In this document: positions 1-36,244 of the stretch, piece after piece
Position numbering within the stretch: the stretch's first letter is position 1
Layout: each line of letters starts with the position of its first letter
From: Calditrichota bacterium
Lineage (GTDB): Bacteria > Electryoneota > B3-LCP
Direction of reading: 5' to 3'
DNA: 36,244 bases
Assembly: GCA_020051775.1 (NCBI GenBank)
Contig: JAGVQJ010000176.1
Coordinates: 1 to 36,244, forward strand
Translations under genes and position numbers: made by a program
The notes under the pieces: model-generated
The model's input: the letters and a program-made list of their open reading frames with translations, nothing else
Told to the model about the DNA's origin: nothing
The model's database searches: none

Positions 1-234
1 CTTCACGCGCAAGTAGGTCATCATGCCGAAGATCAGGCCGAGTACGCACACGAACAGCCCGGCCATCAGCAGGGTGCGACCATTAATTCCCAAGAAATCT
101 ACCTGGCCCAGATCCGGCAGGATCAGACTGGCTTCGCCCCCGGCATGTTCCTGCGCCATCGCCAGCGGGGCGCTGACCAGAAAAACTGCCGTTAGAAGGA
201 TAATTACGCCATAACCATGTAATGATCGCAGCAT
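1..234 (-). CDS. hppA: Membrane-bound ion-translocating pyrophosphatase, N-terminal part
   Basis: This is the first 78 codons of a gene that runs off the left edge of the window. The translation begins MLRSLHGYGVIILLTAVFLV, an export or first membrane segment, and continues with DLGQVDFLGINGRTLLMAG and a second hydrophobic segment ending MMTYLRVK. The block with FLGINGR and the following helix matches the start of H+/Na+-pumping pyrophosphatases, which couple PPi hydrolysis to ion export across the inner membrane. The start ATG at 232-234 has a good ribosome binding site (AAGGAG at 241-246, spacing 6). It cannot be decided whether the enzyme pumps H+ or Na+ or needs K+, because the deciding residues lie outside the window. 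Family assignment is from recognition of the N-terminus only. Confidence 0.8.
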   Translation of the reverse strand, partial: MLRSLHGYGVIILLTAVFLVSAPLAMAQEHAGGEASLILPDLGQVDFLGINGRTLLMAGLFVCVLGLIFGMMTYLRVK

Positions 235-288
235 TGCTCTCTCCTTTCTCCGCTCTCCAAGGGAGTCATTAACCCGTAGAAACTGAAA

Positions 289-316
289 ATAATATCCTTA
301 AAGGTATATTATGCAA
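289..316 (-). promoter_or_regulatory. Probable sigma-70 promoter of hppA
   Basis: TTGCAT (311-316) and TATTAT (289-294) are separated by 16 bp on the minus strand, about 55 bp ahead of the hppA start codon. Confidence 0.45.
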
Positions 317-546
317 GTCACTCGATATGTAATTTGCAAATATTACAGTTATAACGCAAGAGAAATTTTACACAAATTCGTTGCATATAGCAATGAAATG
401 TAGCATGTTGCAACAAAAAATACAAAACTGACTTTTCATAATTGTTAAAGGTGCCTTCACTGGGTGGACAGGACTCCCGTAAGGTTATGTTGCAATTGTA
501 GCATATCAATCGCTTTTCATGAAAAATCATTAATTATTTTCTTGCC
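317..546. other. AT-rich intergenic region with repeated TTGCAA motifs
   Basis: No convincing gene is present between hppA and the divergent gene at 642. The stretch is AT-rich and holds three TTGCAA copies (334-339, 408-413, 490-495). The middle one is the centre of a perfect 10-bp palindrome, TGTTGCAACA (406-415). GTAGCAT occurs beside two of them in swapped order. These could be operator sites for the divergent promoters, but no known regulator motif was recognised. Confidence 0.3.
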
Positions 547-576
547 TTGAGAATCGAGATGGATGTATTTTATAAC
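547..576 (+). promoter_or_regulatory. Probable sigma-70 promoter of the TauE operon
   Basis: TTGAGA (547-552) and TATAAC (571-576) are spaced by 18 bp, ending about 65 bp before the start codon at 642. Confidence 0.45.
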
Positions 577-641
577 CAAATACTATGGGTGTGGTACAAC
601 ACGCAACATCATGTGAAATATATAACAATCTGGAGGCTGAC

Positions 642-977
642 ATGCGGCGTAAAATGCGAAGATGGCGGCTGTCTTCCGCATCGTTTTACATGCGATGGAT
701 CGTTCTCCTGAGTTTGGTGCTGGTTGTATTCCTGCCCCTCCTGGCAGCGGCGGGCGGCGGGAAACCGGCTACAAAAGTCTACAATGTAGCGGATACCCGG
801 TCCATGCAACCGGGTCTTGCCAAATGGATCGCCGGAGTGTATAACGGAAGTCCCTGGATGTACGGCTTAACCGTCGTCTTAGTCATGTCAGGAATGGGAT
901 TGGTATTAGGTTTTGGTATGGATCGGTTGCTCAAACTACTGGGAATCAACCTGGGCAAACTGGCGCATCATGAATAG
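642..977 (+). CDS. Small two-helix membrane protein, first gene of the TauE operon
   Basis: A 111-residue protein with a basic N-terminus (MRRKMRRWR), a first hydrophobic segment at about residues 18-37, a short extracytoplasmic stretch, and a second hydrophobic segment at about residues 72-92. I do not recognise a named family. The frame is open further upstream to 585, but the ATG at 642 is preferred: GGAGG lies at 632-636 with a 5-bp spacing, and the added upstream residues look non-coding. The stop is 30 bp before the TauE start, so the two are very likely co-transcribed. A helper or regulatory role for the exporter is only an inference from position. Confidence 0.75.
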   Translation: MRRKMRRWRLSSASFYMRWIVLLSLVLVVFLPLLAAAGGGKPATKVYNVADTRSMQPGLAKWIAGVYNGSPWMYGLTVVLVMSGMGLVLGFGMDRLLKLLGINLGKLAHHE

Positions 978-1007
978 CCATTGACATTTTCAAACGGGGA
1001 GAATGAC

Positions 1008-2060
1008 ATGGATATGTTCAATATATACCTGCCTATTGCAGGGATCGAATTTAACGTACTTCTGCTGTTGTTGATCGGAACAACAGTGGGCATCTGTGGA
1101 GGTTTTTTCGGGATTGGCGGCGCTTGGATTGTGACTCCGGCGCTGAATATCTTCGGGTTCCCCATGCCCTATGCCATCGGGACCGATCTGGCTCATATGG
1201 GCGGTAAATCCATTGTTTCGACAATCAGGCACAGCAAATTCGGCAACGTGGATCTGGCGCTGGGAGCTTCGATGATCCTCGGTACGACGGTGGGCATGGA
1301 GCTGGGTGCACGGTTGGTTATGCATCTGGAAAAGTTGGGTCTGGCTGAGTCGGTTATCCGTAAAATCTACATTATCTTCCTGTTTTTAATCGGCAGCTAT
1401 GTGCTTTATGATTACCTATCGCACATGGCCCGGCAAAGGAAGCTTCGCGCGGTCGGCGCACCAACGCCGCAACGCGCCAATATCGCGCAGAGGCTGCACC
1501 GTATCAATATCCCGCCCATGATCAATTTTCGGGCTTCCGGCGTCCGCTGTTCCATCTGGCTGCCGGTGCTCGTCGGTCTGTTGACGGGGGTTATCGCCAG
1601 TGTGCTGGGAGTAGGCGGCGGCTTCATTCGCATGCCTGCGCTGATTTATCTAATTGGTTGTCCTACATTGGTGGCTGTGGGTACCGATCTGTTCGAGGTG
1701 ATGATTACCGGAGCCTATGGCGCGTTCACGTATGGCGTCAAGGGACGAGTGGATTTGTTGGCAGCCATGTGGATGTTGATCGGTGCGGCAGTGGGAGCGC
1801 AATTGGGTACGGTGGCCGTCAAATACGTGCGCGGATATTCTATCCGGCTGCTCTTTGCCGTGACCATTTTCATCGCGTGTATCTCAGTGCTGTTGAAACA
1901 ACTCGACCTGCAATTGCCCTCCTCAATCATGATTCTGACGGCGGGCGTGGTCATCAGCTTGGTGATCATCGTCTGGCTGGTCAAAGGAGTTATAAGGGAG
2001 CGAGCCGCGACTCGGTCGGCCAACCAGAGTGTGTTGAAAACCGGAACGGAGCGACGATGA
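1008..2060 (+). CDS. TauE/SafE family anion exporter
   Basis: A 350-residue polytopic membrane protein with the internal duplication typical of the TauE/SafE (DUF81) family. GIGGAWIVTPAL (residues 35-46) in the first half is mirrored by GVGGGFIRMPAL (201-212) in the second, each followed by an A(I/V)GTDL motif. Family members move sulfite, sulfoacetate or other small organic sulfur anions out of the cell; the substrate here cannot be read from sequence. A cytoplasmic loop rich in basic residues (about 139-180) separates the halves. The frame extends upstream to a TTG at 981, but the ATG at 1008 has GGGGAGA at 996-1002 and is the better start. The stop overlaps the next gene (ATGA at 2057-2060), indicating translational coupling. 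Confidence 0.9.
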   Translation: MDMFNIYLPIAGIEFNVLLLLLIGTTVGICGGFFGIGGAWIVTPALNIFGFPMPYAIGTDLAHMGGKSIVSTIRHSKFGNVDLALGASMILGTTVGMELGARLVMHLEKLGLAESVIRKIYIIFLFLIGSYVLYDYLSHMARQRKLRAVGAPTPQRANIAQRLHRINIPPMINFRASGVRCSIWLPVLVGLLTGVIASVLGVGGGFIRMPALIYLIGCPTLVAVGTDLFEVMITGAYGAFTYGVKGRVDLLAAMWMLIGAAVGAQLGTVAVKYVRGYSIRLLFAVTIFIACISVLLKQLDLQLPSSIMILTAGVVISLVIIVWLVKGVIRERAATRSANQSVLKTGTERR

Positions 2061-2365
2061 TGAAGCAGACCCTGATTTTACTGACGATGGGATTATTTTT
2101 TTTAGCGGCCTGCGGAAAAGCGCCGGAAGTAATCCAAGGGGTAGTGACTGGCTACGATCCCGCCTCTAAAACCGTAATGCTGCAGGATGAGCAGGAACCG
2201 CATCGCGATCTTACCTTTTCGCTGCAACAGGCGGAAATTGGTGCAGAACCGGCGGTGGGAGACTCGGTGAGGCTTTCCTACCGCACTCAGGGGGAGACAC
2301 TCCTGGCTTTGCGGGTAATGAACCTGAGCCAACGCAGTGAATTACAGAAAAAGGGAAGTCACTAA
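2057..2365 (+). CDS. Small lipoprotein, third gene of the TauE operon
   Basis: A 102-residue protein with a lipoprotein signal peptide: MMKQTLILLTMGLFF followed by the lipobox LAAC (Cys19). The mature part, starting GKAPEVIQGVVTGYDPAS, is short and probably all-beta, with a GVVTGYDPASKTVML strand pair that resembles small OB-like periplasmic domains. I do not recognise a named family. It starts inside the TauE stop codon (ATGA overlap) with GGAG at 2048-2051, so it is translated with TauE and is probably a periplasm-facing partner of the exporter. Its stop codon overlaps the stop of the convergent gene on the other strand. Confidence 0.8.
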   Translation: MMKQTLILLTMGLFFLAACGKAPEVIQGVVTGYDPASKTVMLQDEQEPHRDLTFSLQQAEIGAEPAVGDSVRLSYRTQGETLLALRVMNLSQRSELQKKGSH

Positions 2366-4839
2366 AATTTGTCAAATTCGCCGGCCAGGAAGGCCTTGGC
2401 GAAGAATTCGGGGCTGCTGTCGGTGCGCATGAGCATATCCAATTGCCGGCAACAGAGTGTGATTCGCCCCAAATCCACCAAACGCTGCTGGGCTAACTCC
2501 CGATCGAGCTTTTCGAGCCGCGCGACGACGCCGTCGCCTCGGACCTGAACGCTGAAATGCAATGCCTTTAGCACCAGGGAGATGAATCGGCAGCGTCTCT
2601 CTCTGCGGACTTCGTCGGCTGCCCCGCCCTCAAACCGGAAGTGGATGTAATTCTTATTGACGTTTCTGCCACAGTAAGTATCCACGGTATTGAAGTGATA
2701 ACCGGCCTTGGTGCTGAAATTCATGTAGCGGTCGGATATCACCGCGAAAGAGGGTCGGCCTACACCCAGTTCTTCTGCGGGAAGCCCCGCAATACTTTCC
2801 CCCAACACTGAAAAGAAACCCCCTGCCGAAAGCGCCCGTGGCTGATTCCAACTGATGCGGTGATCTGAAAGCCCCGTCAGAAAGGAAATCGCCGGGGGCG
2901 AAACCACATCAGCCATGTTAATGCGCCGGTCATGGCTGGCCTGGTTGGATAACCCGCCGCCCAGATCGAAAACCAACACTCGAAAGGGGAGATTTTCTTC
3001 CAGGGTGGTTGAGGCCGGCTCCATGTTCAACGCCCGATCCCCAAAATAGAACATCACTTCGAAGAGCTTTTCGTGGATAAAACGGATAACGTCGTGCAAT
3101 GACTCTGCAGCAGAAGGCAGGAATTCCGGTGAATTGGCGTCCACCAGCTTCAGAGGGGTAATAAATTGCGCAATGCGCTTTAGCTTGGCCACCGCTGGTG
3201 AATTCACGATAGACTGCGCGTCATCAGGGCGGGCAGGCAGTTGTTGCAGACCTTCGAAGATTTGTAGGCCTCCCGTATCAACCGTTACTTCCAAACCCTG
3301 CGGTAATCGTAGTAAGGCGCCCTTTAATCCAACTATGGTTGGGACCTGAAACTCGCGAGCCAGTATCGCCATGTGCCCGATGGGGGAACCTTCTTCGGTG
3401 ATGATGGCGCTGCAATGATCCATAACCCGCGAATAGCGCGGCGAGGAGCGATGGGCGACCAGCACCGCGCCTTCTGGAAAACAATCCAGTTCGTTTTCAT
3501 CTTTCAAAACGAAAACTTTCCCGCATCCCACTCCAGGATAGGCTGTCGCCCCTCCCGCCAGAATTGCTTTCCGGACGCCCGCCTTTTCCGATATATTTAA
3601 GGCCGCCGGCTTCTTGATGAACACCATGGGGCGCGATTGTAAGACATTTATTCTGCCTCCCTGATCTATCGCCCATTCGACATCCTGTGGCGAACCAAAA
3701 TGAGCTTCCAGCTTGCGGGAAATGGCCGCCAGGGAGAGAGCCTCTTCCCGAGAAAGGCGCCGTAAGGGATCATCGCTCGTGATGATCCCCCTTGTAACCA
3801 GAACCTCTTCAGCATCTCCGGTTTCCGCAGAATCATCGCAGGCGGGGCCGACATAGGCGCTGATGACGGTCTTGTCCGCTTCAGGATCGTCGAAATATCG
3901 CGAGAACATCACACCCTGGCAACGGGATTTCACCATGCGGATACATCCGACGGCCATCAATGCGCTCGAATTGGATAACCCGTACATGTGCCGGTAACGG
4001 ACCGGGCCAGCTCCGTAGGCGCTGGCGACGACCCGACGGTAGGAGTCCAGCAGCGAAGCCTTGTCAACATTCAACTCGGTAGCGTACAATCCCGCATGGG
4101 ACGCTTCGCGGTCTTCTCCCAGACCGCTGCTGCGCACTGCAACTAAATCTTCACTATCGCCCATTAAGGACAGGTAGGCATTGGTTATCAAATTTTCCAG
4201 TTCCGTTGGCAGGGGAGTGACTGCGATTATTTCCTGCAATTCGCGACAGGCTTCTGACATGACTCGAGCGCCGAAGGTCTCGGTTAACTCTTCCAGTTTC
4301 TCGGCGCGATTGCCCAGTTCGGGGCGGTCCATAAATCCATTGAAAGCTGTGGCAGTGATGGCGAACCCATCCGGAACTTCCAGACCCATAACATTGCGGA
4401 TTTCCCCCAAGTTGGCCATCTTGTGACCGACAAGCGGAGCGTCGGTCTGGCGCAGGTCGGATAGTGGGATGATCAACGGTCCCGAAGGCGGGGCGGAAAA
4501 AGCAGCCAGGTGAAACTCGAAATCATGATTGATGCGGCGCATGCTATCGAACAGATCAAGATACCGTCCCCAGGCTAACTCGTTAAAATCCCGCACCATG
4601 ACATACACGTCCAGGATTCCCTTCCGCAGCAACCGCACCATGTGGTTGAAAGAGAAAGGGATCCGCCCGGAGAGGCGGTCATCAATATCAGCGATAAGTT
4701 GTAGCACGGAATCGTTGGTTGCCAGGATGTGGCGAAAAGTCTCATACATCTGGCGAAGGTGCTCGGCGTTATCAGTAGTGCTTATGACAACTTTCGCCTG
4801 GCGCCGCGCTGTGAGCCTTGCTTTGATTTTACGGATCAT
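2362..4839 (-). CDS. PEP synthase/PPDK-like protein with an unrecognised C-terminal domain
   Basis: An 825-residue cytoplasmic protein. Residues about 1-115 are an uncharacterised helical N-terminus. Residues about 130-405 are a PPDK-type ATP-grasp domain: GHKMANLGEI with Lys140, VAVRSSGLGED with Arg236, and LQSRPM at 400-405. Residues about 435-530 are the swivelling phosphohistidine domain, with GSPIGHMAILAREFQVP and catalytic-type His489. The C-terminal PEP/pyruvate-binding TIM barrel of true PEP synthase or PPDK is absent. Instead residues about 560-825 form a domain I do not recognise, with motifs such as VFDLGGGLSNQ and FEGGAADEVRRERR. It probably transfers phosphate from ATP through His489 to an unknown acceptor. 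It converges with the TauE operon. The ATG at 4837-4839 has no clear ribosome binding site, but a strong promoter lies just upstream. Confidence 0.8.
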   Translation of the reverse strand: MIRKIKARLTARRQAKVVISTTDNAEHLRQMYETFRHILATNDSVLQLIADIDDRLSGRIPFSFNHMVRLLRKGILDVYVMVRDFNELAWGRYLDLFDSMRRINHDFEFHLAAFSAPPSGPLIIPLSDLRQTDAPLVGHKMANLGEIRNVMGLEVPDGFAITATAFNGFMDRPELGNRAEKLEELTETFGARVMSEACRELQEIIAVTPLPTELENLITNAYLSLMGDSEDLVAVRSSGLGEDREASHAGLYATELNVDKASLLDSYRRVVASAYGAGPVRYRHMYGLSNSSALMAVGCIRMVKSRCQGVMFSRYFDDPEADKTVISAYVGPACDDSAETGDAEEVLVTRGIITSDDPLRRLSREEALSLAAISRKLEAHFGSPQDVEWAIDQGGRINVLQSRPMVFIKKPAALNISEKAGVRKAILAGGATAYPGVGCGKVFVLKDENELDCFPEGAVLVAHRSSPRYSRVMDHCSAIITEEGSPIGHMAILAREFQVPTIVGLKGALLRLPQGLEVTVDTGGLQIFEGLQQLPARPDDAQSIVNSPAVAKLKRIAQFITPLKLVDANSPEFLPSAAESLHDVIRFIHEKLFEVMFYFGDRALNMEPASTTLEENLPFRVLVFDLGGGLSNQASHDRRINMADVVSPPAISFLTGLSDHRISWNQPRALSAGGFFSVLGESIAGLPAEELGVGRPSFAVISDRYMNFSTKAGYHFNTVDTYCGRNVNKNYIHFRFEGGAADEVRRERRCRFISLVLKALHFSVQVRGDGVVARLEKLDRELAQQRLVDLGRITLCCRQLDMLMRTDSSPEFFAKAFLAGEFDKF

Positions 4840-4865
4840 GAGAGGATTAGAGCAGGATTATTAAT

Positions 4866-4894
4866 AATTTAATGAAATGAAGGGGGGATGTCAA
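4866..4894 (-). promoter_or_regulatory. Strong sigma-70 promoter of the PPDK-like gene
   Basis: TTGACA (4889-4894), a 17-bp spacer and TAAATT (4866-4871) on the minus strand, giving a leader of about 20 nt. It lies between the hemL relic and the gene at 4839. Confidence 0.65.
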
Positions 4895-4946
4895 GGATTG
4901 GATAATATAACCCTGGAGGCAATTGTGTAAATAATCGTTTGACTTT

Positions 4947-5045
4947 GAGTCGCACCTTCTGAACCGCCGGTACGCGGCGGACGATCTCAGCCGCCAATTC
5001 GACTTTCGACGGCGAAGGCGCCCCGAAGTTGGTTCCGCTTTTATA
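4947..5045 (-). pseudogene. hemL: Relic of hemL (glutamate-1-semialdehyde aminomutase), 33 codons
   Basis: Read on the minus strand in one frame, this stretch encodes YKSGTNFGAPSPSKVELAAE followed by IVRRVPAVQKVRL. This matches the conserved segment of glutamate-1-semialdehyde 2,1-aminomutase that precedes VNSGTEA (family pattern: SGTNFGAPTELEVELAELV, then VPSVEMVRFVNSG). Right after VRL the reading leaves the family (KVKRLFTQLPP), and before it only IPPL and a stop are found, so both flanks are lost. The enzyme normally makes 5-aminolevulinate, the substrate of HemB. The relic lies directly downstream of hemB, where hemL sits in many hemA-C-D-B-L clusters. It is too short to be called as an ORF. 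An assembly deletion is a less likely alternative. Confidence 0.8.
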
Positions 5046-5065
5046 AAGGGGAGGAATCAGTTAAG

Positions 5066-6046
5066 TCATTTATCGTTTCTTAACCACCCTGCCACTTCAC
5101 CCGCATAATATGTCAGAATGAAATCCGCTCCGGCGCGTTTGAAGGCCAGGAGTGTCTCCAAGATGACTCGCTGGCGGTCAATCCAACCGTTGTGGGCAGC
5201 GGCTTCGATCATGGCGTATTCCCCCGAAACCTGGTAGGCCGCGGTTACGCGATTAAAGGTCGCTTTAACCAACGCCAGCACGTCCAAGTAGGCGATCCCC
5301 GGCTTGACCATGATCATATCGGCGCCTTCCTCTAAGTCCAACTCGGCTTCACGCAGCGCTTCCAGCGCATTGCCGGGATCCATCTGATAACTGCACCGAT
5401 CCCCGAACTGCGGGGTGGAACCGGCCGCGTCTCGAAAAGGGCCGTAAAATCCAGAAGCGTATTTCACGGCGTACGACAGGATGGCGGTCTCGTGGAATCC
5501 ATTCTCATCCAGCGTCCGCCGAATGGTTGCAACACGGCCATCCATCATGTCCGAAGGTGCGATGAGATCTGCTCCAGCTTGGGCGTGACTCAAGGCCGTT
5601 TTCGCCAGCAGTTTCAACGTAAGGTCGTTGGACACGTCGCCCTGAGAGATGACTCCGCAATGTCCATGGCTTGTGTATTCGCACAAGCAGACATCCGTTA
5701 TTACCAGTAGATTCGGCGCAGCTTGTTTGATAGCTTGCACAGCGCCCTGCACGACCCCCTCGTCGTTCCAAGCCGAACTGCCCGAATCGTCCTTATGTTC
5801 GGGGATGCCGAAGAGGATGACAGCGGGCACGCCCCAGTCAGCCAAACGAGCCGCTTCTTCTGCGGCTCTGTCAACCGAGAGCCGGTATTGCCCCGGCATG
5901 GAAGCGATTTCCCTGCGCACGTTCTGTCCCGACATTACGAACAGCGGTTGCACCAAATCGTCAACTGAGAGGCGGGTTTCGCGCACCATGCGGCGCAGGG
6001 TTTCGCTGCGTCTTAAGCGGCGTGGACGGTCAGTGGGAAAGCTCAT
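5066..6046 (-). CDS. hemB: Porphobilinogen synthase (5-aminolevulinate dehydratase)
   Basis: A 326-residue full-length HemB, which condenses two 5-aminolevulinates to porphobilinogen in the cytoplasm. The active-site Lys248 lies in [12 protein letters not shown] and the second active-site lysine is Lys195 in [20 protein letters not shown]. Cys120, Cys122 and Cys130 ([14 protein letters not shown]) form the three-cysteine zinc site, so this is the zinc-dependent type. The ATG at 6044-6046 has TGGAGA at 6056-6061. It is the last intact gene of hemC-hemD-hemB, 153 bp after hemD, and is followed at once by the hemL relic. The assignment is secure. Confidence 0.97.
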
Positions 6047-6199
6047 GGCCTATTTTCTCCAGTATATTATTGAAAAGGGGCGCATCTGATGGAGTGAAGT
6101 TCATAACGATGTCTCACGCCGGCAAATTGTCGTTCCGCTCCGGCGGCAGGGCTAAAGAACCACCCCGTGCCATGAGCAGAGCAAGCGATGATTTTCCAA

Positions 6200-6940
6200 T
6201 TATTCAGTTATATTGGCTTTAAGAACTGCTGCTGTTACAGCCGCCGAATCAGGCCCGGCGCTGATGAAAATGTTTCCCGCTCCGATTTGGCGCAAAGCTT
6301 TGGCTGTTGACTCCCCGAAGGCTACACAAGCAAATGACCAGGGCGGCGGCCAAGCGGCGGCGAAGGCACTCACTGCGCTGGGAGCCGCGAACACGGCAAT
6401 ATTCCACGGTAGGTGTCGTTTCAACCGTAAGGAAAGGTCTTCAGGCGGAATTGCCACTGTGGTATAGCATTTCCAGGAAGTGACTTTGAGACCTCCGGCG
6501 ATCAGTATTTCTTTAAATTTTTCATCCGCTAACGATGAGCAAGCCCATAACAACGAATCGTCGGTCCGAAGGTTGGTTTTTTCAGTCAACCATCGTGCTA
6601 ATCCGATGGCGTTTGATTCGGGTCCGTGGACGACCGAGTCAAATATGTGTAATCGCTTCTCAAGTTCGGCAGCAGTAGCTATCCCAACAACTGCAAAGAG
6701 AATGTTGGTTGGTAATTCCAGTCTCTTCGCTTGCACAACGCTGGCGAAAGCGACTACGCCATGAACGCTGGTAAAAGCGATCCATGAGAACTCTCGCAAA
6801 TCAGGTAGAGGATTCTTCTGATGGAGATAAACTGTCTTTGTCACTGGTTCGACCAGAACGTCAATACCTTTTTCCACCAAAAGGTCAACCAATCCCCGCG
6901 CTCTCTCAGCGTCGCGTGTGATTAACACCCGAGCGCTCAT
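6200..6940 (-). CDS. hemD: Uroporphyrinogen-III synthase
   Basis: A 246-residue protein beginning MSARVLITRDAERARGLVDL, the usual start of HemD, which closes and inverts ring D of hydroxymethylbilane to give uroporphyrinogen III. Other family features are the two-domain length, WIAFTSVHGVVAF in the first domain (about residues 62-74), and AVFAAPSAVSAFAA with ACVAFGESTAKAL in the second. HemD diverges strongly, so position supports the call: it overlaps hemC by ATGA (6937-6940) and precedes hemB. The frame is open 39 codons further upstream inside hemC, but the ATG at 6938-6940 with GGGGAG just before it is the real start. Confidence 0.9.
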   Translation of the reverse strand: MSARVLITRDAERARGLVDLLVEKGIDVLVEPVTKTVYLHQKNPLPDLREFSWIAFTSVHGVVAFASVVQAKRLELPTNILFAVVGIATAAELEKRLHIFDSVVHGPESNAIGLARWLTEKTNLRTDDSLLWACSSLADEKFKEILIAGGLKVTSWKCYTTVAIPPEDLSLRLKRHLPWNIAVFAAPSAVSAFAAAWPPPWSFACVAFGESTAKALRQIGAGNIFISAGPDSAAVTAAVLKANITE

Positions 6941-7827
6941 GCACTCCCCTGGCTTAATTTGCCAAACAGGGCTTCGACAATTTCCGCAGGATCGTTCCCC
7001 ACGAAGCTGCTCCATACTGGTTTGCGGCCACCACCCCAGAATCCAAACGCATGCCAACTGTCGTTTTTAAAGCGAGCATAGACGCCCAGAGGTAATCCGC
7101 AACCGCCTCCAAAACGTCCCTGGACGGCCCGTTCAATGGTGGTTGCAGTAGCGGTAAGATTGTCATGCAGGGCGGTATGCACCGCTTGAAATTCGGGGGC
7201 CCCTTCCCGCATCTGAATAGCCAGCGCCCCTTGCCCCGGCGAGGGTATAAATCGCGATGGATCCATCCGTAATACAAAGTAACCCGACAAGTCGAGCTGT
7301 AGCCGGTTGACACCGGCCGCAGCCAGAAAAATTGAGTCATAGTGTCCTTTCGCCAACTTTGACAGTCGTGTGGGCACGTTGCCTCGCAGATCCTTCGACA
7401 CTATATCAGGCCGCATGGCTTTAAGCTGGGTTTCACGGCGCACTGCACTGGTGCCGACTACCGCACCGCCACGCAGGGGAATTTCGCCTTCTGTTTCGAG
7501 GTTGGATTCGGATCGGATGATCAAAAAGTCGGCGGGATCTTCTCGCTTTGAAACCGCCGCCAATGCTAAACCCTCTGGCGCCTTGGAAGGCATGTCCTTG
7601 AAGGAGTGCACCGCCACATCCACCGAACGATCCAGCAATGCCTCTTCGATTTCCTTAGTAAAATAACCCCTGCCTTCGAGCTCGCGCAAGGGCCGGTCGG
7701 TAATCCGGTCACCCTTGGTGCTGATAATCTTCAACTCAACCTGCCGCCCCATTTTTTGTCCTAGAACGGCGGCAACGTACATTGCTTGACACTTGGCTAA
7801 ATCGCTGCCTCTGGTGCCGATGATCAT
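6937..7827 (-). CDS. hemC: Hydroxymethylbilane synthase (porphobilinogen deaminase)
   Basis: A 296-residue HemC, which polymerises four porphobilinogens into hydroxymethylbilane. It begins MIIGTRGSDLAKCQA and has VAVHSFKDMP with catalytic Asp78, LRGNVPTRL at about 147-155, and GGGCGLPLGVYA with Cys243, the attachment site of the dipyrromethane cofactor. The ATG at 7825-7827 is chosen over one eight codons upstream because GGGGAG (7832-7837) precedes it and the family starts at this point. The stop overlaps hemD. No hemA lies upstream, where many clusters carry it; the next upstream gene is a tRNA. No strong promoter was found in 7828-8071, only an isolated TTGACT at 7964-7969. Confidence 0.96.
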   Translation of the reverse strand: MIIGTRGSDLAKCQAMYVAAVLGQKMGRQVELKIISTKGDRITDRPLRELEGRGYFTKEIEEALLDRSVDVAVHSFKDMPSKAPEGLALAAVSKREDPADFLIIRSESNLETEGEIPLRGGAVVGTSAVRRETQLKAMRPDIVSKDLRGNVPTRLSKLAKGHYDSIFLAAAGVNRLQLDLSGYFVLRMDPSRFIPSPGQGALAIQMREGAPEFQAVHTALHDNLTATATTIERAVQGRFGGGCGLPLGVYARFKNDSWHAFGFWGGGRKPVWSSFVGNDPAEIVEALFGKLSQGSA

Positions 7828-8071
7828 ACCTCTCCCCAAGAAGGTGAGCATGAATTTCGAAATGCGTCAATAAGGTAAACCCTGACTGGAAGCAGTTTGA
7901 TCCGAGGGGCGCTTGGAAATTAATATCGTACCACGCTATCAGCTAAACTTATCTTCATGACTCAGTCAAGCACTTTTTCGTAAATTTGATGCTGCTCAGC
8001 TCATTTGCTCCCCTCCTGAAGTGTCGCGCAAGCCCAATGCAACACCAATCCACCTCCCCCTTTAGATACGA

Positions 8072-8096
8072 AAATCCGCCTGTAATAGGCGGATTT
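8072..8096 (-). terminator. Terminator downstream of tRNA-Gln
   Basis: A perfect 10-bp stem (AAATCCGCCT / AGGCGGATTT) with a 5-nt loop. On the minus strand it starts 19 nt after the tRNA and ends in a short run of T. It probably ends the tRNA transcript before hemC. Confidence 0.75.
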
Positions 8097-8114
8097 CCAA
8101 AGGATTTAAGCTTG

Positions 8115-8185
8115 CTGGGATGCAGGGATTCGAACCCCGATACCATGATCCAGAGTCATGTGTCCTGCCGTTGGACGACATCCCA
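8115..8185 (-). tRNA. tRNA-Gln (anticodon CUG)
   Basis: The minus strand folds as a complete cloverleaf: acceptor stem TGGGATG/CATCCCA, D stem GTCC/GGAC, anticodon stem CATGA/TCATG with loop CTCTGGA giving anticodon CTG, and T stem CGGGG/CCCTG with loop TTCGAAT. The discriminator is G. The CCA tail is not encoded (the next bases are CAA), so it must be added after transcription. It has its own promoter and terminator. Confidence 0.95.
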
Positions 8186-8197
8186 GTATAACCTTGC

Positions 8198-8226
8198 AAT
8201 ATAAGGAATTAAACCGCTTTTGTCAA
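8198..8226 (-). promoter_or_regulatory. Consensus promoter of tRNA-Gln
   Basis: TTGACA (8221-8226), a 17-bp spacer and TATATT (8198-8203), with the -10 box 13 bp from the tRNA 5' end. This pins down the -10 preference of the housekeeping sigma factor in this genome. Confidence 0.8.
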
Positions 8227-8246
8227 GGGGGTATGGTCACAATTAT

Positions 8247-9032
8247 TTATGGCTGCAATCGCCGTACGGCCAACAGCGCTGCGCCCAAAGCTCCCACAAA
8301 CTGCGGCTGCGGAGGGACCAGAACTTTCACCCCTAAAACCTCTTCCAAGGATCGCACCATCGCCGCATTTTGTCCGACGCCTCCGCTAAATCCCAGGTCA
8401 GCTTCCACGCCCAAACCTTCTGCCATGCGCACGACTCTGGCAGCGATAGCGTTATGCAGGCCACGCGCGATCTCATTCATCTCACGACCTTCCGCCAGCA
8501 GGCTGATTGCCTCGGATTCCGCAAACACTGTGCACATACTGGAAATCCTCGCCGCAGATTTGGCCGTCAACGCCTGTTCAATGAACATATCAAGCGGTAA
8601 ATCCAACCCTTGAGCAGTCATTTCCAGGAATTTCCCCGTTCCGGCAGCGCAACGATCATTCATGGCAAAATCCAACACCAAGCCACCCTCATCCAAGCGG
8701 ATTACTTTGGAATCCTGCCCGCCGATATCAATCAATGTGCGCACGCCCGGTAAATGAAAGGCAATGCCTCGCGCGTGACAGGCGATTTCAGTGAACTGTT
8801 CATCGGCTATTTCGGTTACAGCGCTGTGAATGCGACCATAGCCCGTCGCAACGATGCGTTGTACTTGCACTCGATCCAAATTCGCCGTCATAAGCGCATC
8901 CGCCAGGGTTTCCCGCGCCATCGCCGAAGGCAGCCATCCAGTTTTCGCCAGTGCCATTCCTACGATCTGGCTGTCGCGTAAGATCAACGCCTTGGTCGTA
9001 CGTGAACCGATATCCAATCCGGCGGTAATCAT
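8247..9032 (-). CDS. BadF/BadG/HgdC-type ATPase, [4Fe-4S] activator
   Basis: A 261-residue ASKHA-fold ATPase of the family that reductively activates 2-hydroxyacyl-CoA dehydratases, benzoyl-CoA reductases and some corrinoid enzymes. It begins MITAGLDIGSRTTKALIL (phosphate-1 loop) and has DIGGQDSKVI at 102-111 and GFSGGVGQNAAMV at 214-226. Cys128 (NDRCAAGTG) and Cys167 (SSMCTVFAESE) are the two ligands that let a dimer hold one shared [4Fe-4S] cluster. It starts inside the stop of the upstream UroD-like gene (ATGA, 9029-9032), so translation is coupled. No dehydratase subunit of the HgdAB type lies beside it, so the UroD-like neighbour is the likeliest partner (inference). Confidence 0.92.
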   Translation of the reverse strand: MITAGLDIGSRTTKALILRDSQIVGMALAKTGWLPSAMARETLADALMTANLDRVQVQRIVATGYGRIHSAVTEIADEQFTEIACHARGIAFHLPGVRTLIDIGGQDSKVIRLDEGGLVLDFAMNDRCAAGTGKFLEMTAQGLDLPLDMFIEQALTAKSAARISSMCTVFAESEAISLLAEGREMNEIARGLHNAIAARVVRMAEGLGVEADLGFSGGVGQNAAMVRSLEEVLGVKVLVPPQPQFVGALGAALLAVRRLQP

Positions 9033-10093
9033 AATTCCTCGGCCCAATATCGCCCAAGTTTCCGGCCTTCTTCCACAAACGCCAGCACGTTTTCCTGCGG
9101 CGCCAGGATGGGGACTTCGCAGCCCGTTGACAGCACAAATCCCTTGGGATTGTCCTTACCCGCAGCCATTATATCGGCTACTTTTCTCCGGATAGTACCA
9201 GGATCATCTTGCAAGAGATCCGTAGGCCGAAGGTTGCCGATAATGCGCGTCCGAGCGCCGATATTATTACGGCATAAAGACATAGGGATGTCATCGCAGG
9301 AAAACAGATCGCATTGCGTCTTGAGGATCCCCTCTAATATCGGTTCACTGCGTCCACAGATATGCAGGAATACGTCGAAATCGCTGCGGTGAAGATGATC
9401 GCTGAAGGTTCGCAAATAGGGTTCGGCGAAATCGTGAAAGACCTGCGGCGAGATCACCGAAGCAGACGCCAACGGGTCCACCAGCATGGGGACAGCGCCC
9501 GCGTCAATGCACAAGTCAGTGAAGGCCAGAGCCGCCCGCAGACTCAAATCCAGCAGACTATGACAGGCCGCAGGATCCAACAAGGTATCCACCAGGAAAT
9601 CTTCGGTGCCGCGCAGCAGTGCTGCCGTCGTAAACGGAGCCGGGATGAACACCATGACCGGAGTCACGTCGCCGACCTCACGTTGGCAGGAGGCAATGGC
9701 GTCTATATAGACCGAATACCGTCCGGGAAGGCTCTCGGCGTCGGGAAGTTTTAGATCTTGCCACGCTACACCGGAATCCAGGGCGGGCTGTTGTAATACA
9801 GGTACGTCATCGTCGCGAAAGAACAATTTCGATCCCAGCGCTTCTGCCACCATTCCCACGTCGGAGAAGATCGAGACGGCGTCGTGCTTGTATCGCCGCA
9901 GAGCCGCAACCTGTGCTCGCGCCATGGCTTTGCCGTCGGTAACATACTCCAGCAGACCCATACCGGCTACGGCGGCGGCGTGCGAACTGACCAGTGGATA
10001 CACCACGACGCGGTCGGGGATCTCGTCAATCAGCAGCAGCGACATGCGCTGGCGGGAGTTCAATGGTTCGTAGCGGTAGAAGGATTGGTTCAT
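9029..10093 (-). CDS. UroD-superfamily methyltransferase-like protein (MtaA/MtbA type)
   Basis: A 354-residue TIM-barrel protein of the uroporphyrinogen decarboxylase superfamily. The N-terminal arginine motif (RQAGR) of true HemE is absent. The zinc ligands of the corrinoid:thiol methyltransferases are present: His244 and Cys246 in FLHICGRSEPILEG, and Cys325 in VLSTGCEVPILAPQENV. It therefore more likely moves a methyl group between a corrinoid and a thiol than decarboxylates a porphyrin, despite lying near hem genes. The ATG at 10093 is preferred; the frame is open another 40 codons, but those residues look non-coding. The ribosome binding site is poor: the nearest AGGA is 17 bp away. It is coupled to the BadF-type ATPase downstream. 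Confidence 0.85.
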   Translation of the reverse strand: MNQSFYRYEPLNSRQRMSLLLIDEIPDRVVVYPLVSSHAAAVAGMGLLEYVTDGKAMARAQVAALRRYKHDAVSIFSDVGMVAEALGSKLFFRDDDVPVLQQPALDSGVAWQDLKLPDAESLPGRYSVYIDAIASCQREVGDVTPVMVFIPAPFTTAALLRGTEDFLVDTLLDPAACHSLLDLSLRAALAFTDLCIDAGAVPMLVDPLASASVISPQVFHDFAEPYLRTFSDHLHRSDFDVFLHICGRSEPILEGILKTQCDLFSCDDIPMSLCRNNIGARTRIIGNLRPTDLLQDDPGTIRRKVADIMAAGKDNPKGFVLSTGCEVPILAPQENVLAFVEEGRKLGRYWAEEL

Positions 10094-10220
10094 TATCGCA
10101 TTTGAAAATATCCTCTTAAATATAACTACGTAACAAGGTAAATGGTTGAAGAAAGTTGTGGAAAATGAGGTTAAAGTTGGGGGGATGAGTATACCGACAG
10201 ATGGCTGGCTCAAAAGGTGA

Positions 10221-10244
10221 AGGGGCGTTCAATTGAACGCCCCT
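10221..10244. repeat. Perfect 24-bp palindrome
   Basis: AGGGGCGTTCAA followed by its exact reverse complement. It lies in the gap upstream of the UroD-like gene and is of the AGGGGCG...CGCCCCT type, similar in layout to the element at 18046-18071. It looks like an interspersed palindromic repeat rather than an operator. Confidence 0.7.
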
Positions 10245-10266
10245 ACTGTCTCGTGTTCCCTTCAAG

Positions 10267-10293
10267 AAAGGGGTGCATACCGTGCAGCCCTTT
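10267..10293 (-). terminator. Possible terminator after the exported protein gene
   Basis: An inverted repeat AAAGGGGTGCA / TGCAGCCCTTT with one mismatch and a 5-nt loop, about 50 bp after the stop of the gene at 10343. The T run is weak. Confidence 0.4.
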
Positions 10294-10342
10294 TGCTATC
10301 ATCCGCAAACTCGCGAAGCTGTTTGTGTAAAGAGTAGCGCAA

Positions 10343-12706
10343 CTACTTCATAAGGACCATCTTACCTGTAGCGGAATACGACCCAGCTTGCAGGGTGTAG
10401 AGATACACGCCCGAAGACAGGTTCGATCCGTCGAAGGTGACCTGGTGCTGGCCGGCTTCACGCAGACCGTTGACCAGGGTGGCGACCAAGCGGCCCTGCA
10501 CGTCGAAGACGTTCAGGGTCACTTGGACCACTTCCGGCAGAGAGAAGCTTAAAGTAGTGGCCGGATTGAATGGGTTGGGATTGGCGCCTACCATGGCAAA
10601 GGTGGCCGGAGCCGAAATCATGATCTCACCGGGGAATGGTTCACCGGAGCAGAGGTTATCCCACACCATCGGACCGCCGTTGGCAACGGCTGTCTTCGTG
10701 AAAGTGAAGAAGCTGCTGTCAATGGCCGGGTAAGTGAATGTAGTGTTAACGTAACCCAGGTATGTGGTTACTCCGGCCGGATGGGAGGCGGCGATATTCT
10801 GGTTACGCAATCGAGTGATGGTCGTTCCCACGGGCGGATTGATCTGCACCGGGCCTAAGGTGGGATTGCTGTAGGTGCCGTTGGGGTACTTCATGCGGGC
10901 CCAACCATAGAAGTATGCTTGCGGGCCGGTGGTGCGCTGCACGGCAGCGTTGAACTGAAAGCTGCCACCGTTTGCCGGAATAACGATAGGCGGATTTTGC
11001 GGAGTCATAATCACTACGATTGGCGGCGTGTCACTTTCGAAATAATCCAAGATATTATAGAGGATCCCGCGTGAGATCAAGGTGTCAACCGTGGCCTCCA
11101 GAATCCAGGGCAGGAAGACCATCTTATACGCGCTCTCGTAGCGGATACCCGCGGATTCGTAATCAATCTGAGTGCGGAAACAGGTTGCCGCACCCAACCT
11201 GGGATTGGCGAAGTCGTTGTAGTTGGGACTGGGTCGGTTATGGAAATACTCCGTCGCATAAGGAGCTGAAACAGGATCACCGAGCACACCAATGTACATC
11301 GTGTCATTTGATTCGCCGGTTGAGAAGTTTAAGTGCGAATCCGACCAGCCATTCAATACGTGCAGGTATTCGTACATAAACGTACCTGGTGGAGCTATAA
11401 ACTCTGTCCAGACACCGGAACCACCGAAGGCGCCGCCCAGATAGTCCGAACTGGACAGAAAGAAATGTCCTCCGCCATCCATGAAGTTGGCCACGGGATC
11501 GAGGTGTAGATTGGCATTATTTTTCGGGAGTGTGCCACTATTGGCCTCGCCGGTAAACCACAACACCTTGGAGTAGATATTGGGATTTACAACGTCCGAG
11601 CCGGGATAGCCCTGATCACCCGGTTCGCCGGGGCGAATCACCCAGAGGTCAAATGCAAAGATTCCTTGATTCAGGCAGTTTGTGTAAAAGCTCTGATGAC
11701 TGTTTTCTGCTCCATCGTTAACCAGTAGTATGGAGGCTCCGCTGGGCTGAAGGTAGGAAAATTGATACCCTCCATCGTGAGGTGCTATGGTTGTATGACC
11801 GCTACTATCTTGAGCCACAACCCTGTAATTGATGATGGTCCAAGTTGCCACACTCGGTATCGCCCCTTGATAAGTTGAATCTGAAATGTGAGTCATGGGG
11901 ACTTCAACCCAGGGCCCGTTGTTCACGGAATAGTGCAAATTCGCCTGTGTTATTTGCCCTTGTCCACCACCTTGGCTATGATCAGTTATAAAAGCGCTGA
12001 TGACGTAGGGGCCTGGGGTATAGGTATCCGAACGATCTACCAAGCCGGAAATAGTCGGCGGTGGATCACCGTACAGGTTCACCTGGGCTCGGATCATCCA
12101 GTCAATACCGTAAGCATACCAGCCGGGCTGGGTACTATAAAGCCCACCGGGAGTAGTCAGGTAGGCAAGGCTATGATAGGGTCGCTCATCGCCTGCATCG
12201 CCTAAGAGTGAAGGGTAAAAGGGTTGCTGCCCGCCGCCCGTCAGGACATATCCGAGATAGAACTTGCGAGTTCCGACGTCCATCTCATCCGGAGTGAAAC
12301 CATAAGTGCTGAAGTTGAGGGACTGCCAGGTCCCGCTGTTGTCGAAATTGTACGGAATAGGCCCGGCAATAACAGTATCCAGCAGTGTGGGGCCGGGACC
12401 GCCGCCAGGTTCATCATTGTCGTAATAATTATCGGGATCGAATGTGCGGACCAATCCCCAGACATAAACCAGCCCTGGTCCGCCCATGTCATTATTGAAC
12501 ATGAAGCGCCCCTGTAGGATTTGCGCTTCCGTGGGTGGTTCGAACCAGACACCGCAGGTGTCTCCGGGATCGGGGCGGCCGGAATAGTACGCGGTAGTAC
12601 CATCATCGTACTGAAGCCAGACAACTTGTTGCGCAAAGAGGGGAGAAATCAAGGCGATCGGGAGAACTGTGATCACGGCCAGGAAGGAAGCGCGAGGGGA
12701 AAGCAT
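10343..12706 (-). CDS. Large exported protein with C-terminal sorting domain
   Basis: A 787-residue protein with a signal peptide (MLSPRASFLAVITVLPIALI, cleavage probably after LFA|QQ). The middle holds an Ig-like stretch (about residues 215-330) and a region starting ASILLVNDGAENSHQSFY and containing VLWFTGEANSG. This resembles the ThuA/GATase-like folds in exported proteins of FCB bacteria, but no catalytic residues can be assigned. Residues about 563-787 are an NPPIVIPA-GGSFQFN Ig-like domain followed by a T9SS-type sorting domain (ANPNPFNPATTLSFSLPE ... SSGVYLYTL). The ATG at 12704-12706 with GGAGG six bases upstream is preferred over an in-frame start 17 codons earlier. The C-terminal part is nearly identical to that of the neighbour at 12959. 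Confidence 0.85.
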   Translation of the reverse strand: MLSPRASFLAVITVLPIALISPLFAQQVVWLQYDDGTTAYYSGRPDPGDTCGVWFEPPTEAQILQGRFMFNNDMGGPGLVYVWGLVRTFDPDNYYDNDEPGGGPGPTLLDTVIAGPIPYNFDNSGTWQSLNFSTYGFTPDEMDVGTRKFYLGYVLTGGGQQPFYPSLLGDAGDERPYHSLAYLTTPGGLYSTQPGWYAYGIDWMIRAQVNLYGDPPPTISGLVDRSDTYTPGPYVISAFITDHSQGGGQGQITQANLHYSVNNGPWVEVPMTHISDSTYQGAIPSVATWTIINYRVVAQDSSGHTTIAPHDGGYQFSYLQPSGASILLVNDGAENSHQSFYTNCLNQGIFAFDLWVIRPGEPGDQGYPGSDVVNPNIYSKVLWFTGEANSGTLPKNNANLHLDPVANFMDGGGHFFLSSSDYLGGAFGGSGVWTEFIAPPGTFMYEYLHVLNGWSDSHLNFSTGESNDTMYIGVLGDPVSAPYATEYFHNRPSPNYNDFANPRLGAATCFRTQIDYESAGIRYESAYKMVFLPWILEATVDTLISRGILYNILDYFESDTPPIVVIMTPQNPPIVIPANGGSFQFNAAVQRTTGPQAYFYGWARMKYPNGTYSNPTLGPVQINPPVGTTITRLRNQNIAASHPAGVTTYLGYVNTTFTYPAIDSSFFTFTKTAVANGGPMVWDNLCSGEPFPGEIMISAPATFAMVGANPNPFNPATTLSFSLPEVVQVTLNVFDVQGRLVATLVNGLREAGQHQVTFDGSNLSSGVYLYTLQAGSYSATGKMVLMK

Positions 12707-12815
12707 AATAACCTCCACATGGAACCGGGTGAGTATTAACAGAAGCCAAAGCGTCATGCTTTAGCAAGAGCTTGCAGGACGATTGAGATCGGATTAAAAG
12801 GACGTATTAGACTAC

Positions 12816-12844
12816 AATATAGGTAGAAAAATGCTCAGAAGCAA
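12816..12844 (-). promoter_or_regulatory. Promoter of the exported protein gene at 12706
   Basis: TTGCTT (12839-12844), a 17-bp spacer and TATATT (12816-12821), giving a leader of about 100 nt. Confidence 0.6.
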
Positions 12845-12884
12845 GTGCAATAAATTGCGTATTCAACAATATGTAAAATAAATA

Positions 12885-12907
12885 GGAGCGACCCATCGGA
12901 TCGCCCC
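12885..12907 (-). terminator. Terminator after the 947-residue protein gene, possibly bidirectional
   Basis: Stem GGAGCGA / TCGCCCC with one mismatch and a 9-nt loop. It is followed by TATTTATTTT on the minus strand and by TTTTT on the plus strand. Confidence 0.55.
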
Positions 12908-12919
12908 TTTTTGTTTCAG

Positions 12920-12943
12920 CGCAAGATCGTGTAGCATCTTGCG
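12920..12943 (-). repeat. 3'-UTR hairpin shared by the twin exported protein genes
   Basis: CGCAAGAT / ATCTTGCG, an 8-bp perfect stem with an 8-nt loop, 15 bp after the stop codon. The twin gene has CGCAAAC / GTTTGTG at the equivalent place (about 10307-10330), so the stem is kept although the sequence differs. Confidence 0.5.
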
Positions 12944-12958
12944 TAAAGAGTAGCGCAG

Positions 12959-15802
12959 CTACTTCATCAGCACCATCTTACCCGTGGCGGAATACGATCC
13001 GGCGGTCAGGGTGTACAGATACACGCCTGAAGAGAGGTTCGATCCGTCGAAGGTGACCTGGTGCTGGCCGGCTTCACGCAGGCCGTTGACCAGGGTGGCG
13101 ACCAGGCGGCCCTGCACGTCGAAGACGTTCAGAGTCACGCGGGCCACTTCCGGCAGAGAGAAGCTTAAAGTAGTGGCCGGATTGAACGGGTTGGGATTGG
13201 CGCCCACCATCGCGAAGCTGGCCGGAGCCGAAACCATGATCTCGCCTGGGAACGGTTCGCCTGAGCAGAGGTTATCCCACACCATCGGACCGCCGTTGGC
13301 AACGGCTGTCTTCGTGAAAGTGAAGAAGCTGCTGTCAATGGCCGGGTAGACCTGCGAAGCGGTGTTGGCATAGCCCAGGTATGTGGTTACACCGGCCGGA
13401 TGGGAGGCGGCGATATTCTGATTGCGCAACCGGGTGATGGTGGCGCCCACCGGCGGATTGATCTGCACCGGGCCTAAGGTTGGGCCGCTGTAGGTTCCGT
13501 TGGGGTATTTCATGCGAGCCCAGACGTAGAAGGGAGCCTGCGGCCCTACGGTACGGACTACTGTGGCATTGAATTGGAAGCTGCCGCCACCCGCCGGAAT
13601 GACGATGGGCGGATTGACCGGCGTCAAGGTGACGTCCAGGGCGGGTGCTGCAGTGGAGGTGTTGAACACCGCGCGAGCGAAGAAGTCGTAATCAGACGCC
13701 GTCATTCCGCTGCCGAAATTGGCGAAGAAATGACCAGCGCCATTGACGATGTCATCGCCCAGAATGTGCGCGCTGGAGGTATCAATCATTTCGTAGAATA
13801 CCCAGAAGTCGGTGTGGGTATTCTGCAGGTAGGAAACACCCGTCAGGGAGAATTGCTGCCAGTTCGGTGTGACCGAAGTAACATTGGCGGTAAAGTTGGT
13901 CACTTCCGGGCCGGGTGTGGTGGCCGTGCCGGGCTGGTAGATATGGATGCGGATAGAACCCGCGTCCATGAATCTCGCCCGCAAGTACTGAGCGTTCATG
14001 TTGAAGTTGCAACCGTCGGCTGTGGGTGTGTACTTAACGTAGGCGCCTTCGCCCGGGTCAAAGTTGAAGTAGTAATTGCTCTCATACCCGTACTGGCGGT
14101 TGTCGTAACCGAATTCAAAGACGTTGGCTGCCGTCAGTTCAACCGTACCGGCCTTGGCGCTGTCGTTGGTATGGAGCATATCCGAAGTCAGCGCAGTCCA
14201 GGAGTCGAAGTAGTAGTTACCGACAGCGGGGGTGACCCAGTTAAAGGTCTTGGTTACAAACTGCCCAGCATTGATCGAAGCCCAGGGAATCAGCGGAGTA
14301 CCCGTGCCGTAATTGACGCGCCAGAAAGCCGGAACCATGGGTTCGTTGTTGGTGCCGAAATTGTGCAGACGCACCGAGCAATGAATGGTGTCGAAATAGA
14401 CCGAAGTTGGCATGGGAACCAACAAGTTCTTGGCGCCCACGTCATGGGCCAAACCGGCTATCGAGTAAACCCGGAAATTGTCAATCATCATGCCGTAGCC
14501 GAGGTAGTTGTCCGGATCGGCCTGGAAATAAACACGAATCTTGATGTTGTATCCGGCATAATCCGACACGTCCACACCATTGGTCATGCCCGACCAAACT
14601 CCCAGCGAATCCCAACCGACGGGTAAGCTGGAGAATACATAGTGCAGAGCGCCCTGATTCCAGGGATCGTTCCAGTTGTACCAATGTACGCCGTTATCCG
14701 GGGAGACTTCGATGGTCCAGATATCCAGATCCGGGAAGGGTTGCGGATCGCCAACATTGATGTTGCCATGATGGAAGAACATGGCATAGATGTCGGCCGA
14801 ACCCGGTTGAATGCCCGTTAGGTTGATGTTGGGTGAAACGATCGCGCAATAGGTCATGGGCAAATAGCTGTTCTGGGCATTGGCCATCCAAGCGACATGA
14901 GTCGGCGAAGGAGGCGTGGGATATGGAGCGCCGATGGCGGCTACGTGCCAGAAATTACCCACCGGGGTCATAGCCGGTGTGGGAATCATCTGGCTGGGGA
15001 CGGCGATGCCTTCCGCGTTGTTCTGCAGTAGGGTCGTAACACCCGCCTGGATCAGCACGTTATCCACAAACATGCCGCGCAGAGTGGAGTCCTGAGCGGT
15101 GCTGTAAGCCGGGTCGGAGCACATGGCGAAGCGAATCTTCACCTGAGCATTGCCGACGTAAGCCGACAAGCTCTTGCTGGCGTTAACCCAAGCTCCGGGG
15201 GAAACGCCGCCCGAATATCCACCCCAACCGGCGATGCCGGGGCCCATGCCGAATTCATACCCGAAGGCATAGGAACTGGTCATGTTGTAAGCGGGGGTGG
15301 GACTGGGCAGAACCGACCAAGTGGAACCGTTATTGGTGGAAATCCAAATGTTGCAGGCGTCCCAGCCGTCGTACGGGGGTGTGGCGCCGGGTGGGGTTTC
15401 CACAGAATGGAACAGGTTGAACGTCAGCGTGGGATTGACCGCGCCGACTAAGCTGAACGTAGGGCTGACGAGGTATTCCAAAGTGTGGTCGCGATACCCC
15501 ATGATGGTGGTGTCGCCTGACCACCAGGACAGCGTGCTGCCGCCGCCGGTGTAATGATTGTAATCATCAATGTGCCAGAGGGCGGGGGCGTCGGTCAAGT
15601 CCACGAAGGTCCAGCCGGGCGCGCCCGATTCGAAGTTTTCAAAGAAGATGATGCTGTCGGTCTCGTCAATCGCCGGATCCGGAGTTGCCGGGATGGCGGC
15701 TGCGCGAGTCGCGAGGGGGGTGAAAGTACCGACAGTGTTGGCTAAAGCCTGAGTTCCAAACAGCAAACCCAGACAGAGCATAAAGAATACTGTCTTTCGC
15801 AT
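12959..15802 (-). CDS. Large exported protein with MAM-like repeats and C-terminal sorting domain
   Basis: A 947-residue protein with a signal peptide (MRKTVFFMLCLGLLFGTQALA). Two beta-rich units of the kind seen in immune-inhibitor-A/MAM-like domains follow: one with FFENFESGAPGWTFVDLTD and LEYLVSPTFSL near residues 53-115, and a second near 290-440 with YWYNWNDP-like and MMIDNFRVYS elements. A CARDB-like stretch (VGAKNLLVPMPTSVYF) comes next, and a C-terminal 225-residue block almost identical to that of the gene at 10343, ending in the T9SS-type sorting domain. No catalytic site was seen, so an adhesin or structural surface role is likeliest. The ATG has AGGAGG nine bases upstream, a strong site. 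The gene has a long leader. Confidence 0.88.
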   Translation of the reverse strand: MRKTVFFMLCLGLLFGTQALANTVGTFTPLATRAAAIPATPDPAIDETDSIIFFENFESGAPGWTFVDLTDAPALWHIDDYNHYTGGGSTLSWWSGDTTIMGYRDHTLEYLVSPTFSLVGAVNPTLTFNLFHSVETPPGATPPYDGWDACNIWISTNNGSTWSVLPSPTPAYNMTSSYAFGYEFGMGPGIAGWGGYSGGVSPGAWVNASKSLSAYVGNAQVKIRFAMCSDPAYSTAQDSTLRGMFVDNVLIQAGVTTLLQNNAEGIAVPSQMIPTPAMTPVGNFWHVAAIGAPYPTPPSPTHVAWMANAQNSYLPMTYCAIVSPNINLTGIQPGSADIYAMFFHHGNINVGDPQPFPDLDIWTIEVSPDNGVHWYNWNDPWNQGALHYVFSSLPVGWDSLGVWSGMTNGVDVSDYAGYNIKIRVYFQADPDNYLGYGMMIDNFRVYSIAGLAHDVGAKNLLVPMPTSVYFDTIHCSVRLHNFGTNNEPMVPAFWRVNYGTGTPLIPWASINAGQFVTKTFNWVTPAVGNYYFDSWTALTSDMLHTNDSAKAGTVELTAANVFEFGYDNRQYGYESNYYFNFDPGEGAYVKYTPTADGCNFNMNAQYLRARFMDAGSIRIHIYQPGTATTPGPEVTNFTANVTSVTPNWQQFSLTGVSYLQNTHTDFWVFYEMIDTSSAHILGDDIVNGAGHFFANFGSGMTASDYDFFARAVFNTSTAAPALDVTLTPVNPPIVIPAGGGSFQFNATVVRTVGPQAPFYVWARMKYPNGTYSGPTLGPVQINPPVGATITRLRNQNIAASHPAGVTTYLGYANTASQVYPAIDSSFFTFTKTAVANGGPMVWDNLCSGEPFPGEIMVSAPASFAMVGANPNPFNPATTLSFSLPEVARVTLNVFDVQGRLVATLVNGLREAGQHQVTFDGSNLSSGVYLYTLTAGSYSATGKMVLMK

Positions 15803-16052
15803 CGTGAGCTTCCTCCTTTAGGTTTGGGTTGTGACGAAAAATGAGCATGCTCTATATTTGAACGAGAATTGGATGTGCGGGACGCACCATTTTGCGCGTA
15901 CCAGTCGCATCACCGGAGATTGGCCTCCCGTGATGGGGTTGATTGAACTTTACGGGATGTGTAGATACAGAAGTTATCCGGAAAGCGGCAGGGTTTTGCC
16001 GGTGGTGTTATGTTTCACGTCAACCGTGCTGTGATCGCCTCCAGGAGCAACT
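15803..16052 (-). promoter_or_regulatory. Long 5' leader with several hairpins, candidate structured RNA
   Basis: This is the 350-bp gap between two exported protein genes, mostly the transcribed leader of the gene at 15802. On the minus strand it contains an 11-bp stem with one mismatch and a 6-nt loop (CATCACGGGAG / CTCCGGTGATG, 15908-15935), a GTGCG/CGCAC hairpin, a CGGCA/TGCCG hairpin, and a CCCGT that could pair with the ACGGG of the main stem as an alternative fold. It ends in a strong ribosome binding site. No known riboswitch class was recognised, and the small ORFs crossing it look non-coding. Confidence 0.45.
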
Positions 16053-16058
16053 GATTAG

Positions 16059-16087
16059 AATATACATAAAATATGCGTAAAAGTCAA
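16059..16087 (-). promoter_or_regulatory. Promoter of the gene at 15802
   Basis: TTGACT (16082-16087), a 17-bp spacer and TATATT (16059-16064), about 255 bp ahead of the start codon. Confidence 0.65.
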
Positions 16088-16154
16088 GCTCAATCTTGCG
16101 AGGATCTCCATTTGGGGCATGATTGCCTTTAATAATCTCCGATCTTTCGCGATA

Positions 16155-17816
16155 TTATCGCACCACCACCGCTTTCTTCACTGCCACCTGCTCGCCTGCC
16201 TGCAATTGAAGGAAGTATACTCCCGCCGGCAACGAGCTTTGATCGAGGCGTATAGCGTGTTGGCCGTCCGTTTTGTATCCCTCTTCTAATACTGACATTC
16301 TGCGTCCCAAGAGGTCATAAAGTTCCAATTTGATTTGTCCAGCTTTCGGTAAGGTGTAGTTCATCCCATTGAAAGATAAGCCGGAAACCACCGATTGGGG
16401 TTGAGGCATGATTTTGGAGGGTGTGCCTAAACTGCCGTCGGCATTGACTCGCTGGGCGGAAATGTCAATACCGGTAGTGGTTCCAAAACGAACGTCTTCA
16501 AGAGCAACTACGGCTCCGTCATTTCCATCTGAAGTAGCGACCCGGGGACCGATAATAGGTCCGCCGCCGGGAGTTTCCCCACCGATGGCCACAAGGCTTT
16601 GCCAGACCAGATTACCGCTATTGTCAACGCGATAAGCCTTGACACGGGTTATATCCGGATTCGGGGTATAGGTAAAATCAAGGAGCAGGCTGATCATGCC
16701 CTCGGCAACGGGTACCAAAATACCTCCATAAGGACGTCCATTAGGCGAAAATAATAGATTACCGTCAAGATCCCAGCGGTACAAACGATCCACAAAATTT
16801 TCTGATTCCCAGAGCCAGATTGATCCCTCCACGGGGTGGCGTAACAGGTTGCCATATCCGTGTTCGTTGAAATTAGGACTGGTCCAGAGCCAGCGTACCC
16901 GATAGTGCCCGCCAGAGTATGAAATCCGCATCACCTTGAAGTAATTATTGTAACCGGAAGTGTTCCAGGTCCAAACGCCTCCGCCCCGGCCGTCCGAAAC
17001 GCCTTCCTGCAATCCCCCGGCGCTGATTTGGAAGTTATTGTAGAGAATGGGCGTCCCATTCAATTCCAGCATGGGGAGGCCGTCCGGGTCAAGATGCTGA
17101 GTGTAAAGTTTGTAATTGTTGGCCAGGGAGCGGTCGTCTTGCCAGACCACGATCAGGCCACCTGAATTGTCGGCTACAATTTGCGGATAGGCTTGATTGT
17201 GTGATTCAACGCTCACCGCCACGCCGTATTCGCCCCATAGGCGCTGTCCATCTCGGTTAAATTTCTGCGCGTAGAGATCAGCGTTGCTGCCGGAGACTTG
17301 CATGCCCCAAACGAAGAAAAAATTCCCCGCTGAATCTCCCACCAAATCCTGCAGCACCATGTCTTGGGTTCCGGGCCAAACGGCAAGCGGCACGCCCGTG
17401 GATCCCCACTGGGGGTCGCCCTGGCTGTTGAAGCGTTGGCCGTAAATGTTCTCGACGCCATTGCGGTCATCGCCAAATATCACGATGGCGCCGCCCTGAG
17501 AATCAGATATTGCAGAGTACACACCGTACGTCCAGGACGCCTCAATGACATTTTGCCCGGTCGGACCGAGCAAGGGATTGCCCCGTTGATCCAACACCTG
17601 GTATTTTGAATGTGATCCATTGTAGGGTCGATCCCAGACAATGAAAGTAGATCCTGAAGACAGCCCGACAACTAAAGGATCAACATCTGACCCTGTTTCG
17701 TTGGTTACTATGGCCATCCCCTCCACCGGGTCGTTGGTCCAACCCCAGGCGTGTGCCGGGCATGGCGCGGCCAGCCACGCGGCGGCCAGCAGCAGTATTA
17801 GGGTAGTGGTTTTCAT
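16155..17816 (-). CDS. Exported repeat protein with C-terminal sorting domain
   Basis: A 553-residue protein with a signal peptide (MKTTTLILLLAAAWLAAP, cleavage near AHA|WGW). The body is built of repeated blades with the pattern D-x-R-N/S...IYGQRFNSQGDPQWG, seen near residues 115-150, 210-245 and again near 435-465 (EDVRFGTTTG ... SAQRVNADGS). This is typical of propeller-like exported proteins in FCB bacteria. The last 80 residues are a sorting domain (LPKAGQIKLELYDLLGRRM ... SSLPAGVYFLQLQAGE, ending KKAVVVR). No enzyme motif was seen. There is no clear ribosome binding site before the ATG at 17814-17816, but a perfect promoter lies about 120 bp upstream. Confidence 0.85.
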   Translation of the reverse strand: MKTTTLILLLAAAWLAAPCPAHAWGWTNDPVEGMAIVTNETGSDVDPLVVGLSSGSTFIVWDRPYNGSHSKYQVLDQRGNPLLGPTGQNVIEASWTYGVYSAISDSQGGAIVIFGDDRNGVENIYGQRFNSQGDPQWGSTGVPLAVWPGTQDMVLQDLVGDSAGNFFFVWGMQVSGSNADLYAQKFNRDGQRLWGEYGVAVSVESHNQAYPQIVADNSGGLIVVWQDDRSLANNYKLYTQHLDPDGLPMLELNGTPILYNNFQISAGGLQEGVSDGRGGGVWTWNTSGYNNYFKVMRISYSGGHYRVRWLWTSPNFNEHGYGNLLRHPVEGSIWLWESENFVDRLYRWDLDGNLLFSPNGRPYGGILVPVAEGMISLLLDFTYTPNPDITRVKAYRVDNSGNLVWQSLVAIGGETPGGGPIIGPRVATSDGNDGAVVALEDVRFGTTTGIDISAQRVNADGSLGTPSKIMPQPQSVVSGLSFNGMNYTLPKAGQIKLELYDLLGRRMSVLEEGYKTDGQHAIRLDQSSLPAGVYFLQLQAGEQVAVKKAVVVR

Positions 17817-17846
17817 GGGTCGTTTCGCTTACACATTTTCTGGGCT

Positions 17847-17904
17847 GTCACGGTCCATACCGTGACGGCTTCGTTGGTCCAGCGTCACGGATTGGTCCGT
17901 GACG
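17847..17904 (-). repeat. Two related hairpins in the leader of the gene at 17816
   Basis: GTCACGG/CCGTGAC with a 6-nt loop (17847-17866) and CGTCACGGA/TCCGTGACG with a 4-nt loop (17883-17904). They share the GTCACGG core and both lie between the promoter and the start codon. Confidence 0.6.
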
Positions 17905-17934
17905 ACGCTCCAGGAAATGATGATCCGGCAAGAT

Positions 17935-17963
17935 AATATAATCAATTCTCGCGCCGCTGTCAA
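17935..17963 (-). promoter_or_regulatory. Consensus promoter of the gene at 17816
   Basis: TTGACA (17958-17963), a 17-bp spacer and TATATT (17935-17940), the same boxes as the tRNA promoter. Confidence 0.75.
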
Positions 17964-18011
17964 GTGCAATTAATTGCGCAGGGAAGATTTATAGGTTTGG
18001 GCGATTGGCAG

Positions 18012-18071
18012 ATCCCCCCTATCCCGCCTTGATAAGGGGGGATTATAGGGGCGGGACAAGCCCGCTCCCTA
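18012..18071. repeat. Two adjacent palindromic elements
   Basis: ATCCCCCCTAT pairs with ATAAGGGGGGAT (18012-18043, one bulge), followed by TAGGGGCGGG pairing with CCCGCTCCCTA (18046-18071, one bulge). The intergenic stretch 17964-18395 holds no gene and consists mostly of such elements. Confidence 0.6.
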
Positions 18072-18103
18072 CGCGTTTCGGTGTCATTCCGGGCGTTTAT
18101 TTT

Positions 18104-18171
18104 GTCATTCCGGCGGGCTTCAGCCCGATCCGGAATCCATGTTTCTGGATTCCAGCTTTAGCTGGAATGAC
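18104..18171. repeat. GTCATTCC...GGAATGAC interspersed repeat
   Basis: A compound palindrome: ATTCCGG-CGGGCT / AGCCCG-AT-CCGGAAT (18107-18136), then ATTCCAGCT/AGCTGGAAT (18149-18168), framed by GTCATTCC and GGAATGAC. Its minus-strand translation contains VIPAKAGIQ, a peptide widely mis-annotated as protein in many genomes. A truncated copy starts at 18083, and a related hairpin lies at 28626. Confidence 0.75.
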
Positions 18172-18177
18172 ACTATT

Positions 18178-18238
18178 GTCGGGGTCGAGGGCGACCCCGA
18201 CTACGGTGTTCGAGGCACGAGGCGCGACCCCGACTACG
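18178..18238. repeat. Perfect hairpin plus direct repeat
   Basis: GTCGGGGTCG / CGACCCCGAC with loop AGGG (18178-18201). GCGACCCCGACTACG then occurs twice, at 18191-18205 and 18223-18237. Confidence 0.65.
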
Positions 18239-18260
18239 ATTGAGTGGCCGGGAATATGGT

Positions 18261-18313
18261 GGTAGACGTCCTCGTCTGCCACAAACACTACTGCCAGACG
18301 AGGACGTCTGGCA
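18261..18313. repeat. Paired AGACGAGGACGTCT palindromes
   Basis: GGTAGACG/CGTCTGCC (18261-18280, one mismatch) and TGCCAGACG/CGTCTGGCA (18292-18313, perfect). Their tetraloops are TCCT and AGGA, so the two elements are also inverted copies of each other. Confidence 0.65.
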
Positions 18314-18331
18314 GCACAAGAATATTAGAAA

Positions 18332-18351
18332 CCCGACCGTAAACGGTCGGG
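18332..18351. repeat. CCCGACCGT/ACGGTCGGG hairpin
   Basis: A perfect 9-bp stem with an AA loop, about 45 bp downstream of the small membrane protein gene. It could act as a transcription end signal but lacks a T run. Confidence 0.55.
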
Positions 18352-18395
18352 CCACCCTTCAGCTTCCCTGTTCCCTGTTTTCTGTTCTCTGAATA

Positions 18396-18614
18396 TCAAT
18401 CTCGGCTGCGGAAGCGGCCGTGGTAGTACCACGCCAGCCATCCGAAGACGCAGGCTAAGGCCGGGAAAACGAGAGTGCGGGGATTGAATGACATGTGATT
18501 GAGGAAAGTGCCCAAGAGGAGAATGAAGAATTCCAGAAACAACACTACCGCCAGCGCCAGGCAGACGTTGCGGACGGAGCGCGAAAATTTGACAGAGGTG
18601 AGTCGGTCGTGCAT
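18396..18614 (-). CDS. Small two-helix membrane protein
   Basis: A 72-residue protein with hydrophobic segments at about residues 17-37 (ALAVVLFLEFFILLLGTFL) and 47-62 (TLVFPALACVFGWLAWY), and basic ends. No family was recognised. It begins 13 bp after the stop of the PLP enzyme gene on the same strand, so it may be co-transcribed. There is no clear ribosome binding site. It is kept because the hydrophobic pattern and charge layout look like a real membrane protein and nothing overlaps it. Confidence 0.55.
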   Translation of the reverse strand: MHDRLTSVKFSRSVRNVCLALAVVLFLEFFILLLGTFLNHMSFNPRTLVFPALACVFGWLAWYYHGRFRSRD

Positions 18615-18627
18615 AAGTGGCGACCCG

Positions 18628-19812
18628 TTATATCCGACTTAAAGCGTTTTCCAATTCCAAGCGCAAATCATCCACGTCTTCAATACCCACAGAGAGCCGT
18701 ATCGTGCCGGGCAGGATACCCAAGCGAGCGCGTTCGTCAGCAGTGAATTGCACGTGCGAGGTGTTCATGGGCAGCGACACCAAGCTCTCGATGCCGCCCA
18801 GGCTGCTGGCGACGCGGAACAGGCGCAGGTGCTGCAGCAGTTTCAGCGCGTTTTCATCGCCACCCTGAACCCGGAAGGTGACCATACCCGATCCGCCTTT
18901 CAGGTACTTGCGAGCCACCTCGCGGCGCGGGTTGGATTCCAGGAAAGGGTAAAATACCTGCTCGACCCGGGGGTGCTTTTCCAGCCAGACCGCTAAGGCA
19001 AGGGCATTGGCGTTCTGCCGTTCCAGGCGCAAGGCCAGAGTCTTCAAGCCGCGTTCCAGGTAATGCGAGGCAGTGGGATCCAGACAACCGCCATACAAAA
19101 GCAGGTTTTTCCAGATCAGATCCGTGTGAGCGCGGCTGCCGGCGACGGCTCCGCAGATCAGATCGCCGTGGCCGTTCAGGTACTTGGTGCCGGAATGAAT
19201 GACCAGATCCACACCCCAGGAGAGCGGCTGCTGATTGATGGGAGTGGCGAAGGTGCTGTCCACCAGCGCCAAGGCTCCGGCTTGATGAGCAACGTCCGCC
19301 AACGCCTGGACGTCGGGCACCTTCAGCAACGGATTCGTCAGAGTCTCGAAATATACAATGCGGGTATTAGGTTTCAGCGCGTGCTTGGCTGAATCGGCGT
19401 CTTCGGTGTCAAAGTAAGTAACTTCCACACCCAGCGGGATCAACTTCTGGATGATGAAAGAATACGTCCCGCCATACAAGTCGGCTCCGCAGACCAGGTG
19501 GTCGCCGGGCTTCAAGAAGGCCAGCAACGTCGAAGAGATGGCCGCCATCCCGGAGGAGAACACCAGCGCGGATTCCGCGCCTTCCAGCGTGGCGATCTTC
19601 TCAGCGGCGGCTCTCTGAGTGGGATTGCCATAGCGCGTGTAGATATACTCATCCCTCACCAGGCCGCGACGCATGGCGTCGTAAACCGCATCCGTCAGGT
19701 AGAATGTCGAGGACTGATAAATGGGCGTCCCCACCGCCTTCGCGTTGGGATCTTCTTGCACCCCGGCGTGCACGGCGATGGTGGAGGGGCGGTATTTCGG
19801 TGACTTGTTCAT
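18628..19812 (-). CDS. Cys/Met metabolism PLP-dependent trans-sulfuration enzyme
   Basis: A 394-residue fold-type I PLP enzyme of the MetB/MetC/MetY family. It shows YTRYGNPTQ at 58-66, SSGMAAISSTLLAFL at 86-100, FETLTNPLLKVPD at 155-167, and HSGTKYLNGHGD with the PLP lysine Lys210. The C-terminal SLGGIESLVSLPMNTSH with IRLSVGIEDVDDL is typical of the family. It may be cystathionine gamma-synthase, gamma-lyase or beta-lyase; the motifs do not separate these, and no other methionine gene is near. No strong ribosome binding site was seen. The start ATG lies next to the inverted repeat that frames the IVP-type gene. Confidence 0.93.
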   Translation of the reverse strand: MNKSPKYRPSTIAVHAGVQEDPNAKAVGTPIYQSSTFYLTDAVYDAMRRGLVRDEYIYTRYGNPTQRAAAEKIATLEGAESALVFSSGMAAISSTLLAFLKPGDHLVCGADLYGGTYSFIIQKLIPLGVEVTYFDTEDADSAKHALKPNTRIVYFETLTNPLLKVPDVQALADVAHQAGALALVDSTFATPINQQPLSWGVDLVIHSGTKYLNGHGDLICGAVAGSRAHTDLIWKNLLLYGGCLDPTASHYLERGLKTLALRLERQNANALALAVWLEKHPRVEQVFYPFLESNPRREVARKYLKGGSGMVTFRVQGGDENALKLLQHLRLFRVASSLGGIESLVSLPMNTSHVQFTADERARLGILPGTIRLSVGIEDVDDLRLELENALSRI

Positions 19813-19828
19813 CGTGACAATGGAATGA

Positions 19829-20237
19829 AATTATAAATTATAAGTTATATTCATCTTATGATTTATTTTTGAGATTCTTGGAGATCGTCGTGAAGATCGC
19901 TGTTAGTTCCTTGAATTCTTTGTACAGTGGATCAAGTTTCTGTTGTGGTACGATTCCTGATTCTATCAGTAATTCGAGCCAATATTGTGTTTCTTCCAAC
20001 TCCTGCAATGAACCATCTAATTTGCTGATCAAGTCGTTTTTGGATTTTGCATGAATACCTTCACGGAACTGAGCACCGACTGAAGTCCCGCATCGCAAAA
20101 CCTGCTTCCCGATTATTAGAGACTCTGTCTTCTTCGGTAAAGCACAGTATAATTTGATGATTCGCAATGCAAATTGTTTAGTCCGGTCTTTAAGATTCTC
20201 TAAATCTTTCATAAATAATTACTTATAATTTATAATT
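19829..20237. mobile_element. IVP-type gene framed by 17-bp inverted repeats
   Basis: AATTATAAATTATAAGT at 19829-19845 is exactly inverted at 20221-20237, enclosing 375 bp that carry only the four-helix-bundle gene. A near copy of the repeat (15 of 17 bases) stands alone at 29587-29603 without the gene. The layout suggests a small insertion unit; no transposase is present. Confidence 0.5.
19856..20212 (-). CDS. Four-helix-bundle protein (23S rRNA IVP family)
   Basis: A 118-residue all-helical protein. LRCGTSVGAQFREGIHAKSK at about residues 39-58 and LQELEETQYWLELL near 70-83 are the hallmarks of the family first seen inside intervening sequences of 23S rRNA genes and later scattered singly through many FCB and cyanobacterial genomes. 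Its role is unknown. Here it lies between glgC and the trans-sulfuration gene, on the same strand as both, inside an AT-rich 17-bp inverted repeat. Its base composition (rich in A and T) differs from its neighbours, which fits insertion. Confidence 0.9.
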   Translation of the reverse strand: MKDLENLKDRTKQFALRIIKLYCALPKKTESLIIGKQVLRCGTSVGAQFREGIHAKSKNDLISKLDGSLQELEETQYWLELLIESGIVPQQKLDPLYKEFKELTAIFTTISKNLKNKS

Positions 20238-20250
20238 GATAATTTAAAAC

Positions 20251-21474
20251 TTAATTGAAAGCATACCCGCTGGGCACGACCACAATTCCTGCTTTAGAAA
20301 TTGTGAACCGGCGCGCATCATCCTGCGCGTTGACGCCGATTTCAACCCCGGAGGGGATGGTGACGCCTTCATCCACAATGGCGCCGTGAATGCGGCAGCC
20401 CTGGCCAACTTCCACGTGAGGCATTAATATAGAATCAGAAATGTGCGAATAGCTATGCAGGTGAGCGTGCGAACCGAGAATGCAACGTTCGACCAACGAC
20501 CCGGAATTGATGACACCGGCGGAGAGCAGTGAATCCAGGGCAATCCCACGCCGCCCCGGCCAATTGAAAACGGTCTTGGCAGGAGGTCCCGGTTCGCGAT
20601 AGGTATAGACCGGCCATTCGGCGTCGTAGAGATTGAATATGGGCGACACCTGAACCAGATCCATATTGGCTTCGTAGAAAGAATCTATGTCCCCGATGTC
20701 GCGCCAGTATTTGGATTCCTTGCGGTTTTCGTCTACAAACTCATACCCGAAGACTTTCAAGCCCTTGTTGATCATCTGGGGAATAATATCGCGACCGAAA
20801 TCATGATGGCTGTCGCGCTTGTAGTCTTCGATAAGTTCGCGCACGAGAGTGACCGTATCAAAGACATACACCCCCATGTTGATGAGGATGCGGTTGGGAT
20901 CGGAGGGGTGAGCTTTACCGCGCTCCGGTTTCTCTTCAAAGCCCACCAACCGCTGCGTGCTATCCATCTCGAGTACGCCAAACCGGTCGGATTGTTCGAT
21001 GGGAACGTCCACGGTGGCTACTGTCAGATGCGCTTTCTTACGGCGGTGGAAATTCACCATCTGTCCATAGTCCATCTTATAGACATGGTCGCCGGATAGA
21101 ATCAGCACCAGGTCGGGCCGGTGGGTTTCCAGCAGATTGATGTTCTGATAGACGGAATCCGCGGTGCCTTCATACCATTTATTCGCGATCAGATGTTGCG
21201 GCGGCACAGAATCCAGGAATTCGCCCAATTCGCGATTGAAAAAGCCATCCCAGGCCAAGTGGAGATGCCGATCCAAAGTCATGGAACTGTACTGGGTCAG
21301 GAGGTAAATGGCCTTGATATCGGAATTTAGGCAATTGGAAAGCGTGAAGTCAATAACGCGGTAGGCTCCACCGAAGCTGACGGCGGGTTTGGCGCGGTTC
21401 TTGGTCAGGGGATATAACCGTTCACCGCGACCGCCGGCCATCACCAGGGTAATGAGTTTCTTCTGGGAGTTCAA
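20251..21474 (-). CDS. glgC: Glucose-1-phosphate adenylyltransferase
   Basis: A 407-residue ADP-glucose pyrophosphorylase, the committed step of bacterial glycogen synthesis. It has LVMAGGRGERLYPLT (10-24), the PAVSFGGAYRVIDFTLSN block, LILSGDHVYKMDYG, VGFEEKP and KYWRDIGDIDSFYEANMDL. The C-terminal left-handed beta helix carries SILMPHVEVGQGCRIHGAIV. The start is a TTG at 21472-21474: the next ATG or GTG lies inside the first beta strand of the nucleotide-binding motif, and no ATG lies upstream in frame. A weak AGGTG precedes it. A promoter lies about 60 bp upstream. GH57 and ROK kinase genes elsewhere in the window belong to the same metabolism. Confidence 0.96.
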   Translation of the reverse strand: MNSQKKLITLVMAGGRGERLYPLTKNRAKPAVSFGGAYRVIDFTLSNCLNSDIKAIYLLTQYSSMTLDRHLHLAWDGFFNRELGEFLDSVPPQHLIANKWYEGTADSVYQNINLLETHRPDLVLILSGDHVYKMDYGQMVNFHRRKKAHLTVATVDVPIEQSDRFGVLEMDSTQRLVGFEEKPERGKAHPSDPNRILINMGVYVFDTVTLVRELIEDYKRDSHHDFGRDIIPQMINKGLKVFGYEFVDENRKESKYWRDIGDIDSFYEANMDLVQVSPIFNLYDAEWPVYTYREPGPPAKTVFNWPGRRGIALDSLLSAGVINSGSLVERCILGSHAHLHSYSHISDSILMPHVEVGQGCRIHGAIVDEGVTIPSGVEIGVNAQDDARRFTISKAGIVVVPSGYAFN

Positions 21475-21531
21475 AAAAGTACACCTGTGAGGTAAAAATT
21501 ATTATGGTATCAATTTAGTTTTATAGTGTTT

Positions 21532-21560
21532 AAGATAGAACGAAAGTACGGCAAAAGCAA
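21532..21560 (-). promoter_or_regulatory. Probable promoter of glgC
   Basis: TTGCTT (21555-21560), a 17-bp spacer and TATCTT (21532-21537). Confidence 0.5.
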
Positions 21561-21603
21561 GATTTTTTTGAATTAATCCAAACAGAACTGCTAAAACGTA
21601 AAG

Positions 21604-21624
21604 AGGTAGCCAAAAAGGCTACCT
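21604..21624 (-). terminator. Terminator after the phosphate transporter gene
   Basis: A perfect 8-bp stem AGGTAGCC / GGCTACCT with a 5-nt loop, followed on the minus strand by CTTTACGTTTT. It lies 40 bp after the transporter stop. Confidence 0.65.
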
Positions 21625-21664
21625 GAGGGTGCTAACATCATAAGGCACGGATTTTTTAGAAACG

Positions 21665-22660
21665 TTAAAATATATACTTGAAGATCGTAGCGATCGTCCA
21701 ACTGATAAGCCCGCAGACTGGGAAAGTCAGCACCCATGCAGCCACGACCTCCCTTGCCACACCCCATCGCACCGCTGAAACACGCCGGGCCGCGCCCACG
21801 CCCATGATGGCGGTGTTGATTGTATGGGTAGTGCTTAAGGGGACGCCAAAGCTGGTAGCAACCTGAATCACCGCGGCAGCGCCGGTTTCTGCGGCAAAAC
21901 CCTGGTAGGTTTCCAATCGGGACATTCTCATGCCCATCGTTTTAATGATCTTCCAACCGCCGATGGAAGTGCCGATACCCATGACCAACGAACAGAGCAG
22001 CACGACTTCCCAGGGGACAGCGAATTCCGGCAAGATGCCTCCAATTACCAAAGCCATAGTAAAGACGCCGATGAATTTTTGGCCGTCATTGCTGCCGTGC
22101 CCAAAAGCCATGAAAGCCGCCGATAATAGCTGCAATCGCCCGAAGTACTTTTTCACCGTACCCGGACTACTTCGCCGGAATAACCAATAGATACCGCGGA
22201 CGATCAACCAACCCCCGGAAAACCCAAACAGCGTGGAAAACACCAAGCCGATCAGAACCTTCTGCCACCCCACCCAGAGCAGCGCTTCCGGGCCGGCGGT
22301 GGCTAATCCCGCGCCGGCCAAACCGGCTACCAGCGCATGACTTTCACTGGTCGGCAATCCGAACCACCAGGCTAAAGTGCTCCAGGAGACTATGGCCACC
22401 ATCGCCGCACCGATAGTAACCAGATTGATGACGGATGATTGGACGATGCCTTTGCCGATCGTAGCGGCTACCGCAGTGCCTGAAAAGGTCCCGGCAATAT
22501 TCAACAGCGTAGCCAGAAGGACCGCTCGGCGCGGCGCCAGAACGCGGGTGGAAACGACGGTCGCGATGGCGTTGGGAGCGTCAGTCCACCCATTGACAAA
22601 TTCCGCGGCAAGGACCAAGGCTAATATAAAGATCAACTCAAGTGTGAAGCCATCCGGCAT
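21665..22660 (-). CDS. PiT-family inorganic phosphate transporter
   Basis: A 331-residue polytopic membrane protein of the PiT family, which brings in phosphate with H+ or Na+. Both signature repeats are visible: GWTDAPNAIATVVSTR (24-39) in the first half and GHGSNDGQKFIGVF (187-200) in the second. GLPTSESHALV at 101-111 and VPLSTTHTINTAIMG near 275-289 are the paired P(T/S)S-H loops. It lies 36 bp after the DUF47 gene on the same strand, the usual partner arrangement. The ATG at 22658-22660 has no strong ribosome binding site. The divergence of the first motif (GWTDAPNA instead of GANDVANA) is common in the low-affinity branch. Confidence 0.95.
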   Translation of the reverse strand: MPDGFTLELIFILALVLAAEFVNGWTDAPNAIATVVSTRVLAPRRAVLLATLLNIAGTFSGTAVAATIGKGIVQSSVINLVTIGAAMVAIVSWSTLAWWFGLPTSESHALVAGLAGAGLATAGPEALLWVGWQKVLIGLVFSTLFGFSGGWLIVRGIYWLFRRSSPGTVKKYFGRLQLLSAAFMAFGHGSNDGQKFIGVFTMALVIGGILPEFAVPWEVVLLCSLVMGIGTSIGGWKIIKTMGMRMSRLETYQGFAAETGAAAVIQVATSFGVPLSTTHTINTAIMGVGAARRVSAVRWGVAREVVAAWVLTFPVCGLISWTIATIFKYIF

Positions 22661-22696
22661 ATAGACACCAGTTATTGCAATTTGTAGACGTGACTC

Positions 22697-23326
22697 TTAA
22701 GCGTGCTTTACACAAATCCCCTCGATGACATTGGCGACGTCTTCGCACTTGTCAATAGCAGTTTCGACAAATTCGTGAATTTCCTTTAGTTTGATCACAC
22801 GGATTGGGTCTTTCTCGTTTTCGAACAAGTCGAAAAGCGCTTCGCGCTGGATCTGATCGCCCTCGTTTTCCAATTGATGAATCCGTTCGAAGTGTTTGTG
22901 GATGTGGGTGTAAGATAGGCTGGGTTGAAGACATTGAACCAGCATGTGTAGTTCGGTGGCGGCGTTTTCAAGGACTTTAACCTGCGATTTCAGCCGAGTC
23001 GGCGGTGCGCCGATGCGCCAGTGCAGGACGCGAGAGGCGGCGCCGTCGAGCATGTCCATGACGTCGTCCAGGCGGGTAATGAGCAGGTAGATGTCCTCCC
23101 GATCGTAAGGTGTCAGGAAGCTTTTATTCAAGTGATCAACTACCTTATGGGTGATTTTGTCACCTTCGTGCTCCAGTTCTTTGATGCGCTGGACGGAAGA
23201 AATCAGACTGGACTCATTGTCATTCTGCAACAATTCCACAAAAATGACCGAGGCGTCATGAACGCCTTTAGCCGCGTCGTTGAAATGTTCAAAGAACCAG
23301 ATGTCTTTATGAATGAGTTTAAACAT
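22697..23326 (-). CDS. DUF47 PhoU-like regulator of phosphate transport
   Basis: A 209-residue all-helical protein with the duplicated PhoU-type metal-binding motif: ELEHEGDKITHKV (about residues 49-61) and QLENEGDQIQREAL (about 151-164). TIGR00153/DUF47 proteins lie beside PiT transporters and are thought to control them. LTPYDREDIYLLITRLDDVMD is also typical. The ATG at 23324-23326 is preceded by AAGGA with good spacing. It is first in a two-gene operon with the transporter, between a promoter at 23368-23396 and a terminator at 21604-21624. Confidence 0.93.
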   Translation of the reverse strand: MFKLIHKDIWFFEHFNDAAKGVHDASVIFVELLQNDNESSLISSVQRIKELEHEGDKITHKVVDHLNKSFLTPYDREDIYLLITRLDDVMDMLDGAASRVLHWRIGAPPTRLKSQVKVLENAATELHMLVQCLQPSLSYTHIHKHFERIHQLENEGDQIQREALFDLFENEKDPIRVIKLKEIHEFVETAIDKCEDVANVIEGICVKHA

Positions 23327-23367
23327 GGATTTCCTTCGTGCGTTTTCCCTTGATTTAGAGCCAACCC

Positions 23368-23396
23368 AAAGTACTTAATTTCCCCCTTAAAAGCAA
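23368..23396 (-). promoter_or_regulatory. Probable promoter of the phosphate operon
   Basis: TTGCTT (23391-23396), a 17-bp spacer and TACTTT (23368-23373). No PHO-box-like repeat was recognised beside it. Confidence 0.5.
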
Positions 23397-23501
23397 GTAA
23401 AAATACCACTTCAACGTGTCCGTCGTCAATTTGATTGGACTGGTTCCTGCGATGGAATTCTATTCGTCCATTTCAATTCCTCAATTGAATATTAAAAAAT
23501 A

Positions 23502-23531
23502 GGGGTTGAGCGCCGGCGAGCGTTCAGCCCC
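23502..23531 (-). terminator. Terminator after the signalling operon
   Basis: A 12-bp stem with two wobble pairs starting GGGGCTGAACGC on the minus strand, followed by TATTTTTT. It lies 62 bp after the stop of the receiver-kinase gene. Confidence 0.8.
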
Positions 23532-23593
23532 TTTAAGTGCTTTCACGGCCGATCCCTTCGGAAACGAAAGGTCGGGATTATCTTATTTGACCT

Positions 23594-24766
23594 TTAGGAT
23601 GATCTCTGCGGGTACGGAAGAGTCAAAGTTACATGCCCACCGCCCTTATCATTATTGCTAAATGCTATGCCTCCACCCCAGGTTTCCAGCCATCTGCGCG
23701 CCAGGTGCAAACCCATGCCGCCACGCACGACGCCTTCTTCGTTCTGGGCGATTCCCGGCCACAACGGGAGGGCAGCATGCGTTAAAGCTTGCGGTGAAAA
23801 ACCGGGGCCTCCATCTTCTATTTCCATATATACGTTCTCGGCATCTGAGCGGGTCAGGATCCGGATTTCACCGTGTTTCTGCTTGCGCTGAACGTCAATG
23901 GCATTCATGATAATTTCTTCTATCGCCATCGAAATGTCACCATAAGCCGCCCAAACGCCGGGTAACGGATCTTGAAGATCCAGGCGCACGGTGATATAAT
24001 GCTTAAAAAACAATTCGGCGCGCAGAAAAGCCAATTCACTTTTCAGGATCTGGTTCAGATTAAGGGTGACCGGTTCGGATTGAGTTTCGGCCTCGAATTT
24101 ACTGGAAAGTTCCCCAACATTGTCACGGATCTTCCGAGCCAACTCCATCACGCCGTCTAATTCCTGTCCCAGATCGGCGCGTTTTAATTTGAGCAATTCC
24201 AAGTGGCCCATCAATCCCGTCAAGATGCCGTTAATGTTATGCGTAATTCCGCCGGTGAGGCGACCGATGCTGGTATAAGGCGCCAACAAACCATGAAGGC
24301 GAATGAGCTGTTCCAGCACCTCTTTGTCATCTTGCGCTTGGGAATCGGACGGTTTCTTCATGACAGGCTCCAAGGACGCCTTAGGGGAATCAGGCCGGTC
24401 GGCCTGGAAAGCGCTTCTGGTTTTGACCAACACTTGTTGAATATCGAACGGCTTTTGCAGAAAATCCATCGCGCCCATCTTCAGTGCGCGTAGAGCATCC
24501 TGCTTGTCTCCAAAGGCAGTCAACACCATGAAAGGCAGGTCAGCATCCTGTTGCCTCATATTCTGGATCATATCCATGCCGTCCATGTCCGGCAGTTTCA
24601 GATCGGTTAGCACGAGGTCAAACGGTCGCTGCCGAAACCTGGCCAGGCCCTCCTGCCCCGAGGTGGCCGATTCGATTTGGCAGTTGCTGTCTTGCAGTAA
24701 ACGAGCCAGTGAGCTTTTTACAATACGGTCGTCTTCCACGACGAGCACGCGCTTCTTTGCCGGCAT
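23594..24766 (-). CDS. Receiver-histidine kinase hybrid
   Basis: A 390-residue cytoplasmic protein. Residues 5-118 are a receiver domain (VLVVEDD, phospho-acceptor Asp55 in LVLTDLKLPDMDG, Lys105 in LQKPFD). After a linker comes a kinase core: H-box IGRLTGGITHNINGILTGL with His176, N-box IEEIIMNAIDV with Asn288, G1 box IEDGGPGF with Asp318, and G2 box GGMGLHLARRWLE. All catalytic motifs are intact. There is no membrane segment, so it is a soluble kinase fed by phosphotransfer to its receiver. The ATG at 24764-24766 is chosen because GGAG lies six bases upstream; an in-frame GTG two codons earlier is unlikely. It is last in a three-gene signalling operon. Confidence 0.93.
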   Translation of the reverse strand: MPAKKRVLVVEDDRIVKSSLARLLQDSNCQIESATSGQEGLARFRQRPFDLVLTDLKLPDMDGMDMIQNMRQQDADLPFMVLTAFGDKQDALRALKMGAMDFLQKPFDIQQVLVKTRSAFQADRPDSPKASLEPVMKKPSDSQAQDDKEVLEQLIRLHGLLAPYTSIGRLTGGITHNINGILTGLMGHLELLKLKRADLGQELDGVMELARKIRDNVGELSSKFEAETQSEPVTLNLNQILKSELAFLRAELFFKHYITVRLDLQDPLPGVWAAYGDISMAIEEIIMNAIDVQRKQKHGEIRILTRSDAENVYMEIEDGGPGFSPQALTHAALPLWPGIAQNEEGVVRGGMGLHLARRWLETWGGGIAFSNNDKGGGHVTLTLPYPQRSS

Positions 24767-24783
24767 GAACACTCCGATTCGTC

Positions 24784-24898
24784 AACACTTCTTGATGGTC
24801 ATGGCGCGAAGAATGTTTTCAGCGCCGAAGCAATCTCCGCAATTACTTAGAGATTATTTCACCCACTGAACCAGAATTCGCAATGACTAAGAAGTGTT
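24784..24898. repeat. Degraded GTCATTGCGA...GCAATGAC interspersed repeat
   Basis: AACACTTCTT (24784-24793) is exactly inverted at 24889-24898, and inside it GTCATGGCGCGAA faces TTCGCAATGAC. Between them GAAGCAATCTCCGCAA and AGAGATTATTTC mark the element as a diverged copy of the common GTCATTGCGAG...GAAGCAATCTC palindromic repeat. It fills most of the 160-bp gap between two signalling genes. Confidence 0.6.
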
Positions 24899-24926
24899 CG
24901 GGCAAAGAATGTGCCATTGGCTGCAA

Positions 24927-26393
24927 TCAGGGAGATTGGCCGGAATTCGCCGGATCGAAGGGGAGTTGAGATTGTCCGCCGGTGGGATCAGGCCGCTCGC
25001 GATCCAAGTGATAGCGCAACGTGCCTCGTGGAATTCCCAGCAAGCGTGCGGCCTTAGTTTTGTTGCCGCCGGTTATTTCCAGGATTTTGGTGATTAACAT
25101 CTGACTGGTGTCGTGGATGGCGTTGGTCGTGCGAGTCAAGTCCACGCGCAAATTGATATACGAGCCATCGTCCGCCGGAGTGGATTCAGGTTCAGACGGG
25201 GCGGCGTGCAAACCGGGCACGATGATATTGGCCATGGTCAAGTCGTTCACACCGATGATGTCGTTATTGCTTAAGAGTGCAACCCGTTCGATGATGTTGC
25301 GTAGTTCCCGCACATTTCCGGGCCAGGGGTAAGTCATCAAGGCCGTTTCCGCATCAGGAGTGAATCCCTGTAACTTGCGGCCTAACTTCTTGTTGAATTT
25401 ATCCACAAAAAAACGCGCCAGTTGGGGAATGTCGCTGCGACGCTCCTTTAAGGGCGGCAGCACGATTCGAGCCACATTCAGACGATAATACAAATCGCGG
25501 CGGAATTGGCCTTCCTCGCAGGCTACATCGAGCGGTTTATTGGTCGCGGCTATGACGCGCAAGTTCACTTGGTTCAGTTTCGTGCCGCCCACGCGGTAGA
25601 ATTCGCCGCGTTCCAAAACGCGCAGGAATTTCACTTGGGCCTCTTCGGATAACTCGGCCACCTCGTCCAAGAACAAAGTGCCGCCGTCGGATCGTTCGAT
25701 GAAGCCTATGTGGCCGGTGCGGTCGGCTCCGGTAAAGGCGCCCTTCTCATAACCGAATAACTCGCTTTCCAGCAGGTTCTTGGCTACGGCGCCGCAGTTC
25801 AACGCGATGAACGGTTTGGCGAAACGCGGCGAAAGATAATGCAGGTATTCGGCGACCAACTCTTTACCCGTGCCGCTCTCCCCTTCGATCAGCACCGTGA
25901 TGTCAGTCCGCGCGAAGGTTTCCACCAGAGTCAAGACTTTCTTAATCTCCTGGCTGTTGCCAATGATCTTCTCGAACTTGTTCTTCTGCATTTGGCGTTG
26001 GCGAAGCTCTTCAACCTCTTTTTGTAATACTAGAGTCTGCAAGCCTTTCTGCACAGCCAGTTTCAGTTCGTCCACGTTGAAGGGTTTTTGAATGTAATCG
26101 TAAGCGCCGCGTTTCATGGCTTCAACGGCGCTGGCAACATTGGCGAAGCCGGTCACCATAATGACCAGTTGCTCAGGACGACGCTCTTTGATCTGGCGCA
26201 GCACTTCCAAACCATCCATGGCGCCTAATCGCAAATCCAGCAACACCAGATCAAAGTTGGAATCCACCGCCAACCGCAGACCCTTTTCTCCCGTTTCGGC
26301 GGATTCCACGGTATATCCATCGCTCTCCAAAATGCGGCGCATGGATCTGACAATGGCGGCGTCGTCATCAACGATTAAGATTTTCCAGGACAT
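24927..26393 (-). CDS. NtrC-family sigma-54-dependent response regulator
   Basis: A 488-residue activator with the full three-domain layout. The receiver (ILIVDDD, phospho-acceptor Asp53 in LVLLDLRL, Lys103 in IQKPFN) is followed by the AAA+ domain with Walker A GESGTGKE (171-178), GAFTGA loop (218-223) and Walker B GGTLFLDEVAEL (237-248), then PWPGNVRELRN. A Fis-type helix-turn-helix (ITGGNKTKAARLLGIPRGTL) precedes a short proline-rich tail. The intact GAFTGA loop shows that it contacts sigma-54. The ATG at 26391-26393 is preferred over an in-frame GTG seven codons earlier because the receiver fold starts there. Its target promoters were not found in the window. Confidence 0.95.
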   Translation of the reverse strand: MSWKILIVDDDAAIVRSMRRILESDGYTVESAETGEKGLRLAVDSNFDLVLLDLRLGAMDGLEVLRQIKERRPEQLVIMVTGFANVASAVEAMKRGAYDYIQKPFNVDELKLAVQKGLQTLVLQKEVEELRQRQMQKNKFEKIIGNSQEIKKVLTLVETFARTDITVLIEGESGTGKELVAEYLHYLSPRFAKPFIALNCGAVAKNLLESELFGYEKGAFTGADRTGHIGFIERSDGGTLFLDEVAELSEEAQVKFLRVLERGEFYRVGGTKLNQVNLRVIAATNKPLDVACEEGQFRRDLYYRLNVARIVLPPLKERRSDIPQLARFFVDKFNKKLGRKLQGFTPDAETALMTYPWPGNVRELRNIIERVALLSNNDIIGVNDLTMANIIVPGLHAAPSEPESTPADDGSYINLRVDLTRTTNAIHDTSQMLITKILEITGGNKTKAARLLGIPRGTLRYHLDRERPDPTGGQSQLPFDPANSGQSP

Positions 26394-26481
26394 GGATATT
26401 ACCAACTTCAGCACCCGAATGAATTCGGGAGTTCGTTAAATTGAAGTCGTTAAAACGACTGATGACATCTTTTTCGAGTGA

Positions 26482-27174
26482 TTACATGGCCGCATTTATT
26501 CCCAGTGGAAACAGTACTTTGTACCGAGTATCTTCCCCTGAACGACTGTCAATCTCCAGCCGGCAGTGATGAGCCGTCAGGATCTTGTGTACGAAAGCCA
26601 TGCCGAAGCCGGATTCGGAACTCTGTAGCGCCGTTAGAGGATCGAAAAGCTGCTCCACGCGTGCTGGGGTTAGAGGTTGGCCGCTGCGGATGAATTCTAA
26701 AATAGCGGTTTGGTCAACCAGGTGACTGGTTACGCTCAGTCGTCCCCCCTCCTCTGCACAATGAGCGCAATGTTCGACGAGTCCAGTCATCGCCCGGCTG
26801 AAATGATTCAGGTCAGCTTCAACCTCCGGCACACCGTTAAGATGCGTAGTAACCTTGAGGCGGCGACTCTGCAGGAGAGCATCATGATCCGCCACAGCTC
26901 GCGACAGCAGGGTGTTCAAATCCACCGGCTCGAATTTCAACTTCAAACTGCCCGTGAACTCGACAAACTCGCGAATCATCTGATCCAGCCGGGCGACAGA
27001 TTCCATGATATCCGCGTATATTTCGCTCTGCGCCTGGTGTTGTGAATATACCATCTGCAGGTATTGCACATTCATGCTGACGCCGGTCAGAGGATTGCGA
27101 ATGGCGTGAGCGAATGCGTGAATCAGATCTTGATATTGGTCTTTGTCTAAGGGGTTGAAAGTATGATCAGCCAT
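26482..27174 (-). CDS. Soluble histidine kinase with degenerate ATPase motifs
   Basis: A 230-residue protein without membrane segments. The dimerisation/phosphoacceptor region is good: FAHAIRNPLTGVSMNVQYLQ with His23, followed by the usual coil and REFVEFTGSLKLKFEPVDL. In the ATPase region the N-box asparagine is missing (TGLVEHCAHCAEEGG) and the G1 aspartate is missing (LEFIRSGQPLTPARVEQLF). Only a G2-like GFGMAFVHKI remains. It may therefore be a phosphotransfer or scaffold partner, phosphorylated by another kinase such as the hybrid two genes downstream. It is first in the operon with the NtrC-type regulator (88-bp gap). Annotation as an active kinase should be treated with care. Confidence 0.85.
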   Translation of the reverse strand: MADHTFNPLDKDQYQDLIHAFAHAIRNPLTGVSMNVQYLQMVYSQHQAQSEIYADIMESVARLDQMIREFVEFTGSLKLKFEPVDLNTLLSRAVADHDALLQSRRLKVTTHLNGVPEVEADLNHFSRAMTGLVEHCAHCAEEGGRLSVTSHLVDQTAILEFIRSGQPLTPARVEQLFDPLTALQSSESGFGMAFVHKILTAHHCRLEIDSRSGEDTRYKVLFPLGINAAM

Positions 27175-27310
27175 GGAATACCGAATTTATTCCCCGCCGC
27201 TAAAGGGGGAAAAGGATTTCGCTAAGTGATCTTCCCTACCTGACATAATAAGGAGGGAAAGAAGGGTTTTGATATTGGAGGGGTGGCTGTATTTCGCCGA
27301 TACGGGGATA

Positions 27311-27339
27311 AAGGTAACAATTTCGAAGCGGGATGTCAA
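27311..27339 (-). promoter_or_regulatory. Promoter of the signalling operon
   Basis: TTGACA (27334-27339), a 17-bp spacer and TACCTT (27311-27316), about 130 bp before the first start codon. The divergent promoter at 27471 shares this intergenic region (27175-27558), in which no gene was seen. Confidence 0.6.
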
Positions 27340-27470
27340 GGGATTTGTGGGTTGATAGTTATAGGATCTGGGGATTAGGGTACGGGGGCTTGTTGCCAAA
27401 ATCGCCCCCGATCACGACTGAGTGCGATCCTGAGTGATAGGGAGTGACGTAATTGAGGGATAAAAAGTTC

Positions 27471-27499
27471 TTGACAAATAAAATACTGAGAATTATATT
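27471..27499 (+). promoter_or_regulatory. Consensus promoter of the small exported protein gene
   Basis: TTGACA (27471-27476), a 17-bp spacer and TATATT (27494-27499), identical in both boxes and spacing to the tRNA-Gln promoter. Confidence 0.8.
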
Positions 27500-27558
27500 A
27501 CAGCGAATTCATGAGCAACTCCCCTAAAACATTTTTATTTGCGAAGGAGGATCCTGAT

Positions 27559-28053
27559 ATGCGTATCGCAAGAATTCTCATGGTGTTGTTGATGGCAGGA
27601 GTCTGTTCTGGTCTCCCCAAAATGATGACCGCCCAAGAAGAAGATCTGAACGATACGGAGCGGGAATTACAAAGTCTCTACATGAATTATTTATCCACGG
27701 AAGGATACTCTCCAGTAGTGGATAAAGACGGCGATGTAAAATTCAAATACGAGGGCCGCGTTTACTTTATTATTGTGACAGAAAAAGACCCAGAATTTTT
27801 TCAGCTTATTCTACCCGGTATTTGGTCAATTGAAAACGAGAAGGAACGGATACAAGTGCTGACGGCTGCCGATCATACTAATGCCAAGACCAAAGCTGCA
27901 AAAATTCATACGGTCAATAACAATGTCTGGGTATCAATTGAGTTCTTCATGGTTTCCAGGGAGGAGTTCAAAGGCACCTTTAAACGAAACTTGTCAGCCC
28001 TGAATGGTGGATTGAAAAATTTCGCCATCAAAATGCAAGAGTTAAAGGAGTAA
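27559..28053 (+). CDS. Small exported protein of unknown function
   Basis: A 164-residue protein with a signal peptide (MRIARILMVLLMAGVCSGLP, cleavage probably after MTA|QEE). The mature part has the pattern DKDGDVKFKYEGRVYFIIV then EKDPEFFQLILPGIWSIENE. This alpha/beta pattern resembles the YbjN/type III chaperone-like fold found in many uncharacterised FCB proteins; I cannot assign a function. The ATG at 27559 is chosen over one 16 codons upstream because AAGGAGG (27544-27550) precedes it by eight bases. It has its own consensus promoter and is followed after 3 bp by the macro-domain gene. Confidence 0.85.
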   Translation: MRIARILMVLLMAGVCSGLPKMMTAQEEDLNDTERELQSLYMNYLSTEGYSPVVDKDGDVKFKYEGRVYFIIVTEKDPEFFQLILPGIWSIENEKERIQVLTAADHTNAKTKAAKIHTVNNNVWVSIEFFMVSREEFKGTFKRNLSALNGGLKNFAIKMQELKE

Positions 28054-28056
28054 CAT

Positions 28057-28554
28057 CTGAAAGCCGTCGTAGCCGACATCACCACCCTGGCCGTGGATGC
28101 CATCGTCAATGCGGCCAACACCCGACTGCTGGGCGGCGGCGGGGTAGATGGAGCCATCCATAGCGCTGCCGGACCGGAGCTACTGACCGAATGCCGCTCT
28201 TTGCATGGCTGCGCCACCGGCCAGGCGAAACTCACTCGCGGCTATAAACTCCCGGCCAAGTTCGTCATTCACACCGTCGGCCCGGTATGGCACGGAGGCA
28301 ACCAGGGCGAACCAGGGCTGCTGCGCAACTGTTATTGGAATTCCTTGGAAATCGCACGGATGAATGATTTCAAATCCATCGCCTTCCCCTGTATCAGCAC
28401 CGGCGTCTATGGATATCCTCTGGAAGAAGCCGCCCAAATCGCTGTAAAGACGGTTCGGGGATATGCGGAAACGACCGGGTACCAAGGCGAAGTGATTTTC
28501 TGCTGCTTTGGCCAACGCGCTCTTGAGCTCTACCAAGAGCTTGTAGCGCTTTAA
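28057..28554 (+). CDS. Macro-domain protein, probably starting at CTG
   Basis: A 165-residue stand-alone macro domain of the O-acetyl-ADP-ribose deacetylase/ADP-ribose-binding type. [20 protein letters not shown] with [10 protein letters not shown] form the phosphate- and ribose-binding loops, and [14 protein letters not shown] is the second loop. Family members begin with a strand of the type I-x-x-V-x-x-DIT-x-L. Here that strand ([11 protein letters not shown]) is encoded upstream of the first conventional start (GTG at 28093), and the only suitable codon is CTG at 28057-28059, six bases after a perfect AAAGGAG (28044-28050). A GTG start would remove the first beta strand. The gene follows the exported protein gene by 3 bp, so translation is probably coupled. 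Confidence 0.88.
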
Positions 28555-28580
28555 CCCTCCAAAATCCCCCGTGAAAATCA

Positions 28581-28609
28581 TTGAAATTCCCCCCAAAGTT
28601 GCTTATCTT
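28581..28609 (+). promoter_or_regulatory. Probable promoter of the ROK kinase gene
   Basis: TTGAAA (28581-28586), a 17-bp spacer and TATCTT (28604-28609), about 70 bp before the start codon. Confidence 0.55.
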
Positions 28610-28625
28610 TTACACTTCTGAATGG

Positions 28626-28645
28626 ATTCCCACTTGCGTGGGAAT
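28626..28645. repeat. ATTCCCAC/GTGGGAAT hairpin
   Basis: A perfect 8-bp stem with a TTGC loop, preceded by TGG and followed by GACC. It belongs to the same GGATTCC...GGAATGAC repeat class as 18149-18171 and lies in the leader of the ROK kinase gene. Confidence 0.65.
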
Positions 28646-28678
28646 GACCATAACATAAGTTAAACCGTATTTCTTTCG

Positions 28679-29572
28679 ATGAAAAAGAGTTTAGGGTTGG
28701 ATGTAGGCGGCACACACGTCAAGGCGGCGGTGCTAAGTTCCGACGGACGAGTGCTGGATCGAGCAGTCGTCAGGACTCCGGAATCTCGGCAGGTTGACGA
28801 GGTGACTTCCCTGTTGATTCAAGTCAGCCAAGCTTTGCTGGCAAAACACACCGACGTGGAGGCTGTGGGCGTAGGCGCTCCCGGCCTGATTGATCTGGAT
28901 CGCCGGGTGATTCGCACCGCGCCCAATTTCCCCACCTGGAAAAACGTACCTCTGGCCGAATTGATTGCCGCTGAAATCCCCCTGCCGGTCAGTTTGGAAA
29001 ATGACGTCAACTGCTTCGGGCTGGCGGAACACCGCTGGGGATCGGGAATGGGCTTTCAGCACTTGATTGCCCTGGCGATTGGCACTGGCATCGGAGGCGC
29101 CATCATCCTCGATGGGAAGCTTTACCGGGGCAGCAGCGGAGCCGCCGCCGAACTGGGGCATGTCAGCGTGGATTTGTGGGGTCCACGCTGCAATTGCGGC
29201 AATCTAGGTTGCGTGGAACGGTATCTTGGGGAGATTTGGTATGCTCAAGCCGCTGCTGAGGCATTAGATGACGGGACGATCACTTCACCCCGCCAGGTCA
29301 GCGCACGAGCGGATGCCGGTGATGAACAGGCATTGCGTTTTATCATCGAGCGGGGAGAAATCCTGGGAGTAGCCTGCGTGTCGCTGATCAACGCTTTTGA
29401 TCCAGAGGCGATCATCATAGGCGGAGGTGTTGCTCTGGCGGGAGAACCGCTTTTCGCAGGAGTACGCAAAGCCATCCGCGAACGGCTGTATCCTACTACA
29501 GCAGAAAAGATCAGAATCATACCCGCGAAGCTGGGGACGATTTCGGGGGCTATGGGAGCGGCAATCCTCTGA
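28679..29572 (+). CDS. ROK-family sugar kinase, probable glucokinase
   Basis: A 297-residue ROK protein without an N-terminal DNA-binding domain, so a kinase rather than a NagC-type repressor. It shows ATP-binding LDVGGTHVKAAVL (7-19), catalytic Asp109 in LENDVNCFGLAEHRWG, and GTGIGGAI. The zinc motif has ELGHVSVD with His161 and CNCGNLGCVERYLG with Cys171, Cys173 and Cys178. FDPEAIIIGGGVA closes the fold. Glucose is the likeliest substrate given the GH57 enzyme 45 bp downstream, which would release glucose from maltodextrins; N-acetyl-hexosamine cannot be excluded. No ribosome binding site is visible before the ATG. Confidence 0.93.
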   Translation: MKKSLGLDVGGTHVKAAVLSSDGRVLDRAVVRTPESRQVDEVTSLLIQVSQALLAKHTDVEAVGVGAPGLIDLDRRVIRTAPNFPTWKNVPLAELIAAEIPLPVSLENDVNCFGLAEHRWGSGMGFQHLIALAIGTGIGGAIILDGKLYRGSSGAAAELGHVSVDLWGPRCNCGNLGCVERYLGEIWYAQAAAEALDDGTITSPRQVSARADAGDEQALRFIIERGEILGVACVSLINAFDPEAIIIGGGVALAGEPLFAGVRKAIRERLYPTTAEKIRIIPAKLGTISGAMGAAIL

Positions 29573-29603
29573 AATTATAAATCATGAATTATAAATTATA
29601 AAT
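29573..29603. repeat. AT-rich repeat related to the IVP-gene flanks
   Basis: AATTATAAAT at 29573-29582, then AATTATAAATTATAAAT at 29587-29603, which matches 15 of 17 bases of the inverted repeat around the IVP-type gene. It fills the short gap between the ROK kinase and the GH57 gene. Confidence 0.55.
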
Positions 29604-29617
29604 ATACAACTACTTAA

Positions 29618-31765
29618 ATGAATAAAATCAATTTTATTCTCGGAGTGCATAATCATCAGCCGGTGGGGAATTTCGACCATGTCTTCGAGGAGGCGTATCA
29701 AAAATCGTATCTGCCTCTGTTGAATGCACTGCTCGAATTTCCCTCTATCAAGATGATGTACCACACAACCGGCCCGTTGTATGACTGGTTGGAGTCCAAC
29801 CACTCGGAATATTTCGATCTGGTGAAAGTACTCCTCAGTCGTGAGCAGCTTGAAATGATGACGGGCGGATACCACGAGCCGATCCTGGCCATAATCCCAG
29901 ACCGCGACAAGCTTGCACAGATCGGCAAAATGACCCGGTATCTCGAAACCAAATTCGGGCAGAAACCTTGCGGAATGTGGATAGCCGAGCGCATCTGGGA
30001 GCCGCACTTAGCCAAATCCCTGGCGCAAGCCGGAGTTGAATTCGTCACATTGGATGACTACCACTTCTTTTCCGCCGGTCTGGATCCCGAATCTCTTCTT
30101 GGTTATTATCGCAGCGATGAGCAGGGATACAGCCTCAATCTCTTCCCCATCAGCAAGAAACTGCGTTACCTGATCCCCTTTGCGCAACCGGAAGACAGTC
30201 TGGGCTACTTGCGGGAGAAGGCCGACGAAAGCGGAAACAACTTGCTGGTCATGGCAGACGACGGAGAGAAGTTCGGATTGTGGCCCGGCACTCACGAATG
30301 GATTTACGAAAAGGGTTGGTTGAAGCGCTTTTTCCAGGCTTTGGACCAGGCCATGCAGGAAGGCTGGTTAAGGTTGACGACAATCGCGCAGTACAGCGCC
30401 GAGCATGCGCCACGCGGTCGGGTTTACCTGCCTACTGCCAGTTATTTTGAAATGAGCGAATGGTCGCTACCGGCGGCCAGCGGAGCCAAATTCCATCATA
30501 TTGCCCACGAATTCGAGAACCAAGGCCGAATGGAGGAGCTGACGCCCTACTTGAAAGGCGGATTCTGGCGCAACTTCCTGGCCAAGTACGAAGAGTCCAA
30601 TTGGATGTATCGTAAGATGCTGTGGGTATCAGGAAAAATCGCCGATCTTGACAGTTGCATTATGGTAGACGCGCCGGATTTCTCCGGGAAACTTAGCTTA
30701 GCGCAAAATCACCTGTACCGCGCGCAATGCAATTGCGCTTACTGGCACGGCGTATTCGGAGGTCTTTACTTGCCGCATCTGCGCCACGCCATCTACCAGA
30801 ACCTCCTGGCGGCGGAAGAGTTGATCAACCAGATCGAAGAAGTGGATCATCAATTTGAAGAACTGAAGCAGTTGGACTTCGACGCTGATGGCAGCGACGA
30901 ACTTTACCTTCGAAACTTCAATGTCGGGGTCATTTTGTCACCGCGACAGGGTGGCGCTGCTCTGGAATTGGACTTTCTCCCCGCTCATTTTAATTTGCTG
31001 AATACCTTACGCCGTCAGCCGGAAGCCTACCATGAACAGGTCAATAAGGCTGGCGGTGAGGTTCAAGAGGGCAAGTCCATCCACGATCAAGTACGAATTA
31101 AGGAAGCGGGGCTGGAAAGCTATCTGGTTTACGATCAGCATCCGCGCGGTGCTCTGATTGACCATTTTTTGTCCGAAAAGGAATCTCCGCAAAGCTTAAA
31201 AGCGGGGGTATATTACGAACTGGGCGCTGATTTCGTGAATCAGCCATACCAAGTTGTTGAGTCGCTTTCCAACCGGACAGTCATCGAGCTCCTCCGGATC
31301 GGGAAAATCGTGGATAATGAAGTCGAATTACGCAAGACGGTGGCCTTATCGAAAGATGGCAAAGGGTTGGATATCGGTTACGCAATATCCAATCGGAGCG
31401 CCATCCCCTTGACGATCCGTCTCGCACCGGAGTTCAATTTTGCGCTGCTGGCGGGGGATTATCCTCCGGATTATTATTACCAGGACGACCAGGGATTAGA
31501 TCACACAGCATTAAATTCGATGGGTGTATCCGTCGGTGTTCGCCGCTTTTCACTTTACGATAAGTATGATAAGGTGGCGATCCACTTCCAATTTGAAGCA
31601 CCGACGGAAGTCTGGCGCTACCCAGTGGAAACGGTTTCGCTGTCGGAAGGAGGCTTCGAGAGGGTGTTTCAATCGTCCTGCGTGTTGCCGGGGTGGAACT
31701 TGAATGTCGGAAAGGGCGAGGAATTCAGTGTGAGGTTCAAGTTGTTGATGGAGAAACTCGATTGA
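29618..31765 (+). CDS. GH57 4-alpha-glucanotransferase / alpha-amylase
   Basis: A 715-residue glycoside hydrolase family 57 enzyme, the size of the Thermococcus 4-alpha-glucanotransferase group. The conserved regions appear in order: HNHQPVGNF (11-19), GGYHEPILAIIPDRD (83-97), GMWIAERIWEPHL with nucleophile Glu124, and VMADDGEKFGLWPGTHEWIY with acid/base Asp214. The C-terminal half matches the beta-sandwich domains of the family (YLRNFNVGVILSPRQGGAA, then VELRKTVALSKDGKGLDI). There is no signal peptide, so it acts on cytoplasmic maltodextrin or glycogen. It follows the ROK kinase on the same strand and overlaps the convergent gene by 29 bp at its end. No ribosome binding site is visible. Confidence 0.94.
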   Translation: MNKINFILGVHNHQPVGNFDHVFEEAYQKSYLPLLNALLEFPSIKMMYHTTGPLYDWLESNHSEYFDLVKVLLSREQLEMMTGGYHEPILAIIPDRDKLAQIGKMTRYLETKFGQKPCGMWIAERIWEPHLAKSLAQAGVEFVTLDDYHFFSAGLDPESLLGYYRSDEQGYSLNLFPISKKLRYLIPFAQPEDSLGYLREKADESGNNLLVMADDGEKFGLWPGTHEWIYEKGWLKRFFQALDQAMQEGWLRLTTIAQYSAEHAPRGRVYLPTASYFEMSEWSLPAASGAKFHHIAHEFENQGRMEELTPYLKGGFWRNFLAKYEESNWMYRKMLWVSGKIADLDSCIMVDAPDFSGKLSLAQNHLYRAQCNCAYWHGVFGGLYLPHLRHAIYQNLLAAEELINQIEEVDHQFEELKQLDFDADGSDELYLRNFNVGVILSPRQGGAALELDFLPAHFNLLNTLRRQPEAYHEQVNKAGGEVQEGKSIHDQVRIKEAGLESYLVYDQHPRGALIDHFLSEKESPQSLKAGVYYELGADFVNQPYQVVESLSNRTVIELLRIGKIVDNEVELRKTVALSKDGKGLDIGYAISNRSAIPLTIRLAPEFNFALLAGDYPPDYYYQDDQGLDHTALNSMGVSVGVRRFSLYDKYDKVAIHFQFEAPTEVWRYPVETVSLSEGGFERVFQSSCVLPGWNLNVGKGEEFSVRFKLLMEKLD

Positions 31766-34001
31766 ACAGCAAGCTCAGTGATACAGCATTCAATAGAACC
31801 AGCGCGGCGGCGCATGCGTTCATACCACCCAATGGCAGTGCGACCAAGCCTGTGATAAACGCGCTGATTGCCGCGCCCGCGAGATCCAGGGCATAAAATC
31901 GTCCTCCTCTTTTAGCTAAGGTCTCACCACTGAACTCCAACGCCAACGGGAAATGCGCTCCACTCAAAACTCCGATCACCAGCAGATAAAGGAAGAATAA
32001 ACCCTGGTACAGCACGGGTGCACCACTCCATAACGACTCCCAAGCCATTAGGGCTATCAACGATCCCGCCGCCAGAATCCAATGAGTCTGGATGATGGGG
32101 AGATACCTCCTGGCATGACCATGAAACCGCATGGCGATTAGCGCGCCGATCGCCAGACCCGCCATGTATAATCCCAGCAACAGACCCACTTCCCGGTAAC
32201 CGCTACCGAATCGTACCTGATACGCCGCCAGTGCCAAGATTTCCAGCGATATCGAAGTTATCCCCACTGTTGCAATTGCCCAGGCCGCGGCGATCATTTC
32301 TCTTCGCTGCAAAAGTATACGCACAAATACAGCTCCCAGTACCGTTAGAGTCAATAATGCCAACCCTACAGGTAGGAAAATCCTTTGGATGGCTTTCAAG
32401 ACGTTTGCCCAACCACCTTTAGATTGCCTGGACCAGATCACCTGATTAAAATAGAGGCTGATCGGGGCAGCATCCCGGTTCAGGGGAACATCTCGGAGGG
32501 TAGCCAGCGTCCGACGGATTTTCTCCCGACGCGAGACGGACAGACGATCTTCCAGACGGTATTCATCCCAATACCGTGGTTGGATACCCTCGTTTCGTAA
32601 ACGAGTGATGATGATCTGGGGATCAGCAGCGATTCGAGCGGATGAGTCTCCGGCCACGAAGATGGCATTCGATCCCGGGAGTACAACTACTTGTGGGAAT
32701 ACCTGTGCCAGTGTCCCTTGCAGGGAGGCGAGCAGTGTCGCCAAGTCGCCTCCGAGGTAATCTTCGGATGATCCCACGGTAAAAACCAATATGCCACCGG
32801 GCGTTAAAGAACGGCGGGTCAAGAGAAACCCTTCGACTGTATAGTATTTGGCCAGTCGAGCAGTGCGCGGACCGGGCAGATTCAAGGCAATCAGGTCATA
32901 AGATCGGGGCGATGCTCGCGACAGGAAGCGGCGCCCATCCTCCCAATGAAATGCAACGCGAGGATCCCGAAGTGCTGCCTCGTCCGAATTGAACCAGCGG
33001 GATGCTTCCAACAGCGCGGGATTAATTTCCACCAGATCTAATTTTTCGATAGAAGGGTGACGCAGGACTTCGGGGAGTGCTCCACCCAGAGATCCGCCTA
33101 TCCAGAGTATTCGGCGGGGATTTGGGTGCAGAGCGAGGGTGAGATGAGAACGTTCTTCGGAGGCAGAAGGATCATCGGAGGATGCGAGAGGTAAGCCGTT
33201 TTCATAAACGGTGATTTGCCCGGCCCGGCGGGTAATTTCCAATATCCCGTAAGGTGTCTGCCGGACTTCCAATATCTCCATGTTAGGGTGCAGGCGGGTG
33301 GCCAGCCAGCTTTCCAAGGGTCGAGTGCAAAACAGCAGCGCCAGCCAGAGAATGGCTCCGATGAGCAGCCATATACGACTTCCGGGTCTCAGGATCGAAA
33401 AAGCGACCATGAAGCCCGGAAGAGTGCTTAAGCTTGCCAGAGTCAAGACGCCTACATGCGGCAGGAAGAGCAGCGATAACCCCGTTCCGGCGATGAAAGC
33501 TCCGATAGCCTCCAAATAATAAGCCCGAGTGACGGGCTGAGAGGATTCACCCATCAGCAATCGAGAGGCAATCGGGAAGAGAGCCCCACCGATTATCCCC
33601 ACCGGCAATAAAGCTATAACTAGGGCGGGGAGTATTTCCACAACTCCTGGGATCATTCCAGGAATCCAGCCAAACCAGGAAGCGGCGAGTGGTAACAGCA
33701 ATACCGCCAGTGGCACCGCTATTGCAAGCGCCACCAAACCAGATCCGAACCACTGATGAAGATTCTCGTTCCGGGTAAGAGCCCACGCTCCCAGGGCGCT
33801 GCCCGCGGCGACGGTTAACAGCCAGAGCGCCAGCGTTAAGGCGAAAGCAGTTTCGTCACCACCGGATATGGCCAAGGTCTGCCGTATGAGCAGCACCTGC
33901 GCGCCGCCCAGAAGAAATCCACTGCAGATGATACCGGCGCAGAACACACCCGGATAATTTCGGGTGCTCGTTGACTGGAACGTGGTAGAAACCACAAGCA
34001 A
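31737..34001 (-). CDS. Polytopic membrane protein with spermidine-synthase-like domain
   Basis: A 754-residue protein of the fused transporter-like/spermidine-synthase type. An N-terminal block of about seven membrane helices (to residue 225) is followed by a soluble Rossmann domain (about 240-490) and a second membrane block (about 535-750). In the soluble part ILWIGGSLGGALPEVLRHP replaces the family's GGGDGG, and YDLIALNLPGPRTARL replaces the usual catalytic D...DP; YYTVEGFLLTRRSL is retained. The aminopropyltransferase residues are therefore lost and the function is unknown. The start is uncertain: TTG at 33999-34001 or GTG at 33993-33995, with no ATG nearby and no clear ribosome binding site. 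It lies 10 bp after the lamin-tail gene, so it is probably co-transcribed. Confidence 0.82.
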   Translation of the reverse strand: MLVVSTTFQSTSTRNYPGVFCAGIICSGFLLGGAQVLLIRQTLAISGGDETAFALTLALWLLTVAAGSALGAWALTRNENLHQWFGSGLVALAIAVPLAVLLLPLAASWFGWIPGMIPGVVEILPALVIALLPVGIIGGALFPIASRLLMGESSQPVTRAYYLEAIGAFIAGTGLSLLFLPHVGVLTLASLSTLPGFMVAFSILRPGSRIWLLIGAILWLALLFCTRPLESWLATRLHPNMEILEVRQTPYGILEITRRAGQITVYENGLPLASSDDPSASEERSHLTLALHPNPRRILWIGGSLGGALPEVLRHPSIEKLDLVEINPALLEASRWFNSDEAALRDPRVAFHWEDGRRFLSRASPRSYDLIALNLPGPRTARLAKYYTVEGFLLTRRSLTPGGILVFTVGSSEDYLGGDLATLLASLQGTLAQVFPQVVVLPGSNAIFVAGDSSARIAADPQIIITRLRNEGIQPRYWDEYRLEDRLSVSRREKIRRTLATLRDVPLNRDAAPISLYFNQVIWSRQSKGGWANVLKAIQRIFLPVGLALLTLTVLGAVFVRILLQRREMIAAAWAIATVGITSISLEILALAAYQVRFGSGYREVGLLLGLYMAGLAIGALIAMRFHGHARRYLPIIQTHWILAAGSLIALMAWESLWSGAPVLYQGLFFLYLLVIGVLSGAHFPLALEFSGETLAKRGGRFYALDLAGAAISAFITGLVALPLGGMNACAAALVLLNAVSLSLLFNRVSPSTT

Positions 34002-34011
34002 GCAGTTTGGC

Positions 34012-35460
34012 TTATTTAATCAGCACTGCCTTGGTCGTGAGTGTCCCTTCGGCTGTTACCAACCGCACGAGGTACAAACCCGACGGCAATGCAGAGGCAT
34101 TCCAGTTGGTTTGATAGCGACCTGCCGATAAATAGTCATGCAGAAGAGTCGCCGCCCGGCTGCCGTTCAAGGTAAAGGCTTCCAAGGTAACGTGGCCAGG
34201 ACGAGTCAGATTGAAATCAATCATCGTAGCTGGATTAAACGGATTGGGATGAGGAGCCTGCAAACTGAACTCGGACAGAATACCGGGCAGTGGATGCGAG
34301 ATCACACCTAACAACTGAATGTCGGTCTGGTACCTGGGTAGCGCCTGGTAAGTGGAGCCAAACTGGTTCAGAATGGCTGTCAAATCGAAATGATCTCCCA
34401 TATCCGGGTGACCCGCCCAGCCGTCCAGGTCGGTGTCTTTATCAATACGAAGCACCAGAGTATCCCCGCTGGAGTCGGTGATCAATATGTTTTCGTTGTT
34501 GCCGGTGATGGGCCATTCGGGGGAGTCGGAGGTAATCCAGACATCCTCCAGAGACACCAGCATGGATTCCAGATTCTCGCCGTTATTGTTCGCTATCTGG
34601 CAATTAACGGCGATGGGTGCAGGCGGCGCGACGTAAGGGCCGATGGTCAGTTGGGTAACCGAAGTTACCTCCAACAAATTATTATACTGCGCCAGAGTGC
34701 CTGTCACATTGATGAAATCCCCGGGCGCGAAAACCCAACTGCCGCCGAAGATGTTGATTCCGGCCATGTCGTCCTGTATGTAAGCACTGATGGTTTGCGA
34801 TCCGCCGAACCAGGTGGAGGGCACTGTGGCGATGCCGGAAGTCGAGACGACCTGGCCCAGCATCGTGGAGAAACCGGCGCGAAGTTCGCTCAAAGTGTAA
34901 TAAGGCACTACACCCCCCAGATCGTTGATTTCACCGGGCGTCAGATACACGGTTAGCAAAAAATCAACCTCGTTATTGTTCGTATCATGACCGTCTGGAT
35001 AGCGGCAGAGGCTGGAACCGTTACTCTGATTGGAACAGGGCTGCCCTTCCCCGCGAAAACAGGTGTCGGGCGAAGCAAACGTGCCGTAACCGATGGCATC
35101 GATGATGGCGGCGCCCTGTTTTAATTGGATATTGTCCGGGCCGTTCTGGAAATCCACCGCCGGATCAATCAGGTCCACATTTGAGACGCCGTCGCTTTCG
35201 CCGATCACGAAGAATCCGCCCGCAGGGATGACACCGGTCAGATTGATCGTGGCGTACTCAAGCCCTGTGTATCCGTTTACACCCACCAATTGCCAGCCAT
35301 TCAGGTCCGTTCCCGCCGGGCCATAGAGTTCCACATAGGTGGAATCGTCTGTGCTGAAATCATTGATCATGACTTCGTTGATCGTCACCTGGGCTACGGC
35401 AAAGCTTGAGGTTAGTATGATCAGGCTCAGGGCGAACAAACTTGCGTTTAGAGGACGCAT
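34012..35460 (-). CDS. Exported lamin-tail-domain protein with C-terminal sorting domain
   Basis: A 482-residue protein with a signal peptide (MRPLNASLFALSLIILTS, cleavage near AVA|QV). Residues about 25-165 are a lamin-tail domain (VTINEVMINDFS, YVELYGPAGTDLNGWQLVG, IPAGGFFVIG). Residues about 185-385 are an OB-fold region (SELRAGFSTMLGQVVSTSGI, AYIQDDMAGINIFGG, PGDFINVTGTLAQYNNLLE) of the kind seen beside extracellular nucleases and phosphatases. The last 85 residues are a T9SS-type sorting domain (APHPNPFNPATMIDFNL ... SGLYLVRLVTAEG). The ATG has AAAGGAGA upstream, a strong site. No catalytic domain is present, so it is probably a surface-attached or binding protein. It is divergent from the metallo-beta-lactamase lipoprotein. 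Confidence 0.88.
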   Translation of the reverse strand: MRPLNASLFALSLIILTSSFAVAQVTINEVMINDFSTDDSTYVELYGPAGTDLNGWQLVGVNGYTGLEYATINLTGVIPAGGFFVIGESDGVSNVDLIDPAVDFQNGPDNIQLKQGAAIIDAIGYGTFASPDTCFRGEGQPCSNQSNGSSLCRYPDGHDTNNNEVDFLLTVYLTPGEINDLGGVVPYYTLSELRAGFSTMLGQVVSTSGIATVPSTWFGGSQTISAYIQDDMAGINIFGGSWVFAPGDFINVTGTLAQYNNLLEVTSVTQLTIGPYVAPPAPIAVNCQIANNNGENLESMLVSLEDVWITSDSPEWPITGNNENILITDSSGDTLVLRIDKDTDLDGWAGHPDMGDHFDLTAILNQFGSTYQALPRYQTDIQLLGVISHPLPGILSEFSLQAPHPNPFNPATMIDFNLTRPGHVTLEAFTLNGSRAATLLHDYLSAGRYQTNWNASALPSGLYLVRLVTAEGTLTTKAVLIK

Positions 35461-35470
35461 CTTTTCTCCT

Positions 35471-35498
35471 TTGAAAAAAGCCGCATTTATCGTATCTT
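35471..35498 (+). promoter_or_regulatory. Probable promoter of the metallo-beta-lactamase lipoprotein gene
   Basis: TTGAAA (35471-35476), a 16-bp spacer and TATCTT (35493-35498), about 38 bp before the start codon. Confidence 0.45.
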
Positions 35499-35536
35499 GT
35501 ATTAATTGCTCAGGATTGTACTAACCGTCCCAGGAC

Positions 35537-36244
35537 ATGTCCAGATTCCCCCGACTTACAACCTTTGGATACTTTACTCTCGTACTGGGATTGTTGATTT
35601 CCGGCTGCGGAGAACGCCTGGATCAATCAGCCCCACTCGCTCCCCCTATTCCTCCGTCCGATCCTGAATATATCGAAATCGTCGAAACCGATGGCCGGAT
35701 AAGCATCGAATGGGAATCACCCCTGGTCTGCGATAGCCGGGTGCTTTATTGGCCACACGCCACGGCCATACGGTATATGGCTTCCACCCGTGAAGAATAT
35801 GGGACTGCTCATCAAGTCAAATTGCTGGAATTGAGTCCCGGAGTCTGGTATGATTACTGTGCCTTCGGGCTGGATCTGGACGGCGATACGCTCTATTTGG
35901 GTTCGCCGGATAGTTTCATCACCGGTCAGATTCTGCCAGCCTATTTGCTGAAAGCCCACTTCATTGACGTGAAGCAGGGCGACGGCTGCCTCATTCAGAC
36001 AGCCGAGGGATTCAACTTGATGGTGGACGGAGGCTACGGATCGAACAGCAATCCCTCTCCCCCATCCTGGGATGGCGATGGCGTGCCGCTGGCTCTGAAT
36101 TATTTGCAAAACCTGAATGTCAACGCGATTAACTTGATGGTCAAAACTCACGACCACAGCGACCACTACGGCGGATTGGAGGACGTGCTGAATTCATCCA
36201 TCATCGTTCAGGAGGCTCGAGCGCCGTTTTCCGGGTGGGGATTC
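35537..36244 (+). CDS. Metallo-beta-lactamase-fold lipoprotein, 5' part
   Basis: An open frame of 236 codons that runs off the right edge. It begins MSRFPRLTTF and has a lipoprotein signal with lipobox LISGC (Cys24), then an Ala/Pro-rich linker. A fibronectin-III-like domain follows (about 42-130: ISIEWESPLVCDSRVLYWP, then LELSPGVWYDYCAFGLD), and a metallo-beta-lactamase domain of the ComEC/Rec2-like class: AHFIDVKQGDGCLIQTAEGF, MVDGGYG, and the metal motif THDHSDHYGGL with His205, His207, Asp209 and His210. It is probably an outer-surface or periplasmic hydrolase of nucleic acids or phosphate esters. The remaining metal ligands lie outside the window. The site before the ATG (AGGAC) is very close and weak. 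Confidence 0.85.
   Translation, partial: MSRFPRLTTFGYFTLVLGLLISGCGERLDQSAPLAPPIPPSDPEYIEIVETDGRISIEWESPLVCDSRVLYWPHATAIRYMASTREEYGTAHQVKLLELSPGVWYDYCAFGLDLDGDTLYLGSPDSFITGQILPAYLLKAHFIDVKQGDGCLIQTAEGFNLMVDGGYGSNSNPSPPSWDGDGVPLALNYLQNLNVNAINLMVKTHDHSDHYGGLEDVLNSSIIVQEARAPFSGWGF

Follow-up and report, generated by a model that had tools for sequence, protein, structure and literature searches.

Remnants of hemL and hemA on either side of hemB, a legible case of heme cluster decay in a bacterium of a little-known phylum

The decay of bacterial operons commonly leaves short pieces of genes in place beside their surviving neighbours, with functional copies carried elsewhere in the genome. The locus described here lies in a window of 36,244 nucleotides, positions 1 to 36,244 of contig JAGVQJ010000176.1 from a draft Calditrichota genome (Electryoneota in the GTDB lineage), and is the same in principle as such remnants. 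It is ordinary gene decay that happens to be unusually legible, as two relics flank hemB here and one of them carries the likely ribosome-binding site of that gene. The closest described systems are two enzymes of tetrapyrrole synthesis. The first is HemL (glutamate-1-semialdehyde 2,1-aminomutase, TIGR00713), with which 32 residues encoded just beyond hemB can be aligned, in the place that hemL occupies after hemB in relatives of the phylum; unlike HemL, the piece amounts to about 8% of the protein, has neither a start codon nor the PLP-lysine region, and is altered at two near-invariant residues. The second is HemA (glutamyl-tRNA reductase, of the cluster type of the phylum), whose last 36 codons are present in frame and with the usual overlap with hemB, but with an internal stop and no catalytic region; the hemA that works in this genome is a divergent gene on another contig (C169). 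Decay of this hem cluster is not evident in the titles and opening lines of abstracts returned by literature searches, which is no proof of its being undescribed.

The ancestral gene order is provided by the relatives. Within the stretches fetched, hemL lies downstream of hemB and on the same strand in 18 of the 26 hemB-bearing genomes, and G002, which shares the family but not the genus of the present organism, carries the complete, colinear cluster hemC-D-E-N-H-G-ccsA-A-B-L. The same order is largely complete in G013, G024, G032 and one Zixiibacteriota genome. The HemL segment of another relative, G025, is identical to that of a locus from Candidatus Hatepunaea meridiana, a bacterium assigned by NCBI to Candidatus Electryoneota, which is therefore probably the phylum concerned. 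An earlier note, made from the sequence of the window, had placed the locus at the end of a former hemC-D-B-L cluster; the end of a hem cluster it is, yet the cluster was the longer one, and the losses from this locus extend beyond those noted to hemE, hemN, hemH, hemG, ccsA and hemA. Only hemC, hemD and hemB survive in the window, all on the minus strand. Both hemC (hydroxymethylbilane synthase, 6937..7851; TIGR00212, 279.9 bits, above the cut-off of 164) and hemB (porphobilinogen synthase, 5066..6046; NF006762, 513 bits, above the cut-off of 297) are intact. The hemD gene (uroporphyrinogen-III synthase, 6200..7057) is divergent: it matches NF004593 with E = 1.3e-13, below the curated cut-off, its product is 41-42% identical to the cluster HemD of relatives, and translation may actually begin further inside, near 6940. 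In relatives whose hemB has no adjoining hemL, comparable relics were sought at the loci examined and none was convincing. Two kinds of hemB occur within one family, the gene of the present genome (G000) being 75-77% identical to that of another family and 58-61% identical to those of G001, G003, G004 and G005; this division, with G000 and G002 on one side and the other four genomes on the other, hints at cluster transfer or replacement.

The segment at 4947..5042 on the minus strand is very probably the in-situ leftover of the hemL that once ended this cluster. Its translation, read from 5042 to 4947, is KSGTNFGAPSPSKVELAAEIVRRVPAVQKVRL, which corresponds to HemL residues 80-111 and covers about positions 79-113 of the HemL profile. 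A search of the segment against 18950 NCBIfam models returned HemL models only (NF000818, E = 2.5e-5; TIGR00713, E = 9.6e-5). When the intact HemLs of relatives were compared with the non-coding DNA of the window, the same segment was matched, with a best E of 3e-9 for the G013 protein, and no second HemL piece was found there, except for one match at chance level. The remnant starts 23 bases past the stop codon of hemB, a place at which residues 1-79 of HemL would be expected, and it ends directly before VNSGTEA, both HemL flanks being missing. The earlier note had proposed just such a minus-strand relic, stripped of its flanks and immediately preceding VNSGTEA; profile and relatives' proteins bear this out, the matching part being 32 codons instead of the 33 (4947-5045) given there. 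The piece is short, and one might suspect a chance resemblance to HemL, but the matches refute this reading, as do a place and strand that are those of the intact hemL in relatives, and its probability is negligible.

As a HemL, the segment would not be functional. Only residues 80-111 are present, without the PLP lysine region, and the TIGR00713 score is 21.2 bits against a curated cut-off of 527.3. Besides the deleted flanks, lost constraint is seen in the absence of any in-frame ATG, GTG or TTG upstream of the remnant and in the alteration of a serine that all 49 intact HemL segments share and of a glutamate present in 48 of the 49. On the other hand, decay would be recent or have hardly begun, because the 32 codons hold neither stop nor frameshift and the third codon positions are more variable than the first two; the profile score of the remnant also exceeds those of the four worst of the 49 intact segments. 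Most of the divergence looks constrained, and the altered serine and glutamate fit, as expected, a constraint lost late. It is conceivable that the piece persists because it has a role itself, whether as a small peptide or as an RNA element, given that the frame around it stays open over 63 codons and that a short G+C-rich hairpin lies within it. Yet the start codon is missing, the segment folds no better than its shuffles (z = -1.4), a terminator-like site is absent there, and the genome holds no second copy at the DNA level, all of which makes such a role very improbable indeed.

A trace of another lost cluster gene is present at its expected place, on the opposite side of hemB. The last 36 codons of a cluster-type hemA, with an internal stop, are found at 6033..6140 on the minus strand (tblastn over the whole window, E = 0.003). 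They lie in the spacer between hemD and hemB, and their frame overlaps the hemB start, as that of the intact hemA does in relatives. A shuffle test was limited to the 31 codons outside hemB, since the final residues lie inside hemB and are conserved for the sake of that gene; none of 20000 dinucleotide shuffles did as well (z = 6.1), in a test that was run after the match had been seen and that was anchored on the hemB start, as set by the relatives. Within the tail, CTGGAGAAAATAGGCCATG places the motif GGAG 10 nt upstream of the hemB start, where it is likely to serve as the ribosome-binding site of hemB. The tail may have been retained because it carries this site.

With its cluster hemL reduced to a remnant, the organism had been expected to rely on another hemL, on ALA synthase or on scavenged ALA. 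The first expectation held. An intact hemL is found on contig C149 (423 residues, 615.2 bits; TIGR00713 cut-off 527.3), where it comes after a gene that has no neighbouring hemL in the five family members fetched. The divergent hemA on contig C169 scores 275 bits, and its product is about 28-32% identical to cluster HemA. With a hemA and a hemL in the genome, nothing is missing from the glutamate route to ALA, and neither ALA synthase nor scavenged ALA is required. The ALA synthase route was rejected, the genome search having returned only relatives that fall below the cut-off.

The age of the two hemL copies can be gauged from their divergence. The remnant is 56% identical in residues to the intact C149 copy and 62-66% identical to the HemLs of G002 and G013, figures that are rough for a comparison over 32 codons. 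Third codon positions approach saturation, with an identity of 0.38 between remnant and intact copy and, measured along the entire gene, of 0.45 for the pair of intact HemLs from G000 and G002; this speaks against a recent separation of the copies. An identity to the intact copy as low as 56% makes it improbable that the remnant stems from a recent duplication. Either both copies coexisted for a long time, or the intact one has its origin in a relative. The latter is a variant of the preferred account, in which the C149 hemL was acquired from a relative within the phylum and the native hemL beside hemB became redundant and turned into a relic. The lower similarity of the remnant to the intact copy than to G002 and G013, the lack of a neighbouring hemL beside the counterparts, in five family members, of the gene adjoining the C149 copy, and the likewise divergent working hemA all point this way. 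However, the intact HemL groups with its counterpart in G002, a fellow member of the family, and its pattern of similarity is that of HemB. Moreover, in the HemL tree the remnant is best placed beside G013, but making it the sister of the intact copy costs 4.4 log units and is not rejected (AU p = 0.154). Displacement of the native hemL is thus a real possibility, from which we lean slightly away.

On the downstream side of the remnant, the promoter-like site that the earlier note had seen about 50 bp away is present as TTGACA-17-TAAATT (4866..4894, minus strand), a match to the consensus only, at 10 of 12 positions. It stands before the gene that now follows the remnant, which encodes a PEP-synthase-like protein with PPDK_N and PEP-utilizers domains (2362..4839, minus strand); the best relative of this protein in the 40 genomes searched is 34% identical. 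Because the gene is without a close relative in these genomes, it is plausible that the loss of hemL created the present gene order, and the arrival of the gene and the loss of hemL may have been one event. The lack of a close relative could also be expected if the locus were an assembly artefact, the hemL by hemB being really intact and having been lost through a false join or a collapsed stretch in a draft genome of 196 contigs. Yet one false join accounts for one missing flank, not for both, and an artefact leaves unexplained the hemA tail with its stop across hemB, the altered near-invariant residues and the intact hemL lying inside another contig. G+C is also even across the site, and we consider an artefact highly unlikely.

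In the draft genome, no match was found for hemH and none above the cut-off for hemE, absences that are provisional at a completeness of 94.7%. The better hemE match is the URO-D-family gene at 9029-10213, which falls below the hemE cut-off; its product may presumably be a corrinoid methyltransferase-type enzyme instead of HemE. The alternative heme route through AhbD gained no support, as the cut-off of 500 bits was not approached by any of the radical-SAM matches. A single one of these proteins was scanned, and a different radical-SAM family gave it the higher score. In contig C186 (stretch 8000-27999, at positions 1419-10266 of that stretch), dsrA and dsrB are found together with a cobB-type amidase, a cobA-hemD fusion and a siroheme synthase N-terminal domain. 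The fusion constitutes a second HemD domain beside the hemD of the window. These genes make dissimilatory sulfur metabolism probable in the organism, and the simplest reason for retaining hemA, L, B, C and D is plausibly the supply of uroporphyrinogen III for siroheme.

Altogether, a history can be proposed in which the protoporphyrin part of the cluster would have been deleted, leaving the tail of hemA before hemB, while the hemL copy after hemB would have been trimmed from both sides down to 32 functionless codons. ALA would then be made with the divergent hemA and the intact hemL of contig C149, and hemC, hemD and hemB would provide uroporphyrinogen III, whose most likely use is the siroheme in dissimilatory sulfite reductase. 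In its broadest form, the proposal is that the lineage once had the whole protoporphyrin heme cluster and then turned to a tetrapyrrole supply centred on siroheme, serving dissimilatory sulfite reduction; a divergent gene would have replaced hemA and a long-separated copy hemL, with scars left flanking hemB. This scenario we put forward tentatively and hold to be somewhat short of probable. The locus would record, in a little-known phylum, how a heme-synthesis operon decayed near the time of its loss. Here, classical heme synthesis can no longer be read off from the hem genes that survive, a point of consequence wherever heme or respiratory capacity is deduced from gene lists, and a hemL match adjoining hemB need not be a working hemL.

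Other genes of the minus strand extend the locus beyond hemC. A BadF/BadG-type ATPase and the URO-D-family protein are encoded directly upstream of hemC (8247-10213). Further upstream are two adjoining genes for large proteins (10343-12757 and 12959-15802), which have in common matches at the C-termini of proteins encoded in several other loci, the pattern that sorting signals would give. Both large proteins are probably secreted.

Follow-up and report, generated by a model that had tools for sequence, protein, structure and literature searches.

A UroD-fold zinc methyltransferase and a BadF-type activase encoded together in a Calditrichota genome are probably parts of a dispersed system of corrinoid methyl transfer and HGD-D-type reduction

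Two overlapping genes on the reverse strand of the window (the whole 36,244-nucleotide stretch analyzed here) encode a zinc-type methyltransferase of the UroD superfamily (UroD1) and a BadF-type activase. With a probability of roughly 70%, which covers the mechanism proposed below, they belong to an eight- or nine-gene, two-module system whose operon was dispersed in this lineage. This assignment builds on gene content, gene order, co-occurrence, metal-ligand residues, and protein folds. In related bacteria, the genes form a co-directional operon in the order SAM-methyltransferase, EamA, corrinoid protein, UroD2, RACo, HgdB2, HgdA5, UroD1, and BadF, where HgdB2 and HgdA5 are the names given here to the two PF06050 (HGD-D) genes.

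In several relatives, a search of 61 genomes located another UroD gene at a distance of 2-5 kb from the UroD1 ortholog. The operon order is conserved in 13 relatives, with MAG labels that include Calditrichaeota, LCP-89, Ca. Tariuqbacter, WOR-3, and Planctomycetota; a scan of a second contig collection found the same gene order in WOR-3 (L074) and Planctomycetota (L077 and L078) MAGs. UroD1 and BadF are adjacent at every locus and form the 3' end of the operon in relatives, and HgdA5, UroD1, and BadF are consecutive, often with overlapping ends, in 13 of the 13 distinct operon-bearing loci. The SAM-methyltransferase, which is closest to sarcosine/dimethylglycine and phosphoethanolamine methyltransferases, is a constant and highly conserved member of the operon, and the half-size EamA transporter is a frequent one. 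RACo is missing from the operon at two loci (L047 and L080), with a 58% identical copy elsewhere in the genome that contains L047 (G005). No CoA ligase is encoded in the operon. The sequence-only reading had taken the methyltransferase for the sole partner of BadF and proposed that the pair could be minimal and self-contained. Neither holds: in all 13 operon-bearing relatives, the gene directly upstream of the UroD1 ortholog belongs to the HGD-D family, and the pair ends a larger operon; homologs of both HGD-D genes are found elsewhere in the window genome.

Directly 3' of the operon in L074 (10816-13691) and L080 (10253-12983) lies an ABC transporter with an NMT1-like binding protein that shows weak similarity to SsuA/SaoX and a conserved CC motif. 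We rejected this transporter as an obligate part of the system: its gene occurs in 4 of the 10 genomes with the operon and 5 of the 51 without it, and the window genome lacks it. Further downstream in L074, YedF and SelD are encoded; as an indication of a selenium link, this arrangement was dismissed as a single case. A link to selenium through SelD itself was likewise rejected, given that nearly all members of the phylum encode SelD whether or not they have the operon, so that it does not discriminate. The SelD match in the window genome (contig C151) contains one in-frame TGA, likely a selenocysteine codon.

The window genome (G000) encodes two URO-D proteins, neither of which is HemE, four BadF-family proteins, and four HGD-D proteins. 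Homologs of all operon components are present in this genome but are spread over six contigs: UroD1-BadF on C178 (the window); EamA, the corrinoid protein, and UroD2 on C130; HgdA5 on C77 (47% identity with its operon counterparts); HgdB2 on C132 (L014; 34%); a RACo-like gene on C152 (32%); and the SAM-methyltransferase on C86 (67%). Thus, the search for corrinoid proteins and HgdAB subunits elsewhere in the genome, which the sequence-only reading had recommended, located homologs of both (C130, and C77 and C132, respectively). Being only 32-34% identical, the HgdB2 and RACo-like copies could be paralogs. On C132 (8033-9518), HgdB2 overlaps the final part of a gene for a HypA-like protein of nickel hydrogenase maturation.

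Because each piece sits among unrelated genes, the dispersal does not result from assembly breakage. The genome of the nearest relative, G002, is likewise dispersed. In both genomes, UroD1-BadF stands alone at one locus, HgdA5 has the same lon and OsmC-like neighbors, and the gene for the SAM-methyltransferase lies beside, and divergent from, the same PduO-type cob(I)alamin adenosyltransferase-like gene (L106 on C86 of G000, 6662-8550; L107 on C61 of G002, 475-2181). These shared neighborhoods imply that the break-up of the operon is older than the split between the two genomes. G002 encodes a single RACo, of a general type also present in G001, and no operon-type RACo. RACo and HgdB2 are thus the least secure elements of the case for a dispersed system.

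That the parts were kept after dispersal is the strongest argument for their joint function. UroD1 and the larger HGD-D subunit, HgdA5, occur in exactly the same 10 of the 61 genomes (10/10 versus 0/51; Fisher p = 1.1e-11, uncorrected for relatedness), and UroD1, HgdA5, and the SAM-methyltransferase are all missing from G001, which belongs to the same family. A wider search detected HgdA5 in 10 of 386 genomes, all within this phylum, the WOR-3 and Planctomycetota cases coming from the other collection.

UroD1 (9029..10093, reverse strand; ATG at 10093 and TGA stop at 9029) is a 354-aa MtaA-like protein that matches the Pfam URO-D profile with 226.8 bits. Among the NCBIfam models, it scores highest with MtaA/CmuA (TIGR01463, 149.0 bits), followed by methylcobalamin:CoM methyltransferase (138.3 bits), MtaA (107.0 bits), hemE (83.4 bits), and MtbA (82.3 bits). 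All these scores, including that of the top match, are below the curated cut-offs (235.4 bits for TIGR01463, 400 bits for MtaA, and 302.95 bits for hemE), so that UroD1 is MtaA-like but falls outside each named subfamily. A hemE score above those of MtaA/MtbA would have spoken against the sequence-only reading; the hemE model scores below both MtaA/CmuA and MtaA and is level with MtbA.

The His-x-Cys...Cys zinc site noted from the sequence alone is well supported. The predicted ligands, His244 (codon at 9362..9364), Cys246 (9356..9358), and Cys325 (9119..9121; all on the reverse strand), are invariant in 14 of 14 aligned UroD1 and UroD2 proteins (10 orthologs and 4 paralogs) and line up with the HxC...C residues of MtaA (4ay7), His244 with the LHIC motif and Cys325 with the cysteine of PGCG. 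The AlphaFold2 model of UroD1 (pLDDT 85) has MtaA (4ay7/4ay8) as its top fold match in the PDB, with TM-scores of 0.84-0.88, and the HemE structures rank behind. UroD1 thus combines, by its residues and modeled fold, the His-x-Cys...Cys site and the UroD fold that characterize MtaA/CmuA methyltransferases, although no coenzyme M pathway, to which MtaA belongs, was identified here. The identity to MtaA is 29% over 213 aligned residues and 23-24% over the full structural alignment, which brackets the threshold of >25% identity to a characterized SCMT that defines Mlp proteins (PMC10418091). Taken together, these features support the prediction that UroD1 is a zinc-type corrinoid:thiol methyltransferase rather than HemE.

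The stop codon of UroD1 overlaps the start of BadF by 4 bp (ATGA, 9029..9032, reverse strand), as had been noticed in the sequence, and this arrangement indicates translational coupling. BadF (8247..9032, reverse strand; ATG at 9032, stop at 8247) is a BadF/HgdC-type ATP-dependent activase of 261 aa that matches the Pfam BcrAD_BadFG profile with 191.6 bits and TIGR00241 (CoA_E_activ) with 255.3 bits, twice the cut-off of 125.4. Both predicted [4Fe-4S] ligands, already recognized from the sequence, are invariant in 10 of 10 sequences: Cys128 (codon at 8649..8651) and Cys167 (8532..8534), numbered from the ATG at 9032 and corresponding to Cys125 and Cys164 in the trimmed alignment. BadF thus has the profile score and the two cluster cysteines of a BadF/HgdC-type activase. 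Its relatives in the PDB are MbdQ, HadI, HgdC, DCCP-R, and MbdP, all of which serve HGD-D-type partners. RACo domains are absent from BadF according to the Pfam search.

The remaining operon genes fall into two modules. In the methyl-transfer module, the corrinoid protein carries a DFHDIGKN (DxHxxG) motif and matches MttC/MtaC structures, the activator has the RACo domains PF14574, PF17651, and Fer2, and UroD2 and UroD1 are two predicted His-Cys-Cys zinc-type enzymes. The presence of the corrinoid protein gene in the operon of relatives, with a homolog on C130, backs the proposal of the sequence-only reading that the pair works with such a protein. The closest published relatives of this system are the mlp gene clusters, which have been tied to methyl-selenium or methyl-sulfur metabolism and among whose products one Mlp2 was measured to methylate selenide (Kountz & Balskus 2023; PMC10418091). 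As far as tested, the operons of relatives (L048, L049, L050, L051, L074, L077, and L078) show the general features by which mlp clusters were defined in that work. Like these clusters, they encode two or more UroD-fold methyltransferases of the MtaA-like kind, each with a His-Cys-Cys zinc site, along with one corrinoid protein and a RACo/Ram activator on the same strand. No tetrahydrofolate methylase, whose absence within 20 kb is one of the general criteria for mlp clusters, was seen in the operon flanks read (<20 kb per side). Some published mlp clusters also contain DCCP and its reductase (PMC10418091). The system described here differs in that its reductase is a two-gene heteromer (HgdA5-HgdB2), the SAM-methyltransferase is constant and the half-size EamA transporter frequent, and it is hosted by MAGs of the FCB group, WOR-3, and Planctomycetota. 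The window genome itself has no mlp cluster by these standards, its components being dispersed over six contigs amid unrelated genes.

The second module comprises BadF and the two HGD-D subunits. HgdB2, the smaller one, has DCCP and BzdN as its top PDB matches. In a profile alignment, the six ligands of the [8Fe-9S] cluster of BzdN (Cys36/73/100/263/293/327; PMC11971306) map to HgdB2 columns that are all cysteine in 9 of 12 sequences, including that of the window genome. Accordingly, HgdB2 probably carries a double-cubane [8Fe-9S] cluster. Some of the six cysteines are missing from the WOR-3 and Planctomycetota proteins, and the double cubane is therefore not universal. HgdA5 contains three invariant cysteines and adopts a fold resembling DCCP, BzdO, and HadB. 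We compared it with the catalytic features of BzdO, namely, the three cysteines that bind its [4Fe-4S]-OH2 cluster (Cys95/128/380; PMC11971306) along with Glu65 and His131. The alignment is weak, with low similarity, an offset of three residues at the third cysteine, and no conservation of the His131 position; HgdA5 is probably the catalytic [4Fe-4S] subunit.

This module resembles the class I benzoyl-CoA reductases BzdNOPQ and MbdONPQ in combining an HGD-D heterodimer with a BadF-type activase and, in the 9 of 12 HgdB2 sequences, in retaining the [8Fe-9S] cysteines of BzdN. Unlike those enzymes, it includes one activase gene instead of two, its HgdA5 resembles BzdO very little in sequence and lacks a conserved histidine at the aligned acid/base position, and it is linked to corrinoid methyl transfer rather than to aromatic-CoA genes. 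DCCP:DCCP-R (6eno and 7yyl), which also has a single activase, is the nearest match of known structure, for HgdB2 in sequence and for HgdA5 in fold. DCCP is a homodimer, however; the present system has two genes, and the double-cubane set of cysteines is found in just one of them.

From residues and homology, we infer the following loading of zinc and corrinoid, methyl flow, and electron path from BadF through HgdB2 to HgdA5. In the first module, RACo would keep the corrinoid protein active by re-reducing the corrinoid, and UroD2 and UroD1 would methylate and demethylate the cobalt, at least one of these steps involving a thiol or selenol. In the second module, BadF, probably a homodimer, would hydrolyze ATP to drive single electrons into the BzdN/DCCP-like HgdB2, which would store them and hand them on to HgdA5. 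The latter would then perform a very-low-potential reduction on a substrate or product of the methyl-transfer module. Speculatively, the system acts on a methylated compound of sulfur or selenium. A more specific version, to which we give only tentative credence, is that corrinoid methyl transfer is obligately coupled to a BCR-like double-cubane reductase that cleaves, for example, a C-S or C-Se bond of the compound that the zinc enzymes (de)methylate; at the same tentative level, such coupled cleavage would be the non-nitrogenase counterpart of the MarHDK system found near some mlp clusters.

Alternatively, BadF-HgdAB could be a second, high-power activator that reduces the corrinoid, or its substrate complex, instead of a separate organic substrate and thereby backs up or replaces RACo. 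The absence of RACo from the operon at L047 and L080 (offset in G005 by the 58% identical copy), the lack of an operon-type RACo in G002, and the potentials below -600 mV that BCR-type modules attain (PMC11971306) are compatible with this role. Nevertheless, RACo is otherwise retained in the operon, and the cysteines typical of a catalytic subunit are preserved in HgdA5. Furthermore, the targets of DCCP and BzdNO are small molecules or CoA esters. On balance, we consider a second activator unlikely.

Still less probable is a CoA-ester dehydratase or aryl-CoA reductase whose clustering with corrinoid genes reflects an O-demethylation pathway for aromatic or hydroxy acids. Membership in the HGD-D family and the occurrence of UroD-fold O-demethylases in anaerobes (PMC10418091) would fit such a pathway, but the operon lacks a CoA ligase, and His-Cys-Cys zinc ligands favor S or Se over O (PMC10418091). 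Moreover, the genome already contains what looks like a bzd-type benzoyl-CoA reductase pathway with its own activases, consisting of a locus on C59 (L011, 460-7966) with two BadF-family genes, a ferredoxin-like gene, a large Fe-S oxidoreductase, an alcohol dehydrogenase, and an acyl-CoA dehydrogenase, and an HGD-D gene pair on the short contig C168 (L012, 2-2727). Given these dedicated activases, we rejected the BadF pair on C59 as a sign that the BadF of the window serves benzoyl-CoA reductase.

The notion that UroD1 and BadF suffice by themselves, with BadF reductively activating the corrinoid for UroD1, is consistent with the translational coupling, the strict adjacency of the two genes at every locus, and their isolation in G000 and G002. 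We nevertheless find it very unlikely. The linkage of the activase to HgdAB subunits in relatives, which had been named beforehand as an observation that would count against it, is found in all operon-bearing relatives, and the HGD-D genes co-occur with the pair in 10 of 10 genomes. The operon also carries RACo, the standard dedicated corrinoid activator, so BadF, itself devoid of RACo domains, need not activate the corrinoid. A direct action of BadF on the methyltransferase reaction is not supported.

We return to the proposed two-module system and the surroundings of the pair in the window. Downstream lie hemC (6937-7851), hemD (~6200-6937), and hemB (5066-6046), with a tRNA-Gln gene (8114-8185) between them and the pair. 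The proximity to heme genes pointed out in the sequence-only reading is thus real in the window but is not conserved in G002, the nearest relative: no hemBCD homologs were found in the loci around the UroD1/BadF orthologs, G002 included. We therefore rejected a functional tie. The proximity is incidental, considering its lack of conservation, the intervening tRNA gene, and the presence of SUMT on C186, which offers uroporphyrinogen III another fate and by which it could go to siroheme or corrinoids. The N-terminal arginine motif of HemE, RxPVWxMRQAGR, is absent from UroD1, as the sequence-only reading had stated; the N-terminus reads DRVVVYPLVSSHAA. No HemE was found in the window genome, although hemB, hemC, and hemD are present in the window. 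That UroD1 is a divergent HemE serving the adjacent hemC, hemD, and hemB in a genome without any other HemE is thus barely credible in view of the hemE score of 83 bits against a cut-off of 303, the invariant zinc ligands, the missing MRQAGR motif, the lack of heme adjacency in G002 and other relatives, and the alternative fate provided by SUMT.

Elsewhere in the window, three large secreted proteins are encoded in tandem upstream of the pair (10343-17816), two with near-identical C-terminal sorting-type tails and the third matching the Por secretion tail family. An 825-aa protein (2362-4839) contains PPDK_N and PEP-utilizer mobile domains and scores far below the PEP synthase cut-off.

The gene set is rare (10 of the 386 genomes searched). 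A lone UroD-BadF pair can be one piece of a larger system whose genes lie dispersed, and inferring function from the immediate neighbors is misleading here; a UroD gene of this type that adjoins hemBCD should not be named hemE. To our knowledge, BzdNO is the only case in which the physiological substrate of a double-cubane protein is settled. The link between corrinoid methyl transfer and a heteromeric reductase that is probably of the double-cubane type provides a testable context for such a substrate.
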